Positions 1 to 40,645 of a stretch of DNA of 40,645 nucleotides are shown piece after piece; the first letter of the stretch is position 1, and the number at the start of each line of letters is the position of its first letter. The notes under the pieces were generated by a model. It did no database searches. It was not told where the DNA came from and saw only the letters and a list, made by a program, of their open reading frames with translations. The stretch comes from Nitrospirales bacterium. Its GTDB lineage: Bacteria; Nitrospirota; Nitrospiria; Nitrospirales; UBA8639. The position numbers and the translations under genes are program-made. The stretch lies in NCBI GenBank assembly GCA_021604105.1, contig BQIW01000038.1, forward strand, positions 1 through 40,645, in the 5' to 3' direction.

Positions 1-123
1 GATCCGTTGAAACCGGTGTGGTGTGTGCCGCATGAGCCTGTTCGGCTTTCCGCTGAACAGCTGTCCGAACGGGTCCATCTTCTTCGGTCGGCTTTGCGCA
101 TCGATCCCAACCAACCCCTCTAG
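1..123 (+). CDS. C-terminal end of an unidentified protein (partial)
   Basis: Frame 1 is open from the first base of the window to a TAG at 121-123 and gives a 40-residue protein tail. Codon choice is coding-like (G/C often in the third position) and the tail contains a helix-forming segment (PVRLSAEQLSERVHLLR) followed by a short polar end. The gene begins outside the window. I cannot assign a family from 40 residues. The alternative is that the frame is open by chance, which I consider less likely. Confidence 0.5.
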   Translation, partial: DPLKPVWCVPHEPVRLSAEQLSERVHLLRSALRIDPNQPL

Positions 124-234
124 TTTGCTCAGCCTAGCGAGCGTGAATTTCCGCTCACCTCGTGGCGCTTTCCGTGTTGTTACCCTGTTGTCCTTTCGTC
201 CTCAGTCGCTTCGAAATCTTTATTTGGAGGTATA

Positions 235-552
235 TCAGGAGGGTACGGATTCCGGCTCCAGTGAATCGATGAGAAATCGCGGTGGCGCCGGAGGATTTGT
301 GTCGAGCTGTTTATATTGGCAGGGAGGAATATCGTCCTTCAGCCGCCTTAGGAGCGTGGGAACTTTCATCTTGGGAGGGATATCGCACAACCAGACGTGC
401 ATGCCGGTTTCCAATTCTTCAAAGTGTCGTTTCAGCGTAAATCCCGGTTTTTCCATGAAATAGGCAGAAAGAAATCCTGTGATGCCCTGAACTACCCAGG
501 CATGTTCTTTCACATATCGATAGCTGACCCGAATCTCTACGACTTCAACCAT
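235..552 (-). CDS. Hypothetical protein, 105 aa
   Basis: This is an open frame of 105 codons beginning with ATG at 552. The product is soluble-looking, mixed alpha/beta, with no signal peptide, no membrane segment and no recognised motif. The C-terminus is proline-rich (NPPAPPRFLIDSLEPES). No clear Shine-Dalgarno sequence precedes the ATG. It converges on the partial plus-strand gene that ends at 123. The competing plus-strand frame over the same bases is rich in Ser and Phe and looks like an antisense shadow, so the minus-strand frame is preferred. I do not recognise a family. Confidence 0.45.
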   Translation of the reverse strand: MVEVVEIRVSYRYVKEHAWVVQGITGFLSAYFMEKPGFTLKRHFEELETGMHVWLCDIPPKMKVPTLLRRLKDDIPPCQYKQLDTNPPAPPRFLIDSLEPESVPS

Positions 553-887
553 ATCTTAATCACTCTGTGTGGCTGACCCTATTCTGTTTGGAAAATCCTA
601 CCCTAACAATTATGGCGCTTATTGGGAAAGGTTCGTTTCTGCTTTTTAGCCATTCCTTGCCTTTTTCCGCTTCGTTTCCTTTATGCCTGATTGTAATCGA
701 GCACAGCTAAACTTCTGCCTCTTCTTTTTGGCCTCTCACGTTCTCCATGATGGATGGTGTGGGGATAACAAACTGGTTCATCTTGTCATCATCGGTGGGG
801 TCGTGGGTAGAAGAGACAGATTATGCCCTGCGGTCACTTGTGCGGGTCTGTATTGGGAGCAGGATTATGTCGAAGGGATAGGAAGGA
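553..887. other. Intergenic stretch without a supported gene
   Basis: A 77-codon plus-strand frame lies here (683-916), but its composition is not protein-like and it has no ribosome binding site. The stretch probably holds the promoter of the minus-strand gene starting at 552. No promoter could be identified with confidence. Confidence 0.4.
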
Positions 888-925
888 GGGACGGATATGC
901 ACCTCGTAGTGAATAGATCCGTCCC
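888..925 (-). terminator. Stem-loop downstream of the Spy-like gene
   Basis: GGGACGGAT (888-896) pairs perfectly with ATCCGTCCC (917-925) around a 20-base loop, and the stem can extend by a few pairs past a bulge. It lies just beyond the stop of the minus-strand gene at 943 and is followed in that direction by a pyrimidine-rich run (TCCTTCC), so it may end or protect that transcript. A perfect 7-bp palindrome (GATTAAG/CTTAATC, 934-948) overlaps the stop codon. The lack of a strong T-run makes the call tentative. Confidence 0.4.
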
Positions 926-942
926 CCTCTCTTGATTAAGTC

Positions 943-1389
943 TTAATCGTGCTTTTCGTCTTTGCCGTGCTTTCCTTTTTTGTCACAATCTTTGCCATGT
1001 TTTTCTTTGTATTTCTTCATCTTTTCATGCCGCTTCTCTTGCATTTCCTTCCATTTTGCTTGTTGGTCCGGCGTCAGTTCGGCTTCAATTTTTGCCATGG
1101 CCTGTTTGCGCATCTCTTTCATTTGTTGGTGAAGCCCCTCCATCTTCTGGTGCTTCTCCTCAATGATGGGGAGAATCTTGGCCTGTTGTTCCTCCGTAAG
1201 ATCCAGCTTCTTCGTGAGTTTCTCCAGTTTGGATTTTGGATCATGACTGTAACCGTGACCATCTCCATCGGCCCAGGCTGTTGCCCCAGACAGACTCAAG
1301 ACGACGGTCAGCAAGAAAAGCCCCATCATGCGCGAGATCATTTGGATTCTTCCCTCATGGATCATGCGGCGTTGACTTGTCCGATTCAT
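943..1389 (-). CDS. Spy/CpxP-like periplasmic LTXXQ protein
   Basis: This 148-residue protein starts at an ATG preceded by AGGAGG at 5-base spacing. A hydrophobic stretch (about residues 20-38, ending ATAWA) is a probable signal peptide, so the mature protein should be periplasmic. The mature part is almost wholly helical and highly charged. It carries two LTXXQ-type elements (LDLTEEQQAKI and AELTPDQQAKW) spaced as in the Spy/CpxP family, whose members act as periplasmic chaperones or stress/metal sensors. The C-terminal 30 residues are dominated by Lys, His, Asp and Glu with one Cys and could bind metal (inference). The signal peptide has a long basic n-region; a start at a later Met is possible. 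A second protein of this broad type is encoded at 9045-9620. Confidence 0.85.
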   Translation of the reverse strand: MNRTSQRRMIHEGRIQMISRMMGLFLLTVVLSLSGATAWADGDGHGYSHDPKSKLEKLTKKLDLTEEQQAKILPIIEEKHQKMEGLHQQMKEMRKQAMAKIEAELTPDQQAKWKEMQEKRHEKMKKYKEKHGKDCDKKGKHGKDEKHD

Positions 1390-1588
1390 TCTTACCTCCT
1401 GTGTGAAAAACAGTAATTGAAATGGTTATTTTCCTAGTATATCAAATGAAAGAGGGCCTCTGCTTTGCCTAAGACAATAAATGGCAAAGAGTAAGAAAAA
1501 ATCCTTAAAGCCTGTTTATTGAATGGTTCATTGGAAGTCTTTCATTCGACAATTCAGAATCTTTTTTGAAGGAAACATGCGGCCTCTG

Positions 1589-2026
1589 TTAAATGAAGCG
1601 CCGGCAGTTTATAGCCTGACAGGTACAGGGCAGTTCCCCGTTGTGGTGTGAGTCGCCATAGTCGAGCGTGAGTTCGGTTCCGGCTTTGATAGGGTGCAAG
1701 GCATAAAACTCTGCCCGTTCTCCGATTATGCGCATAAAGGTATTGGGTGTGCAGGAATGGTTGATGAATCGAAACCCTGTCGTCTCTTCTGCCCCATCGA
1801 TCGACTTCCCATTATTTACTTCGACAATGGCAATCCACTTTTGGATTTTGGCGCGCCTTCGTCCTTCTCGTTGCGTAATGCGTTCCCCCTCATACTCTCC
1901 GATTTTTTGTCTGGGGCGCAATGGAACTTTGGTGAATAGGCCTCGGCCCTCAATGGTACTGGGTTTGACTTCCATCGGAACAGGCCATCTGGTTTTGCAG
2001 GCTGAAGCGCGATGAGTTGGGGGCAT
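1589..2026 (-). CDS. SET-domain protein (putative protein-lysine methyltransferase)
   Basis: The product has the core SET motifs in order: an N-terminal IEGRGLF strand, a FINHSCTPNT motif (the SAM-binding and knot-forming RFINHSC.PN of SET enzymes), ELTLDYG with the catalytic-type Tyr, and a short post-SET segment with C-x-C-x(4)-C (CTCQAINC) likely to bind zinc. SET enzymes transfer a methyl group from SAM to lysine side chains; bacterial substrates are mostly unknown. The start is uncertain. ATG at 2026 gives about 145 residues; ATG at 1975 lies directly before the conserved region; the frame is open up to 2164, but the extra N-terminus looks non-coding. No candidate start has a good ribosome binding site. 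It is the last gene of a possible pair with the gene ending at 2242. Confidence 0.8.
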   Translation of the reverse strand: MPPTHRASACKTRWPVPMEVKPSTIEGRGLFTKVPLRPRQKIGEYEGERITQREGRRRAKIQKWIAIVEVNNGKSIDGAEETTGFRFINHSCTPNTFMRIIGERAEFYALHPIKAGTELTLDYGDSHHNGELPCTCQAINCRRFI

Positions 2027-2241
2027 GCGAAGAGGAATACGATTCGTCAAAAATTTTATAGATAACGGACTTCTGGTAACTGTACAAAATGGGAAGTTGT
2101 GAGGCAAGAATATAGGGGATGGATAAAGGGAAGAAAAGGCGGTATGTGTTTTCCGAGGGGGCATTCACCGGATTGGAAGAACCGGGAAGAGCTTTGATCA
2201 TTCTCGGAGACACCGGCGAGTCCACAAAAGATGTATCAAGG

Positions 2242-2676
2242 TCAATCACCGCCCTTGAAAGCATCTTCGTCAAGTTCCGGCATAAGGTCTACTTCTTCCT
2301 CGATGCCTAATCCACCTTGAAACGATTCCCTGATGGCGACTACCTGTTGATGTGAGGGAGTGCCCTCAATTTGCTTCCCGAATCGGTCGAGGAACCGATT
2401 GCAGAGGGCCAGCCCAAGTTGAAAATATCGGGGTAGGGGGCCTTCCGTGACTTGCTGCCAGGTGATGTAAATGAGGAATTCCTGCAGGTGTTGGGCCTGT
2501 GGAAGCTGTGCTCCCAATTCCTGAAGGGTATCAAATGCGCGCTTGGCTTGTGGGCCTTGATCGGTGGAAAATATGGCTTCCGCTTCTAAAATGTCCGATT
2601 CAAGTTTCTCAAGTTCTCCGTACTCCTCAGCCTGTTGAAGAGCATTCAAGGCAGCGATGGCTGGATCAAAATTCAT
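2242..2676 (-). CDS. Hypothetical acidic helical protein, 144 aa
   Basis: I chose the ATG at 2676 because AAAGG lies at suitable spacing upstream and the residues before it in the longer frame (to 2766) look non-coding. The product is acidic, Gln- and Glu-rich and mostly helical, with a conserved-looking middle (LQEFLIYITWQQVTEGPLPRYFQLG) and an acidic tail. It has no signal peptide or membrane segment, so it is probably cytoplasmic. I do not recognise a family. Confidence 0.6.
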   Translation of the reverse strand: MNFDPAIAALNALQQAEEYGELEKLESDILEAEAIFSTDQGPQAKRAFDTLQELGAQLPQAQHLQEFLIYITWQQVTEGPLPRYFQLGLALCNRFLDRFGKQIEGTPSHQQVVAIRESFQGGLGIEEEVDLMPELDEDAFKGGD

Positions 2677-2856
2677 GGGAAACGCCTTTGTCTGTGAAAA
2701 TGAGGTATGTGAACGTCGAGTGAGTGTAGCAGATCCATGATAAGATTGCGTATCCAAATCGGGCAAGTGACAAACGAAACCTATAAAGGAACAAGACTCT
2801 CTAGCTGAGTCATGATGGAGTGATGTAGGTTACTATTCGAGGAGGGAGTAGGCTCA

Positions 2857-3828
2857 ATGGTGAATGCACAATCCGGTCAACACTATCCGTCGTGGGAGGC
2901 ATTTTGCGGGGCCCGGCTGGATTATGTTCGGATCTTGGCTGAGACGGTGGAACAGAGTTTTCTCCGGCGGGACACCTCTCATTCGACTTTCTGTGGCTGT
3001 ATCGATTGGCATTCCAGTGTTCATGGTGCCTATGCGTTATTAACGGCTTCGCGGCTGACCGGACAACCTCGCTGGGCTGAAATAGTCGATGCGGCACTCT
3101 CGCCTGATTGTCTGGAGGCCGAATTGGTCTCACTCAGGAACGGGGAACTCAATCATGAAATACCCTATGGCTTTTCTTGGTTTTTGAAACTGGCAATAGA
3201 ACGGGAGCAGGGGTGGGGGAAGATAGACTTGTTACCGTTGGCGGCAGAAATTTCCACACATTTGGAACAATGGATTTTTTCTCTTCCCGCTGGAGAGGTT
3301 ATTTGTCATTTGAAACAGAGGAACTATGGTAATTTGTCATGGGCCTTGCTGAATTTGTGGAATTGGAGTCAATGGAAGGCTGACCAAGTTTTAATCGAAA
3401 AACTTCTTAGGTTTACACGAATGTGGGTTGTCCTTCTTGATGAGACCTTACCTCCTTCATATGACAACGTGACGAATGAGTTTTTTGCGGCCTCTCTGCA
3501 ACGGACCCGAACCATTTTTACGATTCTTTCCAAAGAAGAATCTTGGCGATGGTTTGAGTCATTTTGTCCAGACGGCCTTTCTATGGAACCGATTCCCACA
3601 TCTTCCACGCCACATTCCGCAGGACTCAACTTTAGCCGTGCTTGGGCATTCTGGACGCTCTTTCAATCCGCTCGGAACTTGGCATTTCGTGAATTGTACG
3701 TCAATCATATTGTGACGCATATGCAGATGCCTCAGTATTGGCGGGATGATTATCGAAAACACGGACATTGGGTGCCTCAATTCGGAATCTATGCGATTGC
3801 GTTAAGCTTCGATGAGGCGCCGATCTAG
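2857..3828 (+). CDS. DUF2891 family protein
   Basis: The 323-residue product has hallmarks of the DUF2891 family. Near residue 48 there is a C-x-DWHSSVHGAYAL motif; further on come NEIPYGFSWFLKLA-like and SYDNVTNEFFAASL segments; near residue 252 SAGLNFSRAWAF; and a C-terminal HWVPQFGIYAI. The family is predicted to adopt an alpha-alpha-barrel-like helical fold and has conserved His, Asp and Arg residues; no activity is established. There is no signal peptide. ATG at 2857 follows an AGGAGGGAGTAGG stretch that can serve as the ribosome binding site. It converges with the sdh cluster, whose last stop is 37 bases away. Confidence 0.8.
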   Translation: MVNAQSGQHYPSWEAFCGARLDYVRILAETVEQSFLRRDTSHSTFCGCIDWHSSVHGAYALLTASRLTGQPRWAEIVDAALSPDCLEAELVSLRNGELNHEIPYGFSWFLKLAIEREQGWGKIDLLPLAAEISTHLEQWIFSLPAGEVICHLKQRNYGNLSWALLNLWNWSQWKADQVLIEKLLRFTRMWVVLLDETLPPSYDNVTNEFFAASLQRTRTIFTILSKEESWRWFESFCPDGLSMEPIPTSSTPHSAGLNFSRAWAFWTLFQSARNLAFRELYVNHIVTHMQMPQYWRDDYRKHGHWVPQFGIYAIALSFDEAPI

Positions 3829-3865
3829 CGCTGCGGTCCTTTTCTCAATAGCGGGAAAACGGTGG

Positions 3866-4750
3866 TTATCCGGCGCCACCAATTTTGGCCAGAGCCGATT
3901 CAGGAGAGATGAGGTTCCGTTGTAATCCGAGACTCTTGGTTTCCAATCCGATGGCAAGGCCTAAGAGTTGGGGAAGATGGAGTATCGGGAGATCGATAGA
4001 AGTCTGTTCCTGGCTGGCGGCTTTGGTCTGCATGCCGTCGAGGTTGAGATGGCAGAGCGGGCAGGGGGTAACCATGATATCGGCTCCATGTGATTTGGCG
4101 TCCCGCGTATGGGTGGCGACCATGGTAAGCGAGTTTTTTTCATTAATGGTCAAAATGGGAAATCCGCAGCATCGGGTTTTCCCTGGAAAATCTACAACCT
4201 CTGCTCCTAAAATTTCGATGATCCGTTCAAGAGATTTACCCCGATCAGGATGCCGGTCGAATTCCAGCGCATTGGTCGGCCGTTGAATATAGCACCCATA
4301 AAACGGCGCGGCACGAAGACCCGATAAGGGACGGGTGATCTGTTGCCGCAACGCCTCCTCGCCCACGTCCTCCAAGAGAATCCACAAAAAATGTTTGATC
4401 GTGGTGGTTCCCCGATAGGTTAATCCTTCCTCTCGGAGCAAGCCGTTAATTTCCTGAAGATAGTGTGGTTGAGTGGTGAGACGATGGTTGGCTTGGCTCA
4501 TCACTCCCTGGCAGGTACTACAGATGGTCATGATGGGGAGGCCTTGTTGTTCGGCCATCGCAAAGGTTCGGGCATTCAACGCATCGCCGAGCCGCAAGTC
4601 TTTTTCCTGCAACACTCCCGCACCGGTACAGGAGGCGGTCGTCATTTCCGCAAGTTCAATTCCCAATTTGGGATAGACCTGCATGACGGATTGATACAAT
4701 TCAGGACAGGCCCCCTTTGAGACGCAACCGGGAAAGAAGGCATATTTCAT
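3866..4750 (-). CDS. sdhE: SdhE-type CCG-domain subunit of succinate:quinone reductase
   Basis: This 294-residue protein has the duplicated cysteine-rich (CCG) architecture of heterodisulfide reductase subunit B and of the SdhE subunit of archaeal/epsilon-type succinate dehydrogenases. The N-terminal half has PGC (Cys9), SCTGAG and CSTC. The C-terminal half has YGC, a full RCCGFP motif and CPLC. The first half has SCTG where the second has CCG, so the two halves are not equivalent. In this enzyme class SdhE takes the place of the cytochrome b-type membrane anchors SdhC/SdhD and passes electrons to quinone. It is the last gene of the cluster, 82 bases after sdhB, with an AAGGGAGAG ribosome binding site. 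A generic heterodisulfide reductase B-like role is the alternative, but the neighbours argue against it. Confidence 0.9.
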   Translation of the reverse strand: MKYAFFPGCVSKGACPELYQSVMQVYPKLGIELAEMTTASCTGAGVLQEKDLRLGDALNARTFAMAEQQGLPIMTICSTCQGVMSQANHRLTTQPHYLQEINGLLREEGLTYRGTTTIKHFLWILLEDVGEEALRQQITRPLSGLRAAPFYGCYIQRPTNALEFDRHPDRGKSLERIIEILGAEVVDFPGKTRCCGFPILTINEKNSLTMVATHTRDAKSHGADIMVTPCPLCHLNLDGMQTKAASQEQTSIDLPILHLPQLLGLAIGLETKSLGLQRNLISPESALAKIGGAG

Positions 4751-4832
4751 CGCTCTCTCCCTTCTATTTTTACCCTCATACCAGGGAGAAAAGGTTTATT
4801 TCCGGAAAAAAATGAAATGGTGTTGTCAGATG

Positions 4833-5792
4833 TCATCGTTTAATCCTGACCTGTTTGAAAAGCTGTTGGATATGGTGGATTCCGGGGATCGGGCGGTGAA
4901 GTGGGCCCGATAAGGGGACTTTGCCTTTGAGGACCGATTGAACGACCATGGGAATCATCCCGAGTAACCGGCCAATATTTTTAAGACCGAAAGTTCTGAT
5001 CGCCAGCATCGGTTCGTCAAGAATCCCTTTGTGTTTGATGATGTCCGAAAATACCTCGGCATGTCGGGAGCCACAGGTGGCCGGTACTTTTTCTGCCAGG
5101 CCTTTGGCCCGCAAGGCCATGATGCGGTCCATCGGGCCGACCCCTTTGGGGCAGACCTGAATACATTCCATACACCGGGTGCAATCCCACATGCCATTCG
5201 GCTGGTTAAGGAAGTTCAGTCGTTGGGAAGTCGCCGAATCCCGTGGGTCCGCGACAAACCGATAGGCTTTCGCCAGGGCAGCAGGTCCGACGAATGTCTT
5301 ATCGACATCCAAGACCGTGCAGTCGGAGACGCAGACGCCACACATGATGCAGCTCATGACCCCGGAGAGGTGGCTCATGGACTCCGGCGAGGCGGTATAT
5401 TCAGCGGTGGGAGGCCGCCCTTCCGGTTGGAGCCACGGCTGAATCTGTCGAATCTTTGACCAGAACGGCGCCATATCCGTGACCAGATCTTTAATGACCG
5501 GCATGTTATTCATGGGTTCAACTTGAATCGTCCCTCCTTCCGAGGCGACCGAAATCATCTTGGTTTTGCAGGCCAGTGTGGCGTGTCCGTTAATGCGCAT
5601 GCCGCAAGATCCGCAAATGGCTCCACGACAGGAACAACGGAGTGTTAAAGAATCATCAATCGTTTCGCGAATTTTAATAAGTCCATCGAGGACACTGTCG
5701 GAAGGATCGATTTCCAGGTCATATTCCTGATAGTACGAGGAGGGATGATCGTGTTCAGGATTAAAGCGGCGTATGCGAAGAGTGGTGTGCAT
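4833..5792 (-). CDS. sdhB: Succinate dehydrogenase / fumarate reductase iron-sulfur subunit
   Basis: The 319-residue subunit relays electrons from the SdhA flavin. The N-terminal plant-type ferredoxin domain holds the [2Fe-2S] ligands (SCRGAICGSC, then LAC about 12 residues later). The C-terminal alpha-helical ferredoxin domain has two clusters of four Cys: CIMCGVCVSDC and CTRCMECIQVCPKG. In classical SdhB the second of these is C-x(5)-C-x(3)-CP and binds [3Fe-4S]. Here an extra Cys makes it C-x2-C-x2-C-x3-CP, predicting a second [4Fe-4S] cluster, as known for Sulfolobus/Acidianus-type enzymes. At 319 residues it is longer than the roughly 240 of E. coli SdhB, with a C-terminal extension. It lies between sdhA and sdhE. 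Confidence 0.93.
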   Translation of the reverse strand: MHTTLRIRRFNPEHDHPSSYYQEYDLEIDPSDSVLDGLIKIRETIDDSLTLRCSCRGAICGSCGMRINGHATLACKTKMISVASEGGTIQVEPMNNMPVIKDLVTDMAPFWSKIRQIQPWLQPEGRPPTAEYTASPESMSHLSGVMSCIMCGVCVSDCTVLDVDKTFVGPAALAKAYRFVADPRDSATSQRLNFLNQPNGMWDCTRCMECIQVCPKGVGPMDRIMALRAKGLAEKVPATCGSRHAEVFSDIIKHKGILDEPMLAIRTFGLKNIGRLLGMIPMVVQSVLKGKVPLSGPLHRPIPGIHHIQQLFKQVRIKR

Positions 5793-5907
5793 CAGTGAGG
5801 GTGATTCCTCGGATTATGTTTATAGTATACCTCCTTTAAGCCGTTACCGGGTGGCTTCGCAGCTCTAAGACGGTTCCGAAGAGGCCATGATGGGCCCTTT
5901 GGTTTCA

Positions 5908-7623
5908 TTAATAGACGCGAATTTGAGGTTGCCATTGGGTGATCCGCACCGGTAGATAGTCAACGTGTGGAGGACCATCGGGTTTATGATACAGCAACAC
6001 ATGTTTGAGCCAGTGTTCGTCGTCCCGGTCAAGAAAATCCGTCCGGAAATGGGCTCCACGGCTCTCCTGTCTGGTGAGCGCGCCCACAATAATGGCTTCC
6101 GCACAGTCCAACATAAACCCCAGTTCCAGTGCCGCGATCAATCCGGTATTAAACACCTGCCCTTTATCCTGGATGGTGAGGTCCGACCAACGTGTTTTTA
6201 GGTTGGTTATATGCCGGAGGGCGGCCTCCATCCCTTCCTCATCACGAAAAACCGACACATGCTTGTTCATGGTGATTCCCATCTCCAGGCGCAACGCAGC
6301 CGCTCGCTCTCCCGGTCCTTTCCGTCCCACGATGCCGGCCACTAGGTTGTTGTCTGCGTCTATCACGCTGTCTGGAACGGTGGGAGAAGAGATCGTATTG
6401 GCATACTCTGCGGCACATGTTCCAGCCCGTCGGCCAAACACCACAGTGTCCAACAACGAGTTCGCGCCCAACCTATTGCCGCCATGCAAGCTCAAGCAGG
6501 CGGTTTCCCCGGCAGCGAAGAGACCTGGAACCCCCGCCCATTGGCCCTGAACATCCCAACATCGGCCTTCGGTATCGGTTTTGATGCCTCCCATTTGGTA
6601 ATGCATGCCCGGTCGGATGGGTAAGGGCTCCTCGGCTAAATCAACATTGGCGAATGTTTTAGCTTCGGCGTAAATTTGTCCAAGGCGATCTTGAAGAAAG
6701 GTCCGTCCCAAATGCCGGCAGTCGAGCAAGACGCAGCCTTTAACGCCACGCCCTTCATTGATTTCGATTTGTTCCGCACGGGAGACGACATCACGGGAAG
6801 CCAGCTCAAGCATATTGGGCGCATAGCGTTCCATAAAGCGCTCCCCCTTGCTGTTGAGAAGATAGGCTCCCTCTCCCCTGGCGGCTTCTGTAATCAAGAG
6901 GCCCTTCCCCTTCAGCGTTGTCGGGTGATATTGCACCATTTCCATATCCATTAATGGGGCCCCGGCCCGATAGGCCACGGCCATGCCATCGCCCGTACAA
7001 ATCAAGGCGTTGGTGCTGGGTTCGTACACCCGGCCTAAGCCGCCTGTGGCCATGATCACGGCTTTGGCCCGAAATAGCGCGAACGTCCCTGTACGAATTT
7101 CAAAGGCCACCACTCCAGCACACCGTCCCTGGTCGTCTTTCACCAGGGAGGTCGCAAACCATTCTTCATAGACGGGAATTTTTGCCTGCAGCGTTTGTTC
7201 ATACAGCACGTGAAGCAGCGCCTGCCCCGTAAAGTCGGACACAAAAAAAGTTCGTGCCCGTTTTTGTCCACCGAATCGGCGCGTCCCGAGGTGGCCTTCC
7301 TCGCTTCGGTTAAAAATAACCCCCATATGCTCTAAGGCGATAATATCCTGGCCGGCTTCTTGAGCGAGGATCTCAACGGCGTCCTGGTCGCCTAGATAAT
7401 CACTGCCTTTCACGGTTTCGAAGGCATGGTCTTCCCAGTGGTCTCCCCGGTCGGTCAAGGCGGCGTTAATGCCGCCTTGCGCGGCATTGGAATGACTGCG
7501 CACTGGATGGACTTTCGTCATGATGGCCACGGAAGCCCCCTGGTTATGCGCGGCAAGAGCCGCCCGCATTCCCGCCAGACCGGCCCCAATGACGAGCACT
7601 TCATAAGAAAAGGAAGAGTTCAT
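5908..7623 (-). CDS. sdhA: Succinate dehydrogenase / fumarate reductase flavoprotein subunit
   Basis: This 571-residue catalytic subunit interconverts succinate and fumarate. It has the N-terminal FAD dinucleotide motif VIGAGLAGMRAA and the SHSNAAQGG segment with the His that forms the covalent FAD link in this family. QYHPTT, a TEAARGEGAYL segment with the active-site Arg region, HYQMGGI, and the C-terminal HGGNRLGANSLLD flavin-binding loop follow. The frame is open to a TTG at 7632, but ATG at 7623 starts right before the conserved fold and is preferred. It follows the citrate synthase gene by 69 bases, and both belong to one TCA-cycle cluster. Sequence alone does not settle whether it works as dehydrogenase, fumarate reductase or both. 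Confidence 0.95.
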   Translation of the reverse strand: MNSSFSYEVLVIGAGLAGMRAALAAHNQGASVAIMTKVHPVRSHSNAAQGGINAALTDRGDHWEDHAFETVKGSDYLGDQDAVEILAQEAGQDIIALEHMGVIFNRSEEGHLGTRRFGGQKRARTFFVSDFTGQALLHVLYEQTLQAKIPVYEEWFATSLVKDDQGRCAGVVAFEIRTGTFALFRAKAVIMATGGLGRVYEPSTNALICTGDGMAVAYRAGAPLMDMEMVQYHPTTLKGKGLLITEAARGEGAYLLNSKGERFMERYAPNMLELASRDVVSRAEQIEINEGRGVKGCVLLDCRHLGRTFLQDRLGQIYAEAKTFANVDLAEEPLPIRPGMHYQMGGIKTDTEGRCWDVQGQWAGVPGLFAAGETACLSLHGGNRLGANSLLDTVVFGRRAGTCAAEYANTISSPTVPDSVIDADNNLVAGIVGRKGPGERAAALRLEMGITMNKHVSVFRDEEGMEAALRHITNLKTRWSDLTIQDKGQVFNTGLIAALELGFMLDCAEAIIVGALTRQESRGAHFRTDFLDRDDEHWLKHVLLYHKPDGPPHVDYLPVRITQWQPQIRVY

Positions 7624-7692
7624 TATTCTCAAGCAACAATACGTGGCACAAAGATTCTTACAGCGATGACGTCGGCCGGGTGTGTGCCCTGA

Positions 7693-8832
7693 TTATCGGG
7701 TTTCACGTGTTTCCACTGATTGATAAGAACGATGGCGGGGCCCTTCATAAATCTGGTCAGGCCGGAACAAGTGATTATCCTGATATTGTTCAAAGCAGTG
7801 CGCCAACCACCCGGCCACCCTGGCCATCGCAAAGACCGGAGTGAATAAATCAGTGTCGATGCCCATTCGATGGTAAATAATCCCGGAGTAAAAATCCACG
7901 TTGGGGCGTATGCCTTTTGGTCCCACGCGTTTTTCCATTTCCTGTTCAACCGCCCTGGCCAGAGTAAATAAAGAATTGCCATCCGGTCGGGTATCCAATT
8001 CTTGGGCGAATTCTTGTAACACAGTGGCGCGTGGGTCCTTGACCTTATAAATTCGATGCCCGAACCCCATAATTTTTTCCTTTAATGAAAACTTCTGATC
8101 CAGGTAGGCAGGAATAGCCTCAACGGTTCCTATATCCTCCAGCATGTGAATGACCGCCTCATTGGCGCCGCCATGTAACGGGCCTTCCAAGGTACCAATG
8201 GCCGAGGCGATTACTGTAAACGGATCGGCCAGTGTGGAGGCCGTCACCAGTCCGCTAAATGTCGAGGCGTTCATGGTGTGTTCGGCATGGAGAATCAAAC
8301 AGATATCAAACATTCTGGCAATGTCGGGAGCAGGAACTTTCTCGGTGAGCATGTATAAAAAGTTTTCGGCGAAGGAAAGGTCGTCACGCGGTTGGATCTG
8401 CTCATCACCATGACGCAGGCGGGCAAATGCTGCGACGATGGTGGGGAGTTTGGCGATGAGCCGGACAGCGGTCCAATACCGGGTGGCATCATCCCGGACA
8501 TCCGGCACTGGATAAAACATGCCGAGGGCAGCCACAGCCGCTTGAAGGGCATCCATCGGATGTCCATGCTCCGGGAGGCATTTCAGGAGATCAGTGATGC
8601 GATATTTGATCCTGCGATGGTGCGTAAGATCCTCATGAAACCGGGAGAGTTCTGCTTGAGTTGGAAGCCGGTTGAATAATAATAAAAACGCCGTTTCGGT
8701 GAAGGTGCTTCGGGTGGCAAGTTCCTCAATCGGGATACCGCGATATTCCAGAATTCCCTGGAGTCCATCTACAAAACTGATTGTTGATTTCGCTGCAGGA
8801 ATGCCTGCTAGTCCTGGCAAAAAATCTTCCAT
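7693..8832 (-). CDS. gltA: Citrate synthase
   Basis: The 379-residue product condenses oxaloacetate and acetyl-CoA to citrate. The catalytic landmarks are present: a HAEHTMNAST segment, LHGGANE with the catalytic His, GFGHRIYKVKDPRA with the second His and substrate-binding Arg, and PNVDFYSG with the catalytic Asp. The length fits the short (about 370-380 residue) bacterial type that includes Gram-positive citrate synthases and 2-methylcitrate synthases. The TCA-cycle neighbours favour citrate synthase. ATG at 8832 has an AAAAGGTGAT ribosome binding site. It is the first gene of the gltA-sdhA-sdhB-sdhE cluster, and a promoter candidate lies 50-80 bases upstream. Confidence 0.93.
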   Translation of the reverse strand: MEDFLPGLAGIPAAKSTISFVDGLQGILEYRGIPIEELATRSTFTETAFLLLFNRLPTQAELSRFHEDLTHHRRIKYRITDLLKCLPEHGHPMDALQAAVAALGMFYPVPDVRDDATRYWTAVRLIAKLPTIVAAFARLRHGDEQIQPRDDLSFAENFLYMLTEKVPAPDIARMFDICLILHAEHTMNASTFSGLVTASTLADPFTVIASAIGTLEGPLHGGANEAVIHMLEDIGTVEAIPAYLDQKFSLKEKIMGFGHRIYKVKDPRATVLQEFAQELDTRPDGNSLFTLARAVEQEMEKRVGPKGIRPNVDFYSGIIYHRMGIDTDLFTPVFAMARVAGWLAHCFEQYQDNHLFRPDQIYEGPRHRSYQSVETRETR

Positions 8833-8884
8833 ATCACCTTTTCTTTCTCTTTGATGTCATTTTCGCATGGTGGCGTATAATCTT

Positions 8885-8914
8885 AGTATACCTTGCTCAC
8901 GATCTTTACCCCAA
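8885..8914 (-). promoter_or_regulatory. Candidate sigma70-type promoter of gltA-sdhABE
   Basis: On the minus strand TTGGGG (8909-8914) and TATACT (8885-8890) are separated by 18 bases, about 50 bases before the gltA start. The -10 matches consensus at five of six positions, the -35 at three to four. It is divergent from the plus-strand promoter candidate at 8929-8957. Confidence 0.35.
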
Positions 8915-8928
8915 CTTTCCTTATGAAA

Positions 8929-8957
8929 TTGCTATATGAAATTTGAAAAATTATTAT
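8929..8957 (+). promoter_or_regulatory. Candidate promoter of the Spy-like gene at 9045
   Basis: TTGCTA (8929-8934), a 17-base spacer and TATTAT (8952-8957) form a sigma70-like promoter about 90 bases before the start codon. Three copies of ATGAAAT begin at 8923, 8936 and 8956 in and around it, which could be an operator or simply AT-rich sequence. Confidence 0.35.
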
Positions 8958-9044
8958 GAAATGAGATTTCGAGGGTAAAAAAAGACCTTAACGATTGTTT
9001 TCGTGTGGGCGAGCTTTTTTAATTTCAAGAAAGGGGATGTGAAT

Positions 9045-9620
9045 ATGCGGGGTTTTCAGCACTTCATGATGGTCGCGGGATTGGTGACACTGGTTATGGG
9101 GGGATCAGTATCCTTGACAGGAGCGGACCCCGGAAATGCTCACGATCCGCATGGAAAGCAGCCTCATGCGGGAATGGAATATGGGACTAGTAATCATAAG
9201 GGAATGGAGCATCATGGAGGTCTTTCTCCCTTGGGCATGAAAAAGGAATTGGGTCTTTCTGAGGATCAGGTGACCCGGCTCCGTCCACTTGAATTGGACT
9301 ACCGAAAGACCATGATCCGGAGTGGGGCCGATTTACGGGTGGCGATGGTCGATTTAGGAACACTTATGGATGCCAAGCAAGTCGATATGGCGGCCATTAA
9401 CGGGAAGGTTGATGAACTCAGCCTATTACAAAAAAACATGATGATGTATCGTGTCGGGATTTATCTCAAAGTGAGGGAGATCTTGTTGCCGGTGCAATAT
9501 GAGCAGTTTCGGGCCAGGCTTCGTGAACATATGGAAGGCATGGGCTTTCATGGAGGAGAGATGCACGAAAGGCAAAAACATCATGGTCATGATGATGAGA
9601 TAGAAACAAACCATCCGTGA
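9045..9620 (+). CDS. Periplasmic Spy/CnrR-like heavy-metal sensor-type protein
   Basis: ATG at 9045 follows AAAGGGGATGTGAAT, a good ribosome binding site, and is preferred to an in-frame start at 9003. The 191-residue product has a signal peptide (MRGFQHFMMVAGLVTLVMGG..., cut near ...LTGA), then a His/Met/Gly-rich linker with many HH and MEHH motifs. A helical Spy/CnrR-like domain follows (LGLSEDQVTRLRPLELDYRKTMIRSGADLRVAMVDLGTL in pieces, with the typical LSEDQ element), ending in a His-rich tail. The family acts as periplasmic chaperones or as metal-responsive signal proteins. The His-rich ends suggest Cu, Ni or Zn binding, which is inference. It is monocistronic with its own terminator at 9727-9763. 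Confidence 0.8.
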   Translation: MRGFQHFMMVAGLVTLVMGGSVSLTGADPGNAHDPHGKQPHAGMEYGTSNHKGMEHHGGLSPLGMKKELGLSEDQVTRLRPLELDYRKTMIRSGADLRVAMVDLGTLMDAKQVDMAAINGKVDELSLLQKNMMMYRVGIYLKVREILLPVQYEQFRARLREHMEGMGFHGGEMHERQKHHGHDDEIETNHP

Positions 9621-9726
9621 ATATCAAGCGCATCTCTAAAAGATGATCCCCTCCGTTATCCTAGGCCCTGAGGGGGAAGAATTGGCTTCACCTCATCGAT
9701 CATCCCGAATACGTCCTTCTTCATAA

Positions 9727-9775
9727 GGGCCCCTTCCCTTCTTTTCACTAGGAGAAGGGGCCCGTCGGTTTTCCT
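9727..9775 (+). terminator. Rho-independent terminator
   Basis: GGGCCCCTTC (9727-9736) pairs perfectly with GAAGGGGCCC (9754-9763), and the stem can extend by CCT/AGG past a one-base bulge. It is followed by GTCGGTTTTCC. It lies about 105 bases after the Spy-like gene's stop and is the strongest terminator in the window. Confidence 0.75.
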
Positions 9776-10015
9776 GAATCTGTCAATCTGCATTTATCTC
9801 CCTACAGGGTTATTGGTGTAGTTGTATGCGATTGCCTGCACATCCTCATGCGATTCCTGGTGCGGTTTGCCACAGGAAGACATCTAACCACTTGATGTTG
9901 TTCATGAAAGAAAACATGTCATGGGAGGGAATGAGCTTTGCAATATCTTTATATAGGATCCAATGAAGCACGATAAGGTACTCAGTCGCATTTTTGTGTC
10001 GTGGAGGAGGTTGTA
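9776..10015. other. Intergenic stretch upstream of a small exported protein gene
   Basis: No gene is seen. ATGCGATTGCCTG and ATGCGATTCCTG form a short imperfect direct repeat near 9827-9862. The promoter of the gene at 10016 must lie here, but no convincing -35/-10 pair was found. Confidence 0.4.
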
Positions 10016-10357
10016 ATGAGACCATTGACCAAATTTTGTATCCTGATGTTGGTGATGGGTGGTTTTCAGGGAGTTCTCTCGGGTCTCGCTATGGATGGAC
10101 AGATGGCGCAAGCACCTGAAGCTCGACAGGAAATTCAGACCAATTCGCCGAGCTCGACCTCCCGGTATGTCAATGTGGAAGGGACGCTTCAGGCTATCCA
10201 GGGAGATCTGTTTATCATTGAAGGGGCGTCGGCCGAACAACCGATAAGAATACAGGTAGGGAAAGATACAGCCTTTCCCAATGGGCAAAAACAACTTGGG
10301 CAACCCGTGAATGCCTTGGTCTCCGCCCAGGATGGACATGCGTTGATCATTCGATAA
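10016..10357 (+). CDS. Small exported protein of unknown function
   Basis: ATG at 10016 has an ideal AGGAGG ribosome binding site at 5-base spacing, so the GTG at 10001 is rejected. The product has 113 residues. Residues 1-30 form a signal peptide (basic n-region MRPLTK, hydrophobic core, small residues). After a Gln- and Ser-rich linker comes a compact beta-strand domain of about 60 residues (YVNVEGTLQAIQGDLFIIEG, then IRIQVGKDTAF) that resembles small OB-like domains of exported proteins. No cysteines or catalytic motif are visible. A long imperfect inverted repeat follows at 10466-10549. Confidence 0.75.
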   Translation: MRPLTKFCILMLVMGGFQGVLSGLAMDGQMAQAPEARQEIQTNSPSSTSRYVNVEGTLQAIQGDLFIIEGASAEQPIRIQVGKDTAFPNGQKQLGQPVNALVSAQDGHALIIR

Positions 10358-10465
10358 CCGGAACCTCGGTAATTGGCTGTCAGAGGCTGAATCCGTGAGA
10401 AATAATGTCAGGGGAAGAGGGCATTACGTAGGGAATGAAGAGGTAACCATTACGATTACATGAAT

Positions 10466-10549
10466 GCGGGAAGGGTGAACATTTCAGAATTATTCACTTT
10501 GTCACTTGGGGGAGATACGGTGTGTGGTTCGAAGTGTTCATCCTTCCGC
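10466..10549. repeat. Imperfect long inverted repeat
   Basis: The arm GCGGGAAGGGTGAACA (from 10466) is matched in reverse complement by TGTTCATCCTTCCGC (ending 10549), with a one-base length difference and one or two mismatches, around a loop of about 50 bases. It lies between the small exported protein gene and the 55-residue gene, so it could be an RNA hairpin in the leader of the latter or the trailer of the former. Confidence 0.4.
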
Positions 10550-10599
10550 TAATTTTACATCGTTAGGTGCATGATAGCAAATTATTGGAGAGAAGGCCA

Positions 10600-10767
10600 A
10601 TGATGAAATGTGAAACGTGCAGTCAAGAGTATACGGCTTTTGATTTCGTCACTTTGCGGAATCTCTGTGAGCATGTGTATTTGGATTCCCTCGCGCAGAA
10701 ACAGAATCCCTCGTTATCCAAGTCCGAAAAGTCAGTTTCCCGGTTAAATCTACACCAACCGGTCTGA
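10600..10767 (+). CDS. Small Cys-containing protein, 55 aa
   Basis: Two adjacent ATG codons (10600, 10603) follow a GGAGAGAAGG ribosome binding site. The product begins MMKCETCSQEY and has C-x2-C plus a third Cys and a His (LCEHVYL), which could form a small zinc-binding site. The second half is polar and Ser-rich. I do not recognise a family. It is convergent with lipA. Confidence 0.5.
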   Translation: MMKCETCSQEYTAFDFVTLRNLCEHVYLDSLAQKQNPSLSKSEKSVSRLNLHQPV

Positions 10768-10825
10768 CCGGCGCTGCCTGCGGCCTCGCGGATCAAATGC
10801 CGTGAGACATGCAGAGAAATGGGCT

Positions 10826-11740
10826 TTAGGGTCGGTTTTGTCCGTGGGTTTGCTCTTCCGCATGATAAGAGCTTCGGACGAGTGGGCCTGATTCTACGTG
10901 TTGAAAACCTAAGGCTATTCCCTCCTGTTTGAATTCTTCAAACTCCTCTGGACTATAATATCGAGAAACCGGAGCATGCTGAAGAGTCGGCTGAAGGTAT
11001 TGTCCGATGGTCAGTATGTCACACTCTACCCTTCGAAGATCCTGCATCACCTGCCGAATTTCATCGTTTGATTCCCCTAGTCCTGCCATGAGTCCCGATT
11101 TTGTTCGTCCTCCCATGGTTTTGGCCCAATGAAGAATCTGGAGCGACCGCTGGTATTTTCCCTGTGGACGAATTGAGGGGAAGAGGCGAGGGACGCTCTC
11201 AATGTTATGGTTCAAAATATCCGGTTGAGCCTGCATGACTATTTCCAGATCAGTCTGATGCCCCTGAAAGTCCGGGATCAACACTTCGACCCTGCATGCC
11301 GGATTTTCATGTCGGATTCGTTGAATGGTCTCTGCAAACAGGGCGGCCCCTCCATCAGGGAGATCGTCTCGATTGACCGAGGTCACCACTGCATGCCGCA
11401 ATTTTAGGATTTTGACGGCATCCGCCACGCGCCGAGGCTCTTCTATGTCCACTGAGGACGGGCGTCCGGTTGTCACCGAACAATAATGACAACGCCTGGT
11501 GCAAATATCTCCAAGAATAAGGAATGTGGCGGTCCGATTATTCCAACATTCCCAAATATTCGGACATCGTGCCTCTTCACAAATAGTATGCAGGCGGTGC
11601 GTATCCATCAACTGACGGATTTCCTGGTAGTGAGGTCCCGGTCTGAAACGGACTTTGAACCAGGAAGGGAGATTTCTCCTCCGGGAGGTCTTTACGGAAG
11701 AAGAGACGGGAGTGATTTCTGAAGTCGGGATGAATGTCAT
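10826..11740 (-). CDS. lipA: Lipoyl synthase
   Basis: The 304-residue radical SAM enzyme inserts two sulfur atoms into octanoyl groups on lipoyl-dependent enzymes. Both iron-sulfur sites are present: the auxiliary cluster motif C-x4-C-x5-C (Cys54, 59, 65, in CEEARCPNIWEC) and the radical SAM motif C-x3-C-x2-C (Cys80, 84, 87, in CTRRCHYC). The C-terminal RSSYHAE supplies the Ser ligand of the auxiliary cluster. Length is normal for the family. No lipB lies next to it. The ATG at 11740 has only a weak ribosome binding site. Confidence 0.96.
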   Translation of the reverse strand: MTFIPTSEITPVSSSVKTSRRRNLPSWFKVRFRPGPHYQEIRQLMDTHRLHTICEEARCPNIWECWNNRTATFLILGDICTRRCHYCSVTTGRPSSVDIEEPRRVADAVKILKLRHAVVTSVNRDDLPDGGAALFAETIQRIRHENPACRVEVLIPDFQGHQTDLEIVMQAQPDILNHNIESVPRLFPSIRPQGKYQRSLQILHWAKTMGGRTKSGLMAGLGESNDEIRQVMQDLRRVECDILTIGQYLQPTLQHAPVSRYYSPEEFEEFKQEGIALGFQHVESGPLVRSSYHAEEQTHGQNRP

Positions 11741-11956
11741 GAGTGTCTTCGAGTTTAAGGTGATCTGTGTAATGTGTCTCGAGATGGAATCGAGTCGGGT
11801 ACGCCACCAATAGGCATGGTATATTCTAGCACGTGAGTATAGGGATGCCTACTTTCATTGAAAGGTCTCTCAAAGCCTAAAGGAACGAGGGAAATCTTGA
11901 AAGTTATGAAGGCGGAAATCAGCGGAGGTTAGCACCTGGGCAGTTGTAGCAGTATG

Positions 11957-13189
11957 TCATACGGGCTCATCAATCATCGGGGAAAAGTGGTTGGCCCAAT
12001 CAATAGCTTTCACATAGAAATTCCGAATCGTGCCAGGGGAAAGTTGGAATGTCTTGAGTTGCAACCACTCCCCCTTTTCGTAGGCTTTCACGCTACTTAA
12101 CGCCGCTCCCATTGTGCCCTTTTCCAGTATTAAGGCTTCAAGTATATCGTCCGGGAGCGGAAGGTTCCCCACAAGTTTTTCCATAGAAGATCCATACAAG
12201 GTTTCTAAGACCGAAAGAAGGCCCATGGTGAAATACTTTTCTGGAGAATCGGCGCCAAGCTGCTGTCCTAAGCTTTCACACATTTTCGCTCGCACCAAGG
12301 CAATCACAAGCATTTCCATCGGCTGGTCCTTTCCAATGGCCATCACAATGAGAGAGGCCCAGGTGCGTATCCGGTCGAGGCCTACCATACAGGCAGCTTG
12401 CTCAATGCATTCTACCCGCCGGGGAAGTCCGACAGAGGCAGAATTCACATATCGAAGAATCTTATAGCTCAAAGACAGATCGTTACGGATAAACTCGACC
12501 AGACATTCAAAGGAAATATTCGGGTCCTGAATTTTTCCTAATAATTCCAGGAGGGCTACACGATTCCCGGGGATTTCGTGCCCGCGAATAATATCAGGAC
12601 GATAAAAGAAAAACCCTTGAAAGTAGAAAACCCCAAGTTCTTTGCAAGTTTCAAAGGACTCTCGTGTTTCCACTTTTTCGGCGAGGAGGCGCGCGCGGTA
12701 GTCGCGGAGTTGATGGGTCTCTTGTTGTAGTTGTTGGGAGCTTTTTCCTAAGACATCGATTTTCACGATATCGGCCAATTCCAGAAACGGTCGAAAGCGA
12801 TCATGGAATACAAAGTCATCCAAGGCAATGGTATAGCCCTGCTGAGAGAGGGAGGTTATCGCTTCAATCACTTGTTGGGTGGGCTCCACCGTCTCCAATA
12901 TTTCCAAAACCACGCGGTTTTTGGGGAGAGCCTCACAATATCTGTCTAATAAAAATTGTTTGGGAATATTCAAAAAAGCCAGGTGTGTTCCCACCACATG
13001 CTCCAGGCCAATATCGAGATAGGTATTTAAGAGGACCTGGGCCGTGGCGATTGCTTCATCATGGATGGCCGCGGAGTCGGATTCACAATTTCGATAAAGC
13101 ACCTCATAACCAATGGTCTTCAGATTCGGGCCTAAAATCGGCTGGCGACCGACGAAGATATTTCCATAGTTGGTAATGCCGGTGTTCAT
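11957..13189 (-). CDS. EAL-HDOD signalling protein (YuxH/CdgJ type)
   Basis: The 410-residue protein has an N-terminal EAL-like domain (about residues 10-210) and a C-terminal HDOD domain (about 215-400, with the helical DLSLSYKILRYVNSASVGL segment). The signature EAL is changed to EVL (IGYEVLYR), while ALDDF, VKIDVLG and an AEKVET Glu remain. Proteins of this architecture usually bind partners or c-di-GMP rather than hydrolyse it. A regulatory role in motility, attachment or second-messenger signalling is therefore likely (family inference). The next regulator gene upstream encodes a REC-GGDEF-EAL protein. Confidence 0.88.
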   Translation of the reverse strand: MNTGITNYGNIFVGRQPILGPNLKTIGYEVLYRNCESDSAAIHDEAIATAQVLLNTYLDIGLEHVVGTHLAFLNIPKQFLLDRYCEALPKNRVVLEILETVEPTQQVIEAITSLSQQGYTIALDDFVFHDRFRPFLELADIVKIDVLGKSSQQLQQETHQLRDYRARLLAEKVETRESFETCKELGVFYFQGFFFYRPDIIRGHEIPGNRVALLELLGKIQDPNISFECLVEFIRNDLSLSYKILRYVNSASVGLPRRVECIEQAACMVGLDRIRTWASLIVMAIGKDQPMEMLVIALVRAKMCESLGQQLGADSPEKYFTMGLLSVLETLYGSSMEKLVGNLPLPDDILEALILEKGTMGAALSSVKAYEKGEWLQLKTFQLSPGTIRNFYVKAIDWANHFSPMIDEPV

Positions 13190-13283
13190 GACTAAAGGCG
13201 GAGATTAGCCGTATTAATTGGTCTAGCGGGTAGGGGGAGGTCTATGGTGATACCGATTATTCTCATCTGAGCATTCCAATCTG

Positions 13284-13610
13284 TCAGAGGTCTCCTTTCA
13301 TTATTGTCGGCAGTTCACCGAAAAGAATTAAGAAATCATACAAATGCATGGAAGTCTGCAATAGAATACGGAAGTCGTTGACCTGGATCAGGAAATACCC
13401 ATTTTTCTGCTCGCCGTTCAGGATTCCGAGGACTTCACGATTGCTCAGCTCCTTGACCCTTTCAGGCGTTCCAGACAGTTTTTCCCGAAGGTTCACCAAT
13501 ACGTGTTGAGTATGGAGATCATGAAAAGAGTGAAAACTGCCACTATATAGAGATTTTCTTATACGATTAGGTATTAATATGTAGAACCTCGGAGTATGGA
13601 GATGACGCAC
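13284..13610 (-). CDS. Hypothetical protein, up to 108 aa
   Basis: The frame is open from a GTG at 13610. Only the second half, from about NLREKLSGTPERVKELSNREVL in pieces to the end, has convincing protein character (KNGYFLIQVNDFRILLQ). The true start may therefore be an internal GTG near 13504. No good ribosome binding site is visible for any start. No motif or family is recognised. It lies between two c-di-GMP-type regulators on the same strand and could be co-transcribed with them. Confidence 0.4.
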   Translation of the reverse strand: MRHLHTPRFYILIPNRIRKSLYSGSFHSFHDLHTQHVLVNLREKLSGTPERVKELSNREVLGILNGEQKNGYFLIQVNDFRILLQTSMHLYDFLILFGELPTIMKGDL

Positions 13611-13689
13611 AATAGGGTGGCAGGAGATGGTATCTGAGAAAACGAACGTCGATGCCCGGCGAAAGATTCAATTTTTTTGGGGAAAGAGT

Positions 13690-15522
13690 CTATTCCGTAA
13701 CTGAATGGAATTCAGGATGGAGCAGGGTAGCCAGGGCTTCAACCTTAATGGGTCGGCTAAAGAAATAACCCTGGTAATGGTCGCAATTCAGCGAGTTAAG
13801 AAGATCAAGTTGCTCCTGATTCTCTACCCCTTCCGCGACAACGGTCAGGGAAAACTCATGCGCCAAATAAATCACGGCGGAGACCAGGGCCCGGTCTTCA
13901 GGGTTGTGGGTAATATCGGTTAGAAAGGAGCGGTCGATCTTCAACTCATGAATCGGAAAACGTTTCAAATAGCTGAGAGAGGAGTAACCTGTCCCGAAGT
14001 CATCCATAGAAATTTTTGGTCCCAAGGCCATCAGGTGGTTCAAGGTCTCCACTGCCTGCTCTGCGTTTCCCATTAACAAACTTTCCGTTAGTTCGAGTGT
14101 CAAATACTTTGCATCGACCCCCCTGCTCTGTAAGGTTTCCCTTACCAAATGGACCAGATAGCCGTCATTGAATTGTTTTGCCGATACATTCACCGCCACC
14201 TGAATCCATATCCCCTGAGCCTGCCAGCGGGCTAATTGCGCACAGGCTTCTTTGAGCACCCATTCACCCAGAGCGATGATCAGGCCGGTCTCTTCGGCTA
14301 AGGGAATGAATTGATCCGGAAAGATAAGCGTGCCGTCCGGTTTTTGCCATCGAACCAGCGCTTCGACCCCGATGATGTGACCGCTCTTTACTTCAACCTT
14401 CGGCTGATAATACAACAGGAGTTGATCTCCCTCGATAGCATGGCGCAAGTCTGCTTCCATTCGCAGGCGCGCGAGGCTTTGAGAATTCAGTTCGCTCGAA
14501 TAAAAATTGAAACCTCCCTTGCCATGTAGACTGGCCTGGGTGCTCGCACTAACGGCGCATTGGATGAGGGCGGTTAAATCTGTAGCATCCGCAGGAAAAC
14601 TCGCAATACCAATACTTGGGGGAATATAGACCTCGGTCCCATTGGCATTGAATGGAGATTCCATGACCTTGAGAATACGGGAAGCCAACTTGGTCGCATG
14701 TTCGGTATGAGTCATCGTCGGACACAATAGAGAAAATTCATCCCCATCCACCCGAAACAGGCTATCCAGTTCAGTCGAATCGGGTATTCCCCGCCCAAAC
14801 ACATCCGATCGGCGCATGCAGGAACTCATCCGCTCCGCGATTTGGGTGATGAGTTGATCTGAGATTTCCGGACCGAAGGTGGTTGAGAGGCGCTTAAACT
14901 GGTTGAGGGTAATATGAAGCAATACCAGGTTGTCATGATGGCGTTCCGCTCGCTGGATAAACCAAGCCAATCGGTCAAGAAACAGACTCCGGTTCGGCAA
15001 TTTCGTCAAGGCATCATAGTAGGCAAGTTGGTTTTGATAGGCTCGGGCGGCGAGGGTGTTGCGAACCCGAAGTTTCAATTCACTGGGATCGACCGGCTTC
15101 GCGAGAAAATCTGTGGCACCCCGGTCAAGAGCCTGGAGTTTGGTCTCCGCGTCGGAGGAAGAAGTCAGGATAATGACAGGAAGATGTTTCAACTTGTGAT
15201 GATTCCTCACCTGCTCCAGGATTTCGAATCCCGGGACGTTTGGCATCATCAGATCAAGCAACAGAATATCCGGTCGATGCTCTTCAATTTGTTCCAGGGC
15301 CTGAGAGGAATCCTCCACAAGCACAAAGTGCTGATAACCGGCATCCTCCAGGTAGGCCCGCATGATCTCCATGGTCGTTTCCTCATCATCGACCATCATG
15401 ATTGTGGCCTGAGTCAGGGAGGTTTCATCGCATCCTAATTCATTAAGAACGGGTTTAGCCAAATGCAGCCGTTCGAATTTTTGTGTTTGAAGGGCTTTCT
15501 GATCTGCCTGTTCTGTTTCCAT
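13690..15522 (-). CDS. Response regulator with GGDEF and EAL domains (predicted c-di-GMP phosphodiesterase)
   Basis: The 610-residue protein has three domains. The receiver domain (about 38-160) has the acidic pocket MVDDEE, phospho-acceptor Asp90 in LLLDLMMP and Lys142 in AKPVD. The GGDEF domain (about 165-345) is degenerate: the signature reads VDGDEF, and the metal-binding LDLDxFK motif is ITLNQFK, so cyclase activity is unlikely. The EAL domain (about 355-605) is intact: VEALVRW, NVSAKQF, LELTES, MDDFGTGYSSL, KIDRSF and AEGVE. Signal input through phosphorylation should control c-di-GMP breakdown in the cytoplasm. The gene follows the hybrid kinase gene in the same direction after 223 bases, so the kinase could be its partner (inference). 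Confidence 0.9.
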   Translation of the reverse strand: METEQADQKALQTQKFERLHLAKPVLNELGCDETSLTQATIMMVDDEETTMEIMRAYLEDAGYQHFVLVEDSSQALEQIEEHRPDILLLDLMMPNVPGFEILEQVRNHHKLKHLPVIILTSSSDAETKLQALDRGATDFLAKPVDPSELKLRVRNTLAARAYQNQLAYYDALTKLPNRSLFLDRLAWFIQRAERHHDNLVLLHITLNQFKRLSTTFGPEISDQLITQIAERMSSCMRRSDVFGRGIPDSTELDSLFRVDGDEFSLLCPTMTHTEHATKLASRILKVMESPFNANGTEVYIPPSIGIASFPADATDLTALIQCAVSASTQASLHGKGGFNFYSSELNSQSLARLRMEADLRHAIEGDQLLLYYQPKVEVKSGHIIGVEALVRWQKPDGTLIFPDQFIPLAEETGLIIALGEWVLKEACAQLARWQAQGIWIQVAVNVSAKQFNDGYLVHLVRETLQSRGVDAKYLTLELTESLLMGNAEQAVETLNHLMALGPKISMDDFGTGYSSLSYLKRFPIHELKIDRSFLTDITHNPEDRALVSAVIYLAHEFSLTVVAEGVENQEQLDLLNSLNCDHYQGYFFSRPIKVEALATLLHPEFHSVTE

Positions 15523-15745
15523 GTCGGGATGACTTCAGAGCTAAAAAGGCCGGTATCCCAGCCGTTGGGCCAAGATTGTTTTTTCATGCAATCTTTTCGG
15601 TTTTTTGGAGGGGAAAATAAAGTTGAAAAAGGTAAATAATCAGAAAAAAGGGTTGCCCAGTGTGTCTGGAAATCGCGAAGCGACCGGACGGTAATTGAGC
15701 TGGAAGGTGGGGTGGTCCCTTAAGGTGGAAAAGGCAACCGGAACC

Positions 15746-18286
15746 TTATCCGACAGACTTGGGTTCAGAGGGCACTCCAATCGCCACTAGCCCTGTGCTG
15801 CCCTGAGCCCCATGAGCTATTCGTGTCGCCAGAAGGTGAATTCGGTGAAGGTGCTGCTCGATGATTGCCAGATCGGCAGCCTTGGCCGCGGCTTCCATTT
15901 CAGCTGCCGGCTTATTCAACACATCGAATCCCACAGTGCCACCCGCACCCTTCAGCCAATGAGCCAGCTTGGCAAGGGTTTCCATATCCCGATTCGAATA
16001 GGCGACATCCATCGCCTGCAGTTGTTCACCCAGGCGACCCACAAAACGGGCAATCACATTGGCGAGTTTCGGGTTGGTTGCCCCTAATTTGGAAACAATG
16101 GGTGAGGAATCCTCAATCTGTGAGGCTTGATGGTCCAGGGACTCCTGGAGGACGGATTGCCTGAACGATTCACCGGCTGGTTGACCATGAAGGAACTGAG
16201 CCAATTTTGCGAGGAACCGGTCGAGGTCGATGGGTTTGGTGAGATAGTCGGAAAATCCGGCATCAAATAACTCCTGCTCGAAGCCTTTCATGGCGTTGGC
16301 GGTGAGCGCAATGATGGGGATCTGCAGGCCTTTGTCCCGTAACGAGCGAGTGGCAGTGAGCCCGTCCATCTCGGGCATCTGCATGTCCATGAGAATGATA
16401 TCATATTCCCTGGCCGTAGCCATTTCCACGCCGATCAGACCATTTCCCGCTTCGTCGATGCTCAGACCATAACCCTCCAGGATCACCTTCACGAATTCGC
16501 GGTTTTCCTGGCCATCATCTACGACCAGGATCCTAGCCGATGGAAAGACCCAGTTGGTGTGTTCCTGCGTCATGACCGATTCGTCGATCATTAAGGCCTG
16601 CTCGGGTGTGACCCAGGTCACCTCCCTCGCACTGCCGGCATCCAGTGTGATCTTGAATACGCTTCCAGCTCCAGACTGACTTTCCACCGTAATATCCCCA
16701 CCCAGGGCACGTGCGAACTTGCGGCTGATAGCTAAACCAAGGCCGGTTCCACCGAATTTCCGGGTCACCGACGCATCGGCCTGGACAAAATCTTCAAAAA
16801 TTCGCTGAGTGGCTTCCTCATTCATTCCAATACCGGTGTCGGCGACATCAATATGAAATTGGATCAGGTCTCCGGCCACCTGCTTGGCGTGTGCGGTCAC
16901 CGTGACCGCGCCGCGCTCAGTGAATTTCACCGCGTTCCCCACGAGGTTGGTGATAATCTGGCGGATTCGGCCTGGATCTCCGATAATGGTCTCCGGGACG
17001 TCTTCCGGTACTTTGAGTTCGAGTGCGATGCCTTTTTCGTGAGCCCTCACACCAAGGACTCTGACGACATCCATAATCACGACATAGGGATTGAATCGTA
17101 CCCGTTCGATCTCCAGGCGCCCCGACTCGACCTTCGAGAGATCCAGAATATCGTTAATAAGGTCAAGCAAATGTTTCCCACTGGAATTGATGATCTCGAG
17201 GTGTTTCCGGGTTTCAACCGAGTCACGTCCGTAACCACGTTTAATCAATTCAGTGAAACCCAGGATAGCATTCATCGGCGTGCGGATCTCATGACTCATA
17301 TTGGCCAGGAAGGCGCTCTTGGCCTGATTGGCCGCAACGGCCTCCTCTTTGGACTTCAGTAACTCGATTTCGGCTTCTTCCAATTGCGTGACGTCATCAA
17401 AGCTGACCAGGACACCGACATTTTTGGCTCCACTGCCAAGGATAGGGGAGCAGTTTATCATAAACGTCAGCCGTGTGCCGTCGGGCAGAGTCAATCGGAC
17501 GCGTTCATTCTTTTGAGCCTCTCCCGAATTCAAGGCGATATGCCAGGGGTGTGCCCCCGGTGCCAACGGATGGCCTTCGATGTCCGACCACGGAAACGCT
17601 CCGACCGCCTGGCCCAAGAGCGCCTCAGGTGTCTTGGTTAACAACATGGCGAAGGCTCGATTGGCCAGCATGATCTGCCCTTTGTTGTCGAGCACCAGGA
17701 GCCCTTCTGCCATCGTATCGAGAGCGGATCGCACACGCTCAGGAACAGCCTGGGAGGGATCGAGTTGTTTCAACATTTTTCCTAAATATAGATAAAATCC
17801 GATGAAACACATCAGACCCACAAACAACAGGAATTGTGGTTGAGGGCCGGTGAGAAACCCAAACCAGCTATCGTCACTCAATGGACTGAATCGCAATTCG
17901 ACTTGTCCCCATTTGTCTTCTCCTTCCCAAATTGCGACCGTCACCTGGGTATTGGAAGAATAATCCGAATTGTTGTCCAGCCAATGGTTCTCATGGTCAC
18001 GTATTGTAATAAGCCAATCACCCGCTTCAGTTCGCAATCCGGCTGATAACAGGTCTGGGTTGCGGTCCACGACCAATTGCAAAATCCCCTCCAGGCGGTC
18101 AACGTCGTTCTGGGTTATCAGGATTGTGCCATTGGCGGCAATGGATTCGGCCAAAGCCGCACGTCCCTGGCGAACCGCTCCGTTTCGGTCGGGCATGAAG
18201 CCAAACAAACCTGCCGTCAGTAACACACTGATAAGGAGACTGACTTGGCCGAAGGCCAGACGAGATTTTGTTGAAAGAATGTTCAT
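15746..18286 (-). CDS. Hybrid sensor histidine kinase (PAS-HisKA-HATPase-REC-Hpt)
   Basis: The 846-residue membrane kinase has a first TM segment (about 15-32), a periplasmic domain of roughly 115 residues and a second TM segment (about 152-170). A PAS domain (about 185-300) follows, then HisKA with His332 in SHEIRTPMN, a HATPase domain (NAVKF, DTGIGM, GTGLGLAI), a receiver domain with Asp634 in LMDMQMPEMDG, and a C-terminal Hpt domain with AHWLKGAGG. It is thus a full phosphorelay in one chain. ATG at 18286 overlaps the TGA of the giant surface protein gene (TGATG), so the two are translationally coupled; a GTG one codon earlier is possible. The kinase may sense envelope state linked to the giant protein. 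The Hpt could feed the REC-GGDEF-EAL protein. Both are inference. Confidence 0.93.
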   Translation of the reverse strand: MNILSTKSRLAFGQVSLLISVLLTAGLFGFMPDRNGAVRQGRAALAESIAANGTILITQNDVDRLEGILQLVVDRNPDLLSAGLRTEAGDWLITIRDHENHWLDNNSDYSSNTQVTVAIWEGEDKWGQVELRFSPLSDDSWFGFLTGPQPQFLLFVGLMCFIGFYLYLGKMLKQLDPSQAVPERVRSALDTMAEGLLVLDNKGQIMLANRAFAMLLTKTPEALLGQAVGAFPWSDIEGHPLAPGAHPWHIALNSGEAQKNERVRLTLPDGTRLTFMINCSPILGSGAKNVGVLVSFDDVTQLEEAEIELLKSKEEAVAANQAKSAFLANMSHEIRTPMNAILGFTELIKRGYGRDSVETRKHLEIINSSGKHLLDLINDILDLSKVESGRLEIERVRFNPYVVIMDVVRVLGVRAHEKGIALELKVPEDVPETIIGDPGRIRQIITNLVGNAVKFTERGAVTVTAHAKQVAGDLIQFHIDVADTGIGMNEEATQRIFEDFVQADASVTRKFGGTGLGLAISRKFARALGGDITVESQSGAGSVFKITLDAGSAREVTWVTPEQALMIDESVMTQEHTNWVFPSARILVVDDGQENREFVKVILEGYGLSIDEAGNGLIGVEMATAREYDIILMDMQMPEMDGLTATRSLRDKGLQIPIIALTANAMKGFEQELFDAGFSDYLTKPIDLDRFLAKLAQFLHGQPAGESFRQSVLQESLDHQASQIEDSSPIVSKLGATNPKLANVIARFVGRLGEQLQAMDVAYSNRDMETLAKLAHWLKGAGGTVGFDVLNKPAAEMEAAAKAADLAIIEQHLHRIHLLATRIAHGAQGSTGLVAIGVPSEPKSVG

Positions 18287-21200
18287 CACTTATGCCAATG
18301 AAACCACCTGGCTCGAGCAGTCTTAGCGGGATTCCCGGTCTTTCCCTCAGCTATCTCGGATGCAGTGGATTTCTCAAATAATAATTCAACCGAATCGCCT
18401 TCCACACTGTTCTGCCCCTTTTGTCCTTTCTTTTTCGTTGCCGAATCGAGCACTAATAGCGGATTCACAAACTGCCAGGCCGGTACCGATGAGAGCAATG
18501 CCGTCAATAGCACCCCACTGCGCAGGAGCCAGACGACATAGCCGATCGACAGCCCGGAGGATACGGCAATGCTGGATGCCAAAAAGGTGTGCTGGGTGGC
18601 AGCGACCTCCTGAACATCCTCGCGGAGGCGATCCAAGTCCTGAAGGAACCCCGATCGGTGCAGTAATGATCGGATTTCATCTTTGAACGTCGTGAGTTCA
18701 ATAGGCTTCCTGAGCAAACTCCATATGTCACTCACCATCTCCACGAGGCCCGTGCGTTCTTCATCCTCCTGCTTAGCCGGCAATTCATGTCGTCCCAGCG
18801 TATTATCCGTCTCCGAATTTTTGGCGCCAGTGATTGTGGAGTCCTGGCCGCCGTCAGGGATATTCCATGGCAAGCCGGGATCAAGACTGCCCCCATTGCC
18901 CGGCGCCTGGTCCTCTGAAGTCTCTTCGCCGGTATCTCTCGGGGGGGGATCGGTTGAAGGCGCAGAGTCCGGTGGCGGGGGAATAAAAATTTGGGGCGGA
19001 ACATTGGCTTGGGTCACCGTGACGGCGATTGCCTGCGTATCGACGGATGTGCCATCGGAGGCCTGGACGATCACGTCATAGATATTATCGGCCCCGACAT
19101 CGCCCGGTGTCTGATATTCCGGAGCGGTGATGAATGTAAGAGCCCCGGTCGCGGGATCGATAGTAAATAACGCCGCATCGACACCGCCTACAATGCTGTA
19201 GGTCAGGGAATTGCCCTCCGCATCCGTGGCATTCACATCAGTCACGGCCGTGGTGCCGGTGGTAACAGAAATATTGGCGGTGGCACTGCCTCCATCTGAG
19301 GTGATGACGGGGGCATCGTTGACCGGGGTCACGGTCAAGTCCACCCTGATGGTATTCGATGTGGCACCGGAGAGATCCCGGATCGTATAGGTGAAACTTT
19401 CGGAGAGAGTTTCCGAACCACTATGGGTATAATCCACCGTCCCATCGGGATTAATGCTTGTAATGGTGCCATTGGTGGGGCCGGAGACAATGGTGATGCC
19501 GGTCAGATCCAATCCGTCATCGGGATCGCTGTCATTGTTGGATAGATTCAGCCGGGTGGTCGCCCCTTCATTGACGGTAAAGTTGTCGGCCACCGCTATG
19601 GGCGAATCGTTGACCGGGGTCACGGTCAAGTCCACTCTGATGATATTCGATGTGGCACCGGAGAGATCCCGGATCGTATAGGTGAAACTATCGGAGAGGG
19701 TTTCGGAGCCATTATGAGTATAGTCCACCGTCCCATCGGGATTAATGCTCGCAATGGTGCCATTGATGGGGCCGGAGACAATCGTGAGGCTGGTCAGATC
19801 CAATCCGTCATCGGGATCGCTATCATTGTTGGAAAGGTTCAGCTGGGTGGTCGACCCTTCATTGACAATAAATCCGTCCCCCACGGTTATCGGAGGATCA
19901 TTGACGGGATTGACGTTAATGGTCGTGCGGGCGGCCGAACTGTCTGCCGTGCCGTCGTTGACATACACGTCGATTAATCGGTCGCCATCGCTGGGAGCGT
20001 TCGTATCCGTGTGTTGGTACTGAAACGCCTTGATCAACGTTTTCGTCTCGACCTCTGTAAACGTCCCGCCGCCTTGTTTGGTAATCGTGACCGTGGCTGT
20101 TCCTGCCCCGGTGGCGAGCATCACATGATAGTTTCCGCCGGTGGTGTCCTGTCCGGCCACGGCGGTTCCTAGGGTAAAGGTATTGCCGTCGAGCACGAGT
20201 GTCTCAGCATTGCCGTCCAGCAGACCGCTCACGCCCAGTTTCACATAGGCGAAGGTGGTGCTATCCGGATCCAACAGATCCGTGTCACTATCGGCGATGC
20301 CCATCGGCCCGGCACCTTCAGTGAATGTGGCGTCATAGTCGTTGCCTGTGGCGCCGGAACTGTCGTTGGCATCGAGGTCCACGGTCGGCGGGTCATTGAC
20401 GGGAGTAACGATGATAGTAGCCGTATCCATGTGGGTAAGGGATCCACCACCTGTGTTGCCCAAATCATCGACACTCAGGGTCAGCAGATCCGACGCGTCA
20501 AAGTCTGTGTTTGTTTGGTACATGAGGGTGGCCAACGCATTATTGAGATTTGTCGTAGTGCCGGTAACAGTCATTGTTGCACTGTCGTTTGCTCCGCCGG
20601 CGAAGGTCAGGCCGGTTGTGGTCACCAATCGCAAAATACCGTCATTCACCGACAGGCTGACCGAAATGATATTCACTCCGGCATCACTGTCCGAAACGCT
20701 GACTCCGCCTAAGGGTCTGAACCCATCATCTTCATTCACCCCGTAGGAAACCGGACTAATTGTGGCAGTCGGCTGGTCATTGACAGGATCCACGTTGATC
20801 GTCGTGCGGGCTGCCGCACTGTCCGTGGTGCCGTCATTGACTCGTACCTCGATCAGCCGGTCACCATCAGAAGGAGCGCCCGTATCCGTGTGCTGGTATT
20901 GAATGGCCTTGATCAGCGTTTCCGCCTCGGCTTCGCTAAAGGTGGCCCCGCTCTGTTTGACGATCGTCATGATGGCTGTGTCTGCGGCCGTAGACACTCG
21001 CACATGGTAGTTGCCGCCGCTGGTGTCCTGACCGGGCGCATCGGTGGCCAGCGCAAAGGTATCCCCGTCGAGGATCAAGACTTCCGCATCGCCATCCAGG
21101 AGGCCACTGACTGACAAGGTCACATACGCAAACGTGGTGCTGTCCACATCCGCCAGATCTGTATCGGCGTCCGCAATTGCGGTGGGTCCGTCACCTTCGG

Positions 21201-24048
21201 TAAAGGTGAAAGCATAATCATTGTCCGAAGCTCCACTGCTGTTATTCACATCAAGGTCCAACGTTGGGGCGGCCGTACTCCCGTATTGGCGGGCAAAGAT
21301 ATCAGTTTGTGCGCCGTCGCTGCCGGTCCATACGGCCACGAAGTTATCCCGGTCCAGCATGGCCACCGAGGCACGGTCCTGAGTGTTGGCGGTGGTTTGA
21401 TTAATCAAAAACTCGAGACCGATTTTTTGACCACTGGAGTTGAATTTCTGGCCAAAGACCCCGGCGGTGTCATTCTGCCCAGGCCGATTTCCCGCCCCCT
21501 CCCATACAACGATGAACTCACCGATATCATCCATGGTGATAGAGGGATTAGTCTGAGTGGTCAAGAGACCTGAGGTATTGGCAATTTTGGGGAGAAAGAG
21601 CGCATTTCCTGCTGCGTCGAATTGCCTGACATAGACTTCCACATCAAGGACTGTAGCGCGATAGGCCACGGTAAACCGCCCATCGCTGCTCATATCCACT
21701 GCAGCGGCACCGGCACTGAGCTGTAGGAGCACGTCAACCTGACCGCTATTCTGTGAAACCCCTCCGCTATTGTAGAGCTGAAAGAAGACGTCCGAACCGT
21801 TATCCCAGACGACCACAAATCCGCCAGAATCCGCAATCCCTACCGATGGATCCTTCGCAGCCGCTGCGGTGTTGACGGTGATGTCACTGCCGGTCAACCC
21901 TCCGCCCATGCTGCCGCGTCGTACAAAAATTCCTTCGTTGCCCCCGCCGTCGCCTTCCCATGCGATCACGAAATCACCGGCGCCATTCATGTTCACGGAT
22001 GGATTGTGCTGAGTGTTAGACGTGCCGGTGTTGACGATCAGGTCTCCAGCATCGACGGCTGTGCCGTTGGCGAGAAATCTTCGCATGAAAATATCCCCGC
22101 CTTGGGTCCAGGTGACGAGAAAATTTCCGCTGTCGTCGACGGCGACATCGGTCCACGCGTTTGTTCCGCCGCCGATGTTGACTTGAAATTGAGCGACCTT
22201 CTGATTGCCACTGGCGTCCAACACTTTGGCGAACACTTTGTCGTTGGACGTGCCGTTCGTCCATACCACCACGTAGTCTCCGTTCGGCCCGATATCGACT
22301 GCCCGTTCGGCTCCTCGCAACGGGCCGCTGGTCTGCTCATTATTTCCTGAGGGATCATTGACCGTGAATTCATTTTTCGAGACAAAGGCGGAAGACTTAT
22401 ATTCGTAGGCGCCGATGTCCGGCGCCGCATCACGCGTGATGCCGCGCTGATCAACTGCAGGCGCACCGCTTGTTGTCCCTGCGTTGAGGGCGGGGCTGGC
22501 CGCCAGCAGCGCATGTGTGTTCGTGGGGCCGCCGTTGTTGGCGAGGACATCAAGATTGGCGCTCATGCCGGTAATGTCGCTGCCAACAAAACCGGTCGCT
22601 CCGCCTACCACTTCGAGCAGGTTGTACCCACTGCTGCTGAAACTGCCCAGGACATCATCATTGGCGGTAGCCGCCGTATTACCGCTCACAATCGTGTTGG
22701 AAATTTGAACGAGGGTGCCGTTGGAATAAATGCCACCGGCGTCATTGGCATTGTTGAGCGTGAAGGTGGAATTGATCACGGTGATCGGTGTATCCGTCCA
22801 GATCCCGCCCCCTTTATTGACGGCGGTGTTGCCGCTGAACGTCACATTGGTCAGGGTGCCCCCGTTAGCAGCGTGAAAATGAATCCCGGCGCCCTCATCC
22901 GCCAGATTATTGGCAATGAGGACCCGGTTGAGATTCAGCGTTCCGTGTACGTGAAAGGCGCCGCCGTCGCCGCCAGTGCTGTTGTTATTGGACACTGTGG
23001 CATCGCTGAGATTGAGGATGCTGTTACCGTTGACATATACCCCGGCCCCATTACTGATTTCACGTCCGTTTTGAATGGTCAGCCCGCTCATCGTGACCGT
23101 AATGCTGCCTTGGGTTTCAAAAATCCGTTCATTCGCGTTGCCATCGATGATGGTGGTGTCGGCACCGTCACCGGTGACGATCACATTGTCAGTAATATCC
23201 AGTTTTCCTGTGGTCAAGACATACGTGCCGGTTGGAATGATGATCGTGTCGGTTCCGGGTGCGGCATTGGCGTCGATAATAGCCTGACGAAGTGACCCTG
23301 CTCCGGCGTCATTCGTATTGGTGACGGTAAAGGTCGCGAGGACACCCTCCCAGGCTTCTTGGGTGGCTTCGCCGATGACGATTGACGTTTCAATGAACCC
23401 GGTTGCCACTTCCAATTCCCAGTTGGCATATTCGCTAACGTGCCCGGTCCGGTCCGTGCTCGCGGCAATATCAGCCCCTGTCAGTTCGGCTAGGGTTTGG
23501 ATTGCAGAGAAGCCGGGCTGACCGTGTCCAAAGGTACAGCCATAGATCAACAGATCGGCATCGGCAGACAAGCTCTGCCCGATCTGAGTCAACAGCGCCG
23601 CATAGTGATTGCTCATCGAATTATTGTTGAGAAAGGCCGTGCCTAAATGCAGTTCCGCTTCGGTGCCTTCTCCAATTAGATGAATGGCATCGATATTACT
23701 TCGGCCCTTGAGCGCTTCAGCAATTTCTTCGATCCCGTCTCTCCCTGCATCAAGAAGAATGACTTCGGCGGCAGGATGAATTCCTTCCATAAGGGTTTGG
23801 TAATCCTCAACCCGGGTATCGATAAAGACTATTTCCCGACGATCAGTTGGAGTAGCCGGGGAGAAAGCGAAGGGACGGGAGTTGACACCGTCAATGCCCA
23901 TTGTTTCACCGGAGTTCGTGTCTGCCTCAACATCGGTTTCCGAGACAGTTTGAACTTGGGCAATCTGGTCCTGCACCACTTCTGCCCCGGTGGCGAGGGC
24001 TGCCCCATCAAATAAGATCCTTGGTTCAAGAGCCAATAGTGTTTTCAT
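18286..24048 (-). CDS. Giant LEPR/DUF4347 surface-type repeat protein, 1920 aa
   Basis: The N-terminus carries the LEPRILFDGAA signature (residues 7-17) found on very large repeat proteins. A DUF4347 domain follows (about 71-230; IHLIGEG and IYGCTFG). Then come a right-handed beta-helix region (about 240-555, beginning TVTNTNDAGAGSLRQAI) and a propeller-like repeat region (about 555-930, VVW and SVAMLDRDNFVAVW repeats). A tandem array of Cadherin/Big-type domains ending PVNDxP (about 930-1690) is last among the extracellular parts. A Pro- and Asp-rich spacer and a charged coiled segment lead to two closely spaced hydrophobic segments (about 1823-1866) and a basic tail ending WFHWHK. There is no classical Sec signal peptide. 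The start ATG overlaps the stop of a 58-codon ORF, and the stop overlaps the kinase start. It is likely exported and anchored by the facing TolC-HlyD-M50 operon, acting in adhesion or biofilm (inference). Confidence 0.88.
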   Translation of the reverse strand: MKTLLALEPRILFDGAALATGAEVVQDQIAQVQTVSETDVEADTNSGETMGIDGVNSRPFAFSPATPTDRREIVFIDTRVEDYQTLMEGIHPAAEVILLDAGRDGIEEIAEALKGRSNIDAIHLIGEGTEAELHLGTAFLNNNSMSNHYAALLTQIGQSLSADADLLIYGCTFGHGQPGFSAIQTLAELTGADIAASTDRTGHVSEYANWELEVATGFIETSIVIGEATQEAWEGVLATFTVTNTNDAGAGSLRQAIIDANAAPGTDTIIIPTGTYVLTTGKLDITDNVIVTGDGADTTIIDGNANERIFETQGSITVTMSGLTIQNGREISNGAGVYVNGNSILNLSDATVSNNNSTGGDGGAFHVHGTLNLNRVLIANNLADEGAGIHFHAANGGTLTNVTFSGNTAVNKGGGIWTDTPITVINSTFTLNNANDAGGIYSNGTLVQISNTIVSGNTAATANDDVLGSFSSSGYNLLEVVGGATGFVGSDITGMSANLDVLANNGGPTNTHALLAASPALNAGTTSGAPAVDQRGITRDAAPDIGAYEYKSSAFVSKNEFTVNDPSGNNEQTSGPLRGAERAVDIGPNGDYVVVWTNGTSNDKVFAKVLDASGNQKVAQFQVNIGGGTNAWTDVAVDDSGNFLVTWTQGGDIFMRRFLANGTAVDAGDLIVNTGTSNTQHNPSVNMNGAGDFVIAWEGDGGGNEGIFVRRGSMGGGLTGSDITVNTAAAAKDPSVGIADSGGFVVVWDNGSDVFFQLYNSGGVSQNSGQVDVLLQLSAGAAAVDMSSDGRFTVAYRATVLDVEVYVRQFDAAGNALFLPKIANTSGLLTTQTNPSITMDDIGEFIVVWEGAGNRPGQNDTAGVFGQKFNSSGQKIGLEFLINQTTANTQDRASVAMLDRDNFVAVWTGSDGAQTDIFARQYGSTAAPTLDLDVNNSSGASDNDYAFTFTEGDGPTAIADADTDLADVDSTTFAYVTLSVSGLLDGDAEVLILDGDTFALATDAPGQDTSGGNYHVRVSTAADTAIMTIVKQSGATFSEAEAETLIKAIQYQHTDTGAPSDGDRLIEVRVNDGTTDSAAARTTINVDPVNDQPTATISPVSYGVNEDDGFRPLGGVSVSDSDAGVNIISVSLSVNDGILRLVTTTGLTFAGGANDSATMTVTGTTTNLNNALATLMYQTNTDFDASDLLTLSVDDLGNTGGGSLTHMDTATIIVTPVNDPPTVDLDANDSSGATGNDYDATFTEGAGPMGIADSDTDLLDPDSTTFAYVKLGVSGLLDGNAETLVLDGNTFTLGTAVAGQDTTGGNYHVMLATGAGTATVTITKQGGGTFTEVETKTLIKAFQYQHTDTNAPSDGDRLIDVYVNDGTADSSAARTTINVNPVNDPPITVGDGFIVNEGSTTQLNLSNNDSDPDDGLDLTSLTIVSGPINGTIASINPDGTVDYTHNGSETLSDSFTYTIRDLSGATSNIIRVDLTVTPVNDSPIAVADNFTVNEGATTRLNLSNNDSDPDDGLDLTGITIVSGPTNGTITSINPDGTVDYTHSGSETLSESFTYTIRDLSGATSNTIRVDLTVTPVNDAPVITSDGGSATANISVTTGTTAVTDVNATDAEGNSLTYSIVGGVDAALFTIDPATGALTFITAPEYQTPGDVGADNIYDVIVQASDGTSVDTQAIAVTVTQANVPPQIFIPPPPDSAPSTDPPPRDTGEETSEDQAPGNGGSLDPGLPWNIPDGGQDSTITGAKNSETDNTLGRHELPAKQEDEERTGLVEMVSDIWSLLRKPIELTTFKDEIRSLLHRSGFLQDLDRLREDVQEVAATQHTFLASSIAVSSGLSIGYVVWLLRSGVLLTALLSSVPAWQFVNPLLVLDSATKKKGQKGQNSVEGDSVELLFEKSTASEIAEGKTGNPAKTARARWFHWHK
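19321..19902 (-). repeat. Two near-identical tandem 291-bp repeats inside the giant gene
   Basis: Two units of exactly 291 bp (97 codons; 19321-19611 and 19612-19902) encode Big/cadherin-like domains that share long identical stretches (NNDSDPDDGLDLT, SINPDGTVDYTH, TYTIRDLSGATSN). Near-identity at DNA level points to recent duplication or ongoing gene conversion and makes copy-number change by recombination likely. Confidence 0.9.
19890..20387 (-). repeat. Long repeat copy B in the giant gene (about 165 codons)
   Basis: This unit begins VDLDANDSSGATGNDYDATF and ends at a PVNDPP boundary. It is related to copy A at 20772-21264, with shared blocks such as DSTTFAYV, VSGLLDGNAE, GQDTTGGNYHV, FQYQHTDT and APSDGDRLI. 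A different domain of about 125 codons separates the copies. Limits are approximate. Confidence 0.8.
20772..21264 (-). repeat. Long repeat copy A in the giant gene (about 164 codons)
   Basis: This is the N-terminal copy of the same domain, beginning LDLDVNNSSGASDNDYAF and ending PVNDQP. It is more diverged from copy B than the 97-codon units are from each other, so this duplication is older. Limits are approximate. Confidence 0.8.
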
Positions 24049-24221
24049 TTCATAGCGATCCCTGGTGCCGGTGAATGTTTGCCCGGACCTTTCTTCGTGC
24101 TGGTATTCCCTGATTGAGCTGATTCATCTGATATCACGCACCTATCCTTATGACGTGATTCTTCGTGTTGAGTTTCTCCTGTGGCCATAAATTCAACGGA
24201 AATTTCATGGTATTTTTGCAT
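24045..24221 (-). CDS. Small ORF (58 aa) translationally coupled to the giant protein gene
   Basis: ATG at 24221 is preceded by AAAGGG at 8-base spacing. The frame runs 58 codons to a TGA at 24045-24047 that overlaps the ATG of the giant gene in the classical ATGA arrangement. The product begins MQKYHEISVEFMATGE and is hydrophilic, rich in Ser, His, Lys and Glu, with one Cys and a Gly/Pro-rich end; no membrane segment or family is recognised. It could be a genuine small protein acting with the giant protein, or a leader peptide whose translation opens the giant gene's start site. The start overlap and ribosome binding site are direct evidence; the role is not known. Confidence 0.55.
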   Translation of the reverse strand: MQKYHEISVEFMATGETQHEESRHKDRCVISDESAQSGNTSTKKGPGKHSPAPGIAMK

Positions 24222-24836
24222 CGTGTTTTCCCTTTAGGCACATGCTTACGGCATGAGAAACCTCCATCTCCTTATTCGGCTATTGGCTTCATTTACTGGA
24301 AGCAATAAGGAAAATTTTCCCATCAAGTAATATTGTTGTTGGGGTTGAGATTGAATTAGGGAACCTGGGTGTGCAATTGAGAGAACCGATTCGGGGCATT
24401 GATTCCGAAAAATCAGACGGATTCTGGTTCATGAGGAAAGTGGACCCAAGATTTGATGGAAAAAAGAGGTGAAATTGAAAACTAAATTGGGGGGTATTCT
24501 GATTCAACCGACGAGGTCACATGCAGTTGTGAGGAATTGATGAAGATTGTTTCATGACTGGACAGAAATCACATTATTGAGAACGGTTTACTATATTAAT
24601 CTTGCCAGGGGAAAGTCCGAGAAACAGAATTGGAAAGCTGCAAAGACGTCGTTCTGGTTTCTATTGTGAACCAACATGGTCTTAGGGCTCGGGAGAATTG
24701 CCAGACCAGATTTGCGGAGGATTTGAGGTGCCGACCAGTGCCGTCTTTTGGTTGGTGACTATCCGCAGGCATGTTCGGGTGGGCATGAGACCGGTGTACA
24801 CGTACATTGACCGACTGGATGGTTAATTCTGTTTCG
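24222..24836. promoter_or_regulatory. Divergent control region between the giant-protein and exporter operons
   Basis: No protein gene is supported here. Three structures are visible: a hairpin CATGC-TTACG-GCATG (24241-24255) just upstream of the small ORF's ribosome binding site; a perfect 12-bp palindrome GGAAAATTTTCC (24309-24320), a possible operator; and a stem formed by GAAACAGAA (24621-24629) with TTCTGGTTTC (24652-24661) in the leader of the TolC-like gene. Both operons must be transcribed from within this stretch, but no strong -35/-10 pair stands out. Confidence 0.45.
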
Positions 24837-26513
24837 ATGCCATTACCTATTAAAAAATTACTGGTTGGGTTGGTGGTGATGGGATTGGTCCTGATTGACT
24901 CCGGCTGTGCCGTCATGCCCACTCCACTCAGTCAGGACGAAATTCAACAACGGGTCCAAGAAGATTTGGCTCAACTCACGCAATATCAGGAACCGGTGGC
25001 TCGTCCCATTACGCTCTTTGAGGCGATGGCGCGGGCGTTGAAATATAATTTGGAAACGCGGGTGCAGGGATTAAAGGAAATGGTCACGCATCGCCAATTG
25101 GATCTGGCGCATTACGATATGCTGCCGAAAGTGGTGGCTGATGCGGCCTATAATGGGCGCAGCAACTTTGCGGGAGCGAGCAGCCGGTCGTTAGAAACAG
25201 GCCAACAATCCCTCGTGTCCTCCACGTCTTCTGAGAAGAATATTTACACGGCCAATTTAGCCCTAAGCTGGGATGTGCTGGATTTCGGGCTGTCCTATGT
25301 CCGCGCGGAGCAAGCGGCTAACGACGTGCTCATTGCCGAAGAAGATAAACGTCGCATTGCCAATCGCGTTATTCAGGATGTCCGTTCAGCCTTTTGGAAG
25401 GCCGTGGGAGCGGAACGGGCGTTGGGACGTCTGGCGTTTCTTCAGGATTGGGTGACGCAAGCGCTGGGTGAGGTCCATCTGATTCGGGAGCGGGGATTGG
25501 CGGATCCACTCACTTCACTACAATATGAACGGGAACTCCTGAGCGCGCAACGGGAAATTCAACAACTGTATCAGGAATTATCCCTATCCAGAATTCACCT
25601 CGCCGAGCTTATGAACCTGGATCCCGGTGAACCCTATGAATTGGCGGTGCCGGAACATCCGCCCCTCGTGTCGAAGGTCTCTGAGAAGCTGGAAGATTTG
25701 GAATTCCGGGCACTCATGAATCGTCCGGAACTGCGAAAGGTCGACTACCAAAAACGCATTAACGCCAAAGAAACCAAAGCCGCCATCCTGGAATTGCTTC
25801 CCAATCTTAATGTGTATATGGGGGGCAATTACGATAGCAACAATTTTCTGTTTCATAATAATTGGCTGAATTACGGAGCCAAAGTTAGTTGGAATCTATT
25901 GAATGTGTTCCGGCATCCCGTCCGCTTGCAGGTCATTGACGCCCAGGAAAAGGTGTTAGACATGCAAAGCCTGGCGTTGACGATGGCACTGATGAGTCAG
26001 GTCCATGTGTCGGTGGCGCAATATCATGCGGCCATGAAGGATGTGGCCACGGGGAAGCGCTATCTCGAGACTCAAATGGCCATTGCCGATCAGGTTCAAC
26101 GTGCCTGGTCCCTGAACCGGCTCAGTGAGCATCTGGTCATCCGGGAAAAAATGCAAGGGCTTGTAGCCGAATTACGGTATGAATCCTCACTAGCCAAATT
26201 GGAAATGGCCTATGCCAATGTGTTAGCCGCGATTGGAGAAGACCCCTTCCCCACGGACATCACTGGAGACGGTGTCGAAGAATTGGCCGTAGCCTTGCAA
26301 GAGCGTTGGGAATGGCTTGAACGCCCCGAGGTCTTCGCGCAGGTTCATCCAACTGACGCTCAAACTCAATCGCCAACAACTCAATCCCAAGGGGCCGAGT
26401 CTCAACCCCAGGATACTGTCCGGGAATCCCAAGAGGCTGTCGGGCAATTCGAAGAAGCTGGCGCACAACCCCAAGAGACAACTACTCAAACCCAAGAGAG
26501 AGCTAATCCATGA
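24837..26513 (+). CDS. TolC-like outer-membrane efflux/secretion lipoprotein
   Basis: ATG at 24837 gives a compact lipoprotein signal peptide (MPLPIKKLLVGLVVMGLVL, then IDSGC with the acylated Cys at residue 24); in-frame starts at 24807 (TTG) and 24819 are possible. The 558-residue protein has the duplicated outer-membrane efflux (OEP) pattern. The first repeat starts TLFEAMARALKYNLE and includes the long helical segments around ALSWDVLDFGLSYVRA; the second includes ELLPNLNVYMGGNYDSN and VSWNLLNVF. It should form the trimeric beta-barrel and periplasmic tunnel of a tripartite exporter. The C-terminal 60 residues are an unusual Gln/Thr/Glu-rich tail with repeated SQ, TQ and PQ pairs. The stop overlaps the HlyD gene start (ATGA). 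Confidence 0.9.
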   Translation: MPLPIKKLLVGLVVMGLVLIDSGCAVMPTPLSQDEIQQRVQEDLAQLTQYQEPVARPITLFEAMARALKYNLETRVQGLKEMVTHRQLDLAHYDMLPKVVADAAYNGRSNFAGASSRSLETGQQSLVSSTSSEKNIYTANLALSWDVLDFGLSYVRAEQAANDVLIAEEDKRRIANRVIQDVRSAFWKAVGAERALGRLAFLQDWVTQALGEVHLIRERGLADPLTSLQYERELLSAQREIQQLYQELSLSRIHLAELMNLDPGEPYELAVPEHPPLVSKVSEKLEDLEFRALMNRPELRKVDYQKRINAKETKAAILELLPNLNVYMGGNYDSNNFLFHNNWLNYGAKVSWNLLNVFRHPVRLQVIDAQEKVLDMQSLALTMALMSQVHVSVAQYHAAMKDVATGKRYLETQMAIADQVQRAWSLNRLSEHLVIREKMQGLVAELRYESSLAKLEMAYANVLAAIGEDPFPTDITGDGVEELAVALQERWEWLERPEVFAQVHPTDAQTQSPTTQSQGAESQPQDTVRESQEAVGQFEEAGAQPQETTTQTQERANP

Positions 26514-27367
26514 TACATCGACACTCTAGCACTATTCTGTGTTTCGTTCTGAGTTTGATCCTGCTGCCTTCAGGCCTCAGTCTGGCAAAAGGCGTGGGAC
26601 GCAGCAGTGTGCCCTCATCGGATCTTCAAACAATTCGGGGCATTGTGAAGCCGGTCGTTGAAGCAGTGCTGGCCAGTGAAATCCAGGCGTTAGTGAAGCG
26701 GATGCCGTTTCGAGACGGGGATGCATTTAAAAAGGGAGACCTCCTGGTTGAATTTGAATGTGCCAAATACCGCGCGGAATTGTCAGCTGCTCAAGCTGAT
26801 TTGGAAGCGCGGCAAAAAACCGTCATCAATAACGAAGAGCTTGCCGCGCTCCACGGGATTGGCCGTTTGGAGGTGGACATTTCTCAGGCCGAATTAAAAA
26901 AGGCTCAGGCGGTTCTCAAGCGAGCACAAGTGATGGTCCAAGGCTGCCGGATTGCTGCCCCTTTTGCCGGACAGGTTGTGAAGACCTTGGTGCATCCCTA
27001 TGAAAGCGTGAATCCGTATGATGATCTGGTGAGTATTGTCAGTAACCAGGATCTGGATATCGAATTGATTCTCCCGTCCACCTCCCTACGGTGGATCACC
27101 AAGAACCAGGCATTTGTATTTAGCCTCGATGAGACTCAAGAGGCCTATCCGGCGGAAGTGGTGGAAATTGGGGCTCGTGTGGATCCCGTGAGTCAAACCA
27201 TTCGGGTCTTCGGCCGGTTCCACAAACATCCCGCGGGTGTCCTCGCCGGCATGAGTGGAAGTGCCAAATTTCCGGAAGGCACATTTCCCACCCAATCAAC
27301 CGTCAAGCAAAAGACGAAACCTTCAGCCTCACCGGCCTCCTCGATAAATCAGACGGTCAAACACTAA
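26510..27367 (+). CDS. HlyD-like periplasmic adaptor protein
   Basis: The 285-residue protein starts within the end of the TolC-like gene (4-base overlap). It has an N-terminal signal sequence (about 8-27), the first half of a biotinyl-lipoyl domain (ALVKRMPFRDGDAFKKGDLL) and a short helical hairpin (about 85-145, AELKKAQAVLKRAQVM). The second lipoyl half (CRIAAPFAGQVVKTLVHPYESV) and a beta-barrel domain ending near GMSGSAKF follow. The C-terminal tail is Ser/Thr/Pro/Lys-rich. Adaptors of this type bridge the inner-membrane part and the TolC tunnel. It seems to lack a TM anchor beyond the signal peptide, so it is probably a soluble or signal-anchored periplasmic subunit. Confidence 0.88.
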   Translation: MIHRHSSTILCFVLSLILLPSGLSLAKGVGRSSVPSSDLQTIRGIVKPVVEAVLASEIQALVKRMPFRDGDAFKKGDLLVEFECAKYRAELSAAQADLEARQKTVINNEELAALHGIGRLEVDISQAELKKAQAVLKRAQVMVQGCRIAAPFAGQVVKTLVHPYESVNPYDDLVSIVSNQDLDIELILPSTSLRWITKNQAFVFSLDETQEAYPAEVVEIGARVDPVSQTIRVFGRFHKHPAGVLAGMSGSAKFPEGTFPTQSTVKQKTKPSASPASSINQTVKH

Positions 27368-27417
27368 CGCCTTCCGGACAAAGTTTTCGGTTAATTCAAA
27401 GGAGGAAAACGAGAGAG

Positions 27418-28860
27418 GTGCAGACAGAAATCCCGACCGAATCCTCTTCGCAAGTGCGGGGGAATGAATTCAGGTCCTTCTCCGGTCAGCCCGGCGGACC
27501 TTCCATCGTTCTCAAGGGCAAATCCGAACATGATTCAAGTATTTTCCTTGCTCTCCTCCAGATGGAAAGTCAGGTTCGTAAGGCGCAAACGGTCAAAGAA
27601 CTTTGTTTTCTTCTAGTCAATGAGGCTCGTCGTCTCGTTGACTTTCGACAGGGGTGTATTCTTTCCATCACGCCGAAAAGACGAGTGCGGGGCAGAGTGG
27701 AAGCGGTGTCCAGCGTGGCCGTGGTTAACCGCAATGCACCGATGATCAACTGGGTTGAACATGTCATTTCGGAATTATGGGATCACGGCAGCCTCCGGAC
27801 TGCCGGTACTCTGTCGGCAACAAATTGTTCCACAGATCTTCAGCGTGATTGGAAGTCTTTCGCGTTTCCTCATGTCTTGTGGTGTCCATTGATTACTACG
27901 GATCAGCAGGTGATTGGCGGCCTATGGTTGACCAGGGAGATACCCTGGCAAGATGGGGAAATGGAATTGATGCGGCGGTTTGCCGAAACGGTGGCTCATG
28001 CCTGGCAGGCGCTCGAAGGCACAAAACGGAAAGTGAAAAACTGGAAGGTTCTCCAGCACTGGATATGGGGAGTTCTTGTCGTGATGATGGCTGCCATGTG
28101 GCTGCCCGTACGGTTGTCTACGCTGGCTCCGGTTGAAGTGATCCCGCGGGATCCATCGGTGGTAACGGCACCACTGGATGGGGTGCTTGGAGAAATCCTT
28201 GTCAACCCGAATACTCTTGTTCGAAAAGGGCAAACGCTCTTTCGCTATGAGGACACCACGTTCCGGAATCAATTTGAAGTGGCGGAAAAGAATCTGTCTG
28301 TGACCTGGATGGAGTATCGCAAAGTGTCGCAGGGGGCATTTGTCGACCATGAGACCGGTGCGGGTATGCCTGTGCAGGCCTCAGAAGTCCGGCTCAAAGA
28401 AGCTGAACGGGATTACGCCTGGGACATGTTACAGCAAGTAGAGGTAAACGCTTCCCGAGGGGGCATTGTGATTTTTACGGATAAATCCGAATGGATCGGC
28501 AAGCCGGTGCTGGTGGGCGAACGTATTATGGAAGTGGCCGATCCTCGGGAATTTGAATTGAAAATCGATCTACCGGTGGAAGACGCTATCGTGTTACGGG
28601 AAGGCGCTGAGATTGAGGTGTTTTTGAATGCCAATCCTTTACGAGCCATTCCTGCTCAATTAACACATGCCAGTTATCATGCGAGTATTCTCCCGACCAA
28701 TGTCCTGGCCTATCGGGTGGAAGCCGAGTTCACGGATCCCCCTGAGGATATTCGAATCGGTTGGCAAGGCACCGCCAAAATCTATGGAGAACCGGTCACC
28801 CTCTTTTTCTATCTCTTTCGGCGACCACTCGGAGTCCTTCGACAAACGGTCGGTTTCTAA
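27418..28860 (+). CDS. GAF-TM-HlyD fusion protein (membrane adaptor)
   Basis: A GTG start at 27418 follows AAAGGAGG at a rather long 12-base spacing. The 480-residue product has a cytoplasmic GAF-like domain (about 45-200; it includes LLVNEARRLVDFRQGCIL, WCPLITTDQQVIGGLWL and FAETVAHAWQAL). One TM helix (about 214-232) follows, then a periplasmic HlyD region with lipoyl halves around APLDGVLGEILVNPNTLVRKG and GGIVIFTDKSEWIGKPV, and a barrel domain. This couples a small-molecule or regulatory GAF domain inside the cell to the exporter outside. The stop overlaps the next start (TAATG). Similar GAF-HlyD proteins usually sit beside M50-HlyD genes; the mechanism is unknown to me. Confidence 0.85.
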   Translation: MQTEIPTESSSQVRGNEFRSFSGQPGGPSIVLKGKSEHDSSIFLALLQMESQVRKAQTVKELCFLLVNEARRLVDFRQGCILSITPKRRVRGRVEAVSSVAVVNRNAPMINWVEHVISELWDHGSLRTAGTLSATNCSTDLQRDWKSFAFPHVLWCPLITTDQQVIGGLWLTREIPWQDGEMELMRRFAETVAHAWQALEGTKRKVKNWKVLQHWIWGVLVVMMAAMWLPVRLSTLAPVEVIPRDPSVVTAPLDGVLGEILVNPNTLVRKGQTLFRYEDTTFRNQFEVAEKNLSVTWMEYRKVSQGAFVDHETGAGMPVQASEVRLKEAERDYAWDMLQQVEVNASRGGIVIFTDKSEWIGKPVLVGERIMEVADPREFELKIDLPVEDAIVLREGAEIEVFLNANPLRAIPAQLTHASYHASILPTNVLAYRVEAEFTDPPEDIRIGWQGTAKIYGEPVTLFFYLFRRPLGVLRQTVGF

Positions 28861-30989
28861 TGGGTCAGCCAAAGCCTCAAGAAAACTTTCCCCTTCCACC
28901 GTTGCGGGATGATCTTCAGATCCTGTCCGGTACTCCGACGCCTGATGGCGTCCCCACGTGGACGATCGTGGACATGGTTCGAAATCAATTTTTCCAAATT
29001 GAATGGTCCGCGTTCCAACTGCTTTCACATTGGGAAGCGGGAACTGTCGGGGGCTTGGTGGATCTGGTTACCCGAACCACCACGGCCACGGTCTCAACCG
29101 GTGAAGTGATGGAGTTGGTCCAGTTTCTCTATCGGAATAATTTAACACGGGATTCGTTAGTCGGTGGAAGTCAGGGGTTCTTAGGGCAGGCCGAAGAGGC
29201 GAAACAACATTTTCTGCTGAGAGTGCTCCACAACTATTTATTTTTCAGAATTCCCTTATGCAATCCGGACCGGTTCTTACGAACAACGCTTCCATTCGTC
29301 ACTCCGCTGTTTAGTGGATGGGCCTTATGTTGTGTGGTCATCCTGGGAGTGATCGGGTGTATGGGAGTCGTTCGGCAGTGGGAATCGTTTGCCAATGTCT
29401 TTTTGTATTTTTTTACGTTTCAAGGGATGACCGGTTATATCATCGGGTTGGTGGCCATTAAGATATTGCATGAACTTGGGCATGCCTATACCGCCGTTCG
29501 ATACGGGTGCCGGGTACCCACGATGGGCCTCGGGTTCCTCATTATGGTGCCTGTCCTCTATACCGACACGACCGATTCCTGGCGGCTCACCGTCCGGAAG
29601 CAACGTGCGGCCATTGCTGCTGCGGGAATGGTAGTTGAGCTCAGTGTGGCGATGCTCGCGACCTTTTTTTGGAACTTCTGGCCTGATGGTATTGTTAAAA
29701 GCATGCTTTTTGTGTTGGCGACCACCAGTTGGGTGACCGGGCTGCTGATCAATTTGAATCCGCTGCTCCGGTTTGACGGGTACTACGTCTTGTCCGATTG
29801 GCTGGGTGTCCCGAACTTACAATCACGGGCCTTCGGGTTTGGCCGGTGGAAATTACGGGAATGGTTATTTGCCTGGGGAGATGCTCCTCCGGAACACATG
29901 CCTCCGCACCGGCAAACTGTGTTGATCCTCTATGCGTGGGCGGTGTGGGTTTACCGGGCCGTCGTGTTTTTAGGAATTGCTGTCCTGGTATATTACTTTT
30001 TTTTTAAGGTTCTGGGCGTCATCCTCTTTTTCGTGGAAGTAGGCTGGTTTCTGGCATGGCCGGTCTATGAGGAACTGCAGGTCTGGTGGATCCGTCGGGC
30101 GGCTGTGACCAAATCCTGGCGAGGGCGGGGCGTCGGCGTCTTGCTGATGGGGTGTCTGCTGATGAGTATGATGCCCTTGGATACGACGGTAGAGGTTCCG
30201 GCGATAATTGAGGCTCCGGAACGCACGACATTGTACCCTTCGGTTTCAGCAATGGTGGTGGAGGTGTTGGTTGATGAGGGTGACCGGGTTGAACAAGGCC
30301 AGACGCTTTTGATTTTACAGTCGCCACAGGTCAATCATCAGATTGACATGGTCGGGCATCGCATTGCGGCGCTAGAGTTTCGCATGGGACGAGAAATCGC
30401 TTTTCAGGATGATCGGGATGATCATCTGGTGATTCGAGAGACGCTGGAGAGGGAACAAAAGGCACTGTCGGGCCTGCTTACACTCCGAGATCAATTGACC
30501 CTGCATGCTCCGTTCTCCGGAGTGGTCACTGATCTGGCGTCTTCACTTCATCCAGGGCTGTGGGTCAATAGCGATATGGCGATGGGCCAGGTGATTGGTG
30601 AACATCCATCCGTAATGCTGGCCCTGGCCACGGAAAAAGAAAAGACCCGGCTCTCGGTGGGAAATGAAGGATGGTTTTATCCGGACGACCCCACCCGGCC
30701 TCCCAGACAGGGGCGGCTTAGGGACCTTCGTCATGTGGACGAATCGGAAATGGCATTACCGTACTTAGCCTCCACCTATTCCGGAGGCGTTCCCGTGCGC
30801 CAGGATGCGCAGGGCAGATTGATTCCCGAGCATTCCGTATACCGGGTGGAACTGGATGTGACGGACAAGGATCCATCCTGGAATCAGGTGGTGCGAGGGG
30901 TGGTCCATGTGAAGGGCAGTGGCCAAAGTGTGATGGGGCATCTTTGGGCACGTGTGGCTTCCATTCTCATTCGGGAAACCGGAGCCTAA
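28860..30989 (+). CDS. Polytopic M50 (site-2-protease-like) metallopeptidase fused to a HlyD-like domain
   Basis: The real start is the ATG at 28860, overlapping the upstream stop; a longer in-frame extension to 28761 overlaps the previous gene and is rejected. The 709-residue protein has a soluble N-terminal part (about 1-130) that resembles a PqqD-like winged-helix domain (QFFQIEWSAFQLLSHWE). A membrane M50 core follows, with the zinc motif HELGH (204-208) and the second motif NPLLRFDGYY (300-309) with the third metal ligand Asp. More TM helices reach about residue 440, and a C-terminal periplasmic HlyD/lipoyl domain (about 445-700) follows. All metal-binding residues are kept, so it could cleave substrates in the membrane. 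In this operon it stands where an ABC or RND transporter would be expected. Confidence 0.9.
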   Translation: MGQPKPQENFPLPPLRDDLQILSGTPTPDGVPTWTIVDMVRNQFFQIEWSAFQLLSHWEAGTVGGLVDLVTRTTTATVSTGEVMELVQFLYRNNLTRDSLVGGSQGFLGQAEEAKQHFLLRVLHNYLFFRIPLCNPDRFLRTTLPFVTPLFSGWALCCVVILGVIGCMGVVRQWESFANVFLYFFTFQGMTGYIIGLVAIKILHELGHAYTAVRYGCRVPTMGLGFLIMVPVLYTDTTDSWRLTVRKQRAAIAAAGMVVELSVAMLATFFWNFWPDGIVKSMLFVLATTSWVTGLLINLNPLLRFDGYYVLSDWLGVPNLQSRAFGFGRWKLREWLFAWGDAPPEHMPPHRQTVLILYAWAVWVYRAVVFLGIAVLVYYFFFKVLGVILFFVEVGWFLAWPVYEELQVWWIRRAAVTKSWRGRGVGVLLMGCLLMSMMPLDTTVEVPAIIEAPERTTLYPSVSAMVVEVLVDEGDRVEQGQTLLILQSPQVNHQIDMVGHRIAALEFRMGREIAFQDDRDDHLVIRETLEREQKALSGLLTLRDQLTLHAPFSGVVTDLASSLHPGLWVNSDMAMGQVIGEHPSVMLALATEKEKTRLSVGNEGWFYPDDPTRPPRQGRLRDLRHVDESEMALPYLASTYSGGVPVRQDAQGRLIPEHSVYRVELDVTDKDPSWNQVVRGVVHVKGSGQSVMGHLWARVASILIRETGA

Positions 30990-31399
30990 TTCTTTAGAAG
31001 GAAAAGTGGGGATAGGGACATGTGCTGCGTGAGCGGGATTGTCTAGGATGAGATAGCGGACGAGCACAATCGTATAGAGACTCCTCGAAGGTGAGTCCTG
31101 TGCTTAATGGCTGTTCGTGTGGTTTCAAGCGCAAATGGTTGGTTGGGGTGAGAAACCAGATCGTTTAAGATTGTGATATCTGAGGTGGCAGTTTAAACGG
31201 TAATCCGCAAATCAGACTTGCCAAGAGAATCCGCCAGGTCCCCGGGTTTTAGCTTTTTATTGCTCCCGAATTTTTTTGGAAGGATTTTGTGTTTATTGCC
31301 GGTCAACATGGCAACAGATACCCGGGTCCTTTTATTCTTTTCATTATTAGAGGGTATGGATATCTGTAAACTGTAATTTTGGAGATAGGCTCCATGAGT
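30990..31399. other. Intergenic stretch after the exporter operon
   Basis: No gene is seen. A terminator-like element lies at 31243-31277: CGGG (31243-31246) and CCCG (31265-31268) with an inner AGC/GCT pair, followed by AATTTTTTT. It is a weak stem, but the position fits the end of the exporter operon. Confidence 0.35.
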
Positions 31400-31743
31400 T
31401 CAACCGGCATTGCCACACTCATTGGGATTTTCTTCGCTGGTATCTGAATCCCCAACGTTTTATGTGGCCGTCGAATCAGCCGTAACGCTACGTGCTCTAA
31501 TGCCTCTTGTGGGTACCGAGCCGGATCCGTCCCCTTGGGGAAATACTGAGGGTGGCCATATGGGTGTTCTTCGATTCCGACAGGCAATCCTCTTCTCAGT
31601 GCCCCAGAATTCCCCAATTATAAATAGCCGCCGACCGTGCCCTCTTTCCATTGTTCCCCAACCGTGGCTTTCTGCGCCGCTGACAATTCGCGACGGTCTA
31701 AATGGCCCTACGCAACACCCTCCATGGCAACAAGTTTCGACAT
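31400..31743 (-). pseudogene. Decayed IS30-family transposase remnant
   Basis: A conceptual translation on the minus strand has two diagnostic parts in one short stretch. From 31743 an N-terminal piece (MSKLVAMEGVA, stop, then RRELSAAQKATVGEQWKEG) resembles the start of IS30-type transposases. A C-terminal piece (QYFPKGTDPARYPQEALEH, then ALRLIRRPHKTLGIQIPAKK) matches the typical QYFPKGTDLS...ALRLNxRPRKTLGFETPA end of IS30 enzymes. The catalytic middle is missing. There is an internal stop, and a one-base deletion just before the ancestral TGA (near 31400). No terminal inverted repeats or target duplication were recognised. It is inactive. Confidence 0.7.
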
Positions 31744-31911
31744 GGTGTGGCATTCATCCATTGAACTCAAGCCATGAGGTAGGGAGTCTTTTGGTACATG
31801 ACGGACAAACAAGTTATTGTGGGCATAGGATATTGCCTCATTGTATGGATGATGAATCCCTATAGTTGTGTTTCTTATTTGTTCCCTTCTGTCATGCCGC
31901 TCTACTCGCTT
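31744..31911. other. Short non-coding stretch next to the IS30 remnant
   Basis: Nothing coding is supported here. The sequence may contain further unrecognisable IS30 remains. It lies just beyond the 3' end of the HDOD gene. Confidence 0.3.
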
Positions 31912-32778
31912 TTATCCTGTTGCTACGGGTTGGTGGGCTTCTTTCATGAGGTCTAACATGCCGGAGAGTTGCTTTTCCGCCTCTATCATACATTCTTTGA
32001 GCCCGTCCTCATCCAAGCCTGTTAATTTCCACGATTCAGGAGCTACCAGATGTTGCCACTGTGCATGCCCATTTGGTGTCTGGAATCCTTCGGTGAGTGC
32101 GCTGGCCATATTGAGGAGTGCCGCTTCAAATCCGTGATCGTTGGTACAGGACGGTTTGTTCTGATACCGAATGGCGATCCCGAAATTTTTGGGTAGCTGC
32201 CATTCTTCAATGAGTGTTTGCCCCACTTCGGTAAAATCGAACCCCAACATCCGTTGTTCTAAGATATGGATGGGAGTTCCAGTATTGGCGGATTCTCGTA
32301 ACACCTGTTCTGATGGTTCGGGTAGTTGCTCATAAAGGAGGAGGTGTCCGATATCTCTCAACAGGCCCTCCACAAACATCCGTTCACTGTCCACTAGAAA
32401 ACATTTTCTTGCTAATTCCCGTGCGACCAGTCCGCTAAAGAAACTGTTGGACCAATACACGCTCATACTCATCACGTGTTGGTTGAGGCCTGCGAAGGTT
32501 TTGGTAACCGAGATGGCGAGCGTCAAATCATGGAGGGGTTGCATGCCGAGGATTCCGACAGCTCGAGAAATGGTCTCGACCTTTCGGGGCATTGCGTAAA
32601 ATGCGCTATTCACTAATTTGAGGACGGCGATGGTCATGCCAGGATCAATGCTGATCGCTCTGGACAAATCCGCCATGGTGGACTCAGGATTATCGATAAC
32701 CTTTTTGACTTGCAGATAGACTTCGGGAAGCGTAAAGAGCTTGGTGCAATTTTTTACCAGTTCCTCTGCTGTTAGCAT
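31912..32778 (-). CDS. HDOD domain protein
   Basis: I chose ATG at 32778 because GAAGGG lies 6 bases upstream; in-frame starts at 32784 and 32811 are less well placed. The 288-residue product is essentially one HDOD domain (about 8-215). It includes LFTLPEVYLQVKKVIDNPES, the DPGMTIAVLKLVNSAFYAMP helix and the SVTKTFAG segment, but the HD metal-binding pairs are not complete: the GLLRDIGHLLLYEQ segment has RDIGH where active HD phosphohydrolases have HDIG. HDOD proteins are usually non-enzymatic signalling scaffolds. It is not next to a receiver or GGDEF gene. Confidence 0.85.
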   Translation of the reverse strand: MLTAEELVKNCTKLFTLPEVYLQVKKVIDNPESTMADLSRAISIDPGMTIAVLKLVNSAFYAMPRKVETISRAVGILGMQPLHDLTLAISVTKTFAGLNQHVMSMSVYWSNSFFSGLVARELARKCFLVDSERMFVEGLLRDIGHLLLYEQLPEPSEQVLRESANTGTPIHILEQRMLGFDFTEVGQTLIEEWQLPKNFGIAIRYQNKPSCTNDHGFEAALLNMASALTEGFQTPNGHAQWQHLVAPESWKLTGLDEDGLKECMIEAEKQLSGMLDLMKEAHQPVATG

Positions 32779-33074
32779 GGTCATCCCTTCTGGTGCAGCT
32801 CTGGTGTGCAATGGCCTATACGTTGACCTTTTCTTATAGTTCTCGGATATTTCCTTGTGTTACTTAACGTGAAGCTCCTCCCAGCAAGCTGAGGGTATTC
32901 TGCGCTGTTTTTATGAATCTTTTTCCGTTTCAGGTTGGCTATTTGGCCACGTAACCGGGGTGGTTGGTTCCCAAACGGTTGGTTTGGGGAGCATGAAGGA
33001 GAGAGCATGGCCCTGTTCTGTCAGATCAGGTTGCGGTCATGCAAGTGAAGGAACGAGGCAGGAAAGAGGAACGA

Positions 33075-34472
33075 TTAGGCACGATCGGGGGTATGAGAAT
33101 TGGAGGCCGGAGACATTGCGGAAATTTTTTTTTGGATGCGGTTTCTTCCCCATGTGATGATGACAAATGAGAGGCCCAGAGCAATGGGCACGAAGATCCC
33201 AGAGGCCAATTCATACTTTTCTAGCCAACCGAGTTCGTGCAGGGCCTTAAAGACATAGTTGGCTAGGCCACTCACGTAATAGGCAATCACGATCACGGAG
33301 AGGCCCTCCACGGTATGTTGCAAGACGACTTGGCTTTTTGTCGTCTTATCCAAGCTGGCGAGGAGATTCACATTTTGATCTTGTTGCGCCAAATTTTGCT
33401 CTTGTAAAAGGAGTTCCACCTTGGTGCGTAAGACGGCTATAGTGCCCTCAAAATCCTGTTCTAAGGCCTGAACACGGGAGAGCAATTGCTGGTATCCATC
33501 GGCTACTCCAGTAATTTTCCATTGAAAATAATCAATGAGTGTTCGACCATACGGCAACGGGTGCTCTTGGAGTGCCAGGGTATTGCTGTGTACAATTCGA
33601 TCATAGGGGACCGAAGCCGAAAGGCGGTAACGCAGCGAAGCGGTCAAACGCCCCACTTCAAGAAAATCATGGGTTAACCCTTCCAGCCATTGTTGAAGCG
33701 TGCTATGTGTCGCTCGGTTCAGTTCTTTCGTGATAAGGGTTCGTTGATAGAGATGACGCTGTTCGAAAATTTGAACCTGATCGACCGACCGGGAAAAGGC
33801 TGGATAGGGCAATAAAATCAGGTGGGTGTAATTTTCAAGAGTCGTCAAAATTGTCATGAGTCTGGCTAGTTTTTGGCGAAGCAAGACGGGATCAGGAGAC
33901 CAAATGAGATATCGTTCCCGATCATGTTCGTCTGGAGTAAAGCTGGTGGCCACACAGATGTCCTCCCCCAGAACCTTGCTGGCATACATTTGTGGTCCGG
34001 GGAGAAGGGTTCTCAATTCCTCTTGGTCGTAGGTAGGCGCAGGAATGACCAATAGATCCAACGCGTTGACTTGGATGCCCAATGGAGAAAAGGGAAACAC
34101 ATATCCGGGAAATCCCAACGGTCCGAATCCCAATGGTTGGGTTGCGTTAGAAGGGATGTGCCAAACCTGATAGCTGTAATATTCAGTGTGGGCTTCCCAT
34201 ATGACAATGAGTTTGTCCCCATTCGTTCCTTTCCGTACTCCGAATCCAACCTTATCTTCCATGACGGCCTGGGTGGGATCGATCTCCAAGCAGGCTAGAA
34301 GCTGTTGAAACTCTTTTCGACTTTGAGGGCGTTCAACTGCCGGATTCGCCATACGATAGGCTGTGTGGTGTACATGGGCAGGAACATTCAACCAGCCTTC
34401 CAAATACTTTTCTTGCGCCTTATGCATTTGGCGAAGAATGCCTTTCCCTGGGGATCCGGGTTTTAATTTCAT
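33075..34472 (-). CDS. DUF3422 family membrane protein
   Basis: The 465-residue protein has a large soluble N-terminal region with the DUF3422-like VPAHVHHTAYRMANP and KVGFGVRKGTNGDKLIVIWEAH segments, a helical middle (about 250-400) and two C-terminal TM helices (about 385-405 and 425-445), ending in a basic tail. Such proteins are probably anchored in the inner membrane with the bulk in the cytoplasm. The function is not established. The ATG at 34472 has no strong ribosome binding site. The neighbouring genes offer no functional clue. Confidence 0.8.
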   Translation of the reverse strand: MKLKPGSPGKGILRQMHKAQEKYLEGWLNVPAHVHHTAYRMANPAVERPQSRKEFQQLLACLEIDPTQAVMEDKVGFGVRKGTNGDKLIVIWEAHTEYYSYQVWHIPSNATQPLGFGPLGFPGYVFPFSPLGIQVNALDLLVIPAPTYDQEELRTLLPGPQMYASKVLGEDICVATSFTPDEHDRERYLIWSPDPVLLRQKLARLMTILTTLENYTHLILLPYPAFSRSVDQVQIFEQRHLYQRTLITKELNRATHSTLQQWLEGLTHDFLEVGRLTASLRYRLSASVPYDRIVHSNTLALQEHPLPYGRTLIDYFQWKITGVADGYQQLLSRVQALEQDFEGTIAVLRTKVELLLQEQNLAQQDQNVNLLASLDKTTKSQVVLQHTVEGLSVIVIAYYVSGLANYVFKALHELGWLEKYELASGIFVPIALGLSFVIITWGRNRIQKKISAMSPASNSHTPDRA

Positions 34473-34649
34473 GAATGAGTGAAGACCGGTGATGGGAATC
34501 GTGACTGAAAGAATTGGCTCCGCATTTGAACAGAGTTCTACCCTACCTGAGAGGTCTCAGGCAAGTGGAGAAATGGGAGGGAAGGGCGTTGAGTGTATGA
34601 AGGGGGCCGGATGGCATTCCACGATGATGAGTTTAGGAGCCGATCGCGG

Positions 34650-35657
34650 TCATGCTGAGGTGAGTTGAGCATGAATCCAGTCGCATAGACGATTTTCGGC
34701 CCAAAAAGGATCCTCATGCTTTTGGTGCCGTTGAAAAAATCCACAATGGCCCCCATGAGCCGGCGCCTCAAGCCGGATGAAGGGATTAGAGTCGAGAGCA
34801 GGATCCGCAAACATGTGGTAGGGGATAAACGGGTCGTCTTGGGCCGTGATGATAAGGGTCGGGATGGTGATGGAAGTTAGTGTATTTCGAGCGGCGCTTT
34901 GTTCGTAATAGTCCGTGGCATCTCGATACCCTCCGTCCGGAGCGGTATAGATTTCGTCAAATTCCCACAAAGTCCGTATATGGGAGAGGCGTGAGAGGTC
35001 CCAACGCCCTGGAAAGAGGCGGGATTTTTTGCGTAATTTTTCTGTTAAGCTTTTCAGGAAATAGCGATGATAGAGCCAATTGGAGGGATGCTGCAGGGCG
35101 CGTACGCAGGCTGCCGGCTGTATGTTGGGACAGACGGCTCCGACTCCACGAAGGGAAGGGAGTGTGGTTCCCTGTTCGCCAGCTAATTTGAGGGCCAGAT
35201 TGCCTCCCATGGAATACCCGATGAGCCACACCGCCGTGCAGCCATCTTCTTCGGTAATTTCTTGAATAATCCTGCCGTAATCCTGGCTGAGCCCATTGTG
35301 ATAGAGAGTGGGGGTGAGATGTTCGGATCCGCCGCAATTCCGTTGATTGATGCGAATGCAATTCCATCCTGCATCCCAGCATTTTCTGGCCAAACCCCGC
35401 ATGTAGTGTGATTCGGTGCACCCTTCGAGGCCATGAATCATCAGGATGGTGGGGTGTTGAGAGGGGAAGGGTTGCCAGTGACATTTGGTGAGTAGGCTCA
35501 CCTCGGGAGAGACCTGAAAGATACGGTTCTGTGTGGGCATTTCGGATGGGAAGCTTCCGCGGGGCCACCAGCGCGGGAGAAGGGTCATGCGGTGTGGGCT
35601 ATCTAACCAAGGATGTGGGTCAAATGGTTGGGACGGCCACAAACAATGATTAATCAT
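34650..35657 (-). CDS. Alpha/beta hydrolase, YheT family
   Basis: The 335-residue protein shows the YheT-type hydrolase pattern: ILMIHGLEGCTESHYMRGL with the oxyanion HG, RINQRNCGGSE, nucleophile elbow GYSMGGN (Ser), TAQDDPFIP with the acid Asp, and HGGHCGF with the catalytic His. It is predicted to be a cytoplasmic or membrane-associated serine hydrolase of unknown substrate; family members are often called abhydrolases or carboxylesterases. The start at 35657 is not supported by a ribosome binding site; the conserved region begins about 30-40 residues later. Confidence 0.9.
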   Translation of the reverse strand: MINHCLWPSQPFDPHPWLDSPHRMTLLPRWWPRGSFPSEMPTQNRIFQVSPEVSLLTKCHWQPFPSQHPTILMIHGLEGCTESHYMRGLARKCWDAGWNCIRINQRNCGGSEHLTPTLYHNGLSQDYGRIIQEITEEDGCTAVWLIGYSMGGNLALKLAGEQGTTLPSLRGVGAVCPNIQPAACVRALQHPSNWLYHRYFLKSLTEKLRKKSRLFPGRWDLSRLSHIRTLWEFDEIYTAPDGGYRDATDYYEQSAARNTLTSITIPTLIITAQDDPFIPYHMFADPALDSNPFIRLEAPAHGGHCGFFQRHQKHEDPFWAENRLCDWIHAQLTSA

Positions 35658-35914
35658 GGATGAGCAGGATGAGGAGATTTACGATGAGGGCTTATCGGTT
35701 GCCTCCCCTGATTGGGATACCAAAATCCTTATGCGTAAGACAAGTCCGGATAAGGAAAATATACAGAGAATGGCCCAATGAATGGGTGTGATCATGTAGT
35801 ACGGAGAGTGGCTATTTGACAGGGCACGGGAACTTTCGGTAGATCCCCTCAGGATTTTGTAAGTTATTGGCTCCTCGTGTTTGGCCGTACTCCGTCAATC
35901 TTTACAGTAGGATC

Positions 35915-36469
35915 ATGAAAGAGTTTATGAAAAAATCAAAGTTTTCACAATCTGCAGGGAGCCGGGAAACGTTTCTTATTTTTATTGTGGTGGCTTGCGG
36001 GATTATGGCGACCCTTTCAGTGAATCTGTTCAATGACTTGTCTTCTGATCCTAGCGAAGCCCACGTGGGGAAATCCACCAGTCCGGAGCAACCTGAATCC
36101 CCTTCCTCCAACGTTTCCTCTGTAGAGCTGACCGATGTACCACTGGCTACAGGCACCGAGCCGCTGGAAAAATTGTTTGTGCAATCCGGCTGCGCGGTGT
36201 GTCATACCATCCCGGGTATTGCTCCTGCTCGGGGGCGTGAGGGTCCTCGGTTAGTTCTAGGGACCAATGGACCGCTTCGATTGGCGGACCCTCAATATCA
36301 TGGGACGGCGACAACCGTTCGTGAATATGTCCAGGAATCAATTTTGAATCCAGGCGCGTACGTGGTGCCCGGATACTCTGATCGGGTGATGCCCCGATGG
36401 TATGGGAGGCGGCTTAATGCGCTGGCGTTGGATCGAATGGCCGAGTATTTAGAAAATGTCACGGAGTAA
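35915..36469 (+). CDS. Membrane-anchored c-type cytochrome
   Basis: ATG at 35915 gives a 184-residue protein; ATG at 35927 is an alternative. An N-terminal hydrophobic segment (about 19-37) acts as signal or anchor. A Ser/Pro/Glu-rich linker is followed by a monohaem cytochrome c domain with C-x2-CH (Cys93, Cys96, His97 in CAVCH) and a likely distal Met159 (SDRVMPRW). The haem domain is class I, similar to the small cytochromes that serve oxidases. It should transfer electrons on the periplasmic face; its partner is not encoded in this window. Confidence 0.88.
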   Translation: MKEFMKKSKFSQSAGSRETFLIFIVVACGIMATLSVNLFNDLSSDPSEAHVGKSTSPEQPESPSSNVSSVELTDVPLATGTEPLEKLFVQSGCAVCHTIPGIAPARGREGPRLVLGTNGPLRLADPQYHGTATTVREYVQESILNPGAYVVPGYSDRVMPRWYGRRLNALALDRMAEYLENVTE

Positions 36470-36619
36470 AACCCCTCTGGCAGCTTCACATGACGTGAAC
36501 CCATCAATTTGTCTACTTTAAGTGCACGCTCTCCTCACCCCTTTGAGAACGGCAGTTGTGTCGGTGATGGTCATCCATCAGCCCGGCTGTCTGCCATCGT
36601 ATGGGGTTGTGTGAGGGTA

Positions 36620-37147
36620 TTAGGGTTGGAACCGAAACCCGAATAACATACCGATGTTGAAATTGTCGCTACTTTTCCTATTATTCAGATCAATATCTTG
36701 AAATGTAAATATGAGTGTACTTGACAAATCAACGGTCCGATTGATCTTGAAGGCTGCCGTAGCCCCAAAAGGAAAGCTATAACTGACATCGCTATCATCA
36801 CGACGGCCTTGTTCCAAATCTGCATAGACAAACCCAATTCCGCCAAATGGAATGATGGTGACAGCACCGACAGGAATGTGATATCGACCGATTCCGGCGA
36901 AGGTGAGTTGAGTGAGGTCTCCGGCGGGAGAAAGTAAGAGTTGTGGGCCAACAGAGAATTGGGAGTTTAAAAAATAGTCTCCCTGGAAACTGAGCGTGAA
37001 CACGGTGTCGTCGGTGGTATCTGCCAGGTAACCGATATCCGTTCCAAACTTCCAGTTGTTTTCTGCCCGTACAGAAGGACTGCCCACTGAGAGCGCGAAA
37101 AGGAGGGCTAGGATGGCCATGATTGTTTTCACCCACTTATCGACCAT
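36620..37147 (-). CDS. Small outer-membrane beta-barrel protein
   Basis: The 175-residue product has a signal peptide (about 1-28, ending SVRA) and then alternating hydrophobic/polar strands of about ten residues, for instance FTLSFQGDYFLNSQFSVGPQ in pieces, AGIGRYHIP, VTIIPFGGIGFVYADL and FPFGATAAFKI. It ends in FGFRFQP, close to the aromatic C-terminal end typical of outer-membrane barrels. An eight-stranded OmpW/OmpA-like barrel is likely. AAGAGGA lies upstream of the ATG. Substrate and function are unknown. Confidence 0.8.
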   Translation of the reverse strand: MVDKWVKTIMAILALLFALSVGSPSVRAENNWKFGTDIGYLADTTDDTVFTLSFQGDYFLNSQFSVGPQLLLSPAGDLTQLTFAGIGRYHIPVGAVTIIPFGGIGFVYADLEQGRRDDSDVSYSFPFGATAAFKINRTVDLSSTLIFTFQDIDLNNRKSSDNFNIGMLFGFRFQP

Positions 37148-37437
37148 TATGTCTCGTTTTCCTCTTGGTTAAAAAGGTTGTGTGAACGGTGGAACGCATC
37201 CTTTCCCTATTTCGGAATCATTCTCTGGCCTTGTGTTGACCATGCCGCTTTAGATTAAACTCGTTTTCAGAATCCTGATTTGGCTTGATCCTAAGGTATG
37301 CCATCGAACACCTGAAGGCCCCAAAAAGGAAGATGAGATTTTTTGCCCATCTCCTCCCGGCCGTCGCTAGCACGAGCTGGAAAATTTGGGAGGGTGTCTG
37401 GGGCCCTCAGAGACGTGAGTTCAGGAAATTTTCATTA

Positions 37438-37701
37438 TTATTTTGCGGTATCCTCTGCCATGTTTTCGGTACTTTCCATCGCCTCGTTGAGGGCTTCACC
37501 GGTTTCTTCGGCCGCGTTGTCCATGGCCTCTCCTGTGCTTTCCATGGCGTCATTGACGGATTCGGTCGTTGTTTCTACCGCTTGATCAAGGGTTTTCCCA
37601 GCTTTTTCGGCAGGACCCTCCGATTCCCCGCATCCTGACAGAGAGGCCACCAACCCAAATGCACAGACGACACTCAGCCCCAATAGGGTCAATCGATTCA
37701 T
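37438..37701 (-). CDS. Small lipoprotein with amphipathic repeats
   Basis: ATG at 37701 follows AGGAGG at 8-base spacing. The signal peptide ends in the lipobox LSGC, so the Cys at residue 24 is probably acylated. The mature part is a string of degenerate 11-residue-like units (SVNDAMESTGEAM, NAAEETGEALNEAMEST) rich in Ala, Glu, Thr and Met, like coiled-coil or LEA-type helices. It is probably an outer-membrane-anchored helical lipoprotein. A promoter candidate lies at 37840-37867. Confidence 0.75.
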   Translation of the reverse strand: MNRLTLLGLSVVCAFGLVASLSGCGESEGPAEKAGKTLDQAVETTTESVNDAMESTGEAMDNAAEETGEALNEAMESTENMAEDTAK

Positions 37702-37839
37702 AGCAGAAACCTCCTGTTAAAATTGGGAAACACGTTGCTGTCCATCCTTTTGGTCCCTCGTTCCAGAGTGGTCTTCTGGTCTGGAGACAGGTGTTGAATG
37801 GGGGACGAGGACCAATTCATGCGTGAATGAACTTAATCT

Positions 37840-37867
37840 ATTGTACTCTAATTTGAAGAAAGATCAA
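37840..37867 (-). promoter_or_regulatory. Candidate sigma70-type promoter of the small lipoprotein gene
   Basis: On the minus strand TTGATC (37862-37867) and TACAAT (37840-37845) are separated by 16 bases, about 140 bases upstream of the ATG. The -10 matches at five of six positions, the -35 at four. Confidence 0.35.
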
Positions 37868-38156
37868 TGATTGGTAGGTAGTTTTTTTTACGTGAATATC
37901 TTATGTGACCGGTGACCCTGATTGAAACGGAAAAATCCAGGGATGGCTTAGGATATCGGGCGTTTTGGATACGGTCTTCCCGGAGGATGGATGTGCTGTT
38001 GTTGGTCGGCAATACGGGACATAATGGTATTCATGGGCCGGTGGTGCCTTTTGTATTTTGTGCCTTAACTTTTTTGATTACCTGTCGATAAGAACTAGTA
38101 CGTCTCATATAGGAATAATAATCAGAACAAACAATTTTTTTGCGGTTGAGGATGTT
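37868..38156. other. Intergenic stretch upstream of the nuclease-like gene
   Basis: No gene is supported. A longer in-frame start (38058) for the next gene has no ribosome binding site and codes for an implausible N-terminus. Confidence 0.35.
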
Positions 38157-38834
38157 ATGGCAAAACCAGTTGGAAAACTTCGAAAAATACATTTAAGTGA
38201 AGTGTGGGGAAATGAGGCCGACGGGTTTGCGGCATGGCTTCAGCAAGAGGAAATTTTAGACATATTGGGGGAGACGATTGAGCGTGCCCTCAAGCCGGCT
38301 GGAAGTGACATTCCTCTCAGTATTTTGGCCGGAGGCGTCCTTGCCAAAGATGCGAAGACCGGGAGTTACGTGATTGTGTTGGGTCATTTGGAGGGCATTG
38401 ATCCCGACGCGCTGGGGAAACTGATTATGTATGCCGCGGGCCTCGATGCGAAGACGGTGGTGTGTGTGGCCCAGGGTATTTCTGCGGAGATTCGCCAAAC
38501 CTTGGATTGGCTGAATGGCGTTTCCCGTGATGAAGTGAAATTCTACGGCGCTGAACTTGAATTATGGCGCATTGACGATTCCGTCCCTGCTCCCAATTTT
38601 CACCTCGTGTGTCAGCCCAACTTGTGGGTCAGACAATTGAAAAACGGTCAGGAAGAGGGTGGGGAATCGAAAGCTGTGAAGTCGTCTGAGTTCTCTGATT
38701 TGAATGCGAACAATGAAGAAAGTTCGAAAGGAACAAAAGAGAAAGGCGCGGCTCCACAAGGAAAGCCGGCTGCAGTAGGCAAGGACGGCGTCTCCGTGCG
38801 TCAGAATTTTGTGTATACCAAAACCTTCTCCTAA
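38157..38834 (+). CDS. Nuclease-fold protein related to the DUF4268-type group, apparently inactive
   Basis: ATG at 38157 has GAGG at 5-base spacing, so the frame's earlier start is rejected. The 225-residue product begins KLRKIHLSEVWGNEADGFAAWL and has LIMYAAGLDAKTVVCVA and FYGAELELWRIDDSVPAPNF. These are the conserved blocks of small PD-(D/E)XK-like proteins often placed beside DUF4268. In relatives I remember, the middle reads DIL...VVIENQ with catalytic Asp, Glu and Gln; here it reads LSIL...IVLGHLE, so the catalytic residues seem lost. The C-terminal 55 residues are a Lys/Glu/Ser-rich tail. It may be a DNA-binding or structural remnant rather than an active nuclease (inference). Confidence 0.7.
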   Translation: MAKPVGKLRKIHLSEVWGNEADGFAAWLQQEEILDILGETIERALKPAGSDIPLSILAGGVLAKDAKTGSYVIVLGHLEGIDPDALGKLIMYAAGLDAKTVVCVAQGISAEIRQTLDWLNGVSRDEVKFYGAELELWRIDDSVPAPNFHLVCQPNLWVRQLKNGQEEGGESKAVKSSEFSDLNANNEESSKGTKEKGAAPQGKPAAVGKDGVSVRQNFVYTKTFS

Positions 38835-39379
38835 AAATACGGGTGTAGTTCTTCTCCGGTTGCCTGTTTTTAAATTGCCTCATCCCCAATACATGCAACA
38901 GGAATGGGTTCCCTGTCCCTTCTTCTCCTGCCATCCTTCCTGTGCTTCATGCCTGAATTTTCATGTCAATCCACTGTATGAATCTTTCAACTCCGGTGGT
39001 ATTGGCTTGCAAAATGGCTCGCTGAGGCCGGATTGGCCCCTTAACTATAAACAGAAGACTCCGAATTCTTCCCTGGGATCCCAATGAAGAGAAAAACGGC
39101 TGCTTGAGATCCTCTTTTTCTTTCTAGCCGTCATGTCTGGTTTTCCCGAGAATTCGGACGCTCATGTCTTCTCCTGTCGTAATGAGATCTGACGAGTTTT
39201 TTTTGTTGACCATAAGGGATAGAATAATGTCTTGTTCGTGTTGAGAGTTGGCGCGACTCATGGTAGCGTGGGGGCAACATTCCTCTCCACGCCTGGCGAA
39301 CCACCCACAGGTCGTATGGAAAAGGTGTTTTGAAAAGGCCGTCCTTGGCCATTTTCGGAGATGTTCTATGCTCCGAAAC
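38835..39379. other. Non-coding stretch upstream of glnS
   Basis: No gene is supported on either strand; a 96-codon minus-strand frame has an implausible Arg- and Tyr-rich composition. A terminator-like hairpin follows at 39380-39405, which suggests that something is transcribed toward glnS, perhaps only the read-through end of the gene stopping at 38834. Confidence 0.35.
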
Positions 39380-39405
39380 CGGAATCAAGGACTCCGACTT
39401 TTTTT
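39380..39405 (+). terminator. Terminator-like hairpin just before glnS
   Basis: CGGA-A-TC and GA-C-TCCG (39380-39396) pair around an AAG loop with one mismatch and are followed by ACTTTTTTT. The hairpin ends 41 bases before the glnS start codon. Confidence 0.5.
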
Positions 39406-39446
39406 GCTGAAATTTTTGCATTTAATTTTCTGAAAGCCTGTTAACT

Positions 39447-40645
39447 ATGTCGTCACCAGATCAACATGTTTCCATCGACTTTATTCGAGCCCAGGTTATT
39501 GCAGATCTGGAAAATCAGGCTATTGGTAAACGAGTGCATACGCGATTTCCCCCTGAACCTAATGGGCACTTACATATTGGTCATGCGAAATCCATCTGTT
39601 TGAATTTTGGCATTGCGCAGGAATTCGGTGGGCTATGTAATCTTCGTTTCGATGATACGAATCCGACCAAGGAGAGTAGGGAATACGTCACCTCAATTCA
39701 GGCAGATATCCGGTGGTTGGGCTTTGATTGGGGCGATCGCATCTTTTTTGCCTCAGACTATTTTGAGCAGTTGTATCAATTTGCGGTGCGACTGATTCAA
39801 ACCGGCCATGCCTATGTGGATAGTTTAACGGCCGAGGAGATCCGGGTTTTTCGAGGAACCCTGACTGAGCCAGGGAAGGATAGCCCCTACCGGAATCGTA
39901 CCATTGAAGAAAATTTGGCGTTATTTACTCGCATGCGGGCCGGAGAATTTGAAGACGGGGTCCATGTGTTACGAGCAAAAATTGATATGGCCTCACCGAA
40001 CATTAATCTCCGAGATCCTGCGTTATATCGTATCCGACATGCCACACACTATCGGACCGGTGATGACTGGTGCCTCTATCCAACATATGACTTTGCTCAT
40101 CCTCTTTCCGATTCCATAGAGGGCATTACGCATTCGTTGTGTACTTTGGAGTTTGAGGATCACCGTCCTTTATATGATTGGCTGCTTCGTGTGTGTGAGG
40201 TCTCGAATGTTCCCCGGCAAATTGAGTTCGCCCGCTTAAATCTCGGGCATACGGTGATGAGTAAACGCAAGCTTCAGCAGTTGGTGGAAGAGAAGCATGT
40301 GGACGGGTGGGGGGATCCCCGGTTGCCCACCTTGAAAGGGCTTCGGCGACGGGGTTACACGCCTGAAGCGATTCGAAGTTTTTGTGAACGTGTGGGGGTA
40401 GCGAAACGTGACAGCGTGATTGAGATGGCATTGTTAGAACATGCTATTCGAGAAGATTTGAACAGGTCGGCGCCACGGGTGATGGCGGTATTGCATCCCC
40501 TGAAAATCATTATTGAAAATTATCCGGTTGGGCAGGTTGAGGTTTTAGAGGCCATTAATAATCCTGAGGATCCCACCCAGGGCAAACGTGAAATCGCTTT
40601 TTCTCGTGAGCTGTACATTGAACAAGACGATTTCCGGGAAGATCC
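39447..40645 (+). CDS. glnS: Glutaminyl-tRNA synthetase (partial, 5' part)
   Basis: The frame opens at ATG 39447 and runs off the end of the window after about 399 codons. The class I signature HIGH is at residues 43-46 ([14 protein letters not shown]) and the KMSKS-type loop at 270-274 (TVMSKRKL). FDDTNP, the [23 protein letters not shown] block and [18 protein letters not shown] are typical of GlnRS/GluRS of the eukaryote-like GlnRS branch. It charges tRNA-Gln with glutamine. The anticodon-binding domain should continue outside the window. There is no good ribosome binding site, and a terminator-like hairpin precedes it. Confidence 0.96.

Follow-up and report, generated by a model that had tools for sequence, protein, structure and literature searches.

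Organization of the locus

The window is a stretch of 40,645 nucleotides from a Nitrospirales bacterium (assembly GCA_021604105.1, contig BQIW01000038.1), of which the region 15746-30989 was analysed. It harbors two sets of genes arranged back to back. The minus strand carries the gene of a giant repeat protein of 1920 residues (18286..24048), the putative substrate, and that of a hybrid histidine kinase with PAS, HisKA, HATPase, REC and Hpt domains (15746..18289), the start of which overlaps the stop of the giant gene. The plus strand carries genes for a TolC-like outer-membrane factor (OEP; 24807..26513, by domain scan), a HlyD-like periplasmic adaptor (26510..27367, by Pfam and NCBIfam scans), a GAF-HlyD protein (27418..28860) and an RRE-M50-HlyD protein (28860..30989), the putative inner-membrane component. 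The deduced topology of the GAF-HlyD protein comprises a GAF part, one membrane segment (residues 211-229) and a HlyD part. Two junctions of this cassette are overlaps, of 4 bases between TolC and HlyD (ATGA) and of 1 base between GAF-HlyD and M50-HlyD (TAATG), while a gap of 50 bases separates HlyD from GAF-HlyD.

The locus described in an earlier note on this DNA thus holds in substance and is confirmed in part. The grouping of the four exporter families and their overlaps of 1-4 bases at all junctions but one agree with that description; its two operons are both present, and they are divergent rather than facing. The kinase is present as described and is possibly a lineage-specific regulator. 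The third proposed member, an ORF of 58 codons (24045..24221, minus strand), is present, with 4 bases shared with the start of the giant gene, but its best tblastn match in the loci searched has an E-value of 0.15 and the nearest relative (L007) gives no match. This rules it out as a conserved partner, and it is probably not a gene. The earlier note was silent on four further features discussed here: the C-terminal hydrophobic segment of the giant, the protease-like fold of its DUF4347 domain, the RRE-like domain and a SecA-bearing sister class.

The giant protein

The giant starts with MKTLLALEPRILFDGAAL and displays the N-terminal LEPR motif of LEPR-XLL leader proteins as LEPRILFD at residues 7-14 (24007..24030, minus strand). 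A curated LEPR-XLL model exists; it is not among the NCBIfam matches of this protein. Pfam and NCBIfam scans detect DUF4347 at an E-value of 1.1e-50 along with tandem-95, Big_9 and cadherin-like repeats, so that its earlier designation as a giant LEPR/DUF4347 protein is borne out by both motif and domain. The proposed lack of a Sec signal and of an RTX-type C-terminus is consistent with the analysis: no hydrophobic N-terminal segment was found and no RTX family appears in either scan. LEPR-type N-termini occur on an RTX giant too, according to PMC10868602.

Among the best 80 relatives, the leader pattern LExRxxxD is present on 39 of 41 cassette-adjoining giants with a readable N-terminus. By chance it arises in 4 of 7800 shuffles, and it is absent from the 128,879 residues beyond position 160. 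Within the loci, 27 leader-bearing giants lie 4-439 bases from a cassette gene, and 12 further ones were found in extended stretches.

The DUF4347 domain (23338..23832, minus strand) adopts the caspase/CHAT-like fold of clan CD in VIA comparisons, with Z-scores of 12.9 for 9qpe, 8.7 for SAVED-CHAT and about 6-7 for caspases and legumain. The His/Cys dyad of the clan is incomplete in the window, where the Cys is kept and a Glu occupies the His position, as also in L007. Across the aligned domains (22 of 44 listed stretches), the His is present in 20 of 22 and the Cys in all 22. The closest structure, Tce1 (PDB 9qpe), a type VI protein with DUF4347 from P. aeruginosa, shares this fold and a sequence match at E 3e-4. 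Unlike the window domain, which lies near the N-terminus of a giant and has the Glu substitution, Tce1 is a separate effector.

Near its C-terminus the giant has a hydrophobic segment (residues 1833-1851; 18496..18552, minus strand), similar in L100, L104 and L128, weakly so in three more loci, and without a match in plasmids. Only 6 of 59 ORFs have a hydrophobic segment in their last 250 residues, one of them (L041:16922) not a cassette giant, which argues against a universal anchor. A different C-terminal pattern, of the type [FL][ST]xQ[LIV]...LLxxL, occurs in 31 of 60 giants, compared with 22 of 1355 internal windows and a rate of 7.6% among shuffles. Excluded from this count were ORFs other than giants and the initial ORF of the split giant in L002. 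The pattern is absent from the window giant, from the 7 other giants of its phylum tested and from 21 of the remaining 52. As it was derived from the same sequences, it serves only as a lead toward a shared C-terminal signal.

The M50-HlyD protein

Residues 1-90 of the M50-HlyD protein (RRE-like or PqqD-like domain, 28887..29156, plus strand) are modelled with a pLDDT of 84-93 by blocks as a winged-helix fold with three strands. VIA places this model close to leader-bound lasso B1 (Z 10.3), leader-bound TbiB1 (Z 10.0) and PqqD (Z 8.4), although proteins other than RREs score well too (7vx0, Z 7.6). The best Foldseek E-value is only 2.7e-3, yet the top seven rows are all RRE chains. At the sequence level the relationship is indirect. 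The window domain matches no Pfam family and does not reach the PqqD cut-off; within class 1, the SecA-free class to which the window belongs, 2 of 45 members match Pfam PqqD, with a best E-value of 0.014 as against 0.006 for unrelated families in the same scan, and the class-1 profile finds no RRE chain among PDB sequences. This profile does match the corresponding domain of the SecA-bearing sister class (E 7.6e-15), and 12 of 17 sister-class domains match PqqD at E-values up to 0.1 (best 1.3e-9), L105 exceeding the cut-off. The N-terminal domain is hence predicted to have the fold of RiPP recognition elements. Its setting differs from theirs, since it forms one polypeptide with a membrane protease and an adaptor, and the prospective partner is a protein of thousands of residues rather than a small precursor peptide.

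Downstream, the protein carries both motifs of M50 (site-2) peptidases in its membrane domain, namely the zinc motif HELGH (29469..29483, plus strand) and NxxPxxRFDGY (29751..29783, plus strand), followed by a HlyD/barrel-sandwich part detected by domain scan (30177..30776, plus strand). HExxH is kept in all 80 relatives (76 by pattern, the other 4 by reading) and NxxPxxxxDG in 78 of 80. The loci listed for this M50 domain numbered 54, and 10 near-duplicates among them were dropped before alignment. The M50 core aligns with daptide/YydH-type metalloproteases (E 3e-41; 141.8 bits, cut-off 300), whereas the RRE and HlyD parts are additions of the window protein.

Linkage of giants and cassettes

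In the same 80 relatives, GAF-HlyD is present in 78 and, in 76, lies next to M50-HlyD in the same orientation. The complete set of four cassette genes was recovered from 54 loci, 51 of which have them in the order TolC-HlyD-GAF-M50. By script, 40 loci were seen to contain a giant with leader or DUF4347, to which inspection by eye added L061; another 20 have a large repeat ORF lacking a visible leader, and L083 has a fragment. Not counted as giants were L020:11813-14965, a large ORF of antisense-like character, and ORFs remote from a cassette. Frequent occurrence of the exporter without a giant had been named as one observation that would speak against a dedicated system. With at least 5.8 kb of upstream sequence, no giant adjoins the cassette in 6 of 80 loci (L019, L021, L035, L056, L063, L071). 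Among these, about 10 kb of downstream sequence is available for L056, L063 and L071 only; most other loci lacking a giant have less than 1.3 kb upstream. Two further kinds of neighbor were rejected as features of the family: GGDEF/EAL-like ORFs, and with them c-di-GMP control, occur near only 4 of 96 loci, and Tail-collar-type proteins in only 6 of 96.

At the level of genomes, the expected co-occurrence is evident. Among 249 Pseudomonadota, a sample centred on a known positive, DUF4347 is present in 52 of the 57 genomes with a class-1 M50 protein versus 14 of 192 without (Fisher p 1e-34, kinship ignored; G235 dropped for a DUF4347 match below the cut-off). The five M50 genomes without DUF4347 and the 14 with DUF4347 only indicate that DUF4347 proteins have other routes as well. 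In the window's phylum, Nitrospirota, class-1 M50 was found in 10 of 100 genomes, all 10 with DUF4347, which occurs in 11. Nearly all positives of this phylum fall in one order.

On probable long contigs, a proxy taken from contig number and position, DUF4347 lies within 30 kb of at least 16 of 24 loci, with about 0.55 expected. Inspection of the other 8 on both sides of the cassette revealed a LEPR giant adjoining TolC in 4 and no adjoining giant in the remaining four of the 24. For these, DUF4347 is encoded at another site in G157, which accounts for two of the loci, and in G184, while none was found in G196. Together with the spacing of 4-439 bases, this proximity argues against co-occurrence as pure phylogeny.

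Class-1 occurrences extend from the window to Pelagibacteraceae, Azospirillum and E. coli plasmids. Among 5426 complete E. coli genomes, 24 contain three of the four cassette genes of one E. coli plasmid with an identity of at least 99%; of the 25 sites involved, 21 are plasmid-borne.

Search for a linked motor

No ATPase family was detected on the four exporter proteins in Pfam and NCBIfam scans, in line with the earlier reading of the set as lacking an ATPase. A SecA-like profile (E 1e-5) matched none of the 96 class-1 loci. Among ORFs of at least 90 codons within 6 kb, large repeat-like ORFs left out, strict ABC motifs accompany 4 of the 96 loci and members of a looser P-loop/ABC cluster accompany 9, none of them inside the cassette. 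One query against all ORFs of the 96 loci returned an RND-like pump in a single locus (L043), where it is encoded apart from the cassette in an operon that includes a HlyD of its own. These counts led to the rejection of a motor conserved in the vicinity of class 1. In the window's genome there is a single SecA, a 916-residue frame. None of its transporters passes the NCBIfam cut-off for the HlyB type; its ABC exporters score lower.

The sister class of M50-HlyD loci behaves differently in this respect, with a SecA-like ATPase in 17 of 18, one a weak match. LEPR-type leaders are visible in 6 of these 18 loci and are missing from three large repeat-like ORFs whose start was called (the second ORF of L106, L134 and L135). 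By gene content, and not by sequence comparison, the sister class corresponds to the secondary SecA_DEAD/T1SS-like locus described computationally by Kamneva, Poudel and Ward in 2015 (PMC4452313), the only related locus found in the literature searched. That paper already put forward the M50 protein as a possible membrane pore. It gave the locus neither a substrate nor a leader, and the words LEPR, DUF4347, PqqD and giant are absent from its main text. As reported there, the 2015 locus combines GAF-HlyD, M50-HlyD and HlyD, in some cases with an OEP. The window has the same three proteins together; it differs in having no secondary SecA-like ATPase nearby. The earlier statement that no characterised example is known needs qualification in view of this SecA-bearing locus. 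Neither the SecA-free class nor its giants, RRE or leader link was found in the literature searched, which excluded subscription papers and preprints.

Proposed export mechanism and its alternatives

Type I secretion systems consist of HlyB, HlyD and TolC, and the LapA and SiiE systems serve giant adhesins. The window resembles them in its HlyD adaptor, TolC-like channel and putative giant repeat substrate. Unlike them, it has M50-HlyD and GAF-HlyD instead of an ABC exporter in the set, and the Pfam and NCBIfam scans of the giant reveal no RTX family, including at the C-terminus, where type I substrates have RTX repeats.

We favor the reading that the locus is dedicated to exporting giant LEPR proteins across both membranes, with a probability of roughly 0.6. 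Its core, an ABC-free exporter with M50-HlyD as inner-membrane part, had been proposed in the earlier note and is supported by genomic linkage; that note's reading as a whole is partly supported. In the cytoplasm, the RRE-like domain of M50-HlyD would bind the LExRxxxD leader of the giant, a pairing suggested by fold and linkage. The membrane-embedded M50 part, its zinc site intact, may act as inner-membrane gate, as leader remover or as both. Judging from their families, HlyD, GAF-HlyD and M50-HlyD could form a mixed periplasmic adaptor docking on the TolC-like factor, and one may speculate that the GAF domain detects a signal and thereby opens the system. The set itself encodes no energy source. 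Given the SecA-like ATPase of the sister class, housekeeping SecA would be the foremost, if speculative, candidate motor for the SecA-free class.

Alternatively, the giant might cross the inner membrane through Sec or through an ABC exporter not linked to the locus, leaving the M50-HlyD/TolC set merely to process, anchor or release it, for which the control of LapA by LapG and LapD offers a comparison. M50 enzymes are proteases with a motif kept throughout the relatives, the C-terminal hydrophobic segment of the giant might serve both to anchor it in the membrane and as the place of cleavage, and the genome does contain SecA and ABC exporters below the HlyB cut-off. We consider this explanation unlikely, since the giant shows no hydrophobic N-terminal segment, the genome no HlyB-type transporter over the cut-off, and the C-terminal segment is rare and not confined to cassette giants; mere release, moreover, needs neither a TolC channel nor three adaptors.

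Export of a small peptide or RiPP-like product, with the giant as functional partner and not as substrate, is more doubtful still. RiPP pathways are known to employ RRE domains and M50 peptidases, and the M50 part has its best NCBIfam match, although under the cut-off, in the daptide metalloprotease. Yet no RiPP modification enzyme was seen among the top 25 neighbor clusters (ORFs of at least 90 codons, 96 loci, by eye), the 58-codon ORF, the sole ORF below 90 codons screened, is not conserved, and the conserved leader is located on the giant itself. Least probable of all is an ordinary efflux or type I system with its pump encoded elsewhere and the giant as passenger of shared mobile islands: the plasmid-borne copies mean that joint transfer could keep giant and cassette together, but the scarcity of RND-like and ABC-like genes, all outside the cassette, the co-occurrence in two phyla and the LEPR-type giants of the sister class speak against it.

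Significance

Beyond the window, we see an evenly balanced case for a widespread, unnamed secretion system in which an RRE fused to a membrane protease and adaptor captures a LEPR leader and exports its bearer via HlyD and TolC with no ABC, RND or MFS pump (motor searches covered ABC, SecA and RND). It would comprise a SecA-free class and one with a SecA-like motor, the same type of leader being the export signal in both. The presence of cassette genes in complete E. coli genomes and of class-1 M50 in 57 of 249 Pseudomonadota means that testable systems are at hand. If the dedicated-exporter reading is true, it would explain the export route of a large group of giant repeat proteins devoid of Sec or RTX signals and would provide function and substrate for a locus type left open since 2015. 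RiPP-type leader recognition would then have been reused in protein export.

Organization and distribution of the locus

The giant LEPR/DUF4347 repeat protein (18286-24048, minus strand) and the hybrid kinase are encoded on the minus strand of the window (contig C38 of a 4.9 Mb genome), and the cassette of TolC, HlyD, GAF-HlyD and M50-HlyD genes on the plus strand. The two operons, described as facing in the earlier note, are actually divergent; the gene junctions match the overlaps described there. The divergent layout is also kept in L007, the Nitrospirota MAG harboring the closest named relative of the window M50 protein (64% identity), on the basis of which the window is assigned to Nitrospirota. 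The surroundings of the locus are rich in signalling genes, with a REC-GGDEF-EAL protein (13690-15522, minus strand) immediately behind the hybrid kinase. On both sides lie proteins that by sequence are of HDOD type (11957-13189 and 31912-32811, both minus strand).

A scan of a genome collection with an M50-HlyD alignment gave 213 confirmed loci, of which the 80 best were retained. Their hosts are Nitrospirota and alpha-, beta- and gammaproteobacteria, among them Pelagibacteraceae single cells, Pectobacterium, Pseudomonas, Marinomonas and Azospirillum, plus one MAG labelled Pedobacter. GAF-HlyD was detected in 78/80 loci and adjoins M50 in 76/80; the complete four-gene set was detected in 54/80, in the order TolC-HlyD-GAF-M50 in 51. 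Matches are also present in 78 plasmid records, and all five inspected (Azospirillum, E. coli, Kosakonia, Cupriavidus, Burkholderia) have a giant upstream that bears a LEPR-type leader, that of Azospirillum having a broken frame and being annotated as two genes.

The E. coli plasmid (L003:340-20091) combines a giant of 4459 residues, with a LESR-type leader, with a full cassette of class 1, the SecA-free class to which the window belongs; the HlyD, GAF-HlyD and M50-HlyD genes are present in 24 of 5426 complete E. coli genomes. Uncultured Pelagibacteraceae (L033, L037, L038, L042, L051, L057, L073, L075) carry the cassette; those of their genomes that were sized measure 0.9-1.3 Mb, and the giants that are complete comprise 2362-3261 residues. 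In L004:20128-22235, L006:3466-4080 and L002:3012-4871, the cassette adjoins genes annotated as tail fiber proteins, and a family related to them occurs in 6/96 loci. The cassette TolC proteins are presumably closer to OprM/CusC than to the TolC of type I systems. A lipobox-like motif is found in 48 of the 58 complete TolC N-termini from the window and L002-L086; the window TolC does not match the pattern used.

Linkage of the cassette to leader-bearing giants

Sorting of the 80 loci, with extensions of truncated loci taken in, gave 33 with a LEPR giant matching the leader pattern, 7 with DUF4347 and no pattern match, 22 with a large repeat ORF and no visible leader, 1 fragment and 17 without a giant. 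Five of the seven DUF4347 loci have an Ala-containing leader (LExRIAFD) and two are cut at the N-terminus, while L061, sorted among those without a giant, has the leader LEPRILLD. The total is 39 leaders, 27 within loci and 12 in extended stretches, and those 27 giants lie 4-439 bases from a cassette gene. No leader was seen in the complete large ORFs beside the cassette in L030 and L080, where the called starts look spurious, and in two of the 22 repeat-ORF loci, L063 and L071, the large ORF does not adjoin the cassette. No adjacent giant was found in L019, L021, L035, L056, L063 and L071, each with upstream coverage of at least 5.8 kb and three also covered for ~10 kb downstream; the L056 and L063 genomes have DUF4347 elsewhere. 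In L125, the giant is located between TolC and HlyD. Within the last ~50 residues of proteobacterial giants, the pattern [FL][ST]xQ[LIV]...LLxxL recurs; it is matched by 31 of 60 giants, and by 0/8 of those from the window's phylum.

Among 100 genomes of the window's phylum, class-1 M50 is present in 10 and DUF4347 in 11, all 10 being common to both and nearly all positives belonging to one order; DUF4347 is located at most about 16 kb from each of the 11 class-1 places. Class-1 M50 is present in 57 of 249 Pseudomonadota genomes, with DUF4347 in 52 and absent from 5, and DUF4347 occurs in 14 of the 192 others. On probable long contigs, DUF4347 lies within 30 kb of at least 16/24 class-1 loci, against a chance expectation of about 0.55; over all contigs, many of them short, the count is at least 43/103. 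Four of the eight long-contig exceptions have a LEPR giant adjoining TolC, and the other four show no giant on either side within the stretches read. The cassette is linked to the giant, and the leader is conserved.

Domains of M50-HlyD and the giant

Residues 11 to 135 of M50-HlyD were modelled using 45 sequences, and the well-predicted part (residues 1-90 in model numbering) comprises three strands and three helices. In a VIA comparison with the 1000 chains ranked highest by Foldseek, the best match was lasso B1 with leader (Z 10.3, rmsd 2.9, 82 aligned), followed by TbiB1 with leader (10.0, 9.7) and PqqD (8.4). RiPP heterocyclases, a sactipeptide synthase, MccB and TruD follow at about 6.5-7.2, intermixed with proteins of other kinds, GdmN (7.6) among them. 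From sequence alone, evidence for a RiPP recognition element (RRE) in class 1 is weak. The class-1 domain matches that of class 2, the sister class with a SecA-like ATPase, in profile comparison (E 7.6e-15); 12 of 17 class-2 members match the Pfam PqqD family with E values of 0.1 or less, the best being 1.3e-9, and the class-2 profile finds PqqD among PDB sequences (E 0.0075).

The modelled DUF4347 domain best matches a solved type VI-system DUF4347 protein (9qpe, Z 12.9), and then CHAT domains, caspases and legumains. DUF4347 may be an active, perhaps self-processing, cysteine peptidase in most relatives. The His/Cys pair is present in 20/22 aligned sequences. In the other two, the window (23338-23832) and L007:755-1336, Glu replaces the catalytic-type His and Cys is kept; the window domain is probably not an active cysteine peptidase.

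A sister class with SecA and the proposed export path

M50-HlyD alignment scores form two groups, a high one of at least 450 bits and a low one of about 210-340 bits. In the low class, 18 loci were examined (L105, L106, L107, L128-L142), three belonging to the window's phylum and the others being 15 of the 34 low-class loci in Pseudomonadota. A SecA-like protein, mostly of 640-730 residues, is found at the M50 gene in 17/18, the match in L131 being weak (45 bits) and the proteins of L137 and L138 cut or broken; those of L105 and L107 contain SecA DEAD, preprotein-binding and P-loop domains. No SecA-like protein was found at the M50 gene of L128, which is intermediate between the classes and has a LEPR giant with DUF4347. 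Leaders (e.g., LEPRLLLA, LEERILLS) are visible in 6/18 loci; most remaining large ORFs run off the stretch, and three have a called start without a leader. By gene content, the sister class corresponds to the locus of PMC4452313, whose authors proposed that SecA is the ATPase and M50 possibly the pore, calling the broader role unknown.

The domain order of M50-HlyD (RRE, membrane protease, adaptor) can be read as an export path. The RRE part would catch the leader in the cytoplasm, the M50 part would pass or cut the substrate at the membrane, and the adaptor part would hand it to TolC. For the exporter, we infer leader binding, cleavage, translocation and an energy supply. Since the window's genome has one SecA and no HlyB was found in it over the cut-off, housekeeping SecA is a plausible candidate motor. 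The earlier note's observation of a giant beside an exporter without its own motor stands in substance, and its interpretation as a dedicated export and processing system is supported in part. The window system represents a SecA-free form of a locus type that has hardly been described, and there are strong indications that it embodies a new principle of export.

Follow-up and report, generated by a model that had tools for sequence, protein, structure and literature searches.

An RRE-M50-HlyD fusion protein encoded beside a giant LEPR protein in a Nitrospirales bacterium, and its proposed role in TolC-dependent export

Genes at the locus

The stretch of DNA analysed here, called the window throughout, comprises 40,645 nucleotides of a Nitrospirales bacterium (contig BQIW01000038.1). 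It carries a module made up of a giant protein, a TolC-like channel, a periplasmic adaptor (MFP), a GAF-HlyD protein and an M50-HlyD protein (Table 1), which is found across Nitrospirota and Proteobacteria and also on plasmids of E. coli. A histidine kinase gene is a recurrent neighbour of the module in Nitrospirota only. DUF3467 and tail-collar genes are also among the neighbours.

Table 1. Features of the module in the window
Feature	Coordinates	Strand	Remarks
Membrane sensor hybrid histidine kinase	15746..18289	-	4-bp overlap with the stop codon of the giant
Giant LEPR/DUF4347/choice-of-anchor Q/cadherin-like/tandem-95 protein, proposed substrate	18286..24048	-	1920 aa
C-terminal TM hairpin of the giant	18478..18588	-	Residues 1821-1857; followed by PAWxxVNPLLVL and a charged tail
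DUF4347, caspase-like fold	23338..23832	-	Glu at the catalytic His position; Cys retained
LEPRILFDGAA motif, proposed export leader for the RRE	23998..24030	-	Residues 7-17 of the giant
TolC-like outer membrane factor, probable lipoprotein	24807..26513	+	Pfam OEP, 4.7e-28
RND-type periplasmic adaptor (MFP)	26510..27367	+	TIGR01730, 112 bits (cut-off 94.9)
GAF domain, one TM and HlyD adaptor	27418..28860	+	Pfam GAF, HlyD_3; TM ~211-239; conserved partner
RRE(PqqD-like)-M50-HlyD fusion protein, proposed inner-membrane component	28860..30989	+	709 aa
PqqD-like / RiPP recognition element (RRE) domain	28860..29159	+	Residues 1-100; fold resolved for 11-98
M50 membrane core	29277..30059	+	About residues 140-400; Pfam PF02163, NF041824 match, hydropathy
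HELGH zinc motif	29469..29483	+	Residues 204-208
NPLLRFDGYY, third ligand Asp306	29757..29786	+	Residues 300-309
HlyD/biotin-lipoyl adaptor region	30177..30959	+	Residues 440-700; Pfam

The ATG start codon of the M50-HlyD gene shares one base with the preceding stop codon (TAATG). A TTG start at 28761 is unlikely, since relatives of the protein can be aligned from its residue 1. A sequence-only reading of the locus had described an M50 core combined with a HlyD domain and a PqqD-like N-terminus, and the 709-aa reading frame with its motifs at 204 and 300 agrees with that description. In Pfam, Peptidase_M50 (PF02163) matches residues 193-270 with 33.0 bits (cut-off 27.2), and HlyD_D23 and Biotin_lipoyl_2 match within residues 440-603, both below their cut-offs. 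The best NCBIfam match is the daptide intramembrane metalloprotease family NF041824, which spans residues 105-394 and scores 141.8 bits, below the cut-off of 300. Hydropathy analysis points to about seven TM helices. Such an odd number is consistent with an N-terminus in the cytosol and a HlyD end in the periplasm, the topology that we infer for the protein.

A 58-residue reading frame (24045-24221), considered as a possible leader or product, was rejected. It has no match in Pfam or NCBIfam, similar frames are confined to closely related members of its genus, where the frame drifts, and it has no counterpart in any other module.

The protease site and the PqqD-like domain

The zinc site of the M50 core is intact in every homologue, which bears out the earlier claim that HELGH and the third-ligand motif are retained. 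H204, E205 and H208 of the HExxH motif, as well as the distal ligand D306 in its NPxxxxDG-type motif, are identical in 78 of 78 homologues with identities down to about 25%, so that the site is under selection and not kept by chance. In the module the M50 core probably trims the LEPR leader during export. It counts against this reading that M50 relatives encoded in RiPP clusters might retain intact sites on other grounds.

Direct Pfam searches detected no PqqD domain in the window protein or elsewhere in its genome, and the assignment of the N-terminus therefore rests on the family profile and the predicted fold. The Pfam PqqD model matches 18 of the 48 homologous N-termini at E-values up to 1, and two members of a sister clade score above its cut-off. 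When a profile of the family was compared with the PDB, the best hits were TbiB1 (E=0.0017), TfuB1 (0.15) and PqqD (0.27). The structure was predicted from an alignment made up of genome loci only, and AF2 gave pLDDT values of 85-89 across residues 11-90. Residues 11-98 of the model show the winged-helix RRE topology of three strands followed by three helices and are most similar to TfuB1 with leader (Z 10.2), TbiB1 with leader (Z 9.8) and PqqD (Z 8.3). The next matches are CteB, LynD, PaaA, McbB and SuiB; the top ranks are filled by RREs. By family profile, sister clade and predicted fold, we thus regard a PqqD/RRE fold of this domain as established. The PqqD-like N-terminus of the sequence-only reading is thereby upheld: the comparison with PqqD-like folds did not return an unrelated fold, and the best matches are RREs that have been solved together with their leaders.

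The LEPR motif and the module across genomes

A contig scan with one protein as query had yielded five close relatives; the comparison as a whole took in about 100, its sources including tblastn against plasmids and whole-genome searches. The four genes and a LEPR/DUF4347 giant occur together in Nitrospirota and in alpha-, beta- and gamma-Proteobacteria, in a nearly constant order. Azospirillum brasilense is one of the non-pathogenic, tractable carriers. The giants have in common a short N-terminal motif, LE(P/S/Q/A)Rx(L/M)FD(G/A)A, ahead of a caspase-like DUF4347. Among 295 Nitrospirota genomes, 43 contain both the protease and DUF4347, one only the protease, three only DUF4347 and 248 neither (Fisher, 6e-47, uncorrected for relatedness).

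The motif itself follows the module closely. Genome-wide searches of 14 genomes gave 21 matches, 20 of which are the N-termini of giants adjoining the module; the remaining one lies antisense within another gene and is a chance hit. Reversed-pattern controls yielded no matches, and neither did three genomes without the module. DUF4347 proteins encoded without the module do not carry the motif, and one of them bears a Sec signal peptide instead. As it is the motif and not DUF4347 itself that tracks the exporter across genomes, the LEPR segment as ligand of the RRE gains strong indirect support. Both this segment and the 58-residue product had been named earlier as leader candidates; the former is strengthened by the tracking, and the latter, not conserved beyond close relatives and without a family match, is not supported. 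There are exceptions, which count against the proposed export role. Phyllobacterium encodes GAF-HlyD and M50-HlyD proteins without an adjoining TolC or MFP and with a non-LEPR neighbour, the motif was not found in the neighbour of a Magnetospirillum module, and one further genome (G209) has the module without DUF4347.

In the sister clade, the RRE-M50-HlyD protein adjoins giants that NCBIfam names LEPR-XLL (“EPR-x-LLSA”), and the module adds a SecA paralogue of its own. No SecA paralogue was found near the module in the clade of the window and no ATPase within the module, and the genome of the window organism revealed only one SecA. This clade probably borrows the housekeeping SecA or another energy source.

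DUF4347 (PF14252) is recognized in the window giant with 172 bits (cut-off 24.6), and its best structural match is Tce1 (PDB 9qpe, Z 12.8). Of 70 copies, 48 retain a His/Cys pair. In the window copy and 20 others the catalytic His is a Glu, and the His-Cys dyad is thus absent from the window protein; self-cleavage by DUF4347 cannot be general for this reason.

A proposed export route and its alternatives

Taken together, the conserved module, the invariant active site, the RRE fold and the association of motif and module suggest a dedicated, TolC-dependent export route for giant surface proteins, which we consider reasonably probable and in which the M50-HlyD protein would form the core in the inner membrane. 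Its cytosolic PqqD-like domain would capture the giant's LEPRxxFDGA leader, which is short and disordered, and the M50 core with its intact zinc site would trim or release this leader at the membrane. The giant would leave the cell by the TolC-like channel, to which the GAF-HlyD protein, the MFP and the HlyD end of the M50-HlyD protein itself would provide the link. RRE-LEPR binding, cleavage of the leader and the outward direction of transport are the inferred parts of this scheme. We advance more tentatively, at somewhat less than even confidence, that such modules form a distinct class of secretion system, ranging from Nitrospirota to E. coli plasmids, in which an RRE-containing intramembrane protease takes the place of the ABC exporter, reads and cuts LEPR-type leaders and passes giants on through HlyD and TolC, with energy coming from a dedicated SecA paralogue in the sister clade and from the host in the other.

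The step across the inner membrane could be explained differently. The giant might pass through SecYEG with the housekeeping SecA, the module serving only from the periplasm outward and LEPR being an unusual Sec-targeting or retention tag. The SecA paralogue of the sister clade would suit this explanation, as would the single SecA of the window genome alongside a module without an ATPase. However, no Sec-type signal peptide was found ahead of LEPR in the giant, although a module-less DUF4347 protein does carry one, and the presumed cytosolic position of the RRE end fits recognition before translocation; we consider the SecYEG route fairly unlikely. Unlikely, too, in our view is a variant that retains the exporter and its LEPR tag but assigns to the M50 core another membrane target, such as the TM hairpin, an adaptor or a stalled chain, and leaves processing of the N-terminus to DUF4347. 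The cysteine-protease fold of DUF4347, with its frequent His/Cys pair, and the C-terminal hairpin of the Nitrospirota giants are what one would expect in this case, but Proteobacterial giants lack the hairpin while the M50 site is still kept, and the exchange of His for Glu affects the window copy itself.

Two further explanations make the giant a mere neighbour, and both are already disfavoured. TolC and MFP resemble parts of RND efflux systems, and the module might thus be an ordinary small-molecule efflux pump without a pump subunit of its own, located next to the giant by chance. Yet no dedicated ABC exporter is present in the window, and none belongs to the module in 51 module stretches, where ABC genes were limited to a T1SS that Phyllobacterium has apart from the module and to one lying far off in a single other stretch (L067). 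Annotated modules of relatives contain no RND or MFS pump either, and given the near-perfect association with LEPR giants, we regard an efflux pump as very improbable. The nearest named families, daptide and epipeptide leader peptidases as well as RREs, could instead indicate a RiPP-type system whose product is a small modified peptide, for example that of the 58-residue frame, matured by the RRE and the M50 core. But neither the window nor the modules of relatives encode a RiPP-modifying enzyme, this frame is conserved in close relatives only, and the constant partner is the giant, which makes such a system exceedingly improbable.

A literature search, with subscription papers and preprints outside its reach, found no published description of the module, which is weak evidence of absence; for the LEPR-XLL motif it found passing mentions only and no published function. 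If the proposed export route is correct, recognition, leader removal and adaptor would be joined in one membrane protein, and RiPP-type leader recognition would extend to giant surface proteins. It would also give the LEPR-XLL motif a function and explain how giants without Sec signals are exported in many Nitrospirota and Proteobacteria.

Parts of the module resemble known systems and depart from them. Type I secretion (ABC-HlyD-TolC, including that of giant adhesins) likewise places HlyD-type adaptors and a TolC-family outer membrane factor, both present in the window, next to a giant repeat protein; here, however, the ABC ATPase is missing, the inner-membrane part is RRE-M50-HlyD and the conserved candidate signal is N-terminal. 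The N-terminal domain is predicted to fold like PqqD and other RREs (TfuB1, TbiB1; PF05402), and sister-clade members match the Pfam model above its cut-off, but the domain is fused to a membrane protease and an adaptor, and what it is proposed to bind is a giant's leader instead of that of a modified peptide. The M50/S2P proteases, with MpaP (NF041824) and YydH/LiaK (NF058609), have the same multi-TM core, HExxH and NPxxRFDGY motifs and a sequence relationship over residues 105-394; unlike MpaP and YydH/LiaK, the window protein falls below the NCBIfam cut-offs, is fused to an RRE and a HlyD part and belongs to a proposed exporter without RiPP enzymes. LEPR-XLL (NF012209) is also a short N-terminal LEPR-type motif on giants, those of the sister clade being so annotated, whereas the clade of the window has LEPRx(L/M)FD(G/A)A followed by DUF4347, and the window segment scores 13.7 bits against a cut-off of 17. 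Finally, Tce1 (PA0256) shares with the giant DUF4347 and its caspase-like cysteine protease fold, but Tce1 is a T6SS cargo with His186 and Cys240, whereas the window copy, with Glu in place of His, lies inside a giant surface-type protein.

The protease, its neighbours and its N-terminal domain

The start codon of the M50-HlyD gene overlaps the preceding stop codon (TAATG), and genes for a TolC-like protein, an RND-type MFP and a GAF-TM-HlyD protein lie 5' of it on the same strand. Divergent to these are the genes of the 1920-aa giant protein and of a hybrid histidine kinase, which overlaps the stop of the giant by 4 bp. Copies of the M50-HlyD protein with 77-87% identity were found, and the named records among them are Nitrospirota MAGs. 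A record named Marine bacterium B5-7 (L065), possibly a binning mix-up, holds a 93% identical protease together with a LEPR giant. The TolC-like protein has a lipobox-like IDSGC at its start and an acidic, Gln/Thr-rich C-terminal tail.

Coordinates of the features discussed (window, unless a locus of a relative, L-number, is given)
Feature	Position	Strand	Basis
M50-HlyD ORF, 709 aa	28860-30989	+	translation
HELGH	residues 204-208 of M50-HlyD		
NPLLRFDGYY	residues 300-309 of M50-HlyD		
TolC-like protein	24807-26513	+	
Sensor gene 3' of giant	15746-18289	-	
DUF4347 of giant	23338-23832	-	
TM hairpin of giant	18478-18588	-	
Tail-collar protein gene	L108:22128-24235		
Tail-collar protein gene	L107:12-1871		
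Tail-collar protein gene	L120:18707-20799		
Tail-collar protein gene	L112:3466-4080		

Pfam detects Peptidase_M50 at residues 193-270 (33.0 bits, cut-off 27.2) and HlyD/biotin-lipoyl matches below threshold at 440-603. The top NCBIfam model, daptide intramembrane metalloprotease, covers residues 105-394 with 142 bits against a cut-off of 300, and the YydH/LiaK epipeptide protease model matches weakly in addition. As the sequence-only reading had claimed, the active site is intact: when 78 homologues taken from whole genomes are aligned, none departs from H204, E205, H208 and D306 at the zinc site, so the proteolytic site is kept both in this clade and in its sister clade.

That reading also called the N-terminus PqqD-like, which the predicted fold and the family profile bear out. 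The Pfam PqqD model misses the window protein; it exceeds the cut-off in two sister-clade proteins and hits 18 of 48 homologous N-termini at E-values of 1 or less. When a profile of these 48 was compared with the PDB, three of the five sequences at E up to 10 were RREs (RiPP recognition elements; TbiB1 0.0017, TfuB1 0.15, PqqD 0.27). The AlphaFold2 model has a pLDDT of 83-89 across residues 11-90, in the order strand-strand-strand-helix-helix-helix. VIA-align ranks TfuB1 with leader highest (Z 10.2, 82 aligned residues, 2.8 A), followed by TbiB1 with leader (9.8), PqqD (8.3), CteB (7.4), GdmN (7.3), ThcOx and LynD, with PaaA, McbB and SuiB lower; Foldseek alone gave nothing better than 1e-3 (TbiB1 7e-3, then CteB). 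An RRE fold is thus well supported by modelling and profile.

The module and the LEPR motif

The order giant-TolC-MFP-HlyD-M50-HlyD is found in Azospirillum, Variovorax, Burkholderia, Niveispirillum, Kosakonia, Citrobacter and E. coli, and recurs in Nitrospirota with giants on either side. A tblastn search of plasmids yielded 52 records whose match spans 80% or more of the query, with 32-42% identity; the E. coli form occurs in 24 of 5426 genomes and is mostly plasmid-borne. Magnetospirillum has the four module genes and an upstream ELWxxDGT protein in which the LEPR motif was not found. Tail-collar ("tail fiber") genes adjoin several proteobacterial modules, three of them 3' of the M50 gene in Kosakonia. 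The component families are already known; the literature searched (mostly without subscription papers and preprints) contains no description of their combination, nor of the spread and the substrate tag of this combination.

Near their N-terminus the giants carry LE(P/S/Q/A)Rx(L/M)FD(G/A)A (LEPRxxYDA in two betaproteobacterial giants), followed by a disordered stretch and DUF4347. Among 295 genomes of the phylum, 43 have both the protease clade and DUF4347, 1 the protease only, 3 DUF4347 only and 248 neither (Fisher 6e-47, a test that ignores relatedness). Among 58 nearer relatives both occur in 20, the protease alone in two assemblies, both fragmented, and DUF4347 alone in one. Back-translated to DNA, the motif was searched for in 14 genomes, with reversed patterns as controls. 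Of 21 matches, 20 are starts of giants at most ~16 kb from a module and one lies antisense inside another gene; neither the controls nor three genomes without this clade's module gave a match. The motif is also absent from three DUF4347 proteins remote from any module (two in genomes without one), one of which starts with a Sec-type signal peptide. Since the giants linked to modules carry the motif and these remote proteins lack it, the exporter tracks the motif and not DUF4347. The LEPR segment is a better candidate ligand of the RRE than the 58-residue ORF, whose product had also been proposed as a leader and found no support.

Proposed working of the exporter

Beyond what computation establishes (the module, the motif association, the RRE fold and the intact protease site), the exporter might work as follows. 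Given about seven predicted TM helices, the RRE would face the cytosol and HlyD the periplasm. The RRE would capture the LEPR leader in the cytosol, the M50 core would cleave near LEPR, and the giant would exit via the adaptors and TolC. That the module exports the giant is very probable; that the RRE reads LEPR is likely, and cutting of the leader by M50 is an assignment we favour only slightly.

A T1SS ABC exporter or SecA-like ATPase was not found as a module member in 51 stretches (1.16 Mb in total); in Phyllobacterium a T1SS distinct from the module is encoded a few kb from it, and the window's genome has one SecA. The sister group is monophyletic (support 1.0) and pairs PqqD-M50-HlyD proteins with giants that start EPIEPRILLSADP or DPMEPRVLLSADP, annotated LEPR-XLL; some Nitrospirota genomes have both systems. 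Its neighbours are DUF3467, GAF-HlyD, MFP, TolC and usually a SecA paralogue of ~650 aa (SecA_DEAD 1e-85 to 1e-97), which offers the best hint at an energy source. Such a paralogue stands beside PqqD-M50-HlyD, usually with DUF3467, at L116, L117, L118, L082-L084, L154 and L155.

Domains and termini of the giants

Modelling gives DUF4347 a caspase-like fold, with Tce1 as closest structure (Z 12.8), followed by SAVED-CHAT, Craspase, caspases and legumain. Tce1 (PA0256) is a DUF4347 carrier (PMC8262886) and has a His186/Cys240 pair (PMC13323088), whereas the window copy keeps the Cys and has Glu for His. The Cys is nearly invariant in 70 copies. Because the catalytic His is Glu in 21 of these (the window copy and 20 of 69 others), self-processing cannot be the general step of leader removal.

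Many Nitrospirota giants are followed 3' by a gene with a common membrane sensor region (TM, periplasmic part, TM, PAS). The outputs differ: a hybrid kinase in the window, elsewhere a diguanylate cyclase-like (GGEEF) domain or a simple kinase (L067, L070, L091, L097, L103). The giant may signal to this co-translated sensor.

At the C-terminus of many Nitrospirota giants stands a TM hairpin, followed by a PAWxx(F/V)(D/N)P motif and a charged tail; proteobacterial giants are without the hairpin. With hairpin and tail, such giants may span the envelope, their C-terminus anchored in the inner membrane. Proteobacterial giants (L106, L113, L112, L108) have a loose C-terminal pattern in common, P-x-(S/F)-(F/L)-xx-Q-(L/V/I/F).
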